From: Echinarachnius parma
Taxonomy: Eukaryota > Echinodermata > Echinoidea > Clypeasteroida > Echinarachniidae
Length of the DNA: 64,000 bases
Assembly: GCA_037951105.1 (NCBI GenBank)
Contig: JBAMJV010004331.1
Span: 1 to 64,000, forward strand
Direction of reading: 5' to 3'
Shown here: positions 1 through 64,000 of the stretch, in pieces
How the letters are laid out: each line of letters begins with the position of its first letter
Numbering within the stretch: position 1 is the stretch's first letter
The notes under the pieces: model-generated
What the model saw: the letters and a program-made list of their open reading frames with translations, nothing else
Told to the model about the DNA's origin: nothing
The model's database searches: none
Made by a program: the position numbers and the translations under genes

Positions 1-1430
1 CATCAAATGCCACATTTTGTATGATACAACAGCATGAACAAAGTATTCCAGGCGTAGACAAGACCGATTCAGAGGGAGCGAAGAGACCGAGAGGGGGAAG
101 GGTGATGGGTGGGGAGGGTGTGCCAGTATATGGGTGTCTGCCCATGCAATGCTTTTGCTTTTGTGTTACTTGAAATTATGAAGTCTGGTGCTCACCTTAG
201 GAAGACAATTTGACTTAACATGAAGTAAAATCTGAGTTATCTTATCTAAAGAAATACTCCCTTTTCAATCACTTGTATCGAATTGGATATAAGACATGAT
301 TGGAATTTTATTTCAGTACACCAGTGATGTCCACATCATAATCAAATTCATCCATCACCGCCACATGTAAGTGATATGACCTTTTCATCTCACAACAAGC
401 AACTGTTACTGCCAGATTACACAACTTATCCACCAACATATATTTTTTATTATTCAGAATTTTGAAAACTGCACTTTCAGGTCCAGACAGGGTTAAATTC
501 AAAATTTTGAAAAAAAATTTTAAAAAACATCTGGCTAATGTGAGAGAATGCAATCATAGCTTTAAGACGTACCCCATTATACTGGGAAACTCCATGTGGT
601 TCCGTTTTTATTTACTGTTGAAGTAACACGCCTCTAAAAGGCGAACGTCCGTGAGGGATATATGTAGATTTAGAGTTAGGTCCCACATACCTCATACATT
701 TTCTGTCATATACAGCTTAAATTCGGACAAGTTAGTTCTAAGACTTGTATGTTTTTTTACCAAATACAAACTACAGACGTCCAAGTTTGTACTGAATTGT
801 TATATTTTTTGGAAAATTTATTCTGTACATTTGCTTTACTTTTAGCTGCATTTTTTAGGAACGCATCTATATACGCTCGTATTCCCGTATTACTCAGTTG
901 TTCGATCTGATATTTTGTTTGTGTATGTTACATTTATCCTCATCCGTCTACCGGAAACTGTTCACATGCGATTTGTAAAAGGGGGACACTCCCTTTATTG
1001 TAAAATATTGGTCTGAAGGAAATAAAGAGTACCGGTTCTTTGTTATTTTATTAAGTGTTTGGTTGAATTTTAATTTCTTTCCATACTTCACAAAGTATAA
1101 ATTGTTGAGTCAGTAAATACACAGACAAACATTATATTCATAAAATGATATACAATATAAAATAAACAGAAGACTGATGAACAATGATATCTATAATTAA
1201 TCAATAACTAAAAATACAAAGCTTGTAGAATATTTAGTTCCCAAGCGAAATATACCAAAAGTGTTCACAACAAATATAATATAAACAAAGAAAAGGAAGA
1301 GAAGGTTGGTTGTTCAAACCGATGTGAAGTAAATTCAGGAGGAGGACTTTAAATTAAAAATGTCTTCCCTCCAGATGCTTGAATACTTGTTAAATGCGCT
1401 AACGGCCGGGGCATAGGTGCCGGAAGTGGA
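1..1430. repeat. Unit-1 copy of segmentally duplicated non-coding flank
   Basis: No convincing gene. Bases 1-240 (including a 'GGGAGCGAAG...GACCGAGAGGGGGAAGG' stretch) match 11419-11640. Bases 240-540 match 11640-12180 and 12400-12500, and 1021-1180 match 12590-12760. The same order in both places shows a diverged segmental duplication, not independent transposition. Short ORFs here are not preserved between copies, which argues against coding. Confidence 0.7.
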
Positions 1431-1435
1431 GGGGG

Positions 1436-1526
1436 GCACCCAATCCAATCCAACCCAACCCAACCCAATCCAATCTAACCCTAAATCCAACCCAATCCAA
1501 TCCAATCCAAACCCCCCCCCCCCCTC
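1436..1526. repeat. Pentanucleotide satellite (CCAAT/CCCAA)n ending in a C run
   Basis: Alternating CCAAT and CCCAA units run through 1440-1510 and lead into a C tract interrupted by one T. Confidence 0.9.
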
Positions 1527-1727
1527 CCAAAAATTTTTAAAAAGAGAGTGGGAAAGACAAAATCAAATGTATGAGCTAACGTTCAAAAACTAGTTTATAC
1601 ATCCATTTTAAATTTTCGCTGCACGCTTCGCGCGCGAACAGATTATCTCAGTTTGTTGTTAACATCTGATGAGACCATAGACATTTTATTCTTTTTGGTT
1701 TAACTCGGATTCTAAATTTCCTTCACA

Positions 1728-2400
1728 GGTATGGCATGAAGTGCACCAAATTGCACCATTTCAAGTATATAAATGCAAAATCTTCCTCATCTGCCCAAGC
1801 CCTCGGTCGCTTCGATCCTTCGGGATTCATTATTGGCTGTAGGCCATGTTGTTGGATCATACATGCGACACATGGTTTATGTTGGGTTTGGGTGCATATT
1901 TATTAGTGCGTCAAATATTTGTTTTCTTCGTGAAAAATATATCAAATCATAACACGCTTTCCCAGATACAGTTAATCTTAAGCCCAAATTTCCTATCTAG
2001 GTATGCACCAGATTGCACAATTTCAAGTCCATTAATGCAAAATCTTTCTTAGCGTGGGAGGAGGATACCCCTCCCAAACCCTCCCCCTCCCTCCCTGCCC
2101 AGCCCTCAGGCGCTTCGCTCCCTCGGGACTCATTATTGGCTGTGTGTTGTTGGATCATCAAATGTTGCATAATTATAGCTTATGTTGTTGTGTGTGTCTT
2201 TTGGGGTACATATTTATTAGTGTGTCAATTATTGTTTTCTACGTGAACAAAATATTTTAAAACTTTCTGGTCGATCAAATCATATCACGCTTTCCCAAAT
2301 ACAGCCGAATTTTCTATCTAGGTATTCACCAGATTGCACAATTTCAAGTCCAAAAATGCCAAAGCTCCCTACCCTCACACTCACATCTGGCTCAAAGTTG
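1728..2400. repeat. Tandem ~300-base non-coding repeat, about 2.2 copies
   Basis: Copies start near 1730, 2000 and 2322 with 'ATGCACCAGATTGCAC' followed by an A/T-rich body containing 'GGACTCATTATTGGCTGT' and ending 'CACGCTTTCCCA'. Related single copies of the head are at 26930-27000 and, inverted, at 11200-11290 and 25480-25560, so this is a dispersed family of unknown type. Confidence 0.7.
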
Positions 2401-2466
2401 GCAACCCCGAGTGTGGTTGGGAATGAGCCCCTACACACATAAATTGTGAGCCCCTTGGGGTTTTTG

Positions 2467-2488
2467 CCCCCCCCCCCCCCCCCCCCCC
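2467..2488. repeat. C homopolymer (~22 bases)
   Basis: Uninterrupted C run. It produces the proline- or glycine-rich spurious ORFs overlapping it on both strands. Confidence 0.95.
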
Positions 2489-2509
2489 AATCCAAAACTG
2501 CTTCCGGCG

Positions 2510-3780
2510 CGCCTGGGCCGGGGTACTTCTCGTGGGTACCCACGGAATCAATTCCGCAAGGTACAGTGGAGAGACAATTTGGTCTTAAACGCCCGGTCAC
2601 ATATCACCGGATATCGTTAACGGACACCCAACGGATAGAACATTTTTGAAATCACATCATCCGTTAATGAAATTCGTTTAAATTACTTAATTTACAAACT
2701 ATTACGCACAATTATTAACAGCGTTCATCGCCTGGCAAGAAACGCATACGAACGAAAACGAACGAATTGAAAAAAAAATTCTCCGTCGGGCGTCCGTCTA
2801 TTGCGTATTAATTATCAGTCTATTCGGTGATATGTGACCGGGCCTTTACGATCAGGACTATCATGACTATACTCCAAATGGGACTGTGGTGAATTCATTT
2901 TTCCTCACTTTCCGCTCTTGTCCGCTACGGTAGGATACGCCAATCCACTTACGAGTAAGAGTAACTTACCACCACATTTAACTTTGTACCTAAACATGCT
3001 AAAGTGTGCTGTCAGTTAGAATCTTTGGTAACATGTGCGAATAGTGATGAATGGTTGATGTATATTGGCGTGACCCGATATATCTACTGAGTAATGTGTG
3101 TAAGTTCCACGTTACATGGATGTTATATGGCCGAGTAGTGAGCGAAAATGCAAAGCAAAAATTACTAACTCATTACACTGGCTTTGTGCATGTTATGACT
3201 ATCCAGTAGATTACAAATACGAACACTTCAATCATACATATCTTTTTAACGAAAGGGGAATTCGAAAAACCGAAACCTGTCCCATGCGTCTATTATTAAA
3301 GGAACTAAAGCAAAAACGTACTTTCATAGTTGATGACTTGTAACTAGGTCTGCCGAAAAAAGGTCTGCCATGCAAAAACTACCCGTGTCCAAGTTTGCAG
3401 TGTTCTTGTTTTGTGAATGGTTGCATCTGTTGTTTGATTTTCAACGATAACTTCATCCTAAACAAGTCCTATTCAGGGCCCCTGCCTCCAAACAATGGGC
3501 TGCTGATGGGAGGACAGTGCCCCATTGGCAACCAGCTGGTATTTGTTTTGATTCACCAAAGGATATTCTTGAAATGTTATTTTGAAAAAACGGTAAACAA
3601 ACGCATTCATTTATGATAAACACAACAAAAAAGTCCCCCCTAATCAAAATATCGTAACTTTTTAGTGAAATTAATTGTGTGGTAGTTTCAATTACGTGTG
3701 ATAATATTAAAATGTATGCAGGGCCCTTTCCTGTTGACAAATAAAAACAGAACAATTCAAGATATAACAAATCAAATTGT
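2510..3780. other. Duplicated non-coding segment without a gene
   Basis: The start ('GGGTACTTCTCGTGGGTACC' onward) is repeated at 13035-13180 and 38403-38480. The part at 3170-3300 is related to 27100-27215. The 75-codon ORF at 3116-3343 overlaps this match, but its frame is not kept in the other copy, so I do not call it a gene. Confidence 0.5.
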
Positions 3781-3799
3781 TTAAAATTTCTATGTAAAA

Positions 3800-4800
3800 T
3801 CTAGCAAACTATACTGAGTTAACAAATATGTTTTCATATTAGCTTTAAATGAATAAAGGGAGGTCCTGATTTTAATATGGTTTGGTAAGTTATTCCAAAT
3901 ATCTGGTCCATGGTGTCTAATTGTCTTGATCGTAGGGCTAAACTAAGTTTGGGATTATTAAGATGGTAATCATGAGCATGTCGAGTTAAATATGAGTGTA
4001 CGTTTACATTTAATAAATAAAAGTTTAAGAAAGATGCTGGAAGTGTTTTGGAAGTGTACTTATACATAAAAATGGCAGTTTGGAGCGTATGTATGTCATG
4101 AACCTTTAACGTTTTTAATTGACTAAATAACGGGTTAGAATTTGCAAGATAATTAGAGTGTGTACAAATACGAATTGCTCTCTTCTGCAGAAGAAATATT
4201 GAGTTTATTTTGTCCATATAATATTACAATATGTTATATACGGTAAAATTAAAGTATTATAAATAGTAAATAGAGATCTATCATTTATCAAATATTTCAT
4301 TTTATACAAAATACCAATATTCCGGGATATCAAAATATTTATATTATGAATGTGTTCATTCCAAGACAAATTTGAGTCAATAATAACTCCTAAAAATTTG
4401 GTTGAGTGTTTTTCTACCAGGGATAAACCATCTATAAACAAATTACATTGTGGTTGGTCTTGGGAGTTAATAGATCTAAAACGAATAAAATTAGTTTTAC
4501 TTATATTTAAGGATAATTTATTACATTTAAACCATAATGAAATATTACACAAATCATGATTTACAGTATCAACAAGTGTATCACAATTACTGTGTGAGTA
4601 AAGTATATTTGTGTCGTCGGCAAAAAGAATGTAAGTTAGAATATTTGCTGATCTTATTATATCATTAACATAAATCAAAAATAATAGTGGGCCTAAGATG
4701 GAGCCTTGAGGAACTCCACATGTGAGGTTCAATTTTGAGGAACTATTAGAATAATAATAAACGTACTCTGTTATATTTTTAAGATAGGGTAAGTGGGTCT
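3800..4800 (-). mobile_element. 5'-truncated non-LTR retrotransposon, RT 3' half
   Basis: The minus strand encodes the later part of a reverse transcriptase. The GVPQGSILGPLLFLIYVND block and the FADD catalytic motif lie in 4205-4732, and the frame is open a little further upstream to about 4795. A -1/+1 frameshift at about 4205-4217 leads into a second ORF (3834-4217) with the LLQKRAIRI and HSYLTRHAHDYH region typical of the C-terminal tail of CR1/jockey-type elements. Endonuclease and N-terminal RT are missing, so this is a dead, 5'-truncated insertion. Clade assignment (CR1/jockey group) is by motif only. Confidence 0.85.
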
Positions 4801-4980
4801 CTCTGGTGAACTTAGATGAATGGGCCGGGGTGTCTCGCCATCTGAGCGGGCAATAGCGAAAAGTAGGGAAATCAATTCACCACAGTCCAATCAATCAGAC
4901 AATCAGTCCAATATGACATGTACTATCGATCGAGTATTACACATACGTCGAATCATGCAACTTATATGATGGTATTAATA

Positions 4981-5533
4981 TTAAAGGGATGGTTGAGTTC
5001 TGGTAAGGAGAGTACAGTTTTGGTGAAACTGAATTTTAGTAACCAAAACCTGCATCATTACATTACAAACTAATAGTTATAACTAGAAAGGAACACAAAA
5101 TTACAAATTACGTAGTAAAGATCATGTTATCATTAAAAAAAGTGCCGTTAAAACGTAAGAGGGCGCTCTCTAAACACTCATCGGTTTCAACCATTTTGAA
5201 TAAAATATTGTGCATGTGATACTTTGTTGAAATAGTGATTAGATAGAGAAATAACCAACAACTATTTAAATACCTATTTAGTAATTTTTTGAAAAGAGGA
5301 AGCATTTTTTGGAATTTTTAACGGCTGGGTCAAAATTCTCTAATAAACCTGGGGCCCCAGGTTTATTACAAATTGTTATATTTATGGATATTTCAGCCGT
5401 CTCTGAACCGATTTGTGATCAAACAAAGATGATTTTATTATGCTCTTTCAAATTTTACACTCAGTTTTTCATTACCTCACAAAAAAATAAGTAGTCTAGC
5501 GCCCTCTCTACCAAAACTCAACTATCCCTTTAA
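4981..5533. mobile_element. TTAA-target MITE, copy 1 (553 bases)
   Basis: It begins TTAAAGGGATGGTTGAGTTC and ends with the inverse, ..GAACTCAACTATCCCTTTAA after correction for one transition. Both ends sit on TTAA. It is non-coding. Relatives are at 13260-13927, 16547-16983, 20738-21172 with 24728-24780, 25562-25740, 27620-27790, and 54207-54334 with 57928-58225. TTAA targets are used by piggyBac and Kolobok; I cannot separate these without the autonomous partner. Confidence 0.85.
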
Positions 5534-6300
5534 GCAGTATATTTTGTTGAGGCTATACATAATGTTTCAATTTGTTTCATAATTGTTTCAACTTCAGTAA
5601 GCGTGACAAGTGCTCTTTATTGCGTTTATCTGTCATACAATTTGATTACAAGAATTCTATAATACACATTACCAAAATCAGAATGCAGATCAAGAGTTGA
5701 ACTGTCACGGCAGTAGCATCAACCACTACGAACATTTACGTAATTTATGTTTAAGTTATAATGCTTCATATATATCCTATAACTAACATACTGAGCCATT
5801 ACTTAAACTATGATGTACAATATGCTATAAATAAGCCCAAGCTACGATAAATTATAACTTTAATGGAAGGTTCCCGATGTGCCTCTCTTCCTGGGGTTTC
5901 ACTACACATTAGCCGTGTGTATTCGCATGATCCTTGACAATTTCGCGAAAACAGGGGTCCAAACTTCGCATGTGCTCGCGAACAAAACATATTCTCGGAT
6001 ATGGAAAAGCATGAAAAGAGGGTACGGATTTGAAGCAAAAAGGGTACAAATTTCACATGACATTTCGCGAAATGTGCAAAATAGGGTACCTTTCAGTAAA
6101 AAGCTATGCAGTTTATTTTGTTTTTGTACTTGAAGTCTTTAAATAGGGGTGTTTGCAATGTGTACTTAAAATGCAAACATAGTGTTATTGATATAGATAT
6201 AAATCAACCTCAAATATAGGCAAATTAAAGGGCGCTATAAAAGATATCTTCATAGGTCAATCAATGGTTCACTACAGAATGCCCTCAGATACTTGAAATC
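5534..6300. other. 3' flank of gene A, duplicated non-coding
   Basis: Bases 5850-6120 (with 'GGGGTTTCACTACACATTAG' and 'CGCGAAATGTGCAAAATAGG') match 14290-14460 downstream of gene B, and 38950-39030 plus 53260-53370 downstream of gene C. No gene seen. Confidence 0.65.
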
Positions 6301-6301
6301 T

Positions 6302-6624
6302 TCAGCAAAAGGTGCTTATGCACACATGTATGCCTTTTTTTTTTACTAGCGTATACCACTGGGTCGGGACAGGCCGAATCTTCATCTCGGCCTTTTTCAT
6401 TGAGTACGAAACGGTATTCTTGAAATTGTGCCACATGATTCCATTCGGATCAGGATCCGAGGTGTAATAGCCTCCCTCGTAGTACAATCCGTTTAGGTTT
6501 GCGAAAGAGCAGGATTTGAACCACCAGCCACTGTAATATCTCTCTCCACAATTAGAACTCCAGTCGTCGTGATCAGCATCACGTGTCGAGAAGGAACTGC
6601 CATTGTGATAAGCCATGTAATCCC
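6302..6624 (-). pseudogene. Gene A exon 4 (C-terminal FReD subdomain, stop lost)
   Basis: The acceptor ..CAG precedes GGGATTACATGG at 6624. The translation has the [15 protein letters not shown] calcium-loop region, the cysteine pair around the GWWF motif, [11 protein letters not shown], and the terminal MKIRP motif. Where B and C stop with TGA, A reads TGG and runs on through a T-tract-encoded lysine string to a TGA at 6302. Confidence 0.85.
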
Positions 6625-7346
6625 CTGTTTGAAGAGATGGACATTTCGTGTCGTTCATTATGTTATTAAGTTATTTGAAATTTCGGGTAATTATTGAAAT
6701 CTGTAATGTGTTCAAGAGAATCCGCATTGTGTTAATACATCTAAACACCCATGATTCGATAATTCGTCATTGTTCGGTTTGAATTTTGAGTTATTTTTTT
6801 TCCCCTAGAGATTTGGGGTTAAATGAATTCAAATCAGATTGGCATTTACTCTGGCTACAGCGCCACGGAACCCCTGTTTTAAGCGATGGAAATGGTCGGT
6901 ATTTTTCAAGCCGTATAAACAAGGTTCTGAGTTATGTGTCTGAATAGTGTCTTTTGTAAACAGTTGCTATTTGAATGTAAGCAGCGTCGGAATATTCCAT
7001 TTTAAATTGTATAACATTTGCAACTATTACAACCTGTATTAGTTAACAAAGATAACTGAGAGACTGACATTAAGTTCTACCGGTACTTTCTTTACATTTA
7101 CGTGTGGAAAGTTCACATCAGCACCCTCTGCAACTTGCCACCTTCTAGCATGTAAATTGTCTAATCTTTATTAATTTACAGTTCATGTGAATGCATATAA
7201 TTATATTCAGCCTGTAACTAAATAGTAGAATACAACAATTTAAGCAATAATCATATTTCCTCGTGCAATAAATGTTGCCACAAACTTCAATAATGATTTA
7301 ACTCATAAACAAATTTACAAGGTGCAATTCGAATGTAATTACATAC

Positions 7347-7607
7347 TTGCCGTTCTGCTAAATGTTCCCAGTGTAAGCTGGTAGTAGTATCTCTCCTTTG
7401 CAATCAGAAACCGGTTGTACTCTGCGTACTGCTTTCCCCCGTCCCAGCCTTCCAACTCGATCCGAAGAGCTGAGCGTTTTGAGCTGAGAGAAGTCGGATC
7501 TTATCATTCCCTAACCAATGCTCCTCGTCGACCCTACCAAAGCCCTTCTTGTAGTCAGACCAGTCCAGATAAAAATCCACCTGCCCCCCTTCCCTTCTCT
7601 GGAATAC
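7347..7607 (-). pseudogene. Gene A exon 3 (central FReD), 1-base deletion
   Basis: It starts [12 protein letters not shown] after an acceptor at 7608-7610 and ends at donor GTATGT (7341-7346). It is 261 bases long, against 262 in B and C. The missing base is in a T run (four T instead of five), so the frame changes after KIRLLSAQ and the RIELEGWDG block is read out of frame. Confidence 0.85.
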
Positions 7608-8413
7608 CTGTAGAAAAGAAGAGGTCCAAGCTAATGGCGATAATATCAAACATGCGCATACTTTTTGCAAGGAGGTTCAAACCCAGATCATATTGTTCGA
7701 ACTATGATGCCGCCACCGAGTTATGCGTACATCCATATATATTTGCTTTATGACAATGAGGCGCATTTCTGAATTCCTGCAATGTCAAGCAATGTCTAAA
7801 TGAAAGTTTGTCCCAGTTTCCGCTGATGACCCATAATCCCAGCTATAACGTGGTGTATAAATTGCATATTAGGACAAATAAAGGTAATAAAATGATTTTA
7901 GCCATGCAAAAATTATCACATTTCTGCTATGGCCGCAATCGGCCGCTTATAAGATATATGTTACAAGGAAGAACAACTTATTGTTTTTACGAACAACATA
8001 AACTTGACTTGAGGATTTTTGCGAATTTGAGAAATCAGGATTTTAGAGGGAGCTGTATCTCCAATATTTGACCATGTTTATGCATGGCAAGCTATAATAA
8101 TCTCGATCCATACTATACTAATATCTCATAATGATTTCAATTTGAGACACAAAATTGTACTTTCTAGAGAAATATTTGTGTAAAACGATCAGAAGAAACC
8201 GGTAAGAAGTAATTGAATAAACACATTTACCATGGACTTATAGCGTGCTTTCGAGTTTGTTTTGTTGACTTCATATATATATTTCATCGACGAAGACTTT
8301 GTAAAGTTATATTTATTAATATATTATTAATGGAAAAGGTCGGGTTTTATTTCTTGAAAAAAAAACATTTATACGTATACATAACCATCACATAAAACAA
8401 ATATGCGTCTTAC

Positions 8414-8604
8414 CGTCCAGCCTCCTCCGTCCGTTTCCATGTCACAGTAAACACGGAATGGCTCTTCCGCACCATCCGGCTTCACCAGGTATATATGCCG
8501 CTCACATTGTACCCCGCCGCTAACACCTCCACACAATCCCGTATAAATATATAGCCGTAAGGTGATACAGACTCGTGTACTATGATGTCACTCCCATCAT
8601 GAAC
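8414..8604 (-). pseudogene. Gene A exon 2 (N-terminal FReD), TA expansion
   Basis: The acceptor TTGCAG lies before 8604 and donor GTAAGA at 8408-8413. It encodes the RDCVEVLAAGYNVSG block and then, two bases out of frame, the conserved [11 protein letters not shown] block. Compared with B the exon is 8 bases longer: two extra codons (YIFI region) plus a 2-base insertion in TATATAT. Confidence 0.85.
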
Positions 8605-8727
8605 CTGCAAGTGAAAGAGAAACTTACCATTATATTCACATGGAAACAATTGCGAGAATGTCATGAGGGTTCATTTTGTTGTCATGTTTTGGTATACTTT
8701 ACACCTTTTCTAATACTAATGAAGACC

Positions 8728-9998
8728 TTAACCCTAACCAGGCCGGGTTATTTTGGCTATTATCTGGCAGGGGGGGGGGGGTGGGGGGGGGGGGGGGGGG
8801 ATTCCATCCCCACCCCTAGATCTCGGCCCCGGGGGGGGGGGGGTACTCACGTATACCGTAGAACACCATCGACAAGCACCCCCAAGCACCTATACGCATC
8901 TTGCTTTTAAAGACGTTTCCATGAGATTCATCTCCATTATTATCCTCATGAATATTCCTCACCATTATTTGCATTCTTGATTAAAGTTTCCCGTTTGGAC
9001 AGAGAGCGGGCGCTCTTTAAAAGCAAGATGCGTATAGGTGATTGGGGGTGCTTGACGATGGAGTTCTACGGTATTTGGATGTGCCGCTGGGAAGGGTGAC
9101 TTTTTCAAGAAAGATCCTTAGACATGGTCCCCTTTTCATCAAAACAAATCCTTAGACATGGGTCCCTTTTTTCATATTTCCCCTTTTTTATACAGGATTT
9201 TGGGATTTGCGGATGTGAAATTGCAAAATTGTTCAAGCTCGCTACGCTCGCTAACTTAAAACCACAAAATTTGTGTGAAATACACCCAAAACATGCGCCG
9301 CAGGCGAAAAAAAAAAATCCTTAGACATGGGTCCATTTTTCGCAAAAGGACCCTTAGATGTGGGTATGGGTTTGGAGTTCTCAGCCGCACACCCCGTCCG
9401 ACTATAATCTGAGTACCCCCCCCCCCCCCCCCCCCCCGGGGATCTCGGCCGTCGAACGCGCTGCCGCCACAAAATTTGACACGCGGATAGCTTGCAACAT
9501 ATTCTACAAGATTGCGTTGTTATTTTTTTGTAATAATCAACTTTGTATTAATTATGCAAATGTATGCAAAAATCCCCCTTTTGTCTATAAATCACTCAAT
9601 ATTGCTCAGTATATACTTATTTTGTTCCAAAATATTCTTTATGACTTAATTAACAGGTTTTGAACATTAGAAATTGCGGCAGCAAAAAGATTTCCTTATG
9701 TATTTCTGTGTTTTGGGAATTCCTAGGATTCCCTAGGATTTGTACACAAAATTCACAAAATTGAGCGATTTTCGGGCCGACATTCACATTCAAAAGGTCA
9801 CGTGACTTCGGAACTGTATACCCGGTCGTCGCAAATTTGGTCTCAGAAGTTGCGCAAGACTTAAATTTTTAAAAAAACATAAAGTTACACGGCAATACCT
9901 GCGCGCGTTGCGGAATTATCACGCAAAACGTCGAGGGAGGGGGGGGGGGGGGGTGGATTCCACCCCCCCCCCCCCCCCCCCAGCCTGGTTAGGGTTAA
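8728..9998. mobile_element. piggyBac-type MITE (TTAA target, CCCTAACCAGGC ends)
   Basis: The left end is TTAA-CCCTAACCAGGC and the right end GCCTGGTTAGGG-TTAA, perfect inverted termini on duplicated TTAA. CCC at the terminus after TTAA is usual for piggyBac. The interior is non-coding with several long G or C tracts and a nested 220-base MITE. It lies in gene A intron 1 and is absent from the same place in gene B (around 19440-19460). Confidence 0.85.
8854..9073. mobile_element. 220-base MITE with CCGTAGAACACC ends, copy 1
   Basis: TA-CCGTAGAACACCATCG at the left and its inverse at the right, with terminal repeats of about 55 bases. A second copy of the same length, in the opposite orientation, is at 16116-16335. 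TA flanks suggest a Tc1/mariner-class target. Confidence 0.85.
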
Positions 9999-10171
9999 GA
10001 TTAAAACAAAACATTTTAAAATACACGTCACGGGCATGAAGAGTGCCAGATGTATCAAACCAAAATGTATGTACAAAAAACTAACACGTCATGGATTTGC
10101 TTATTTACACTTCCCCAAACAGGGCGGCCAAATTGCCAATAGATTGTTCACTAGTAAAATGAATTCACGAA

Positions 10172-10250
10172 CTCTCCGCGGCTATAGTGGTCCATGGTGT
10201 CGGTTTTTCAACCGGAGACCCGAGTTCGAGTTCTGGTGGACGAGACAGTT
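10172..10250 (+). repeat. tRNA-derived SINE head, unit-1 copy
   Basis: It contains an A-box-like ATAGTGGTCC and a B-box-like GAGTTCGAGTTCTGG with the AACCGGAGACC segment between. The same sequence lies at the same place upstream of FReD exon 2 in units B (19650-19667 plus 20238-20310) and C (62677-62745), so the insertion predates the duplication. Confidence 0.65.
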
Positions 10251-10430
10251 TTTCAACCCGTGTTTCGTTATCTGGTTAAGAGTAGCAAAGGGGCTGAGCT
10301 AAATTGTTAATTTTTTCTTATACTAATGTTCGATCATTCTTTGCAACTTTTCAATAGAGAAAGATGAAATGAAAATACTGCATATTGTTGAGAAAAAGAA
10401 AGTATGTCTGATAAATATTATCAATGAAAA

Positions 10431-10490
10431 AAAGCAAAGAAAATGGGATTCCAACGGGATCCCGTTGTAATCCCATTTTCTGTGCTCTTT
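10431..10490. repeat. Short perfect-arm hairpin derived from the tRNA-like repeat
   Basis: AAAGCAAAGAAAATGGGATT.. is followed immediately by its near-exact inverse ..TAATCCCATTTTCTGTGCTC. Each arm equals the 3' flank and acceptor/T-arm end of the tRNA-like genes at 37147-38125. The corresponding place in gene B intron 1 (about 24900) lacks it. Confidence 0.8.
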
Positions 10491-10641
10491 TTCATTTATA
10501 TTATTTTTTTCCGATCTTTATATGTTTGAATAAATATCATCGATGAAACATTACGCTTGTTATGTCATCGAATACGGCCGAAGCCATTGGACAATTTCGT
10601 TGATAATATAAAGAATACTTGAATTTGAGAAAATGTATTAC

Positions 10642-10758
10642 CAGCCTATTTATTGAGCGAGCCAACGACGGACGAACAAGACAAGCTGCTACGAGACAAA
10701 AACATTCTCCTGCTGTGGACTCTATCTCCTGTGTACGCCATGGTTTTTTTTGCCGCAT
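10642..10758 (-). pseudogene. Gene A exon 1, signal peptide (altered)
   Basis: 39 codons from ATG (10756-10758) to ..INRL, then donor GTAATA. The hydrophobic core CFCLVAACLV remains. Against the B and C exons a 1-base deletion in an A tract and an 11-base deletion shift the intervening residues and then restore the frame, so the N-terminal basic segment is replaced. Confidence 0.75.
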
Positions 10759-10832
10759 TCACGCTGTATTCGACGTCTGCCCGTATATAAATCTGCTGGA
10801 GAAGTGAACAATAGCGTTGCCAACAAGCTAGC

Positions 10833-10838
10833 TTTATA
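10833..10838 (-). promoter_or_regulatory. TATA box of gene A
   Basis: The minus strand reads TATAAAGCTAGCTTGTTGGC about 75 bases before the ATG. The motif and spacing are shared with 25219-25224, 26158-26163 and 63213-63218. Confidence 0.7.
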
Positions 10839-10859
10839 CAGTTTCAAATGACACCTTGT

Positions 10860-11640
10860 TCTCTAGCTTAAATCATACACCGATCGATCAAGGTCATGAA
10901 GCTCGTCAATTGATACACATGATACGTATCTGTCTGTCTGCCTGGGATTCTGTCTGTCTGTATGTCAAGGGCACAATTATTAGTTGTAGCTAGGTCGCTG
11001 TCCACCAGAAGCGTAAATGAACAGAAACTTCTGGGGGCCAAACCAAATCCACATCATCACCGGGTACTAAGTATAATTATAGCATAATGGCATGGTTGCC
11101 AATTTCTAACAAGCGGTAAGTCTTGAAGGAGCGAAGCGACCAAGCCTGAAGCCTGAAAGCGACTGAGCGGAGGGTGTGGAAGTGGGGTGCCCCCCCCCCC
11201 CCACGAAAGGGAGCTGTTGCATTTTCGGACTTGAAACTGTGCCATCTGACGCATACGTTGGAAGGAAATTATGACTACACGACATGTACTATAATGTGGG
11301 TAAGTGCGTCTCGATTCTTCCGACCGGAAAAAGACCGTATGTTTGTTTCATGTACAAAAACAATTATGCATCCCCACAAATTATAATCGCAAAGTGGCAC
11401 TACAGTTCAAACAGTGCATCAGCTGCCATATTATGTATGATATAACTGTTACAACAACAGGAAGAAAGTATTCCAGACGTACACAAGAGGGAGCGAAGCG
11501 ACCGAGAGGGGGAAGGTTGGTGGGAGGGGGGGATTTTAGTTTGGTGACCGCCAGTGCAATGCATTTGCATTCGTGTTACTTGAAATTATGAAATCTGGTG
11601 CATACTTAGGAAGGAAATTTGACTTGACAGAAGTAAAAAA
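10860..11640. other. Upstream flank of gene A
   Basis: A CTGTCTGT-rich stretch (10928-10965) and the following 100 bases match 25320-25450 upstream of the gene B first exon. A C tract lies at 11191-11204. From 11419 the sequence repeats window bases 1-240. No gene seen. Confidence 0.6.
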
Positions 11641-12170
11641 TAACGTTATCTAGTCTAAAGAAATAAAAAAAATTCAATCACTGGTATGGCATTGGATTTA
11701 AGCCATGACAGTACGCAAGTGATGTCCATATATAATAAAATTCATCCATCACCGTCACCTGCAAGTGATAAGACACTTGCCATCTCACATTAACATAATT
11801 TCTACCGATCATTATCCCCGTGTAAATATTATTTAAGTGCAACTGATATAGCCCATAAATAATGGTAGATACCAATAACCTTTGTTTTATACCTCATCGA
11901 ACGTAAAAAAAAAATAACGTTATCTAGTCTAAAGAAATAAAAAAAATTCAATCACTGGTATGGCATTGGATTTAAGCCATGACAGTACGCAAGTGATGTC
12001 CATATATAATAAAATTCATCCATCACCGTCACCTGCAAGTGATAAGACACTTGCCATCTCACATTAACATAATTTCTACCGATCATTATCCCCGTGTAAA
12101 TATTATTTAAGTGCAACTGATATAGCCCATAAATAATGGTAGATACCAATAACCTTTGTTTTATACCTCA
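11641..12170. repeat. Tandem duplication, 274-base period, identical copies
   Basis: 11641-11896 and 11915-12170 appear identical over about 256 bases, separated by 18 bases of A-rich sequence. Both give the same spurious 65-codon minus ORF. Diverged relatives are at 240-540 and 12400-12500. Confidence 0.9.
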
Positions 12171-12179
12171 CGAACATTT

Positions 12180-13259
12180 TATTGTCGCGGTCCACATCTT
12201 AACTAAATTCATCAATCGCCGTCATCTAGAAGTAATAGGACCCTTGACATTTTTCAAATTAACATCAGTTCTACCGGTCATTATCCCCATGAAAATATTG
12301 TTTAACAGAAAATGCCATATGGTAATTAATCATTTGTTTTTTCTTGATGCCTGGCTTGAAAATATTATGAAGAAATAAATAAACTAACAATACCTCAGTA
12401 GGGCGCGGTCCACATCACAATCGAATTCATCCATTACCGTCACTTACAAGTAATAGGACCCTTGCCATGTCACATCAAGCACATTATGTTATTGCCATAG
12501 ATGACGCAAATGAGCCACCAAAATATATTTTTACATTATGATAATTGCGTAGTCATGATATTTAATGTAAAATATTGTTTTGAAATAGAGAATACTGGTT
12601 CTTTGTTACTTTAGCGAATGTTTGGTTGAATTTGAATTTATTTCCATATTTCAAAAATGATAAATTGTTGAACAAGTAAATATACAAACAAACAATATAG
12701 TCATAAATGATATACAAAATAAAGTACACCGAAGACCGAAAACAAAAATAATCACATAATCAATAAATAATTCTGCAATAACCATGATAACGTGAAATAT
12801 GAGGGAACCAAAAAGAAACAAAGCTTGTAATATATATGGTTCCCATGTGAAATTGAAAGAACCACAAAAATATACTATTAAGTGTTGACAATAAAATATA
12901 ATATAAACAAAGAGAAAGAAGAGAAGGTCGGTTGGTTGGTTTTAAACCGATGTTAAAGTCAATTAATTAAGAGGACTTTTAATTGAGAATGATTTCCCTC
13001 CAAATACTTGCATACTTCTGAAATTCGAAAATGACAGGGGTACTTCTCGTGGGTACCCACGGAATAAATTCCACAAGGTACAGTGGAGAGACAGTTCGGC
13101 CTTAAGGGACCGGTCGCATATCACCGGATATCGTTAACGGAAGCCCAACGGACAGAACATTTTTTTGTAATCAAAGCATCCGTTAATAATTATAAATAAT
13201 AATAATGGTTGCTACTTATATAGCGAACGTTCCGTGCGAAAATCTCCTCAATTGTTTCG
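12180..13259. repeat. Unit-2 copy of duplicated non-coding flank
   Basis: 12590-12790 matches 1021-1200, and 13035-13180 matches 2515-2660 ('GGGTACTTCTCGTGGGTACC'). No coding evidence. Confidence 0.65.
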
Positions 13260-13927
13260 TTAAAGGGATAATTGAGTTCTGGTAAAGAGAGTACAGTTTT
13301 GGTCAAACTGAACTTTAGTAACCAAAACCTGTACAATTGCATTGCAAACTAATATTTATAAGTGAACCATGCTCGAAAGGGAGAAAACATAACAAAAGAA
13401 TGAGTAAAAAGCCTGTTATCATTCAAAAAGAGCCGTTTCAACTCAAGAGGGCGTTCTTTAAAAGTCATTTGTTTCAAGCATTTAAAACAAAATATTATGC
13501 ATGTTATGTTTTGTTGATATAGTGATTTGATTGAGAAATAATCAACAACTATTCTTTAAAAAACTCTTTTGAAACTTTTTAAAAGAGGAAGCATTTAATT
13601 TCTTTTTTACCAACGGCTAGTTCAAAATTATGAAATAATTGTGGGGCCCCACATTTTTTACAAATGGTTATGTTTGTGGATATTGCAACCATTTATGAAC
13701 CGATTTTTATCAAATAAAGTTTTTTCTTTAAAGGCCAGCAGGAGCGGCTGAAACGTCTCTGTATCATACACGTCTACATCGTGAGACAACGAACAATAAT
13801 TCTAAGTAAAAGTTATTCTTTCATTACAATTGTATCCTCTTTCAAATTTCACACTCAGTTTGTCGTTATCTCACCAAACATTTTGTTGTGTAGCGCCCTC
13901 TATGCCAAAACTCAACTATCCCTTTAA
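13260..13927. mobile_element. TTAA MITE, copy 2
   Basis: TTAAAGGGATAATTGAGTTC at the left and ..AACTCAACTATCCCTTTAA at the right. It is about 115 bases longer than copy 1 because of extra sequence around 13725-13840. Confidence 0.85.
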
Positions 13928-13929
13928 CA

Positions 13930-15450
13930 AACTTTTGCATCGCCTTGCAACAACAAAAAGCACGCGAACGAAATGAACGGATTGATAAATTTTGCTTTCC
14001 GCCGGGCGTCCGTTTATTCGGAATTACCATCCGTCTATTCGGTGATATTCGGTCTTTTAACGATCTTGACTACTAGGTGTGTATTTATTTTCCTTTCTAT
14101 CCACTCTTGCCCGCTACGACAGGAAACTTAACATTTCCACGTACGAGAGAGATTGACTTACCAACTCACCATCACATTTATCTTGATGACTAAATTGTTT
14201 AAATAATAATTAATGTAAACTTTTGTTTTGTGGGTAGATTTCTCTCGTTATTAAGATGGATATGTGGACCGGGGAAGATACAAAATTAATGGATTACTTT
14301 ATTGGAAGTTTCCCGATATGCCGATTCCCGGGGTGTCGCTACACATTGGCCGTGTGTACGCATGACGATTCACAATCACATGACCTTTCGCAAAATGTGA
14401 AAAATTGGGCAGAATATTTTGTTTCTGTTCTTGAAGTAAAAATGTGTACTTGAAATGCCCCAAATAGGTTATTTTGGGGGTTATGCCAATTTGTACCCGT
14501 TTGTGTTTTAGGCAGGGTTGGAAAAAAAATCGCGATTTAAAAATGTGTGATTTTTATGATTTCTTTATGAAAATGCTTAGGTAATTGAAACCTTAACAAG
14601 TTCAATTCAATTAGCTCTAAGCCTATGGTAGGAGAAATAATGAATTCAAACAAGTACCAATCACAAATTAATTTCTTGTATTTGAATTTGTATGATTGTT
14701 ATGATTTTGAATGATTTTCATGATTTTTATGATTTTTATGATTTTTTTAAAACCCAAGAGTGATTGTATTTAACTTCATATGAGTTTTAAATGATTTTTT
14801 TAATGATTTTTTATTATTTTTTAAAACCTAAGAGCGAATTCTATGATTTTATAAAACCTCAGAGCGATTTTTATGATTTGTTTTCAGCCTCCACACTAAC
14901 CCTTTTCTCTACTGCCCTACTCGTAAAAGTAAAATCATGTATTAAAATTATGATCTTACTTGCCCAAACAGAGAGTGTACTTGCCTTGTTACTTCTAGAT
15001 GAGATTTAAACATTAGGAATTACAGTTTTGCACTCGTATTTGATCACTTTAGCTGCCATATCGGCAATTGGGCAACCAAATAAGACCATTTATGTACTTT
15101 TACTGCCCAATATTAAATATTACTAGCCCTGGGCAAGTGGGCAATTGCAAGTGTCAATTATTGGGCCCTGCTTTAATGATTTTGTAGTATTTAAAGCATA
15201 ACTGGAGGGCAAATATATTACAATTTATATATTTTGAAATATTTCTAACATAATACATTAAAAACAAAACAAAAACACAAAATATTTTCTACAACACACA
15301 AGTCTATGGAAGCGATTCTGGAGGGCAAATATATTACAATAAAAATGTTTTCTACAACACACAAGTTTATGGAAACGATTTAAATCAGTGATTTTTTTTT
15401 AAATGGAGGCAATTTAAATCGTGATTTAAACACCGCTGGGGCCTAACTGG
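13930..15450. other. 3' flank of gene B: duplicated sequence and AT-rich repeats
   Basis: 14290-14460 matches the downstream flanks of genes A and C. 14690-14880 is built of TGATTTTTATGATTTTT repeats. 15195-15380 contains a two-copy repeat starting CTGGAGGGCAAATATATTAC. No gene seen. Confidence 0.65.
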
Positions 15451-15454
15451 CGTA

Positions 15455-15723
15455 TCACTGGCTCTGGACAGGCCGAATCTTCATCTCTGCCTTTTTCAAG
15501 GAGTAACCACTGGTATTCTCGAAATAGTGCCATAAGATTCCATTACTATAAGGATTCGCGGTGTAATAGCCTCCCTCGTAGTACAATCCGTTAAGGTTTG
15601 AGTAAAGACAGCCTTTGAACCACCAGCCACCATAATACTTCTCTGCACAATGAGAACTGTGGGCGTCATGATCAGCATCACGTGTCGAGAAGGAACTACC
15701 GTTGTGATAAGTCATGGAATCCC
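15455..15723 (-). CDS. Gene B exon 4 (C-terminal FReD)
   Basis: Acceptor AAAACAG before 15723, phase 1, 269 bases including the TGA stop. It holds the calcium loop STRDADHD, the cysteine pair flanking GGWWF, and an NTS sequon near the end. Confidence 0.9.
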
Positions 15724-18700
15724 CTGTTTTAAGAGATGGGAAGTGTCGGTAATTTCGATAAGTTATTTGAAATTCCTCAGATGGTGGAAATCTGTAATGT
15801 GTTCAAGATAATTCGAATTGTGTTCATAAATACAAACAAAATCCATGATCCGATAATTCGTCATTGTTCAGTTTGAATTTTAATGTAACAATTTTCCTAA
15901 AGATTTGGGGGTAAATGAATTTAAATCAGATTAGCATTCGACTTGTTTTCGCAATATCATTATTATGCAATTTATTATTGATAAACCCTACATTAACATT
16001 GGTGAAAACAAACCAAACGGCAATTGTGTTGGTGTTGATGTTGATAATCTCTTTAGATTCAAAGGCGCAATGGCACATTTTTTCAAGGGGACTGAGGTAT
16101 TTTGCCTGAATACCATACCGTAGAACACCATCGTCAAGCACCCCCAAGCACCAATATGCATCTTGCTTTTAAAGAGCGCCCGCTCTCTGTCCAAACGGGA
16201 AACTTTAATCAAGAATGCAAATAATGGTGAGGAATATTCATGAGGATAATAATGGAGGTGAATCTCATGGAAACGTCTTTAAAAGCAAGATGCGTATAGG
16301 TGCTTGGGGGTGCTTGACGATGGTGTTCTACGGTATTCCCTATTTTCACCCGACAAGCTAAAACAAAAAATATATTAATATTTAACTGCCCGAAAATTAT
16401 TCACTTTGCTGGGAATTCCTCAATACGATATTATTTTGCCCGACTTTGACATGCTTTTGCCCGAATAATTCAAAGCGGTTTTCAAAACTCCAGGGGGCTA
16501 CAGCCCACAGCCCCCGCCTTCTATGTCTATATGTCTTTATTGAATGTTAAAGGGGAAGTTCAGTTTTCGTAGAGAGGGCGCTGCACAACACACATTTTTC
16601 GTGAGGTAATGTCGAATTGAAAGAACATGCAATTTTAATGCCAGAATAAACTTTATTTGGTCAAAATCGGTTCAGAAATGGCTAAATATTCAAAAGCGGT
16701 ATTTTAATAGTTGTTGATGATCTCTCTACTTAATCATTATTTTAGCAAAACATCACATGCATAATTTTGTATGAATATGGTTGAAACCAATGTCTTATTT
16801 ATAGAGAGCGCCCTCTTGTGTTTTAATGGCGCCTTTTTAATGATAACAGGCTTTTTACTTAGTCGTTTGTATTTTTGTATACCTTTCGAGCATGATGGGG
16901 TTATAAATATTAGTTTGTAATGTTATTGTTCAGGTTTTGGTTACTAGAGTTCAGCCTTTATCAAAACTGTACTACCCCTTTAATTTCAGGATTTTGTTTT
17001 CAATTCTGATTGAACTGGGTTGAAAGAATCAGCTCAGACAGAACCGTGTAAACTAGATTTTGAGTCATCTTTCTGAATAATGCCCTCTTTTGTTCACATC
17101 TGCTATTTAAATGTAAGCAGTTGTCTTTTAAATTGATATACCATCTTAAACTGTATACAATAAGTAACTACTAATTAACAAAGATAACGTATACGTTTTA
17201 GCGACTGAAATTAAAATCTACCGGTATTTTCTTTCATGTACGTGTCGAAGTTCACATCAGCAACAATTTACCACCATGTTAATTATTATCCAACCTCTAT
17301 TAATTTACAGTTCATATGAATGCATATAGTCAAGATGTACCTGAATGCAACAAAAATTCTTGCCACAAGCTTCAGTAATGGTTCTTCTCATATTTATATA
17401 ATTTAAATACTTACCTGCCGTTCCACTAAAAGTCCCCAGCGTAAGCTTGTAGTAGAATTCCTCCTCTGCAGTAAGAAACCAATCGTACTCTGCGTACTGC
17501 TTCACCCCGTCCCAGCCTTCCAACTCGATCCGAAGAGCGGAGCGTTTTTGAGCTGAGAGAAGTCGGATCTTATCATTCCCCAACCAATGCTCCTCGTCGA
17601 CCCTACCGAAGCCCTCCTTGTAGGCAGACCAGGTCCGATGGAAATCCACCTGCCCTCCTTCCCTTCTCTGGAATACCTGTATAGAGAAGAAGAGGTCCGA
17701 ACACATGGTGCATAATAGGATAACGTGAAGGCAAATATTTAAACCAAAGGGAGAAGTTCACGCATACAGTCATGACAATTAGGCGTGATCATCCAGGAAA
17801 ATGGGTCCACCACCGAAAACGTCAAACATGGAATTAGTATGGCCATGGGTGCAGTCTAAAGACGGAACAAATGATTGAGATCATCACAAATATAGAACAA
17901 CAAAAATTAAACCATTCAAAAACTTTTCCTATATCAATCCTTCTGTATATGGAGAAGAAACTTGATGTTCAAAATGGAATACGAGAACAGATTTCTTACA
18001 TTTGAATTGGCATGTTTTAGCGAAATCCTCGTTATTGTCAGAAAGTTACTATTTAGAGATTGAGTTACAACTGTCACTAATTGCTAACACCCGCCATATA
18101 ACGTCCATTTAACTTGAATTTTCAAACAATACACAGTGGACATATGCGATAACAATATACATTGCACTAATATACATTGCACGAACCATTCATCAAATTA
18201 TGTCAACAAAGTTACTAGTTAATAACCCCTTTCATTCGATAATTAACAAATTAAATATAAAGCCTACTTATTGTCGTGAATATACCACATTGGAATTACA
18301 TTGTGTCAGTGATATCTCTATTGAATCATTCCCAAACATCACATTGACAATGTTTGAAAATATGGGGTTCATATTAAGAAGGCGCCCTCGCCTGTTAAAA
18401 GCTAATTCTTAATGTAAACAGCTTTCTAACTGAGTCGTATATCTTTTATTAGTAGTTTTATAAGTGATAACGCACAATTAGTTAATAATTTCCACATCTA
18501 AGTTTGCCCAGATCTGTAGTATCATTTTGAAGGTTCCCTAAAATACAAATGCATGTTGTCTTCAACTTATCTGTATTAGTGTACACATCAATTATTTGTT
18601 AACTATTTGATCTAAAGATATGTTATGTTTATTTTCAAACATTTTAGCAGTTATTTTCTTCGGTTTGCTAGGCCCCACCTCTGTAAATAAAAAAATAAAA

Positions 18701-21425
18701 AAACGCCACGGAGTGCAATTCCCCCGTCATATAAATCTGTCAATAGCTACAGAAGCCAGAAAACCATTTCATCGGAATGTCAAGCAGCTCTTTGTCTGGA
18801 TGCCTTCATGATCAAGGTTGTGAAAAGGTTGACCTGGTTACTAGTAATTTTCAACCGGTGACGTCACGATTTTCAGGCCGATCGTTGAGCGAATTTCAGT
18901 CAACGAGACGGCTCTCTTTTTCCCCATTTTCGAAGACTTTTAAAGTCAAATTTCAACATCTATATCGCGGATTAAGTTAATATCCTTAGAAAAGGTAACA
19001 TTTCCTTCACAAACATACCAAATTTGCCAATTTGAAAGTCAACGAGGGTTCGGTTTAAAGTCTAGCTTTAGTTGATACATTTAGAAGATCGAATACCGGC
19101 TCATGTGTAACGATTTCATAAAACAATTCTGAATCTTACCGTCCAACCTCCTCCGTCCGTTTCCATGTCACAGTAAACATGGAATGGCTCTCCCGCACCA
19201 TCCGGTTTCACCAGGTACCTGCCGCTCACATCGTACCCCGCCGCTAGCACCTCCGCACAGTCCCGTCCATAGCTGTAAGATGATACAGATTCGTGTACTA
19301 TGATTCCACTCCCATCAGGACCCTGCAAGAGAAAGAAAAAAACAACATAATATACACATCAAATTGACGGTGAGACTGTAAAGAGGGAGATTTGTTTTGT
19401 CATTTTGTTATACATATGACCTTCTTTAAAAACTAAAGAAGACATGAAGCTTAAAACAAAATATTTGTTTGGTTCATTACGAATACAAAATGTGTTTTAT
19501 TACTTCCGTCACGGGCATGAAGAGTGACGGATGTATGGACCCAAAATCTATGTATAGAACCATGACATGTCATGGATCTGTTAATTTACACGTCTCCACA
19601 CAGGGCGACCGAGTTGCTATGAGATTTTCTCGCTAGTGAAATGAATTAGGTCTCCGTGGCCTAGTGGCATAGGCGTACCCAGGGGGGGGGGGGTTGGGGG
19701 ATTCAAACCCCACCCCCTTTACCAAAAAATGGCTGTTTTGGGGGGTTTGAACCCCCCCCCCCCCTTTTAACATTTTTGTCGGTCTCGAGACTACTTTTAA
19801 GCGGTCTCGACCGTCTAAAACCTGTTCTCGACCGACTAAAACCTGATCTTGACAAGCTAAACCCTGGTCTCAGCCCCAAATTTTGTCGAAGATCTCCGGT
19901 CTCGGGCTCGAAAATTTAGAAAGTACTTGGTCTTGGCTCTTAGATTTTTTTTACGGTCACCCCCCCCCCCCCCCCCCCCCCCCACTGAGAGGTGTTTTCA
20001 ACTTTGAAGGTACTTGGTCTCGGTCTCGAAAATGTTGAAAGTACCTGGTCTCGGCTTCGAACATTTTCGACGGACACCCCCCCCCCCCCCCCCCCCCCCC
20101 CCCCCACTGAGAGAGGTTTTCAACTTTAAAGGTACTTGGTGTCTCGGTCTCGACAATTTTGAAGGTAATTGGTTTCGGCTTGGAATTTTTTACAAAATAA
20201 CCCCCCCCCCCTTAAAAAAATCCTGTGTACGCCATTGCCTAGTGGTCCAGGTGTCGGGTATTTAACCGGAGACCCGAGATCGAGTTCTGGCGGAGACAGT
20301 TTTTCAACCCGTGTGCCATTATTTCGTTCGCTGGTTAAGAGGAGCGCTACCAGCTACGGGGCTGAATTCTTATTTTTTCCCCATAATAATGTTTGATTAT
20401 TCTTTGCATCTTTTCTGTAGACAAATATACTGCATCGTATCGAACAGAAAAGGTGTATGATAAATATTATCACATGACAATTAGTAAATACAGTACATGA
20501 GCTGCCATGTAATATTTTTGGATATTACATGGTACTGTTACATGGCAGTTCAGATGATAAAACAGTTGTTAACTTTGCTGTCGGGAAAATCATGGAGTGT
20601 TCCCCTCGGGATTTTAAATGCTATTTCGTGAAGAAAATAAGTCCCTCGACTACGTCTCGGGACGTATTTACTGTTCCTCAATAGTATTTAAAATCCCGCG
20701 GGAGTGGAACATTCCGTGCTTTTCCTTCCACCACCAGTTAAAGGGGTAGTTTAGTTTTGGTAGAGAGGGCACTACACATCACAATTTGTTGTGAGGTAAT
20801 GAAAAACTGAGTGTCGAATTTGAGAGAACATGCAATTATAATGGCAGAATAAACTTTATTTGGTCAAAATCGACCCAGAAACGGCTGAAAAAAATATCAA
20901 TAAATATATCTGATCTTATAATTATTTGGGGCCAAAAAAAATGCTTGCATTCTTTCCAAAATGTTCAAAAGCGTTTTTTAAATAGTTGTAGAGGATCTCT
21001 GTATTTAATAATTGTTTCAATAAAACATCACATGCATAGTTTTGTATGAAAAATGGTTGAAACCAATGCCTTTTTAGAAAGCGCCATCATGTGTTTTAAT
21101 GGCTCTTTTTTTTTTAATGATAACGGCCTTTTTACTAAGTCGTTTGTAATTTTGTATACCTTTCGAGCATGGTTCAAGTTCAAGTTCAAGTTCAAGTTCG
21201 TCTTTATTCATTTCAATCATAAAAAAAACAATAATAACATTATATATAAGTCATGTATCAATCAATTATATAGATAAATACAGATAAATATTAAAAATAT
21301 TGAAATAGGAGGCTACAAAAAAGTAATATACTTGTAGGCAGTAGCCCCCTTAAGTTACAAATTGATATGATTTTACACATTTGGTACAAAGTATACAGCG
21401 TACATTAAAAACATATAACTACTAT

Positions 21426-21467
<42 letters not shown>

Positions 21468-24400
21468 TGCACACATTGCATGGGTAAGAACATAAGAACA
21501 TAAAGCTATTTTATAAGAGTTACTTTGAATAGGAAGAGATTAATAGTCTCTTCCATTTGCCTTTAAATGCAGACTGCAGAGTGCAACTTCTTAATAATTT
21601 GATAATTCATTCCATGTACGAGGACCATTATGTCTAACAGAGTATAACATTGCTTGGGTATTGACCTTGTGATAATGATATTTATTACTTGAGCGAGTGT
21701 TATATGAATGTATTAAGTTATTGCAAAGGAACATTTTAGAAATATTGATTGGTGACAAATTATTAAAAACACAATACATTAATGTGGCATTTGGATTTTT
21801 ATGAATATCATAAATATTGAGGGTGATCAAACGAAAAAACAAAGGAACTGAATGAGCTTGATAATTAGAGTTGGTACATATTCCTAGAGCCTTCTTTTGA
21901 AGTTTATATAAAGTATCTAATTTATTTTTTTCCAAAACTGGCCCAGGTAATATTACAATATTGTAAATAAGGCAAAATTAAACAATTATAAGGCATAAAC
22001 AATTCATTTTCTGGTAACAACAAGCGTAATTTACATAAAATACCAATTTTTTTTGAAATCTTATTTTTAATATACAATCTATGATTTTCAAAAGATAAAG
22101 TATCATCTAAAATTCATCCAAGAAATTTAACTGATGAGCTTACAGTTAAAGTGATATCATTCATAATTATTTTAACATCATTTGTATGATATTTACTATT
22201 TTTACCATGGAAATATAATACATTTGTTTTCTCATAATTCATAATTAACTCATTAGCATTAAACCAATCAACTATTTTTCTTAATTCTGTATTCGTCTCT
22301 AATATAAGTTTATCAAAATCTGTGTGTGATGCAATTATATTTGAATCATCCGCAAAGAGAATACAGTGAAAAAATGAGGAAACAGAGCAAAGGTCATTTA
22401 TATATACAAGAAACAGGAGAGGACCCAATACTGAGCCCTGCGGGACTCCGTATCGGATTCTTTCCTTATTAGAAACAAAGTTATTGTAAGATGTAAATTG
22501 ATAACGATCACATAAATAATTTCTAAACCATTCTAAAGTAATACCTTGAATACCAATATGATTAAGTTTTGCAAGTAGAATATCATGATTAATAACATCG
22601 AAAGCTTTTGAGAGATCAAGAAATATACCAAGTGTGTACAAATTATTATTCAATGTTGTCAAAATATGATCATTAAGGTCAATTAATGCATGTTCACAGG
22701 AGAAATTACTTCTAAAACCATATTGTGAGTCGGTCAATAAATTATTCATATTAATGTGATCTAATAGTCTATTGTAAATTAACTTCTCTAATATCTTAGA
22801 AAAACATGGGAGTAATGTAATTGGTCGATAATTAGAAAACACGTGAGGGTCACCTTTCTTAAACACGGGAATTATTTTTCCAATTTTAAAACTGTTTGGG
22901 ACTATTCCATATAACAACGAAAGATTACTTATATGAACTAGAGGTTTAACAATAAAATGTATGACATTTTTAATAATATATTGACTTATTCCATCGAAAC
23001 CTGTACTTTTGCTTGATTTAAGATGCTGTACAATTTGTATAATTTCTGCTTTATCAGTTGGATAAAAATACATAGGAACATCATATTTATTTGTAAGATA
23101 TGTATCAAAAGTACGTATAGATTGGGTAATATGGTCGGACTTAAGTTTTGTAGCAAAAACTTAAGTTTTGTAGCAATATTAGAAAAGTATGAATTAAACT
23201 CATTTACAATCAATTGACCATCAGTTAATTTATCTAAACCTTTCATAAAATAGGATGGATTCTTTGTTTACCACGCTTACCTAGTAGGTCATTTATCACT
23301 TGCCATACTTTTAACAAATTATTTTTATTTTGTCCAACAAATCACAATAATATTTTTTCCGAACAGATTGTAAAATAGAATTTAGTTTATTACGATACTT
23401 CTTATATTTACGTTCAATACAACCGGTTCTCTTCTTACAAAATAATTTCTATCCTTTTGATTAATACATTTTAATAATGAAGGGGTAACCCATGGCTTTC
23501 TTGGTACCTTTTTATTTATTTGTTCTAATACTTGCAATAAAATTATAATCATATATCTTTTTAAACTTTTCCAAGAATGTATCATATGCTTCATTTACAT
23601 CTGGGCTGGTTAAAACATCATTCCATTCTGTACCTAATAAATCTTTTTTAAATGAGTTTAAAACCAGACGGTCATTTTGTTTTACATAAGAATACGTGGG
23701 ATTTACAGGAACAGGATAATCATTACAAACAGAGAGGTCAGTTATTTCAAAGATAGGTAACTGAGCTATAAAATATACCTGACTGAATACGTTTATCATA
23801 TACATTAGTAAAAATATTATCAATCAAAGTGACAGATCTTTTAGTTATTCTTGTTGGTTTATCAATCAAAGGGCGGAATGAATTATTATAAACAATATTA
23901 ACAAAATTGTTTATACATTGACTTACTGATGAATTAAATAAATTTATATTGAAATCTCCCATCATAAACATGTTTTTATTTTCCCTCACCAGTCCTTCAA
24001 GGCATATATTTATATTATCATTAAATTCTTGAATTGATTTATTAGGATCTCTATAAATTATATCAACAATTATATTTTTCTTATGATTCAATACTATTTC
24101 AATAAAAAGGGATTCACAAAGATAATCAGGTAAAAATATATCATTCCGGACTTTAATATCAAATTGATTATGAACTAACAGTGCTACACCTTCACGCCTC
24201 CTGCCCTGTCTGTCTTTATGATAAAATGTATAATCATCCAAATTAAACAATATAGGGGTCTTATCATGTATCCACGATTCACTAAATCCATAAATTTAAA
24301 ATTTAAAATCTAATTGATGAATAAATTGGTCAATGTCATCAAAATTGATATACAAACTACGAGAATTAAAGTGGAGCATGCTAAAATTATTTATATTATT

Positions 24401-25144
24401 ACTGACAATGTCCATATTACTCTTAAAGTCATCAGGAAGCCAATATTTGGTAGAATTATTTGTTGCAAAGAAATTATCATCAGGATCTAATTCATAATAA
24501 TCATCATTCTCATTTACATAATTATAAGTTCTTACATTATCAAAATGCGTATCATTGTTACAATTATTCTGCACACCATCAACAATTTGCTGGAACTCTT
24601 CATCACTTACATCATTAAAAGGAAAAGTACATTCAGATCTATCCATGCAAAGCAAACTCATACACAATCATGCACATCCACAAACAAATGAAGTCATACA
24701 AAATTAAACATATAATGGACTAACAAAATGGTGCAGTTATAACTATTAGTTTATAATGTTACTGTCCAGGTTTGGTTACTAACTTTCGTTAGCTGGTTAA
24801 AATTGTTATTGATTATTTTCCCATAATAATGTTAAATATTCTGTGCATCTTTTCTATAGACAAATATACTGCATCATATCGAACAAAAAAGGTGTATAAT
24901 AAATATTATCAATGCACTTGTTTCAACACTATGGACAATAATGCAGAAGAACAGAACCATTCAACAAACAATATATAGATATATACATGTACTTGAATTT
25001 GAGAAGATACATTACCAGCCCAGTTATTGGGTTAGCCGACGACTGCTGAACAAGACATGTTGCTACGAGACAAAACCAGTACGGGAAAATTCTCCTGCTG
25101 TGGACTCTTCCTCCTGTGTACGCCATGGTTTGTGTTTCCCGCAT
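15455..25144 (-). CDS. FReD gene B: intact secreted fibrinogen-related lectin
   Basis: Spliced from 25016-25144 (signal peptide), 19140-19322, 17415-17676 and 15455-15723, giving 280 residues. Phases fit exactly: 0, 0 and 1. The signal peptide has a basic N-region and the FCLVATCLV core. The fibrinogen domain follows almost at once, with no collagen or coiled-coil spacer. It carries [10 protein letters not shown] and [12 protein letters not shown] (first disulfide), [29 protein letters not shown], the [10 protein letters not shown] calcium loop, [15 protein letters not shown] (second disulfide), [11 protein letters not shown] and terminal MKIRP. FReD proteins of this type are secreted and bind acetylated glycans in innate immunity; that role is family knowledge, not shown here. 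Intron 1 is swollen by a hAT MITE and a LINE. A second first exon lies at 25968-26096. Confidence 0.85.
16116..16335. mobile_element. 220-base CCGTAGAACACC MITE, copy 2
   Basis: Same length as 8854-9073 and inverted relative to it. The paralogous intron of gene C reads straight through this point (GAATACC then TTCCCTATTTTC, about 54000-54015), an empty site that dates the insertion after the B/C split. Confidence 0.9.
16547..16983. mobile_element. TTAA MITE, copy 3 (437 bases)
   Basis: TTAAAGGGGAAGTTCAGTTT at the left and ..ACTACCCCTTTAA at the right, reversed relative to copy 1. The same insertion, at the same intron position, occurs in gene C, where it is split by a larger element. Confidence 0.85.
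17415..17676 (-). CDS. Gene B exon 3 (central FReD)
   Basis: 262 bases starting [12 protein letters not shown] after acceptor CTATACAG, ending ..GTFSGTAG at donor GTAAGT. It contains the [16 protein letters not shown] and RIELEGWDG core strands. Confidence 0.9.
17850..17960 (+). mobile_element. Relic of a LINE RT tail
   Basis: Weakly matches 59140-59250 (same intron of gene C), where the reading is clearer. Deleted and out of frame here. Confidence 0.5.
17960..19130. other. Gene B intron 2 remainder
   Basis: 18070-18420 is related to 61430-61620 in gene C ('GGCGCCCTCGCCTGTTA'). 18541-18690 resembles the inner part of the TTAA MITE at 59428-59989 in inverse orientation ('CTGTATTAGTGTACACAT', 'GGCCCCACCTC'). 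No exon seen. Confidence 0.55.
19140..19322 (-). CDS. Gene B exon 2 (N-terminal FReD)
   Basis: 183 bases, acceptor TTGCAG, donor GTAAGA, phase 0 at both ends. It encodes [15 protein letters not shown] and [12 protein letters not shown]. Confidence 0.9.
19650..20310 (+). repeat. tRNA-derived SINE head, unit-2 copy, split by a hAT MITE
   Basis: The left part is 19650-19667 (GTCTCCGTGGCCTAGTGG) and the right part resumes at 20238 with the B-box GAGATCGAGTTCTGG. The downstream tail ('TTTTTCAACCCGTGTG', 'GCTGGTTAAGAGGAGC') is shared with units A and C. Confidence 0.7.
19668..20237. mobile_element. hAT-type MITE with 8-base target duplication (570 bases)
   Basis: Ends are CATAGGCGTACCCAGG and, inverted, CAATGGCGTACACAGG, flanked on both sides by CCTAGTGG (19660-19667 and 20238-20245). 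The length-8 duplication and GGCGTACCCAGG-like termini fit hAT. The interior has repeated 'GGTCTCG' text and C tracts of about 25-29 bases. Confidence 0.92.
20450..20735. repeat. Two nested palindromes in gene B intron 1
   Basis: 20497-20555 pairs GAGCTGCCATGTAAT with ATTACATGG..CATGGCAGTTC. 20590-20725 pairs GGAGTGTTCCCCTCGGGATT with its inverse AAATCCCGCGGGAGTGGAAC. Probably small foldback MITEs. Confidence 0.6.
20738..21172. mobile_element. TTAA MITE, copy 4, first part
   Basis: TTAAAGGGGTAGTTTAGTTT start. The family sequence continues to ..CCTTTCGAGCATGG and is then broken by the LINE; it resumes at 24728 and ends without its own terminus near 24780. Confidence 0.85.
21173..24727 (-). 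mobile_element. CR1/L2-like non-LTR retrotransposon, defective
   Basis: Minus-strand EN and RT in broken frames. The endonuclease start (LHFNSRSL) is in 24296-24667, followed by an in-frame TAA at 24294. The rest of the EN, with GDFNINL, is in 23747-24250. A frameshift precedes the (SDH)LPIF-like motif at about 23770. The RT in 22114-23073 has [39 protein letters not shown] and FADD. The tail is 21591-21935. The 3' end has AATAAA followed by a (GAACTT)n tail at 21173-21200. The insertion is flanked by ATGG (21169-21172, 24728-24731), a short possible target duplication, and sits in a TTAA MITE. At least three frame breaks make it inactive. Confidence 0.9.
21427..21466. repeat. (CA)n microsatellite
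   Basis: About 20 CA units, inside the 3' region of the LINE. Confidence 0.95.
25016..25144 (-). CDS. Gene B exon 1 (signal peptide)
   Basis: 43 codons from ATG to ..PITGL, then donor GTAATG. Basic N-region, hydrophobic FCLVATCLV, likely cleavage after SSA. I chose this start because the MR(Q/E) ATG is shared by all four copies of the exon. Confidence 0.8.
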
Positions 25145-25218
25145 TCACGCTGTATTCGACGTATTCTAGTATATAACTCTGCTAGATAAGTGAATAATAC
25201 CGTTGCCAACGAGCTAGC

Positions 25219-25224
25219 TTTATA
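25219..25224 (-). promoter_or_regulatory. TATA box of gene B first exon
   Basis: TATAAAGCTAGCTCGTTGGC on the minus strand, about 75 bases upstream of the ATG. About 40 bases further upstream is a conserved TGATTGATCGG. Confidence 0.65.
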
Positions 25225-25249
25225 CCGTTTCAAATGACATTTGTCCTCT

Positions 25250-25560
25250 ATGTTTAATTATACACCGATCAATCAAGATTGCCAACTGATATTCTCATGA
25301 CATGAATAATTTTCATATATCTAGGGTATCTGTCTGTTTGTCTGTCTGTTTGTCAAGGGCGCAACTGTTAGTCGTAGTAAGTCGCTGTCCACCAGCAGCG
25401 TAATGAGCAAAAACTATTTGGGGGATAAACCAAATCCACATTACGACAGATACCCCCCCCCCCCTTTTTACACATACGATAGGGAGCTTTGCATGCTTGG
25501 ACTTGAAACTGCGCAGTATGGTGCATTGGAAGGAAATTCTGACTATACGACATGTACTTT
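25250..25560. other. Upstream flank of gene B first exon
   Basis: Matches 10860-11290 (CTGTCTGT stretch, GTCGCTGTCCACCAG). It contains a C run at 25453-25464. No gene. Confidence 0.6.
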
Positions 25561-25561
25561 A

Positions 25562-25740
25562 AAGGGATAGTTGAGTATTGGTCAAACTTAACTTTAGTAA
25601 CCAAAACCTGCACGATTACGATACAAACTAATAGTTATAACTTCACCATGCTCGAAAAGTATACACAATTACAAACGACAAAGTAAAACCCCTGTTATCA
25701 TTCAAAAAGAGCCGTTACAACTCGAAGTGTCAAATTAACT
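25562..25740. mobile_element. TTAA MITE, truncated copy 5
   Basis: Starts TTTAAAGGGATAGTTGAGTA and breaks off before its far end, joining a segment with GCGCGAAGC..GTTGTAGGTCCTAATACGGG that recurs at 27790-27850 and, inverted, at 33340-33410. Confidence 0.75.
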
Positions 25741-25967
25741 CGGCGCGAAGCACTAGCGTTGTAGGTCCTAATACGGGACTGGATATAGTGCAGTGTGCGG
25801 TAAAATACGGGACTGTAGTGCAGTCACTGTGTGCGGTAATACTATACAGTAGTACGTGTATAATATTATCAATACACTTGATACAACACAGTGGACACTA
25901 ATAAAGAAGGCCGGAGACATTTAACAAACAATATAAATATATACTTGAATTTGAGAAAATGCAATAC

Positions 25968-26096
25968 CAGCCCAGTTATTTGGTGAGCCGACGATTGCTG
26001 AACAAGACATGCTGCTACGAGACAAATCCAGTACGGGAACAATCTCCTGCTGTGGAATCTTTCTCCTGTGTACGCCATTGTTTGTTTTTGCCGCAT
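25968..26096 (-). CDS. Alternative or orphan signal-peptide exon (gene B, upstream copy)
   Basis: 43 codons, open throughout, from ATG to ..QITGL with donor GTATTG in phase 0. It has the same length and layout as 25016-25144 (core ICLVAACLV, cleavage after SSA). No FReD exons lie between the two first exons, so if used it would splice to the gene B FReD exons, giving a second isoform from its own promoter. It may instead be an unused duplicate. Confidence 0.65.
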
Positions 26097-26157
26097 GTAT
26101 TCGACGTCTTTATAAATTTCCTTCAGTAGTGAATAATAACGTTGCCAACAAGCTAGC

Positions 26158-26163
26158 TTTATA
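26158..26163 (-). promoter_or_regulatory. TATA box of the alternative first exon
   Basis: TATAAAGCTAGCTTGTTGGC on the minus strand, preserved like the other three. The conserved CTTGATCGATCG lies about 45 bases further upstream. Confidence 0.6.
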
Positions 26164-26199
26164 CAGTTTTAAATGGCATTAAATGCCATTTATTTGTAA

Positions 26200-27615
26200 C
26201 CGTACATCGATCGATCAAGGTTGTCAACTGATACTCATGAATAATTTTCATATACATGCCTAAAAAAATATTGTATCTATGTGATTGGTCGAAGTGCCGT
26301 CACGTGTTCAAGTATAATTTATTCCGTACCGCCCAGAGAGGTATAGTCATGGTATATAATACTTTTGTATAGTAACTTTTTTTTTGTCAGGGGTAACGAA
26401 CTTTTTGGCTCTGCCCACAGAAATACAATTATAAATACTAGAAGCTCAACTGAATAAGCATATGACGTTAACCACAGATAGGCCCCGCCGACTGGGTCAA
26501 TTTGTTTGTTACTTATCAGGGTTACCTCTGATGCAAATGAGCTGAAACGTCAGAGTTTCTCATCTAAACAGGGAAATTAATTTGTTGAAAAGAATGCAAG
26601 TCACTAATTAATTCACTTGTTTGTTTAAGTTAATTCTGGTAATTGTGACAAAACGTCTGAAGACTAAATCGTTTAAGTAAAAACAAGCTACAAAATAAAA
26701 ATCATAAAAAACATGCATTTTAAAGTTTATGTGTGTGGGTGTGTTTGCGTGTGTACACGCATTGTGGGTGCGTGTGCGTGTGCGCGCGTCTGTGTGTATG
26801 TATATATATTTATGTGTGTGTGTGTGTGTGTGATTGTTTGTGTGTATGTTTGTTTGTGTTTGTATATCGGTCTTTCAATGAGGGAGATGATTTGATTCAT
26901 GCTTTCTTAAATTTGAGTATATCAAATTTCCTTCCAATGTATGCACCAGATTGCATTATTTTGCGTGGGAAATTGCAAAAGCTCCCTACCGTGGTAGGGG
27001 GGTACCGCCTCGTACATCCTCCCCCCGCTTCTCAAAATAGATCTACAGCACTGCCGTCATGAGTCCAAAGAGTCGGTTAACCAATTCTTAAATGGTGGCA
27101 TCTAGCTTGTTGACTTGTACAGTTATCACTATCCAGTGGAAAGTTAAAAAGCTAAACACTTAAATCGTAAATATATTTTTAACGAAAGGAATATTCGAGA
27201 AAAAAATGTTCCATGCTTCTATAGGTAATATGAATACAACAATGTATGAGAGAACCACCAGGGTCTCAAGTAAGTTTAGTGGGTTTAGACAATGTTACAA
27301 GATCCATTTAAGAAAGACCTTCCCCCAAAAATTACTTAGTAATTGCAATTATCCACCTTCCCCGCGAGTGATAATCACAAACTGTTTTGTTTAGTTGTTA
27401 TTTTTTTCACATCATTAGTTTATTGATGATTATGAAACAATGACATGAATTGAAAATATATCTAAGATATCTTCTATTCATCGTCGTCATTGTATATTAT
27501 TTATATTTACATGTACTTATAGTGAAAAATCGATTGCGTGTCAAGTTTACGCTATCGCTCTAAGTTTCCAGGAGTGAAACAAAGGTTTGCAAAGATCAAC
27601 CGATCAGAAGCCCTG
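26200..27615. other. Repeat-rich intergenic stretch
   Basis: 26726-26860 is imperfect (TG)n. 26925-27000 carries the 'TGCACCAGATTGCA' repeat head. 27100-27215 is related to 3170-3300. ORFs across the TG stretch are compositional artefacts. Confidence 0.6.
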
Positions 27616-27860
27616 TATTTAAAGATAATGGTGAGTATTGGTCAAACTTAACTTTAGTAACCAAAACCTGCACGATTACGGTACAAACTAATAGTTATTA
27701 CCTCACCATGCTCGAAAAGTATGCACAATTACAAACGACAAAGTAAAAACTCTGTTATCATTCAAAAATAGCCGTTACAACTCAAGTGTCAAATTTACTC
27801 TAGCGCGAAGCGATAGCGTTCTAGGTCCTAATACGGGACTGCAGTGCGCGGTACGGTAAT
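27616..27860. repeat. Left arm of the inverted flank around the foldback element
   Basis: Begins in TTAA-MITE family sequence (..AATGGTGAGTATTGGTCAAA..) and ends GCGTTCTAGGTCCTAATACG. Its inverse, in the order expected for a palindrome, is at 33340-33620. Confidence 0.75.
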
Positions 27861-28912
27861 GCATGTTCATGTGTAACCACAATCCCCGTTCGTTCGTCTT
27901 TCTAACACACGGATAGAAGTCCATGAGTTGCATAATATCACTGATTTTTGCGGAATGGAGGGGAAAATCATAATTTTAATCCACCCTATAGTTGGATCAC
28001 ATATTAGAGAGTGAATTGGTGGTAACCCAGCTAGCCACCTGATGTCGTGCCAACGTTGGGCCGATGTCATTTTCGTTGTAAGGGGACGTTGGGCCAACAT
28101 GCGACATGCGACGTCACCGAGACGTTAAAATGTCCGCCAGCCCAACATCAGCTCGGCGTCTTTATTTAATGCTGGCCCAACGTCATTTAGCGATTTCGGC
28201 CCAACATCAATTATTGACAATGGCCCAATGTCAGTTCTAACGTAGGCCCAACATCGATTCCTGACGTTGAGAGAACATCAAGTTTTGACGTCGGCCCGAC
28301 GTTAAAATGTCCGCCAGCCTAACGTTGTCCCAACATCATTTTGTGATGTCGGGCAAATGTCAATTTCCGACAATGGCCCAACGCCGAATCCTGACATAGG
28401 ACAGATATCAAATTATGATGTGGGCTCGACGTTAAAATGTCCGCCAGCCCAACATCGTCACTACGTCATTTTGTGATATTGGCATAACGTCAATTTCCAA
28501 CAATGGCCCAACATCAACTCATGACATTGGACCAACATAACATTATGATGTCGGCTCGAGGTTAAAATGTCCGCTAGCCCAACATTGTCACGACATCATT
28601 CTGTGATGTTGGTCCAACGTCAATTTCCGCCAATGGCCCAATATCAAATCCTGACGTTGGGCCAACATCAAATTCTGACGTTGGCCCGACATTAAAATGT
28701 CCGCCAGCCTGACATTAGTCCAACGTTATTTTTTATTGTTGGCCCAACATCAAATCTTGACGTTGGTCCAACATAAAATCTTGACGTTCGCCCGACGTTT
28801 GAATGTCCGCTAACCCAACATTGGCCCAACGTCATTTTCTGATGCTGGACCAACATCAAAATTTGACAATGGCCCAATGTCAAATGGCTAACGTAGGACC
28901 AACATCAAACAC

Positions 28913-29453
28913 GTAAAAAGAAATTGGAAAACATGCATAGATTCCACGTCCGATCCATGCATTTTGTTTAGCCTTTACACACATTCATTCATAAATCATA
29001 ATTCTATAAATATCCTATTCCTATACCTATTGCCTACTCCTAAACCTATCATCCTATCGTCCTACAAACATAGGTCGCAATCGGTATACTATATATACAC
29101 CTCTTCTTAGCATGTATGTTTTGTAATAGTTAGTATTTGTAGAGCGTTGAATTTGAAATAATCCACCTTCAAATCATATCCATAACACTATTTAAGGTGT
29201 TTTTTATATTCTTATATATCCTTCTAAATTATATACAGCAGCAAGGACATGACAAAAGTATATTTTTTTATATAAATAATTCCAAAAATCGAAAATTTTC
29301 ATTTCACTTACGATCGCTTATAATCGATCATGAATTTCCCGATAGCAATACTTCTTTTTTGTTTTACTTTTGAATTACTAATGTTTGTAATCGATTAAAC
29401 GAAATTCAATGCAGTATAGATTCTCAAAGCAAGTTAACAAAAATATAAGTACC
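28913..29453. other. AT-rich unique spacer inside the foldback element
   Basis: No repeat units and no ORF of note. It ends just before a second terminus-like CCCAGCTAGCTAACTGACGT at 29454. Confidence 0.7.
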
Positions 29454-31140
29454 CAGCTAGCTAACTGACGTCGGACCGGTGTCGGCAGGTCGTCGGCAAG
29501 ATCGCGGTCGGCAAACAGACGTCGCGCCAACATTACGCCAACGTCGAATTTAATTTGGAGGTTTTGGAAATGAAATAAGTCGGAAAATGGTTGTAGTTGA
29601 ATGTCGTGCCGATGTCATTAAGTTGACGAAAAAAATACGTCTCAAATAAAACGTCGCGCTAAAATCGCACCAATGCCGAAACTGGTACCAATTTAAGAGC
29701 TTGATAGAGGGTTGTAATATTAATGTTGGGCCGATGTCAATAAACCAACATGAATATGACATCTCAAATATGACGTTGGGCCAATGTTGTACCGATGTCG
29801 GAATATATCATTTTAAGAGGTCGGTAAATGGTTGAATGTGGAATTGATGTCGGACGGATGTTATTAATTGGACATCAATATGACATCACAAATATGACGT
29901 CAAGCCGATATCGCGCCGATGTCAGAATTGGCAGCAATGACACGAGTCGGCAAATAGTCATGAAATCGATGTTCAGCCGATGTCAATATTCTGACATGAA
30001 TATGTCATCTCCAATATGACGTCGGGATAATTTCGCGCCGATGTTGGAACTGGTAGCAATTAAAGAGGTCGGTAAATGGTTGTAACATTGATGTCGGACC
30101 AATGAGTTTTATTGGACATCCATATGACATCTCAATTATGACGCCAAAGCGATATCCTGCCAATGTCATAAATGGCACCAATGAAACTAATCATTAAATA
30201 GTCATTAAATGGATGTTGATATCAATAATTCGACATGAATATGACATCTCAAATATAAAATCGGCCTTCTATCGCCCCGATGCTGGTAGTAATTTAAGAG
30301 GTCGGTAAAATGCTGTGAAATTGATGTCGGGTCACAGTTATTAATTAGACATAAATATGACATCCAAAATATGACTTTGGGCCTATACCGCACAGATGTC
30401 GGAACTTTACGAAATTTTAAAGGTGGGTAAAAGGTTGTGAAATAGATGTCGGGCGGATGTTATTACTCCTACATAAATATGACATCTCTACTATGACGTC
30501 AGTCCGATATTGTGATGATGATGTATCTGGTAGCAATTTAAGAGGTCGGTACATGGTTGTGAAATTGATGTCTGGCCAATGTTATTAATTGGACCTCAAT
30601 ATGACATCTCTATATGATGACGCCAAAGCGATATCCTGCCGATGTCAGAACTGACAGCAATTAAACAAGTCGGCAAATGGTCATTAAACTGATGTTGTGC
30701 CGATGTCATTAATCCGACATGAATAAGAGATCTCAAATATGACGTCGGGCTAATATCGCGCAGATGTTGGAACTGGTAGCAAATTAAGAGGTCAGTCAAA
30801 GATTGCAAAATTGATGTTGGGCTTATGTTATTAAATATACATAAATATGACAGCTCAAATATGACGTTGGGTCAATGTTGTACCGATGTCAGACTGGCGA
30901 CCATTTGCCGGCTTGTTTCATTGCTGCCAGTTCTGACATCGGCAGGATATCACTATGGCGTCATCATTGAGATGTCATATTCATGTCTAATCATTGACTT
31001 CGGCACAACATCAATTAAATGACCATTTGCCGAGTTGTTTCATTGCTGCAAGTTCTTACATCAGCCTGACACATTCATGTCTAATTAATAACATCGGACC
31101 GATATCAATTTTACTACCATTTACCGACCTCCTTAATTGC
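29454..31140. repeat. Central ~120-130-base tandem array of the foldback element
   Basis: Units contain AAGAGGTCGGTAAATGGTTG, a GATGTCGG..CGATGT block and GACAT(C/G)AATATGACATCTC. They are clearly diverged from each other, unlike the right-arm array. From about 30895 the orientation reverses. Confidence 0.8.
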
Positions 31141-31430
31141 TATCTTTTCCGACATGTTGGGCCAACGTCAAGATTTGATGTTGGGCCAACAATAAAAAAT
31201 AACGTTGGGCTAATGTCGGGACAACGTCAGAATTTGATGTTGGCCCAACGTCAGGATTTGATATTAGGCCATTGGCGGAAATTGACATTGGGCCAACATC
31301 ACAGAATGATGTTGTGACAATGTTGGGCTAGTGGACATTTTAACCTCGTGCCCATATCATAATGTTATGTTGGTCCAACGTCATGAGTTGATGTTGGGCC
31401 ATTGTCAGAAATTGACGTATCACAAAATGA

Positions 31431-33240
31431 CGTGGTTACGATGTTGGGCTGGCGGACATTTTGACGTCGAGCCCATATCAGAATTTCATATCTGTCCTAT
31501 GTCAGGATTTGGTGTTGGGCCATTGTCGGAAATTGACATTTACCCGACATCACAAAATGATGTTGGGACAATGTTGGGCTAGCGGACATTTTAACCTCGC
31601 GCCCACATCATAATGTTATGTTGGTCCAATGTCATGAGTTGATGTTGGGCCATTGTCAGAAATTGACGTATCACAAAATGACGTGGTGACGATGTTGGGC
31701 TGGCGGACATTTTAACGTCGAGCCCACATCAGAATTTGATATATGTCCTATGTCAGGATTTGGTGTTTGACCATTGTCGAAAATTGACATTTGCCCGACA
31801 TCACAAAATGATGTTGGGACAATGTTGGGCTAGCGGACATTTTAACCTCGCGCCCACATCATAATGTTATGTTGGTCCAATGTCATGAGTTGATGTTGGG
31901 CCATTGTCAGAAATTGACGTATCACAAAATGACGTGGTGACGATGTTGGGCTGGCGGACATTTTAACGTCGAGCCCACATCAGAATTTGATATATGTCCT
32001 ATGTCAGGACTTGGTGTTTGACCATTGTCGAAAATTGACATTTGCCCGACATCACAAAATGATGTTGGGACAATGTTAGTCTAGCGGACATTTTAACCTC
32101 GCGCCCACATCATAATGTTATGTTGGTCCAATGTCATGAGTTGATGTTGGGCCATTGTCAGAAATTGACGTATCACAAAATGACGTGGTGACGATGTTGG
32201 GCTGGCGGACATTTTAACGTCGAGCCCACATCAGAATTTGATATCTGTCCTATGTCAGGATTTGGTGTTGGGCCATTGTCGGAAATTGACATTTACCCGA
32301 CATCACAAAATGATGTTGGGACAATGTTGGGCTAGCGGACATTTTAACCTCGCGCCCACATCATAATGTTATGTTGGTCCAATGTCATGAGTTGATGTTG
32401 GGCCATTGTCAGAAATTGACGTATCACAAAATGACGTGGTGACGATGTTGGGCTGGCGGACATTTTAACGTCGAGCCCACATCAGAATTTGATATATGTC
32501 CTATGTCAGGATTTGGTGTTTGACCATTGTCGAAAATTGACATTTGCCCGACATCACAAAATGATGTTGGGACAATGTTAGTCTAGCGGACATTTTAACC
32601 TCGCGCCCACATCATAATGTTATGTTGGTCCAATGTCATGAGTTGATGTTGGGCCATTGTCAGAAATTGACGTATCACAAAATGACGTGGTGACGATGTT
32701 GGGCTGGCGGACATTTTAACGTCGAGCCCACATCAGAATTTGATATCTGTCCTATGTCAGGATTTGGTGTTGGGCCATTGTCGGAAATTGATATTTGCCC
32801 AACATCACAAAATGATGTTGGGACAATGTTAGTCTAGCGAACATTTTAACCTCGCGCCCACATCATAATGTTATGTTGGTCCAATGTCATGAGTTGATGT
32901 TGGGCCATTGTCAGAAATTGACGTATCACAAAATGACGTGGTGACGATGTTGCGCTGGCGGACATTTTAACGTCGAGCCCACATCAGAATTTGATATCTG
33001 TCCTATGTCAGGATTTGGTGTTGGGCCATTGTCGGAAATTGATATTTGCCCAACATCACAAAATGATGTTGGGACAATGTTAGGCTAGCGGACATTTTAA
33101 CCTCGCGCCCACATCATAATGTTATGTTGGTCCAATGTCATGAGTTGATGTTGGGCCATTGTCAGAAATTGACGTATCACAAAATGACGTGGTTACGATG
33201 TTGGGCTGGCGGACATTTTAACCTCGAGCCAACCGCGATA
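31431..33240. repeat. 251-base higher-order repeat, about 7-8 near-identical copies
   Basis: The anchor ACGTGGTGACGATGTTGGGC recurs at about 31431, 31681, 31932, 32182, 32433, 32684, 32935 and 33187. Each unit has two half-repeats ending in GGCGGACATTTTAACGTCGA and AGCGGACATTTTAACCTCGC. Few differences separate copies. Confidence 0.9.
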
Positions 33241-33339
33241 AGCCGACATCCGGCCAACAACTTATGACATCGGCACGACGTCAGGTGGCTAGCTGGGAAG
33301 TACCGTATCATACGTATAGTTTTAAGCACAATTAGCGTG

Positions 33340-33620
33340 CACAAACATATCTATTTTCAGTCCTGTATTAGGAGCACCTAGAACGTTAGGGCCTCGCGCT
33401 AGCGTTCTCTAAAAAGTGATACCCGGGCGTCAATCTTTTTATATCATATTTTGAAAGCAAATTTCACAACAATGAAAGCATTTGAAAGGGAATTATTATT
33501 ATTTCCCATGTTTTTTTCGATGATCTTTCATTTGGAATTGAAATCAACCAAATCCGTTACAATTCATTTTGGGGGGGCACTTTGGAAATTACCAATACTC
33601 ACCATTACCTTAAATTGCCT
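33340..33620. repeat. Right arm of the inverted flank around the foldback element
   Basis: Inverse of 27616-27860: CCTGTATTAGGAGCACCTAG..GCGCTAGCGTTCT and then ACCAATACTCACCATTACCT. Confidence 0.75.
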
Positions 33621-34380
33621 TACATATACATGTTTATATTATGGTATAATCTGATATCACACGTTGATTACGTTAGGTTAGGTTGTTTTTCGAGCACTAC
33701 CATGCAGGAACATTCGAGATAACACGTATTACAAATAACAGGAAGGTGGTCAGGTTCCTGGAAAGATCCGGTTGAGTTTAAATTACACGGATGATTTCTA
33801 TAAAATAACATAATCATACAATAACACAATTTAGGGAGTGGGGCTGCAGGAGGCACGTGCCCCGCCCCACTCTTTTCCCTTTCGTTGATAAATCGTTGAT
33901 ACGATGATTTATACGTTTAAGCATGATTTCCCATTGTGATCATAATTTTAGGGTCTACCGTCTTTACATAATTGTTCTGCTTAATTTTGTTTGTTTGTCA
34001 ACTCAAAGTGCCGCCCCCTCTTTTATAAGTTCATATCGATCCGCCATTGATAATACATGTGTACCTAAATAAGGCTCTATATGTTTCTTTGTTTTCTTAT
34101 GTTTCGTGTTTTAGGACTGCCATCATGGCCATGGGGAAAATCCCATCCCAGTGTTTCCACTTTCTTATCACTTCCTCACTTCCCTGTGTCTATTATTGTG
34201 AACTCCGATTGCAAATGTGTCACGAACATAGTTTTATCATTGTTAGATCTAAATAACAATTTAAGAAACCCATACAAACAAAAATGTAAAAATAATACAT
34301 TGTTTTTATACCAGACAATGCCGAAATAATTATATCTATGTACATAATTATATAGAAACAAATTTATTAATAGTAGTTTT
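33621..34380. other. Unassigned intergenic stretch
   Basis: AT-rich, with one GCACGTGCCCCGCCCC stretch at 33852-33867. Short overlapping ORFs at 34047-34361 on both strands show no recognisable domain. Confidence 0.4.
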
Positions 34381-34385
34381 ATGGT

Positions 34386-34670
34386 TACAGTTCATTATTC
34401 CGAAGGTTCGTTATTCCGAAGGTTCAGTTATTCCGAAGGTTCGTTATTCCGAAGGTTCGCTATTCCTAAAATGAAATCGGGTTCGTTATTCCGAAGGTTC
34501 GTTAATCCGAAAATAAAATCGGGTTCGTTATTCCGATGGTTCGTTATTCCGAAGGTTCGTTATTCCGAAGGTCCGTTGATCCGAAAATAAAATCGGGTTC
34601 GTTATTCCGAAGGTTCGTTATTCCGAAGGTTCGTTGATCCGGAAATGAAATAGGGTTCGTTAATCCGAAA
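34386..34670 (+). repeat. Minisatellite GGTTCGTTATTCCGAA, forward array
   Basis: 16-base units, with variants carrying AAAATGAAATC or AAAATAAAATC spacers. The inverse array is at 35420-35815. Confidence 0.95.
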
Positions 34671-34889
34671 ATTAAATAAATAAGATTTAGAAAAGAATTT
34701 GATTTCTTTTAAGCAATGTTGCCTTTAAAAAATGATTCTGAGCAGTGTGGACTCAAGGGGATCAATCTTACTCTAATTGCCGTGGCTGTATGGGGGTGGG
34801 GGAGTTAGATTTTGCTGCTTGATATCAGTCCAGAATATCTTAATTCTAACATTGTATTTGTCTAAATTGTATGTATTTCATCATAAATA

Positions 34890-35115
34890 GCACCTAAGGG
34901 CAGGGGCGGATCTAGCTTTTTGCTAAGGGGAGGGGGGGGGGGTTGACCCAATGACGATGCGGAGCATCGTCCACGAGCCGCGAATCGGCGATTTTTATTT
35001 GCTATTTTGAACCCACGTAGTGATGTCTTATTGCTAAGGGGGGGGGGGGGGGGGGTGACAGAATGACGATGGGGAGGGTGGGGGGGGGGTGTCCCCCCTC
35101 CCCCGTGAGGGAGCA
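34890..35115. mobile_element. Possible hAT-like end plus G-rich tracts
   Basis: CAGGGGCGGATCTAGCTTTT at 34902 is the kind of terminus seen on many hAT elements, followed by G tracts. I could not find the partner end or a target duplication. Confidence 0.35.
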
Positions 35116-35249
35116 TTTGCATTTTTTAAATTGAAACTGTGCAATCTGAGTTGTCTTGTCTTACTCTCTTTTCCAATCGAATTAGATAAAAGCTATGATT
35201 TAAATTGATTTGGGAGGGGGCCATGACACCCCCACCCCACCAGTACGCC

Positions 35250-35370
<121 letters not shown>

Positions 35371-35419
35371 ACGCACACACACATATACATACACACACAC
35401 ACAATTCGACGGCAATCCC

Positions 35420-35815
35420 TATTTCATTTTCGGATTAACGAACCCTAATTCATTTTCGGACTAACAAACCTTCGGAATAACGAACCCGATTTCATTTTAG
35501 GAATAGCGAACCTTCGGAATAGCGAACCTTCGGAATAACGAACCTTCGGAATAACGAACCTTCGAAATAACGAACCCGATTTCATTTTAGGAATAGCGAA
35601 CCTTCGGAATAAAGAACCTTCGGAATAAAGAACCTTCGGAATAGCGAACCCGATTTCATTTTAGGAATAGCGAACCTTCGAAATAACGAACCTTCGGAAT
35701 AACGAACCTTCGGAATAATGCAACAAATGTTCGGATTAACGAACCCTATTTCATTTTCGGATTAACGAACACTCAAGTATAGGAAATTTGCGGGTTCGGA
35801 ATAACGAACCGCACC
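35420..35815 (-). repeat. Minisatellite GGTTCGTTATTCCGAA, inverse array
   Basis: Units read TTCGGAATAACGAACC on the plus strand with ATTTCATTTTAGGAATAGCG variants. Together with 34386-34670 it makes a mirrored arrangement. Confidence 0.95.
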
Positions 35816-36059
35816 CGTGTTTTATTTAGATATCTGTAATACGTATGACTTGTTTAGTGAATAAACCTTTGAAAAGAAAGGTGGGTGTTATGTCTCTTGC
35901 TTTTTTGTTTAGGTTGTAAGAAATTTCATATGGTGATCTACCGATGACTAATTTGGCTTTCTGATTTAGCGTCTTCCCTTTCTTTCATAATTAGGCCTAT
36001 ATATATCATGTATATGTGCAGTTAATGTAAAAACAGAAATCATAACACAAGTACAGACA

Positions 36060-36165
36060 TACATACGCACGCACGCACTCACACATACGCACATACCCAT
36101 GTACAAACACACATACACGTACGCATAGACGCAAACACACTCACACGCACATGCATAAACACATT
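36060..36165. repeat. Imperfect CA/CGCA-rich simple repeat
   Basis: ACATACGCACGCACGCACTC and similar. Explains the cysteine- and valine-rich minus ORF. Confidence 0.85.
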
Positions 36166-36240
36166 ACACGAAAACACAAAAGCTATACACGCTATATTTG
36201 TTTTGTATGTTTCTTTGTTTTTCATTATTTTGCTGTTTAG

Positions 36241-36405
36241 GGCCCTCGTTGCAGAAAGAGATACAATCAACTGTAAATTGCAATTTATTGGAAGTCCGGT
36301 CAGAAAATAAACGCGTTTCAATCGATCAGATTTGCGCATTTCGAACAGATGTTCTAAAGATGGTTCTAACTTACAATCGATTGTATCTCTTTCTACAACG
36401 GGGCT
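36241..36405. mobile_element. Short MITE with GTTGCAGAAAGAGATACAAT ends
   Basis: Left CGTTGCAGAAAGAGATACAA and right TTGTATCTCTTTCTACAACG are inverted. About 165 bases, non-coding. A PIF/Harbinger type is possible but not shown by the target site. Confidence 0.7.
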
Positions 36406-37140
36406 GATACACAAACAGACATCTCATAATTACTGACACATAATAAACAACATGAAACGAATTCCCATGTTAAATGGCGTGCTTGGTTTATTTTATTTAA
36501 TCGAATTGCCCCTTCACTCATATGTAATAATGTAAACATTAAATGACGTGCATGTTTTATTCAACAAGATCGTAACGCCCGTAAACATCTACGTAAAATG
36601 TACGTACCATTCACATTAATTCGGCTTGTAGATCTCTAATGACTCTTTATGATGCGGAATTTAACAGTGGATTGAAATTGGACAAACATGTACAATGCTA
36701 CATAAAAGTATAAGATCGGGTAAATGCATACAACTGATTCAAATTTGATATCTACATGTATATAATTATAGTTATAGTGATTGGTGATCAAATAAATAAT
36801 CGATCCAATGAAACAACTTACCAAGTAAACTATATTGAATTATTGTTAGAGAAATAACAAAGGCAAAAATAATTCGAAAAGAAATAGATAATTGATGAGA
36901 ATATTCACAAAATAATCAAAAGGCAACAAAATTAATTCGTGTACACCTAGCTATAGGGTCTTCATCAACTGTTACAATGATTACGCAAATTAGCCACAAC
37001 AAATTAAATTTATTTTGGTGCTTAAATTGCGTTGTTATTACATTTAATGTAAAGTGCTGTTTTGAAGGAAATAAAGAGTAATGTAATATGTTTGTAATTA
37101 ATTCAAACATATAGGGAAACTGACCAAGAATATATTGTGA
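36406..37140. other. AT-rich intergenic stretch
   Basis: 37020-37080 resembles 12500-12600 ('ATGTAAAATATTG', 'AATAAAGAGTA'). No gene seen. Confidence 0.4.
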
Positions 37141-37163
37141 TTAAAAGTGAGCAAAGAAAAATG

Positions 37164-37236
37164 GGATTCCAACGGGATTCGAACCCGAGACCTCCGGATT
37201 GCTAGACCGGTGCTCTACCGACTGAGCTATAGAAAA
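37164..37236 (-). tRNA. tRNA-Ala(AGC)-like gene, copy 1
   Basis: A 73-base cloverleaf on the minus strand: TAGCTCAGTCGGTAGAGC D-arm, CCGGT/TCCGG anticodon stem with loop CTAGCAA (AGC), and TTCGAAT T-loop with 4 of 5 T-stem pairs. The acceptor stem pairs at only 5 of 7 positions, so a functional alanine tRNA is doubtful. A TTTTT run follows at once, a pol III stop. Confidence 0.55.
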
Positions 37237-37454
37237 CCCTACGACGGCGTTCTTCCCAGAAACCCCTTAATTCAACTTTGCTCAAGTAGTCAGAAGCTTT
37301 ATAAACCTGACATAAACCCGAAGCGGATTAAAATCAACTTGGGGATAAATGCGAGGGATCGCCGAAGCGATACAGCTTTTTATAATAATTAATTCAAACA
37401 TATAGGGAAACTGACCAAGAATATATTGTGATTAAAAGTGAGCAAAGAAAAATG

Positions 37455-37527
37455 GGATTCCAACGGGATTCGAACCCGAGACCTCCGGATTTCTAGACCG
37501 GTGCTCTACCGACTGAGCTATAGAAAA
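37455..37527 (-). tRNA. tRNA-like gene, copy 2, anticodon AGA
   Basis: Identical to copy 1 except the anticodon loop reads CTAGAAA, which would change AGC (Ala) to AGA (Ser). Confidence 0.5.
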
Positions 37528-37745
37528 CCCTACGACGGCGTTCTTCCCAGAAACCCCTTAATTCAACTTTGCTCAAGTAGTCAGAAGCTTTATAAACCTG
37601 ACATAAACCCGAAGCGGATTAAAATCAACTTGGGGATAAATGCGAGGGATCGCCGAAGCGATACAGCTTTTTATAATAATTAATTCAAACATATAGGGAA
37701 ACTGACCAAGAATATATTGTGATTAAAAGTGAGCAATGAAAAATG

Positions 37746-37818
37746 GGATTCCAACGGGATTCGAACCCGAGACCTCCGGATTGCTAGACCGGTGCTCTAC
37801 CGACTGAGCTATAGAAAA
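37746..37818 (-). tRNA. tRNA-Ala(AGC)-like gene, copy 3
   Basis: Same as copy 1, followed by the TTTTT stop. It lies just before the inversion point. Confidence 0.55.
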
Positions 37819-38048
37819 CCCTACGACGGCGTTCTTCCCAGAAACCGCTTTTAATCACAATATATTCTTGGTCAGTTTCCCTATATGTTTGAATTAATTA
37901 TTATAAAAAGCTGTATTGCTTCGGCGATCCCTCGCATTTACCCCAAGTTGATTTTAATCCGCTTCGGGTTTATGTCAGGTTTATAAAGCTTCTGACTACT
38001 TGAGCAAAGTTGAATTAAGGGGTTTCTGGGAAGAACGCCGTCGTAGGG

Positions 38049-38121
38049 TTTTCTATAGCTCAGTCGGTAGAGCACCGGTCTAGCAATCCGGAGGTCTCGG
38101 GTTCGAATCGTGTTGGAATCC
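38049..38121 (+). tRNA. tRNA-Ala(AGC)-like gene, copy 4 (inverted)
   Basis: Same D-arm and anticodon as copy 1. The T-stem is further damaged (CGTGT instead of CCCGT). A TTTTT run follows. Confidence 0.5.
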
Positions 38122-38269
38122 CATTTTTCTTTGCTCACTTTTAATCGTAATATGTTTGTATTTTGTTTTATGTCAACATGCAAGTTAAACTGCAGGGCGC
38201 CTTTGTAAAGCAGTTTTGCATAACTGAACAGGCCTACCCTGTAGTATACAATAAATAAAACAAATACAA

Positions 38270-39060
38270 TTAAATAAAGTACGGTTTTTTCTTTTAGTAA
38301 ATGTTTGGATGGTTTTAAACGAATGTCAAAGTATATTTAGTAGGAGTACTTTAAAACGAATTAGAATGTTTCCCCTCCCAAGTGCTTGCATATTATTATA
38401 CTTGCGACATTCGATAATGGCCCGGGTACTTCTCGTGGGTACCCACGGAATCAATTCCACAAGGTACATATTGGAGTAACAGTTCGTTCGTTACTAAAGT
38501 CCAGATTGGACTGTGTTTAATTTATCCTTCATAACATTAAAGTCATATCACTAACATACTGAGTAATTACTTCAAGTATATGCATAATTATATAAGCCCA
38601 AGCTGCGCCATATCATGACCTTAATAAAGTGTTCCATTAACTTTGTACAAATCCAACCAAAATCACTTGGAGCTTTCACACTTATTTTGAAACATTCACA
38701 GTTGTTTGGCTTATGGTAACAGAATAATGAAATTGGTCTTGATTTTTTCAAATGTCTCCATAATTATGGATATATTAAAGTAGTCAAGACTATCCGAATT
38801 CGGATATATATTTCACTAAAAATAATTTAAACAAATTAGACATTGATTGTCCTCTGTTTGTTCACTAGCTAAACTTTATATTTTTTCTATGACATTCTCA
38901 CATATCATTCTCAAGAATATTATTTTTGGGGAAAGATAAACATTTTATGGATCACTTTAATGGAAGCTTCCCGGTATGCCCGACTCCCGGGGGTGTCACA
39001 ATACATTGGCCGTGTATGCATGATCATTCACTTACAAACTGCGCATGCGCCAATTTCTGA
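38270..39060. repeat. Unit-3 copy of duplicated non-coding flank
   Basis: 38403-38480 matches 2515-2600 and 13035-13110. 38930-39030 matches the 3' flanks of genes A and B. The match stops near 39035 and resumes near 53260, so about 14 kb was inserted. Confidence 0.65.
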
Positions 39061-39270
39061 GACGAAAATTGATTTACCAAGATTGTACCCGGAAGTCATC
39101 GCTGTCATCGATTTTGTGTGTTGTTCTATGGACCTTTCGTGCAATTATTGTCACATTGGAAACGTGTTTTCACGGGAAATTTGGCTCGAAGTCATAAATG
39201 TTTTTCAGAATCATTCATAATGGACATCTCATATAGGTAAGACTGATTTTTTTAAATGTATTCGTTCTAT

Positions 39271-39675
39271 TTATTTACGGATTTGAACAAAATACCAACG
39301 TTCATATCGTACCCAGTCCCAGGTCCCCTCGCGAGCTGGCTGCCTGAGGCCTCTGCAGCGCAGACGTACGGGGGCCAACTCCGGTGACTGATGCACGGAC
39401 CAAACAAGGGCAACAAGCTCATCTTTCCGGCCAGAAACTTTCAACTTTCGTTTTCTCAGAAAGTCTCTCAGTCGAGGGACGGTCCACAGACGAATGTCGT
39501 CTATCGATGTAGCCTGGTCATCATCCATGTCGATGTCAAAATGCCGAAATTTAAGAGAAAACTTATCGTGATCACAAACGTAAACGTAACAAAACACAAG
39601 GAGAATGCACGCACGCGCGGTAAATTCTGCATAGAGCTCTGGGGGGGTATTCTGAAAGCTCATTTTACTTTTCAT
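39271..39675 (-). CDS. SAP-domain ORF (putative, partial)
   Basis: 134 codons on the minus strand. The middle has WTVPRLRDFLRKRKLKVSG followed by RKDELVALVW, a good match to the SAP helix-turn-helix DNA-binding motif (leading hydrophobics, R/K-rich turn, G-x-K-x-E-L-V). Single SAP domains of this kind often begin longer proteins of invertebrate transposons, some with SWIM or YqaJ nuclease domains. No such partner is visible nearby, so this may be a first exon or a relic. The start could be the internal MDDDQATS methionine. Confidence 0.5.
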   Translation of the reverse strand: MKSKMSFQNTPPELYAEFTARACILLVFCYVYVCDHDKFSLKFRHFDIDMDDDQATSIDDIRLWTVPRLRDFLRKRKLKVSGRKDELVALVWSVHQSPELAPVRLRCRGLRQPAREGTWDWVRYERWYFVQIRK

Positions 39676-41278
39676 TTAAATATGCACTTAAGTCTATGAT
39701 TTAATTGCACGCTGATTGAGTGGAAAATCGGTATTCTGAAAGCTCAATCAGCGTTCAATTAACTTCTGCGCGACTATCTTAAGTTCCTCCCACCTCATTA
39801 ATATTCCATCCAATCAAATAGGCTGTTACAAGATTTTTACGCGCACTAACGCGCATGTGACCTCCTTCTTGGCATGGCCCTCTGCTCTAATCTCTACGAC
39901 AGGGTGACATGAGAAATAAAACATTGAACATTGAACATTGAACATTGAACATCTAGCGTTGAAAATCACTCCTTATTTGTTTTCACTGTGATAATTCTGA
40001 AATAAATTGTAACTATATCATATAATGCCTGCATAGTCATTGTATCACACCTTTGATTGAAAGAAATATTACTTTGTAAATATTGTGTAATTTGTAGCTA
40101 TGTTATTTTATTCAACGAGACATTTCCTGTAAGTCAATATCTTCAATACCCCTGTCTAGGATGAAAAGGTATTAATAACAAATCATTTCATTTTAATGTT
40201 AATTGCAGCAATATGAAATCAATCGACATGTCGGTTACTATAGGACATTAAATTTTAATGATGAACATTTGCATATTTCTGTTACTGAAATTAAACTTAA
40301 TTAATTTGGATAAGATACATCCTTCAACATTTTTGTCTTCCTCCAAAATAAGTGGTTATAACTTCAATTTATGAAACCATGTACCCTAGGCCATGATGAT
40401 GAAATCATCAGATTTTAACTTTACGCTGTTTTTATAAAGGATACATTTAATATAAAAAGTGAATATTGTTTGCAAGTTTTGATATTTATATCATTCAAAT
40501 ACCTCCAATATTTGTCTGATTTTATTTGTGAATTAAAAGTCCATCTAATAGATGCAACGTGTATAACATAAAAGGTTATGATGATTTAGTTATCCCTAGA
40601 AGCAAATAATCTTTACTAATATCATTTTAGCATAATTTTCTTTCTTTTATAAAATAAAATACTTATGTTGTTATTATTGCTGTAATCAGATAATATTTGA
40701 CATAATCACAAAGTATATATGGTATCTCTATACATTCTTGAATAATGTGAGGGACATGAAATATAAACCGTTATGAAATAGAAGCATACACACTGATGCA
40801 TTGTAATGGAAAGAAGATAATGTTACCATTATTCACCATCATTATGCTTGTTCAAAAGTAGACTTTTAAACAATATTATGTGAATCTTTGTTGTCTAATG
40901 CAATATCCTATCTCTGTGATAGCGATTCGATATGCGTCATTATGTGCGAGAAAACCCCAGCCATGCTGGGATGTGAACTCGTGGTTCAAATTTACTCTCT
41001 CCCGGTGCTAGTTATGACTTATGAGAGGTATTAGCTCTTTTAACTTTTTCATTAACTTTAGACTTAAATGACCGCTAATTAAGCTTTCAGAATACCAATT
41101 TGCAATTAAATTGCGCGTAATAAGATGTGCGCAGATTACACAACTGCGCGTAATGATTTCCCGCCAAACGCTTGTTACCATGGTAGTTAAATGATTGAGA
41201 AGTTAATTTGGCTTTCAGAATACGAAAACGCTGAGTGAACGCTGATTGAGTGCTAATTTGCTTTCAGAATACCGCCCC
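39642..41278. mobile_element. TIR element with GGTATTCTGAAAGC ends (~1.64 kb)
   Basis: GGGGGTATTCTGAAAGC at the left and GCTTTCAGAATACCGCCCC at the right. The same motif is repeated just inside each end (39730, 41083, 41210), together with CAATCAGCGTTCA. Non-coding, with two LINE 3' ends inside. Superfamily unknown. Confidence 0.7.
39880..40195 (+). mobile_element. LINE 3' ends inside the GGTATTCTGAAAGC element
   Basis: 39915-39952 is AATAAA followed by (ATTGAAC)5, a LINE-style tail. 39955-40195 matches the 3' UTR of the LINE at 45286-49192 (TTACTTTGTAAATATT, CAATGAGACATTTC-like, GGTATTAATAA) and ends CATTTCATT. Confidence 0.7.
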
Positions 41279-41856
41279 TGTACTTTAAATGCGTGCGTCA
41301 CAGGCTGTGCCGTAAACGTACGCGTAAAGTCTCAATTTTAGGTACAATCTTCCGAAAACCCGGTTACGTCCGTTGCCCCATGGTCTAACTACAAACTCCC
41401 TTATTCCGACGTTTTTTTTACTGTGACTATTACCAAAGACGCTTAATGGAAAGACCGACCACTGTACAATTATCCTGTACAAAGTGAATGGGCAGAGCGC
41501 GATGTGCAAAATTAACACGCACTTTGATACGCAGGCTATTCATTATGACGTCACAATAACAATGTTTACTTCGCCTGACTAAAAATAACTTCAAGATGAC
41601 GTGATAAAGTTTGATGAACCCGAATTTGCATATCACGCGTGAAATTTGTTTTACGCACTTGGTTACGCGTACAATAATAATGAATAAAATAAAGACAGTG
41701 CGCGGACTGGGCGCGCGTTATGATTAAAATACGCAGGTAGCCATTTTTTCGAGAGCTTGGTCCGACGTCACTCAAGTAGGACATAGGATAATGTAGGCAC
41801 GCATCTTAAATCTGTCCATGTCCCACACGTAAACGATAGTATTAATATATTAGGAA
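41279..41856. other. Unassigned stretch between two TIR elements
   Basis: Richer in CG than its surroundings (GCGCGCGTT, CACGCG). Minus-strand ORFs show no recognisable domain. Confidence 0.4.
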
Positions 41857-44800
41857 TGAGTGATTTCAAGTACGGTGCTGGTGTTGGTGTTGGTGTTACC
41901 GCAACACTAACACCAGCCTCTAGCACCGTACTTGAAATGCCTCGGTGTTAGAGATTTGACCTCGGATCCGTGACGGCTTTCCGACTTCCGCATCCGGTAG
42001 TCGGTGTCGAGCGTCGTCTGCTGAACCGAGCTACGCAGTCGGTGTTAACGATTTGCATGCAATTTCCCTATTCACTAACACTAACCCCTAGGGATTAAGA
42101 AAAACGTCATTTCAAGTTCGGTGTTGGCGATTTTAGAGTTATCGTAAGAAGAATAGTTTAGTAATTGTAAACGTTTTAATGTAAACCTATCAAATTCCAC
42201 TTAAATTATTGATTCAAGTCATATTTTAAGCGATTGCTGTTTAATTGTGGATTGAAAAAAGAGGACTATTTATCTTCAAATTAGTATGACTATGAACTGC
42301 AAACCGTGAAATGATCACAGCTTTTACAAGTTTTGCATATTATTTTTAGTTATCATTATTTGTGGTTAATGTACATTAATTAATTGATTATCATTGGTAT
42401 TAGTAATAGTCATTAAATATTATTATAATTATTGTTAGTAGTAGTAGAATATATCGATGACACAAACAAACAATACCACATCATAATGATGAAAAACAAC
42501 AATTAATCGTACTCGCTAAATCTGTTATAGTGATAAACACATTTTATCGTAGTAAGGGTAATTAAGTATGGTTGTAGGCTATGCCATCGATGATTACTAC
42601 ATGAGTTGATAAATCCGTACAAGGTCTGATCACGAGTCTAATTTATGGTAATTAATTAGGGTACGCGAAATTCAAACTAAACGTAAACATGAAATAGTTA
42701 CAGTATTTATAGTAGTAAACGTAGGTACATGGAGCTGGAGCGGATCGTCGCGTCATACTCTTAATTTTCCAATCATGCCAATTGGATTTTATTAGTATTA
42801 GTATTACCATCATCAGTTTGCTGAAAATATATGGACTATATTATGTAATGTAAGTCACTTGTAAATTATGATTATATCGATATTTGGAATCTTGACTAGA
42901 GTTAGACTAAACTAGTCATACTCATAATGCCTAATGCTTAATCAATGGCAATGCCATGCAATGCTTCGCCTTCGACATGATGATGTCAATGTCATGATTT
43001 TGTTTACAGTAATTATGTTGTGTTGACTGCTAGTTCTAGTATTAATGACTTTTGGTGGCGCTAATTGTAACTAATATTAATTGAATTTTTTTCCCTGTAA
43101 AAGGCTGTAGCAGTAACGTTGAAAGTTTGATTCTTAATCTTAAGTTAAAGTGAAAATTACGGTAGCCCTGGCCCTGGCCTTTTTTGCTGGTTTTAGATTC
43201 ACAACTGAGCAGCTGAGTCTGAGAGCTAATAGGTAATAGAGATGCATGATTGAGTCCGATTTATAATAAATGAAAACCCAAGTCAAAACTAGCCTATTAA
43301 AGCACTAGATACTAGACAATTGCCTTACTCTGTAGATAGTGACTAGGCTAGTCACATATAATTCGGAGTAATTGACTGTAATTTATGACGCTACTCTAGT
43401 ACTTTTACTTTTAGTAGTCTTTTCTCTAGTCAGTCACTGTAGCCGTAGGCAGCCGGCCTAGGCTATAGCCCTAGCTAGAGGCTAGGCCTAATTAGTAATT
43501 AGGCTAGCCAGCTAGGCCTAGCTATAGAAGCTTTTTAAACTAGTGCGGCCTTACTAGTAAATAGACCTACAGCAGGCCCGTACTGGTAGTCAGGGGGGGG
43601 GGGGGGGGGGGGTGCGTTGGGTACGTACGTATCCCCCCCCCCCCCCCCCAAACAAAAACAAATCAGAAAGGTCCACTTTTTGCCGGTCTCGAGTCCACTT
43701 TTTACCGGTCTCGAGTCCACTTTGTATTGGTCTCGACCATCTGAACCGCGAGTCTCAGCCTGTGGTCTCGGCCTAACATTTTTGGCAAGTGGTCTCGGTC
43801 CTGTTTTTTTGTGTAAATTACGCACCTCCCGGCCCCATGAAAAATCCTGGCTACGGGCTTGAATAGTATTAATAGTATACTTATACTCTAGACTAGAGTA
43901 GTACTTATCATGTAACTACAACTACAAGTACAACTTTACAAGTACAAGATTAGAAATTTCGGGCTAGTTGTAAACACCGCCCTACATAACTTATAGAGTC
44001 TAGAATAATACAGATCGAAGAGCCAAAGCTATCTCTAGGACAGGAGTAGAGAATGGCAGTACTCTGACAGTAGGTCTAGATATAGATCTCTAGGCCTGGC
44101 CCTAGCCCTAGGCAGACTTAGGCGACTAGCTTGTATGACTGGGGCTACCTGTAGTACACATACTTGTTCGTTCAACTTTTAGTAAGTTCTCTAAAACCCT
44201 TTTGTCCTTTTTGAAATCTGCGACATCTTCATTTCAAAAGTTTCAATTTCTTGAAATACAAATTTAGCAAACAATTAATGGCAGTGCCAATATTTACATT
44301 AAAATTAATTATATCTATGGACTCGTTTGGGCTTAGATTAGCTAGGGAGGCATACTAATTTAAAATCATCATGATTTAGTCACCTGTTAAATTACCTTAT
44401 TCCTAGATCTATAATATAGGATGTACTCTCCGTTCTTAATTGTTACGTTTTGCAACCAATGGGGAAATGTTTAATAATTTATTATCAAGTATAGTTTACA
44501 AAGTATTCTAATTCGTGAATTTTATCTTTAAATCGGTTTGGATTTTACAATCTTATTAAAAGGAATATTATTTTTCCTAATAATAAAATAAACCATGATC
44601 ATGATGATAACTACTTAAATTTAAAATAATACTTTAGTTTGGTTGTTGGTTGTCTTCTTATTTTGCTCCAGCTTACTTATAATCAGGCAAAGACTAATTG
44701 ATGAGTGAGATTAATTGTCAATAGATAATTATGAATCCGTCATTTTGTTGGACAATTGTCTAGACTAAATAGAATATAAAAGCCTAGAGTACACTAACTA

Positions 44801-45285
44801 TATTGAGGTATATTGTCCCAATCACAGAACAATTGCGAATAAATAATGAAAGTTTGAGCTCGAAATCGAATTGACTTGTGCACAGGCGCTGCCAACGGAA
44901 GCTCACACGTCACGTCACTCACGCAAATCGTACCGAAACGCTCTAAAATTAAAAATAAAGTTTTTGACAAAAATTAGGCTAATTGTAAAATTGTACATAT
45001 TAGAAATGAGAGATCTTGATAAATACTCTCACGTCCATGGTAATTTTTGCCAGAGTACATTGATTTCGAGCTTCTTTAACGTGGGATATACACAATTTTT
45101 GTGCTTTTCGGACGGATAAATTATTTCTGTCGGCGTCCAGCTATCGATACGCTGGTGTTAGGGTATCGATACTTGGTATCGGTATCGTCGTTAATCTGAA
45201 CGCTGGTGTTAGAGCTCGGATTAACGGCATTAATGGGCTGCTAACACCAACACCAACACCAGCACCGTACTTGAAATCACCCATT
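41857..45285. mobile_element. TIR element with TGATTTCAAGTACGGTGCTG ends (3.43 kb)
   Basis: The left TGATTTCAAGTACGGTGCTG and then (GTGTTG)n is mirrored at the right by (CAACAC)n and then CAGCACCGTACTTGAAATCA. The inverted repeat is about 38 bases. A further inverse copy lies just inside the left end (41895-41940). The interior is AT-rich and non-coding, with a hAT-like insert. No transposase seen; superfamily unassigned. Confidence 0.75.
43573..43861. mobile_element. hAT-like MITE (289 bases)
   Basis: Left CAGGCCCGTACTGGTAGTCAGG-like end and right CCTGGCTACGGGCTTG are imperfect inverses. The interior has G and C tracts and repeated GGTCTCG text, like 19668-20237. I could not confirm a target duplication. 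Confidence 0.6.
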
Positions 45286-48200
45286 GGGTGTGGACTTCGA
45301 AAAAAAACTTGAAATAGGTATTCTTGAACAATATATACTAGGTTTTGACTTTATTTGTCTATCAGAGACTAAAACACAGACAGACAATATATTAATAGAC
45401 GGTTACAGGTTAATTTGTAAGGAGAGTATAGACAAGTCTCCATTAGGTGGTCATGGTTTATAAACAACAATATGAGAAGAACATTGAACAAATATATGAT
45501 AACGGTCTTAGTGAATCTATACTGTGGATTAAGATTAAAAAAGAATTATATGGCTTTGAATTTGTTATTGGATCTGTTTATATTCCTCATGAGGGATCGA
45601 AATAGTTTAATTCAGACATATTCGATGATATTCTTGATGACGTAATGTACATGCGTAGTATACTACAGATACCAATATGTCTCATTGGCGATTTTAACGC
45701 AAGAACAGGATTATTAAAAGATTACTTAGATGAAGATGAATTTGACTGTCTATTAAATGTTCAGAACATGTCATTGAACCATGTAGTGACAATGAAGAGT
45801 TATTCGCCACATCAGAATAGACATAATGAAGATACTGTTGTTAATAATAATGGTCGTCAACTGATAAAACTATGTCAAACATCAGATATGCACATTATAA
45901 ATGGCCGATATGGTGATGATTTGGGAAAAGGGAAATTAACTTGTGCCGATGCTAGCACTATTGATTATTGTATTACGTCAGTTGAATTATTGCCATTCAT
46001 TCACAATTTTCGTGTTGATGATTTTGAGAAATGCATGTCGGACAAACACACTCCAATTTGTTTGACTCTGAAATTGAATGACTCTAGTCAAAGTAATATT
46101 ATAGAAGCAGGAAAAAAAAATAGTTGTCCTTTTAACGATGGTCAGCAATCATCAGTTATATTTAAATGGAATCCTGATCTGGCAAACAATTTTATGCTGA
46201 ATTTAGATGATAAGAAAATTGCGGAAGTCTCAAAATTTATTGATGAAATATCAATTGACGAATATTGTAATTCAGCGAAATTAGTTGATAGTATAGTTGA
46301 TTTAGTAAAGAATATATACTTTGATTCTGCAAAAAAGCTTGGAATGTTACGTACAATAAATAGGAATAGAAATAAACCCTCATTTAGACCATCTAAAGAG
46401 TGTAAGGGAAAACCTTGGTTTAATGACGAATGTCAAAATTTAAGAAGAGAATTCTTTCGACTGCGGAAGAAGAAAAAAAAATGCCTGGAACAGGCAACTA
46501 AAATTAGATTAGACTCAAAACTCGCTGCGTTGCGAAAGAAATATAAGACTTTGATAGCCAAATTGAAAGAAGAACATGACAAAAAAACTCAAGACAATTT
46601 TAGATGTTTGAAGAAAAAAAACCCAGCTGAATTTTGGAAACTATTAAAGCAAGGCGAACAAAAAGGTAATACTGACGTTAAAGTATCAATAGAATCTTTT
46701 AAGGAATTTTTTGAAAATTTGAATAAGAAAAGTGAGCGAAATGAAAGTCAGAATCAATTTAATAACGTTGAATACCAGCAACAAAATAATGAAATAAATA
46801 TACCTTTTGTGGATAATGAGATTAAAAATCAAATTAAAAAACTGAAGAATAATAAATCTTCTGGTAATGATTCTATTTTAAATGAGTTTATTAAACATAG
46901 CAATAATCAAATGATATCTTTAATAAGGAAAATGTTCAATGTAATATTAGACAGTGGGCACGTCCTAGGCCCTCAGGACTGGACTATCGGTGTTTTATGC
47001 CCAATTTATAAGAAGAAAGGATCAACACATGATCCAGATAACTATCGACCGATTACTTTATTGAGTTGTTTAGGGAAGCTTTTTACTGCTGTATTGAATG
47101 AGCGGCTAACACAGTACGTTGATGCCTATAATTTAATGGGAGAAGAACAGGCCGGTTTTCGCAAGAATTATTCTACGCTAGATCATACTTTTGTTTTTTA
47201 CTCTTTAATTGATATTTATCTATCAGAAAAGAAAAGAATATACAGCGCTTTTGTTGATTATAGGAAAGCATTCGACTCTGTTGATAGAAATTTATTGTGG
47301 TATAAAATGTTACGATACAATATTAATGGCAAAATCCTTGCACTTGTTCAAGATATGTATAATAACGCCAAGTCATATGTTCGAAGTAACGCAGAACGTT
47401 CCGACCTATTTGAATGTAATGTAGGAGTAAGACAAGGTGATAACCTATCGCCCTTACTATTTGCAATGTTTATAAATGATTTTGAATCAACCTTACGAGA
47501 AAACTGCAAAGGTGTTAATTTGCTCCCTCGTAACATTGAAAAGAAAGTACGTGATGAAGGTGTAAATGTGTTTTTGAAGTTTATCACTCTTTTATATGCA
47601 GATGACACTATCATTTTTGCTGAGTCTGAAAATGATCTCCAAATTGCTTTAGATAATGTTAATAGATACTGTAATAAATGGTCCTTGAAAGTTAACATTA
47701 ACAAAACTAAAGTGGTAATATTTTCCCGTGGAAAAATCAGGAAATTACCTGTTTTTCATTTTGGAAATGACATTTTAGAAATAGTAGATGATTATGTATA
47801 CCTTGGAACAACATTCAATTACAATAATCATTTTAAGAAGGCTCAAAATAAACAAATTATTCAAGCCCGAAAGGCGATGTTTAGTTTAAGAGCAAAATCA
47901 AAATCGCTTAGTTTACCAATAGATATTGAATTGGATCTTTTTGAAAAACTTGTCAATCCTATTCTTTTATATGGAAGCGAAGTATGGGGTTGTGAGGAAA
48001 ATTTAAAAGAAATTGAACACTTTCAAATTACCTTTTATAAACAATTACTCAAAATCAATAAAAAGTAGTGCAAATTGTATGGCATTGGGCGAATTAGGAA
48101 AGCATAGTATTTTGAAGGATATTGAAATGAGAATGTTATTATTTTGGATAAGGATTGTTATAAGTAAAACTTCAAAGTTATCACACATTGTTTATGACAT

Positions 48201-49192
48201 AATGAAAATGATGTTTGATCTTGATGTATACCGTTCCCCTTGGTTAGTCAAGATAAAGAATTCAATAGATAAACTGGGATTGTCGTATTTGTGGGATAGC
48301 ATAGAGAGCAAAGACCCAAAGTGGCTTGAATTGACAATAAAACAACGGTTAAATGACGTCTACTCTCAAAATTGGCATTATGAAGTAAACCGTAATTCAC
48401 ATTGTTTGAATTATCGCATCTTTAAACAAACATGTACTTTCGAAAAATGCCTCATGAAATTACCATTTAAGCATAGAGTAATAATTTGTAAATTTAGATG
48501 TGGAAATCATCGTCTGCCAATTGTTTCCGGTAGATATTCAAACGTGGATAGATCACAACGATTGTGTACTTTGTGCAATCATTCTAAACTTGGGGATGAA
48601 TTCCATTACCTATTTGAATGTACGGAATTTGAACTAGCAAGGAAGAAATTCCTCGATAACTACTTTAAAAAACGGCCGGACACTATCAAAATGTATAAAT
48701 TGTTTAATTCCCCTTTGCCGTCGACATTGTTGAAGCTATCCAAATTCTGCAGCATTATTATGGACAGATTTAAATAAATATTGTGTATATTTTTGTATAT
48801 TATTGTACATACGACAAAGAATTATCACTGCTTGTATTTCAATATTGAAAATCAAACATTTAGTGTAAAATCTAAAATTTTAGATTTTCACAGTGATAAA
48901 TCTGAAACTGAAATAATTTGTAACTAATTCATTTAGTGCCTTTAATTATTAATTTATTGATTACTACATCACCTGCATATAAATTTATAACGAACTTACA
49001 ATTAGAGAACATTACTTTGTAAATATTAGATGTTTTCATTATACTTTGTAAATATTATATGATTATACTTTGTACATATTGTATATAACTATGTGACATT
49101 ATTCAATGAGACATTTCTTATATTGTTATCCTCAATACCCTTGTTAAGGGTGAAAGGATATTAATAAATTTCATTTCATTTCATTTCATTTC
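45286..49192 (+). mobile_element. Near-full-length non-LTR retrotransposon (EN + RT)
   Basis: EN reading starts about 45288 (GFDFICLSETKT) with a frameshift near 45465 and a TAG at 45603. The 807-codon ORF 45645-48068 continues with GDFNARTG and SDKHTP, then RT blocks [36 protein letters not shown] and the YADD catalytic motif. One extra A in an A run near 48060 shifts the frame. The rest, 48066-48777, carries a C-terminal CTLC-x(8)-H-x(4)-C zinc knuckle. The 3' UTR ends in (TTTCA)n at 49170-49192. GVRQGDNLSP sets it apart from the CR1/L2 elements here. Three small lesions make it inactive or suggest base-calling errors. Confidence 0.9.
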
Positions 49193-49803
49193 TACACGGT
49201 AAGATCTTTAAATTTAAAAAAAATAGTTCTCACAGCTATTATTTCATTATTTCATATCGACTATAATTTTTAAATAGTTTTAACTAACCATAAACAAAAT
49301 TAAATTTGTAAAACAATGTGTCCCCCAGGTGTACCCAACTTGGAGATAAGCTGATGTTCAATCGTCATACTAGCCTGAATTTGCCGAGTTTAAGTAAGTA
49401 CGTTCTGATCCTTACTTTTGATTAAATTAATACTAACAAAGGGAACATTTGTTCCAAAAAAGCTATCGACTATAATTTTTAAATGTTTTTTCATTAATTT
49501 AAATGCTCAAGATTCAGTATTGTACCCAAACCTCTGGGTGTACCCAACTTTCTCTTAAGCTCGATTTGAATCTTCATTCTGTTTGAAGGAACATCGCTGC
49601 GCGACCGCTAGTGATCTGTCTTGTAATTCTACAGTCTTTGCTATTACGTGTCCGTCTTGTACGCCAACCAACCCGAGGAGTGCGCGCGCGCGGTAGCGCA
49701 GCCGCGAGAGCGCTACCGCGCCGCCGCGTCGCGCCGCCCGAGCTAGCCCGGCGCGGCCCTGCCCCGGACGGCGGGCGATATCGGAGCTAGAGCTCCAGCT
49801 AGC
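49193..49803. other. Intergenic stretch with a GC-rich island
   Basis: 49676-49790 is strongly GC-rich (GCGCGCGCGGTAGCGCAGCC..) in an AT-rich region and contains a palindrome GGTAGCGC..GCGCTACC. Two related 'GTGTACCCAACTT' stretches are at 49328 and 49539. No gene seen. Confidence 0.55.
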
Positions 49804-50400
49804 TTAAAGGGTGACTAAATTAAAAAATTAAAAAACGCTTTGGTTGATCTATGATAATGAATACATCACATATCTGTTGCCTATTTGATGTACATTTTTG
49901 TCATATTTTTTATATTAATTTTTCTATTTATTTTTTCTACCTGCTCAGTTTCACCCCTGAAAAACCCTGCCAGAAGCTATTGTCTTGACTTCTCTGACCT
50001 CACAAAACCATTCCATCAGTCAGCTAGATGAACAAAAGACATTGGTACGTCAACTGACCACCAGTTTTAAGCTGTTTACAATAGTATTGTAAGCTTTATA
50101 CAATGTCCACTCACCATGAAAAGAAGGTTTCAATGAAATACGGTACTCAGTGGGTGAGAACATATCTTTTGTAAATGTTTATCTAGCTGATCGGTGGTTG
50201 AATGGTATTGTGATGTCAGAGAAGTCAATTGTGTAGGTTTTTTTTAGGGGTGGATCTTAGCAGGTAGAATAAAAATAATAGAAAAAATAATATAAAAAAT
50301 ATGACAGAAATGTACATGAAATAGTCAACAGATATGTGATGTATTCATTATCATAGATCAACCAAAGCGTTTTTATTTTTTTAATTTAGTCACCCTTTAA
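49804..50400. mobile_element. TTAA MITE with long terminal inverted repeats (597 bases)
   Basis: TTAAAGGGTGACTAAATTAA at the left and TTAATTTAGTCACCCTTTAA-like at the right. The inverse match continues for at least 150 bases and weakly across the whole element. TTAA on both sides. Confidence 0.85.
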
Positions 50401-53250
50401 GTCGGTTTTTTTCGTCCGATAAGAGTCAAAATGACTCCAAAAGGGTCTAGTTGGCTTCGGTAAGGGTAAGGGTTGGGGTAAGGGAGTATTTTTGTTATTT
50501 TTTTATTATTTTTTTTGTATTATTATTATTTTTTTTTAATTCTTTTATTTTGACATAAAATAGATAAAAAATGCTTAAATATTATTGTTGTGCACTTAAG
50601 AATTTATTTTTGGGCCATTCTTTGAAAAGTGAAACTTTTTTGGAAAAAATGAAGTTTGTTTTTTCAGTAGTTTTATTTCATTATTGGAAAGATCAGTGTC
50701 CAAAGGTTCATGAAATATATATATATTTTTTTATTTATAAAATTTCTTAGAAAAATTCATAAATTTTCATATTTCAATATTCAAATAAAAATCATAACTC
50801 AGGAAATAATCAAGCTAGCCCAGTCCTTTTATTCTCCTGTACATGATGATACCAACTTTGTGACAATTGAACTTCATTTTACTATCTAAACTTAATATTT
50901 GTAAAATTCATATTTCCATTCACATTGTACATGTCACACACGTGACCACCCCAAAATGTCACACACGTGACCCAGACATCCCCACATAATAACGTGCATT
51001 AAAAAACAACCGTTTGAGATAATTTTAATCTTTCACCATTTTCTTACTTACAGATATATATCAGTTGTCTGATACTAATATGAACATTTTAGCTTTTCAT
51101 ATTTCACAGGATTTCCAAAATGAAATTGAGTTAAATTTTTTTTCTTCAAAAGTGCTCCCGTGCGAAGTCACACACGTGACCGATGCCATTTGACCTCTGT
51201 CCTTGGGCAACGTAATCCTAATATAATCTTTTGTGTTACACATGAAAGACTTCAACATATGCAAGTCATATATGAAGTTCACATCACCATACCTCCTATA
51301 CTTTCTAAAATATAAGCATCTTATTTCAGAATTTTTCCTATTTTGGGTCACACACGTGACCAAGAATGGCCCTTTTGTTGCTAAAATGTCATATTGATCC
51401 CTGTGACCTTTACACTTTGAGCGCACGACTCAAGAGTCAAGGACAACAAAGTTACTGCAAATACAAGTCACTTTGAAGGGACTTGGATAATTTTTGGCTT
51501 CTTCGTTAAAAAAAAAAAAAAATTTTGCTGGAACCTTGGAAAAATATTCGGTAAGCCTTTATAAGCCCCCAGTATGAATTTTAGGTGAATTAAAGAATTT
51601 TCCGCGAAAATATTCAACATTTTCAAAAATTGATAATACCCTGTCTCAGCCTTTAAATATTTTGTTTGAGAATGCAGAAGTCACTAAATGAGACATATAG
51701 AAATGACTAGCAACTCATGTTTAACGGAAATATATAACATTTATTGCATAATACAAGTAATTGGCTGAGAAAATAACTTATCGTATAACACATACATTTG
51801 CCAGATATAAAATCACGCAAATGGAAACCTGTGACCTGTGACCTTTGATCTTTGACCAAATGACCTTAAAATCACAGCCCTTCATTTATCCCCCTATATA
51901 CATGAATATACCAAGTTTGGTGACGATTGGTCATTTGGTTCGTGAGATATGGCAAAAAGAAGATTTTCCCGCCAATTTTAACGATTTTCTCAAGTGGATA
52001 ATACAGAAAACGGCCATAACTTTTTTTTTAAATGATCGGAATTGGCTCAAATTCTCAGGTGATGTTTACTATGATGTACTCTTAATTTTAATTATTTTTT
52101 TCAAAATCGGACTATCCCATAATTTTTTATTTTGCAGCAAACTAAATAGGAGTATGTCTTCCTAGCACATTTTCAGCCACTTGCATTTTCTTGAAAATTC
52201 GATGTCCAGATTTCCAAAAAATTACCATTTTGACCATGGTCAATCAGGGTTTGGGAGGGATGCTTACGTGCATCATATTTCACTAACCTGACAAAAATAA
52301 CCTCTGCAGGAAGTATGCTAACTCGAAAAACCTACCTCCGTGTTTTAGGTTACAAAACGGTTGGTTCTGGTTTCGTAACCACGAATTAGGTTTAGGGTTA
52401 GGGCCTATACTAGTAGTCTATATTAAAAGACCTTACATTGTAGATTCATTTAGCGAAGGACACATTTTCTGTGCCTCCGAAGGCACCCCCACAAAAAAAT
52501 GCATACTTCCAGAACAAAAATTAACTACAGTTATTGGCCAAGAAATATATCAATTTAAAAGTATATATATTATAATTAATTTAGGCCAAGCTCACGTAAT
52601 GCTCATGGTTAAACTACCATTTTCGGGCCAAATTAGGTCATAATATGACCCGTGTAGATGGTCTAAAAATCATCATTTACACCTACTATATTATGGTAGA
52701 TGTAAATGATTATTTTTAGGCCACTACACGGGTGAGGACCTTGTTTTACTGCTTTTCTTCTTTCTTTTGTTGCTTGTCAGGTGCCCGGCATCATGAAAAT
52801 CCAAGGCCCCCCGGTGCAGGATTTATCATAAAATTACTTCAGTAAACTAAGGCTGGTTGTACAGACTATCACCTGATGAAATATTATGAAATTATAATTC
52901 GGTACAGAAAAAATTACCTACATTATAATACGTATTGAACGATATAAATCAAGGTGTATTTGCAAGCCAGTTAAGGAATTATAAAAGTTCACACTAACGA
53001 ACTGAGATTAAAAAAAAATAATCCATATTGCAAGATACATGGTACGACGACACTGGATTACAGTATGTCACGTTTCATAACCGTTCCCATTGTAATATCA
53101 AATGAAATTATATTCTGTCAGTATGTAACTGTGACGTATTTGTAATACAGATTACGAAATTAGTAATATGCTCTGTAATATGCTGTGCCATGAAGGTAAT
53201 TTATCTCAGTATCATACTGTGGCGATCTATTAATGGGGTGGAATATTTCA
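50401..53250. other. Gene-free stretch with short motif repeats
   Basis: GTCACACACGTGACC recurs at about 50934, 50960, 51167 and 51347. 51830-51875 has a TGACCTTTGA-like repeat. A hairpin lies at 52648-52733. The ORFs of about 110 codons (51097-51426 minus, 51845-52165 plus) have no recognisable domain. Confidence 0.5.
52648..52733. repeat. 86-base hairpin palindrome
   Basis: ACCCGTGTAG..TCTAAAAATC and CATTTACACCTAC pair with GTAGATGTAAATG..TTTTTAGG..CTACACGGGT. Confidence 0.85.
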
Positions 53251-53402
53251 TGATAATGTTCGCGGACAAAAAAAACGGGGTACATGTACAAATATTATAT
53301 GATTTTCGCTAAATGTGAACAATAGGGTACGTAGCTTTCAGAGAAGGGCTGCACAGTATATTTAGTGACACCGCCGCGGCGCGCCGGGTCCTGCCTGGCG
53401 TA

Positions 53403-53671
53403 TCACTGACTCAGGACAGGCCGAATCTTCATCTCCGTCTTCTTCATGGAGTACTCATGGGTATTCTTGAAATGATACCACCTGATTCCATTATAAGGAT
53501 CATGGGTGAAATAGCCTCCCGGGTAGTACAATCCGTTTAGGCTTGAGTGACCGGCGTTGGTGCCGTACCACCAGGCACTGTTACTATCTGCATAATGATA
53601 ATTGGTGTTGCCGTCATGTTCAGCATCACGTGTGGAGAAGGAGGTACCATTATGGAAAGCCATGGAATCCC
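53403..53671 (-). CDS. Gene C exon 4 (C-terminal FReD, cysteine pair lost)
   Basis: 269 bases, acceptor AAAACAG, TGA stop, ending MKIRPVLSQ. LNGLYYPGGYF is kept, but the two cysteines that flank the GWW segment in A and B are tyrosine/histidine and alanine positions here. Confidence 0.9.
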
Positions 53672-56600
53672 CTGTTTTAAGAGATAGAAAGTGTCGGTAA
53701 GAATCCGCATTGAATTAATTAATCTAAAAACCCATAATTCGATAATTCGTCAGTGTTCGGTTTGAATTTTGAGTAAATAATTTTTCAAAGAGATTTTGGT
53801 GTAAATGAATTCAAATCAGATTTGCATTCGACTTGTTATTGCAATATCATTATTATGAAATTTAATATTGATAAACCCTACATTAACATTGGTGAAAACA
53901 AACCAAACGGCAATTGTGTTGGTGTTGATGTTGATAAACTCTTTATATTCAAAGGCGCAAGGGCACATATTTTTCAAGGGGGCTGAGGTCTTTTGCCTGA
54001 ATACCGTCTTCCCTATTTTCACCCGACAAGATAAAACAAAACCAAATCAATATTTAACTGCCTGAAAATTATTTACTTTGCTGGAAATTCTTCAATACGA
54101 TATTATTTTCCCCAACTTTGACATGCTTTTGCCCGAATAATTCATAGCGGTTTTCAAAACTCCAGGGGGCTACAGCCCACAGCCCCCGCCTCCTAGGCCT
54201 ATATGTCTCAGTTTTGGTAGAGAGGGCGCTGCACAACACAAATTCTTCCTGAGGTAATGTCGAATTTGAAGAAAAAAAAACATGCAATTTTAATGCCAGA
54301 ATAAACTTTATTTGGTCAAAATCGGTTCAGAAATTACCCAGGGAGCAAACACCCCCTTTTTTAGGATATCATACATGGAGTGTTATAAAAGGTTGTTCAT
54401 CAGAAATGTCTTCTAGGACCTTCTAGGATCACAACCTAGGTGGACAACCTCGCAATCTAGCTACTGGAAGTTCACAAAACGCGTACAAACGATTTAACCC
54501 ATAATGTACGTTAATAGTGCTTTAAATCCTTAGGGTTCATGAAGGTTTGTATCTGCTATTTTCACAATAACACTAAAAAGCATTATGATATCATCACATC
54601 GCTTCAGATTTGTATTCTATAGAGTCGTGTGCATCTTTTGATACCAAATTTGACAGCATAATATCTTCGGTTAATGTGTCACGTGTCATTTTAAGTCACG
54701 TGTTATACAAAGAACTTGAAATTGCACGTTCAGTTATATAAAAAAATGCATTGAAATGTTCAAGATATTTAAAACGTTACACAATTTATATTTGAAGTTC
54801 TTCAAATGGCATTCAATTTAATTTTTGAAAGTTTTTGAAATGATATAAACGAAAACAATAGAATAATAAATACATAAAAAATTAAAAACAATAAAATACA
54901 TAAGAATATGAGTTCCTAATAGTGTATTGTAGGTATCTGATTTTACTAAATCATTATAATAGAGGTAAAATATGTGCGATAATGAAATGTACATATTGTA
55001 GAATGAGGACATATATATTGATTATAGAGTACAGCTAGATAATATATAATAGACCTTGATAAAGAATATAATACAATACGAACCATTTAATAAAGTGATT
55101 TTCTTACTAATAACACATTAATGATATATCTGACAAAAATGAACTTGTATACTTGTTTGTATGTGTGTTACGTATTTTGCCAATATTAACATGGAACTAA
55201 TGCAGAAGTCAGCAATGAGTGTAAATATGTTGTAGGTATATAGCCTGTAGGGAAAGATAAGGGAAAATAAATGAAGCGGCAAAGGCAGTAGCGCTTACCT
55301 CAACTCTCAGTTGAGTTATTGTTAATTTGTTAAGTAGGAAGATTCTTTTTATTCATGTACACAATCAAACAAAGTAATTGGCATGGACAAAAACAATCAT
55401 GATAAAAGATGATAATCGTACCAGAGAAAAACAAAGTGACCTACTCTACATCTTTAAACAATGTTACAATTTGTGTTAATGTTGTAGGCCATTTTCTGAG
55501 CCATCGTACCCTTTTAAGTTGTACTGGTACATCATTGTTTCAACAAGCCACATACTTATAAGTTGTATTTGACTCATAGAAATGTGTATTGGACTAGAAG
55601 GACACACATGTATATCATGAATGAGCACTTAACATTTAGAAAAACAATAGACCTATACTGTTTGAATCCGTGACATTGCATACTTGTCATTGATGGTGAC
55701 CTAACCTCCCATGGAGAAGCATGTTCTTTTGGGAAAAGATCTTCAAGAGGGATCACTATAAACAGCTTGTATATGGCACCTTGTCAATGATTTGAATCCT
55801 CGAACTGGTCAGGTTGATGGTTTTAACAACTATGGTTATATCAGGTGACGGCGCATGTCTTCAGGACTCATTAACCATTAAATAGTTCACTCAAACACTG
55901 TTCTCACTGAGGAAGCTCAGGGCAGTTCCTGTATTAGCTGTCAACTGCACAACATCTGTGGTTCAAGAACTACATGACTGTTTGTACTACCATTTGTGAT
56001 CGTAGACTTATAACATATTATCGAGCACATCATTGTCCTTAGCGAATGAAATACTTATAAGAAATGTATATGATCTTAAATGACGTTTAGTTTTAGAGGG
56101 GTATCATTCATTTTAAAAATGCTTATTAAGTTTACATCAGCATAATCCAAACGTATAGTATAGGTTATTTCACATTTGTGAAAATACCAATAAAACTATA
56201 CTATTTTATATTGTCATCTGACGATAACTGGTTTCTGTATATGATTATGTAGCCTGATGATTGTGGTTTGATTGATCAAGTGATTGATCACTTTGCAGAT
56301 TCCCCCTATTTAAGGATCTTCATCATGTAAGACTTAATAACGATTCTACCCCTTCATATAGCATAATTTGGGAATATGAATAGACTTATATTTGCACTGG
56401 TAAGCTGTCATTTCTTTCCTGCTTGTGGTACTGTCCGTGTCATGTGTAAAAAGTGCATTGACATGTTCTTGCTGTTGTTTGGATGAATTTGTTTGGCCTT
56501 CTTTTTCTTGCGAATTGAAGTTAACAAGCTTTACAAGGATGTCATCTAATCAGTTGAAAAGGACTCATTCCAAAGACATGTCAGCTTTCATACCTCGTTA

Positions 56601-59600
56601 TTTTGACTTTGTATTTAGCACTCTTTCCAAACGATTTCGATGTACCTTCGTATCCCCAGTCCCCTATTATGATACTGAGTGCAGCTTTGTAATGTAATAT
56701 AATAATAATAATAGACAAGCATTTATATTGCGCCATCGTGGCAAGCAAGCGCATCAAGCATTTCAAGGAATAAATTCCTGCCAGGTACCCATTCACTACA
56801 CCTGGGTTGAGAGCAGGAATTGTGGATAAAGTGTCTTGCTGAAGGACACACGCGCCGCGGTTGGGAATCGAACCCACGACCCTCGTATTGAAAGACGAAG
56901 GCCCGGACCAATATACCACGACACTCCCACTGCCCATGAGACGATGCATAACCACAAAATGATTGTTTGGTTATTCTATGTATTTTTAATGAAAATTGTG
57001 AAAAATAGTATGAAAACAGTTCCAAGGGCCTGAAACAGATTATAAAGATTTCGCTTGTCATAAATAGCTATGATTGAATATTCGTGGACTTGATGTGAAA
57101 GGTTGGAAGGGCACAAGCTTTCCACATATGAGGTCCCGAGTTTGGAATCAGAGAGTGCCCGGAAGGATGGAACGTGATTCATTAGCAATGTATTCATATA
57201 CAAGGTGTCAGGCTGGAAGACTCCCATGTGTGTTAGAAATGTGCACTCTTGTGTGCAGGATTGATTGCAGTATCCAATGACTGGGGATAAATATAATGAC
57301 GCACCGCGATCGTCATACATTGATACGTTCGCTAAATCGTAACATCCATTTTATCAATATAATTATTACATATTTCTTTGTTTCAAATTATTTTATTTTG
57401 TATTGTTTTATCCTTTGTTTTGCTAGTGTACTGTTTTGTCATCTTACTAAATGCCATCGAACATGTATAAGGTTTTACAGCTAAATATTTGTGTCATTCT
57501 ATAATCTGCACCATTTGCAGACAGATTTTGGTCCATAGGCGTATGTGAAATTTCATGTTCTGTGTCTGACACGTGACATATAAAGGCACGTGACAAAAAA
57601 ACAATATAAGTAAAAAGGCAAATTTTTGTATCAAAAGATGCACAACTATCCATGAAAGACATAATTCGAAGCAATTGGATGATAGCAGCATGCGTTTGGG
57701 TGTAATCTTGAAAATACCAGAGTAGGATATTCATGAACCCTAATGATTTAATGCGCTTTTAACGTATATTAGGGGTAAAATCCTTCATATTTTTGTGCGG
57801 ACTTCCAGGAGCTAGTTCGCGAGGTTGTCCACCTAGGTTATGCTTCTAGTAGGTCCTAGAAGACAATTCTGGGTCCAAACCTTTTATAACATTCCATGTA
57901 TGAAAAACCCCCTTTGCTCCCTGGGTAAATGGTTAAATATTCAAATCGGTATTTTAATAGTTGTTGATGAACTCTCTACTTAATCATTATTTTAGCAACA
58001 CATCACATGCATAAATTTGTATGAATATGGTTGTAACCAATGCCTTATTAGAGCCTTCTTGTGTTTTAATGGCGCCTTTTTAATGATAACAGGCTTTTTA
58101 CTTAGTCGTTTGTATTTTTGTATACCTTTCGAGCATGATGGGGTTATAAATATTAGTTTGTAATGTTATTGTTCAGGTTTTGGTTACTAGAGTTCAGCCT
58201 TATCAAAACTGTACTACCCCTTTAATTTCAGGATTTTTTTTTCAATTCTGATTGAACTGGGTTGAAAGAATCAGCTCAGACAGAACCATGTAAACTAGAT
58301 TTTGAGTCATGTTTCTGAATAATGCCCTCTTTTATTCACATCTGCTATTTTAATGTAAACAGCGTCGTCTTTTAAATTGATATACCATTTAAAATTGTTT
58401 ATTTTGTAGTTTTTAGCTAACAAAGATAACGTATACGTTTTAGAGATCGACATTAAGTTCTACCGGTACTTTCTTTTCATTTACGTGTCGAAAGTTCCCA
58501 TCAGCACCCTATACACCTCTACTTGCCACCTCATTTGTCAAACCTTTATACATTTACAGTTCATGTAAATGCATAAATGTATATATTCAGGCTGTAATTG
58601 GATACAACAATTAAAACAATAATCAAGATCGTGCAATATGTTGCCACAAACTTCAATAATGATTTTTTCATAAATAAAATTCGAGGTGTAATTCTAATTC
58701 AATTACCTGTCGTTCCGCTAAATGTCCCCAGCGTAAGCTTGTAGTAGTATCTCTCCTTTGCAATCAGAAACCTGTTGTACTCCGCGTACTGCTCTCCCCC
58801 GTCCCAGCCTTCCAACTCGATCCGAAGAGCGGAGCGTTTTTGAGCTGAGAGGAGTCGGATCTTATCATTCCCCAACCAATGCTCCTCGTCGACCCTCCCG
58901 AAGCCCTCCTTGTAGTCAGACCAGTCCAGATTGAAATCCACCTGTCCTCCTTCCCTTCTCTGGAATACCTGTAGGAAAAGAAGAGGTCCAAACACATGGT
59001 GCATTAGAACAACGTGACGGCAAATATTTAAACCCAGTGGATAAGTTCACCCATACAGTTAGGCGCAATAATCCAGGAAAATGGGTCCACCACCGAGGAT
59101 GTCAAACATGGAATTAGAAAGGCCATGGTTGCAGTCCAAAGACGGAACACAACATGGAGATCACTAAAAATAAGAACAACAACAAAAATAGAACTATTAA
59201 CAAACTTATCCTATCAATCATTCTGTTCGGAGCACAAACATGGATGCTTAAAAAGGAAAATGAGAACAGGCTTCTTATTTGAGATGGCATGTCTCAGCAA
59301 ATTCCTCGGAATTGCACAAATGGTCAAAGTTAAAAATACATTAATCAGAGAATCTTCCAGAAAAAACTGCTACTTCGGGCACGTCCAGCAAATAAAATCA
59401 TCACGCCTCCCCAAAATTGCGACGGGATTAAAGGGGCCCTGCAACCCAAATGCATGTCCTCTAAGCCCCACCTCCTAAAAAACCCTCCAGAGAAAATTAT
59501 ATTGTTGACCTGCAGTGACAAAATTTGTCAATCACAGGTCAGCTACCATGAGATTAACAAAAGATGAAAGTACAAAAAGAACATCCACAAAGTAGGCTAA

Positions 59601-62600
59601 TCACAATAGCATCACACGGTTGAATAGAATACCAACTCACATAACTTCAATTACAATAGATGTTGCTATGTCTGAAGAAAAGCACTGTCTAAGCTATTGC
59701 ATGGAGGTTTGCAGGGCATGCTTTTGTGTGGATGTTCTTTTTGTACTTTCATATTTTGTTAATCTCATGGTAGCTGACCTGTGATTGACAAATGATGTCA
59801 CTGCAGAATAGAATTTGCTCTGGAGGGTTTTTTAGGAGGTGGGGCTTAGCAACATGAAGACAAATAAATGATTAAATGTTTAAAAATATACAAAACATAT
59901 TTGGGTCAAACCGTTTACAAATATTGAATGTGTACACTAATACAGATGAACAGAGGTCAACATGTATTTGGGTTGCAGGGCCCATTTAAGGGAGGGTCAA
60001 GCTTATGGATCAAAGCTATGGGGTCTAGGAGTAAACTCCCTTAGAAATGGAAAGGTTCCCTGAAATTAGACTTCATTGAAATAAATGTACACACAATAGC
60101 TAGTACATGTATAGCAAAATAGATTTACTTGTTTTTAATCTATGCGCATTTTCTATAAAGCTTTACGTAAGTGTGTATTGTCCTTTTACTCTTCCTTACC
60201 ATCCATCATGGGCGTCGATCATGGGGGGGGGGGGGGGGGGGATATATTCCACCCCAATACAATACAATACAATATAAGTTATTATATAGTGCTAAATACA
60301 TAAATGTTTCATAGCGCTTGAGGTGCGGGGGACGGCCTGTATTATCACCCCCCCTCCCCCCCCCCCCCCCCCCCAATATATGGTGTTCAGAAATATAAAA
60401 TAACATTAAAATGAAGGGACATTACCCCCTCTGATTCATTATGTGAAAGTTAATACAACAGTCTTCTTTAAACTACATCTTGATAGTGCTAAACTGCCCA
60501 AATCCAAAAATCTTCCGGGGGCTGGCGCCCCCTGGAACGCCTATTAAGGCCATCTGCCCAAGGTCCCTTGTATACACACCTAATCAGGATTTCCCGCTAT
60601 TGCCCACTAAAAATGAGCTAACATTCAACATACTATTTGATTCGTAACGATTTTTGCGTATTTACATAATCATGAAACAACATCTTTAGTTATTGATATT
60701 CAAAATCCTAAAGCGTCCGGGGGCTCCGCCTCCTGGACCCCCCATTGAGATAACAAATGTGAGGGCAGATTGACTGATTCAGTTTCAGGGTTCCAGCAGG
60801 TTGCTTGCAATGTGCACTTCATAAATCTGAACATTTTAAACCAACTAACTAAGAAAATGCCCGTTGACTTTAATTTAGGTGTCATGTTGGTTAAAAACTA
60901 TTTTGTCCCCCCCCCCCCCCCCCCCCCCCCCCCCTCGTCATAAAATCCCGGACACACTACGTTTCTAGGTGGTAGCTTTACTATTTCGCCGATGATGGTC
61001 AAAATGACGTTTCATCCCCCCAATAGGCGAGAAAAAAAAATCGACGCTCTTGCCATCCATTACATTATTTTCAGAGGCTTCCCTAGATATATTAGGCGTA
61101 TGGAATTGTCTGTCCAAGTCATAAGTTGCTATGGACTACGGCCCGATTAATCATGAAACACATAGTCAGGTATTTTACAAAATCTATCAACTTACGCTAG
61201 ACTTAAAAGGCAGAAATAACTCGTAGCCAGTTAGAAGGAAAGAACAGTTCTGGTTAGCCTGGGCGCGTCAAAATAAATGTATAATGAGATAATGAAAAAG
61301 TTATTGTTGCGTGCGAAGGGGCACAGTGATTTTAAAGAAAACATAAAACTTTGTTTCATTAAATTCTGTTCAGAAACAGCTGAACAAATACATTAATAAT
61401 TGGAATGGCTGTTGCCCCGCACCACTTATTCCGATAATTAACAAAATATATAATTAATAAAGCCTACACATTGTCGAGAATATACCAAAGTGTATTTAAA
61501 GTGTGTTCGTGATCTCTGTATTGAATCATAATTATGTTTCCCAAACATTACAACTTGTAGGTGTCTAGAACGCGCCCTCGCCTGTTACCGACTGCTTTTC
61601 GAATGAAAACAGCCTTCTAACTTCGTCATTTGTTTTACCCTCTAAGCATCGTTGAAGTATAACTACAGTTTTAATTAGTTTTTAATGATAACGTATACAC
61701 ATCTAAGTTTGACCAGAACAGTAGTTTCCCTTTATATCGTTCTACACAGCTGTGGAATTGGAATAGCCCATTGATGGTTTTCATGCGCCATTGTCTCTCC
61801 TTATAGATTGAAGTTCCATTAAAAAGGTTTGGCCAGCCACCCATGATATCATGCCCTATTAATCCTTTGATCAAAGGGATTTACATCGTACTGGTGACTT
61901 GTTAAACCATTTCATGTGAATGTGAAGCAGCTCTTTGTATGGATGCCTACAAAATAAATCAAGGTTCGCGCATGATCTAAATCAATCAATGGGCTAGTTA
62001 AATTGCACAGGTGTGAAACGGTTAAGCTGGTTACTGGTAATTGTTGCCTTTTAAGTCTGTATTGTATTGTGATGTACGTAGTAGAATACCGTCCCATGTA
62101 CAACGGTCATTAACAAATCTTCATCTTACCGTCCAACCTCCTCCGTCCGTTTCCATGTCACAGTACACACGGAATGGCTCCTCCGCACCATCCGGCATCA
62201 CCATGTAGATGCCGCTCACTGTGTTCCCCGCCGCTAGGATCTCCGCACAATCCCGTAAATAGCCGCTGCCGTAAGATGATGATACTTTGAAGTCACTCTC
62301 AGCAGATACCTGCAAGTGAAAGAAAAAGCGCCTTTATATTTAAATTACTACAATGGCGAGACTATGAACAGAGATACAACAATTTTTGTCAATTTTGAAG
62401 TCCTCGAAAGGTCTTTAAATTTAAAGTAGACTTTCAAAACAAACCCCTCATATTCAAGATAAATCTTCGCCTTGCTTCATAATACGATTAAAATATTGTT
62501 TAAATACTTCCGTCAAATGCCTTGAAATTGACATTTGTAAACATTTAAAAATATATATATAATTTGCCTGTACAGATCGTTATTAACATTGTATGTACAT

Positions 62601-63140
62601 GTATTTGTTTATTTCCACTTCACAAAACAGGACGACCAATTTTCCGAGAGATTGTCTCGTACCGTGAATTAACGAGGTCTCCGTGGCGTAATGGTCATCG
62701 CGTCGGTGTTCAACCGGAGACCCAGGTTCGAGTTCTGGCAGATACATTACTTTAACCCGTGCATTTTCTGCTCGTTAGCTGGTTAGGAGGAACCAATGAA
62801 CGAAACAATCACTTATTCCTTTCGTATAATAATATTTCATTTTCGTTGTAAGTTTTGTATATAAATCTAATATACAACATGAACAAAACGAAACGCGATA
62901 TTATCCAGTAACCCTTTTGCCTCTTACAACAATTGTGGAAGGCCGCAGACCGTAGACACTTTCGTTGTTTATATGAAAGAGGTACTTGAATTTGAGAAAA
63001 TATATTACCAGCCTATTTATTGAGTTATTAGCCGACGACTGACGAACAAGACACGCTGCAACTAGACAAAAGCAGTACATGAGCATTTTACTGCTGTAGA
63101 CTCTTTCTCCTATGTACGCCATCGTTTGTTTTTGCCGCAT
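53403..63140 (-). CDS. FReD gene C: intact secreted fibrinogen-related lectin, divergent binding region
   Basis: Spliced from 63009-63140 (signal peptide), 62130-62309, 58707-58968 and 53403-53671, giving 280 residues with the same phases as gene B. It has MLMYCFCLVAACLV as the signal core, RDCAEILAAG and [32 protein letters not shown] and RIELEGWDG. The last exon departs from A and B: the calcium loop reads STRDAEHD, and both cysteines around the GWW segment are replaced (HYADSNSAWWYGTNAG). The open frame and normal stop suggest a functional, diverged protein. Intron 3 holds a split TTAA MITE with a 3.6 kb TIR element; intron 2 holds a LINE relic and another TTAA MITE. Confidence 0.85.
54207..54334. 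mobile_element. TTAA MITE in gene C intron 3, left part
   Basis: CAGTTTTGGTAGAGAGGGCG to ..AAAATCGGTTCAGAAAT. It corresponds to the start of 16547-16983 in gene B, but the first dozen bases and TTAA are lost. Confidence 0.8.
54335..57927. mobile_element. TIR element TACCCAGGGAGCAAA (3.59 kb), superfamily unknown
   Basis: TACCCAGGGAGCAAA at the left and TTTGCTCCCTGGGTA at the right, flanked by AAT (54332-54334, 57928-57930). The gene B paralogue gives the empty site CAGAAATGGCTAAATATT, so the 3-base duplication (or AAAT, 4) is well supported. Inverted similarity extends about 370 bases inward (CAACCTAGGTGGACAACCTCG; CACGTGTC; CATCTTTTGATAC). The interior shows no transposase, only a SINE, so it is non-autonomous. 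Confidence 0.88.
56698..56945 (-). mobile_element. tRNA-derived SINE
   Basis: On the minus strand a tRNA-like head (GTGGTATATTGGTCCGGGCC A-box; GGGTTCGATTCCCAACC B-box; anticodon loop CTTTCAA, Glu-like TTC) is followed by a body with CAGCAAGACACTTTATCC and GGGTACCTGGCAGGAATT and a (TATTAT)n-type tail at 56698-56716. Confidence 0.85.
57928..58225. mobile_element. TTAA MITE in gene C intron 3, right part
   Basis: Resumes GGTTAAATATTCAAATCGGT and ends ACTACCCCTTTAA at 58225. The adjoining intron sequence (GATTGAACTGGGTTGAAAGA) matches 17000-17050 in gene B. Confidence 0.85.
58707..58968 (-). CDS. Gene C exon 3 (central FReD)
   Basis: 262 bases, from [12 protein letters not shown] to ..GTFSGTTG, donor GTAATT. 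Frame intact where gene A has lost a T. Confidence 0.9.
59140..59427 (+). mobile_element. LINE relic, RT tail
   Basis: Reads ILFGAQTWMLKKENENRLL, a stop, then EMACLSKFLGIAQ and NCYFGHVQQI: the post-catalytic region of an RTE/CR1-like RT. Degenerate and cut by the following MITE. Confidence 0.75.
59428..59989. mobile_element. TTAA MITE with AAAGGGGCCCTGCAACCC ends (562 bases)
   Basis: TTAAAGGGGCCCTGCAACCC at the left and GGGTTGCAGGGCCCATTTAA at the right. Inverted similarity runs through most of the element (GTCAATCACAGGTCAGCTAC against GTAGCTGACCTGTGATTGAC). It sits in a LINE relic in gene C intron 2. Confidence 0.88.
59990..62120. other. Gene C intron 2 remainder
   Basis: G tract 60223-60240, C tract 60350-60374 and a C tract of about 26 at 60908-60934. 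61430-61620 matches gene B intron 2. No exon seen. Confidence 0.6.
62130..62309 (-). CDS. Gene C exon 2 (N-terminal FReD)
   Basis: 180 bases, phase 0, acceptor TTGCAG, donor GTAAGA. RDCAEILAAGNTVSGIYMV then [12 protein letters not shown]. Confidence 0.9.
62677..62745 (+). repeat. tRNA-derived SINE head, unit-3 copy
   Basis: The best preserved of the three. GTCTCCG and CAGATAC form a partial acceptor stem (5 of 7 pairs), with A-box TGGCGTAATGGTC and T-arm CCAGG-TTCGAGT-TCTGG. The anticodon arm is imperfect, so it is a tRNA pseudogene or SINE head. Confidence 0.65.
63009..63140 (-). CDS. Gene C exon 1 (signal peptide)
   Basis: 44 codons from the MRQKQTMAY ATG to ..NSINRL, donor GTAATA. An upstream in-frame ATG at 63230 exists but lies upstream of the TATA box, so the downstream start is chosen. 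Confidence 0.8.
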
Positions 63141-63212
63141 CCACGCTGTATATATTCGACGTCTGTTTACATCTGCTGAAGAAGTGAAGAATAACATTGC
63201 CAACAAGCTATC

Positions 63213-63218
63213 TTTATA
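63213..63218 (-). promoter_or_regulatory. TATA box of gene C
   Basis: TATAAAGATAGCTTGTTGGC on the minus strand, about 75 bases upstream of the chosen ATG. Confidence 0.65.
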
Positions 63219-63495
63219 CAGTTTCGACATTTGTTTTCCTATCTAAAACCATACACTTATCAGTCAAGGCTGTCAACAGATGTTATTTATCATTTTCATA
63301 TCTAGGCTATAATTATGTCTGTCTATCTGTTTATGGCACAGGTATTACGCATACTCCTTTAAATTCAAAACATGAATAACAACAACGCAATACGCGTACA
63401 CTCTGCTTTTTAATGCCATCCCTGGCGACACCACGACTATTAATTTGTTATTCATTTACACTGTTTACATGAGCCTATAAAAAAGCCACTATATG

Positions 63496-63636
63496 CACTG
63501 CCAAAATGAGGGTGTTAAATTAACATCACTGGTTTCTATATTGGTCCTACATCAGCCTGGTGTAGACCAATATAGGACACCAGTGGTGTTAATATTACAC
63601 CAGTGGTGTAAATTTAATATCCTCGTTTTGCAGCTG
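63496..63636. mobile_element. Palindromic MITE (~141 bases)
   Basis: CACTGCCAAAATGAGGGTGT and, inverted, CAGCTGCAAAACGAGGATAT, with an inner palindrome TATATTGGTCCTAC..GTAGACCAATATAGG and repeated CCAGTGGTGT. Confidence 0.75.
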
Positions 63637-63678
63637 TGTGCAGCACCCTATCAAGCTACTTTGACTTTCCCAGGCCCA

Positions 63679-63694
63679 AGGGGGGGGGGGGGGT

Positions 63695-63728
<34 letters not shown>
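63679..63728. repeat. G tract (~50 bases, one T)
   Basis: Among the longest homopolymers of the window. It produces a glycine-rich spurious ORF. Confidence 0.95.
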
Positions 63729-64000
63729 CTCATATAGGGGCCCCCTCTCTAATTTATTTATTATTCAATCAACCACTTTCATATTTGGCACACGTGTCAA
63801 GCAGGTCAAGCACTACAAGTTGCAAACCATAAACAAATTAAGAACAATTTCAGAAGTTAGAGGTTTTTGAGATGTTTTCATCAAATGGACTGTTATCAAA
63901 TTGCACTTTTTAACATAATTATGAAATATTACATATTCTGGAACATATAGATCATGACATATGTGTGGAATTTAATGGGCGTTAGAAGCCCATTAGGTCC

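Follow-up and report, generated by a model that had tools for sequence, protein, structure and literature searches.

A probable rearranged composite of foldback arms built from a 17-bp palindromic core

The sequence between positions 28026 and 33297 of a 64-kb window (the window being the whole stretch of DNA analysed) raises the question of whether it is a single foldback transposon, one foldback nested in another, or the product of some other rearrangement. It was found that a foldback-type architecture of the locus is supported by the presence of long terminal inverted repeats composed of short tandem repeats, and that the interval 28026–33297 is not one clean foldback. Based on the comparisons described below, the locus is probably a rearranged composite, in which two subfamilies (the A/C type and the B type) of a single family of non-autonomous, cut-and-paste DNA transposons bearing foldback arms would have been brought together and inserted in a palindromic repeat. 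It appears to be of a general type already known, and its internal organisation is unusual.

Termini, arms and the palindromic core

The search for the 17-mer terminus CCCAGCTAGCCACCTGA revealed exact copies at 28026 on the forward strand and at 33281–33297 on the reverse strand, so the inverted ends proposed by a sequence-only reading of this DNA are confirmed. With up to four substitutions allowed, the sole extra site in the 64 kb was a variant terminus with two mismatches at 29452 on the forward strand, and the termini did not recur elsewhere inside the window. This variant corresponds to the second terminus-like sequence of the earlier reading, which was correct as to its presence and two bases off as to its position (29454). 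The terminus of the left arm, A (CCCAGCTAGCCACCTGATGTCGTGCC; 28026–28051, forward strand), pairs with that of the right arm, C (33272–33297, reverse strand), over 26 bp with one mismatch, a score reached by none of 1000 dinucleotide shuffles. The terminus of arm B (CCCAGCTAGCTAACTGACGTCG), which starts at 29452 on the forward strand and is that arm's own, agrees with the end of C at 49 positions in an alignment of 60 that contains a 10-base and a 1-base gap, and with the end of A at 19 of 22 positions (0/1000 shuffles in both cases).

In all three termini, the first 15 bp are closely similar and are followed, at positions 16–32, by a version of a palindromic core. These terminal cores differ from the arm consensus by four (A), five (B) and four (C) mismatches, and, as the three termini are of common ancestry, the core in all three counts as one observation. 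A pattern made from the core of the B and C termini had no sites with up to four mismatches on one strand of the flanks and three on the other. Judging from this similarity, the arms may be the amplified part of the terminal repeat; a spread in the opposite direction, from the array into the terminus, is also conceivable.

The core itself, GACGTTGGSCCAACGTC, is 17 bp long and has a usual spacing of 24 bp. The arm repeats built on it are hierarchical, the 17-bp palindrome being assembled into 130-bp units on the left and into a 251-bp dimer, present in about eight copies, on the right. Arm A (28026–28905, forward strand) consists of 24-bp palindromic units with steps of mostly 24, 24, 24, 24 and 34 bp, which together make up 130 bp. 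Arm C (31151–33297, reverse strand) carries the 251-bp dimer, which joins units of the A3 and A2 types; each copy comprises a 130-bp and a 121-bp unit, with the exception of the innermost part, where a unit of the A5/A6 type is found. Arm B (29452–30897, forward strand) is composed of units of about 122 bp, in which the cores lie mostly at 50/72- or 61-bp steps. It is followed by B' (30898–31150, reverse strand), an inverted partial copy of arm B that matches it at 182 of 222 positions in a gapped alignment; no terminus was found in B' when the 64-kb window was searched with up to four substitutions.

Non-overlapping cores with at most four, five and six of 17 positions mismatched number 69, 88 and 119 in the composite, and 1, 5 and 21 in the 58,728-bp flanks, the five flank sites at the middle threshold being found among 58,696 positions on either strand. 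The contrast in density at the strictest (69 vs. 1) and the loosest (119 vs. 21) threshold argues for the composite. At the same three thresholds, arm A has 24, 26 and 30 cores, arm C has 38, 49 and 69, B' has a single one throughout, and arm B has 6, 12 and 19. Arm B, with so few low-mismatch cores (6 at up to four mismatches, 19 at up to six), is clearly more diverged than arms A and C.

The opposite orientation of arms made of short tandem repeats, likewise read from the letters before, was borne out by the 130-bp and 251-bp spacing and by alignment. The best local alignment of A (28026–28910) with the reverse complement of C (31150–33297) has 561 of 650 positions identical and covers about 28245–28909 of A. 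For 28026–28905 and the reverse complement of 31155–33297, the score was 737.5; when both were compared on the same strand it was 49.5, and the best of 200 shuffles gave 33. Between A and C lie an AT-rich spacer and the second arm type with its own terminus. The spacer (28906–29451), which the earlier reading had also recognised, has a G–C content of 0.289 vs. 0.361 in the flanks and harbors no palindromic cores, even at up to six mismatches; it may be either the middle domain of the element or target DNA. Beyond the earlier reading, the analysis adds the diverged arm type B with its short inverted partner in the middle, the core in every terminus, the matching of A and C at the level of units, and inverted blocks in the flanks.

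Correspondence of the arms, flanks and order of events

Unit-by-unit comparison revealed that A2 is 92–95% identical to the seven 130-bp units of C and A3 is 94–97% identical to its eight 121-bp units, and that C16, the innermost unit of C, shares 95% identity with A5 and 89% with A6. The paired units of A and C keep the same inward order at 89–97% identity, and the units within A are mutually 72–84% alike. For A1 and A7, the best identities in C are 84% and 81%, respectively, and neither has a clear partner there; the fragment A4 (19 bp) gave no unit comparison. At a larger scale, 28487–28694 is 94% complementary to 31211–31418, the innermost part of C, and the top-scoring long A–C alignment (86%) shifts the inner A units outward by one step relative to the unit-by-unit matches. 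Within the dimer array of C, units 2–8 are 95.2–99.6% alike, and the innermost unit 1 is 89–91% identical to them. From these identities, we infer that A and C derive from a common arm and that the A2–A3 dimer would have been amplified later, in C alone.

The outermost ends, 28026 and 33297, have flanks (GGTGGTAA and AAGTACCG, respectively) with only AA in common. The pentamer AAGTA is found at 29447–29451, abutting 29452, and again at 33298–33302, abutting 33297, and these two copies may constitute a 5-bp target-site duplication. Counting the initial CC of the terminus, the match extends to seven letters. The probability of a chance match between two random 5-mers of the window is 0.0016, or about 0.003 for two flank pairs, two pairs having been tried here with a length not set in advance. 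Target-site duplications of 8–10 bp are absent both at 28026/33297 and at 29452/33297.

Further out, two pairs of inverted blocks in matching order were detected: 27797–27841 with 33358–33405 (39/48 positions, three gaps) and 27619–27642 with 33591–33614 (22/24 positions). They would delimit the left (27619–27841, forward strand) and right (33358–33614, reverse strand) halves of a putative outer palindromic repeat. No alignment was obtained for the sequence that separates the blocks, and no uninterrupted copy of the target was found when the joined flanks were compared with the 64-kb window. These 48- and 24-bp blocks suggest that the composite was inserted into another palindromic repeat as its target. 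Three features favour a DNA transposon: termini that are sharp, a probable duplication, and inverted blocks to either side. The same features bear on the alternative of a local satellite array with an inversion: the 251-bp array of C is satellite-like, its units being up to 99.6% alike, but sharp inverted termini at three places, each with the core, together with AAGTA and the inverted flank blocks, make this alternative very improbable.

True nesting, as the sequence-only reading had proposed, would mean that a foldback made of A, the spacer and C (28026–33297) acquired a B-type foldback, spanning 29452 to about 31150, by insertion into its loop, with loss of the right end of the inner element and of the innermost part of C. 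The inverted order in which the A and C units correspond fits such a history, as does the lack in C of a clear A7 partner and of a spacer of its own, which a deletion at the B'/C junction would produce. Yet the flanks of the presumed outer element share no more than AA, the AAGTA match at 29452/33297 would have to be a coincidence (about 0.0016 per pair), and B' is devoid of a terminus, which leaves the inner element without its right end. True nesting is, in our judgement, one of two live models and the less likely; it accounts for the corresponding arms A and C, but not for the AA-only flanks, AAGTA at 29452/33297 and the absent inner right end.

The rearranged composite, which remains the reading that we regard as probable, can itself have arisen in several ways. 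Given a composite, there is about an even chance that the last mobile unit was a chimera extending from 29452 to 33297 and bearing the AAGTA duplication, with an older solo arm A next to it. Such a chimera would explain both AAGTA and the relatedness of the B and C ends; it needs arm A to adjoin in inverted orientation, either by chance or by local transposition. An A–C element carrying a damaged B-type insertion is, under the same premise, somewhat less probable, and other rearrangements account for the rest. By a little, we lean to the chimera over the nested model. The B'/C junction (31149–31155) falls in CCGACAT, a core fragment compatible with either arm type, and ectopic recombination at this shared core may have joined the B and C halves. 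If other copies confirm it, this junction inside the core is a tangible example of arms being exchanged between subfamilies.

Possible role of the core and relation to known foldback elements

According to the available parts of the literature, the tandem repeats in the arms of Galileo, a member of the P superfamily, carry extra binding sites for the THAP domain of the transposase (PMC3688188). By analogy with these sites, it is proposed that the core described here might serve as the recognition site for a trans-supplied transposase, where binding, mobility and supply in trans are all conjectured. Amplification of the core would then provide many binding sites per arm and could raise local binding, and the same arm repeats might double as recombination joints. 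Growth of the arms would have proceeded via unequal exchange or replication slippage.

If other copies confirm the arrangement, this one locus shows the growth of a foldback arm from a terminal core to a 24-bp unit, then to 130-bp units and, in one arm, to a 251-bp dimer. This bears on the cause of the length and repetitiveness of foldback arms, be it transposase recruitment or mere slippage, and on the seeding of satellites by transposons. Similar points have already been made, in the portions of text available, for Galileo (PMC3688188, PMC3573991) and Tetris (PMC4079207). A more far-reaching suggestion, which we put forward as doubtful, is that of a non-Mutator foldback family that makes 5-bp target-site duplications and has, in its terminal repeat, a two-fold symmetric 17-bp putative recognition site amplified to about a hundred per element. 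If this is true, the arms would recruit transposase multivalently and their repeats would shuffle arms between subfamilies, and the fast amplification of the 251-bp dimer would be the seed of a new satellite.

The likeness to Galileo extends to foldback-like arms, chimeric copies and unequal numbers of repeats in the arms (PMC3573991, PMC3688188). For Galileo, the accessible text describes 12 chimeric copies whose arms are unlike and whose flanks do not match, and numbers of tandem repeats that differ between the two arms of one copy (PMC3573991). Unlike the present locus with its dense palindromic array, Galileo has 7-bp duplications and two extra THAP sites identified per arm (PMC3573991, PMC3688188).

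Tetris of Drosophila virilis, as far as its description could be consulted, resembles the locus in having long inverted repeats that contain tandem repeats, a variable middle domain and no ORF, as well as in its rearranged copies and in internal repeats expanding towards satellite (PMC4079207). The target-site duplications of Tetris, in contrast, measure 8–10 bp (PMC4079207), and the likeness to the locus is one of description. In the excerpts available on Tm1, a Mutator/Foldback element of root-knot nematodes, duplications of 8–10 bp (mostly 9 bp) are given for 45 of 53 complete elements (PMC3169594). Tm1 shares with the locus composite inverted repeats in which a short motif, of about 14 bp in Tm1, occurs in variable number, and differs from it in the mostly 9-bp duplications and in asymmetric terminal motifs (PMC3169594).

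The sequence-only reading had given the locus an architecture of the sea-urchin TU/Drosophila FB type. The foldback arm architecture, spacer and lack of a long ORF hold up; duplications of 8–10 bp are absent, and no transposase was found in a listing of the ORFs, which reach at most 108 codons. In TU and FB, the target duplications are 8–9 bp long, which is not seen here, and the locus resembles these elements in general arm architecture, by description only. Both are named in the Tetris paper, the authors of which note, in the part available, that most foldbacks seem to be Mutator, with exceptions (PMC4079207). A Mutator/FB/TU-type foldback proper would agree with that remark and with long inverted arms, made of short tandem repeats, that enclose a spacer; neither end pair, however, has an 8–10 bp duplication, and there is no long ORF. 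Membership in this group is not supported, and we consider it improbable.

Among the titles and the beginnings of abstracts on foldback elements of sea urchins, bivalves, echinoderms and other marine animals, no account of this unit was found, and among the matches listed for the letter strings of the unit and the terminus there was no transposon-titled paper.

Coding content, folding and additional matches

The longest stop-to-stop ORF in the composite comprises 108 codons; therefore, the element is non-autonomous. Outside the composite, the 64-kb window yielded no further copy of any of its parts. The termini and arm motifs had 0 exact-pattern loci in viral and prokaryotic sequence collections, which are a poor place for animal repeats. 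A Helitron-type reading was dropped, as the termini are inverted.

Single-strand folding was exceptional in arm A (z = −9.92; 0/20 shuffles as stable) and weak in one C unit (z = −2.28; 4/200), and was not notable in a part of B (z = −1.29; 11/100) or in the spacer (z = −1.38; 11/100). A match to MIR2600 (RF03843) at 28521–28623 had a score of 36.2 bits, far under the gathering score of 98, and weaker matches fell on a further unit of A, a stretch of C and both strands of A. We take this match to be a by-product of the palindromic units and not a microRNA gene. At the two CpG columns of the core, CG, TG and CA states were found; the copies share ancestry, so that these counts are not independent, and no inference on CpG decay as a sign of methylation was drawn. 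Eight ORFs of the window were scanned, of which two matched Fibrinogen_C, three reverse transcriptase and one a SAP domain, with two giving no match; owing to the Fibrinogen_C, reverse transcriptase and SAP matches, the window reads as animal DNA.

Foldback-like structures and copies of the composite's flank

Besides the composite, the probable rearranged foldback transposon at 28026–33297, another foldback-like structure was observed in the window at 34390–35810. Arrays of GGTTCGTTATTCCGAA lie there in opposite orientations (34393–34678 and 35420–35720) and match each other at 79%, and the spacer between them is G-rich and also contains (CA)n. A 91% copy of the left flank of the composite (composite plus flanks, 27619–33614) is located at 25553–25781, and parts of this flank have matches at 5016, 13295, 16815, 21110, and 58058.

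Within the left arm of the composite, built of 24-bp palindromic units, the region 28521–28623 matched the MIR2600 microRNA model on both strands with a sub-threshold score of 36.2 bits (gathering threshold, 98). Among the matches listed, the miR2600 literature concerns mostly plants, and the region probably has only a palindromic shape in common with the model.

Fibrinogen-like and SAP-domain reading frames

Fibrinogen-like ORF fragments recur in four places in the window. The domain scan of these fragments covered only 15458–15802 and 17308–17757, and yielded Fibrinogen_C matches for the fragments at 15455–15802 and 17305–17757, respectively; those at 6302–6670 and 58699–59046 resemble them by eye. 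The DNA around the fragments is duplicated, with 83% identity between 16676–18037 and 57927–59314. A SAP domain was detected by domain scan in the ORF at 39274–39675 (E-value, 1.9e-8).

tRNA-bearing and other repeats

At 37095–38156, a tRNA gene is found inside a 291-bp repeat unit, which is present in 2.6 tandem copies (99% alike) and in an inverted copy (97–98%). ARAGORN, run with bacterial settings, predicted three Ala(agc) and one Ser(aga) in this region. Palindromic repeats are located at 49803–50401 and 59461–59849, and an inverted pair of palindromic repeats occupies 8853–9074 and 16115–16336 (97% identity). A 274-bp tandem duplication (99% identity) spans 11635–12175.
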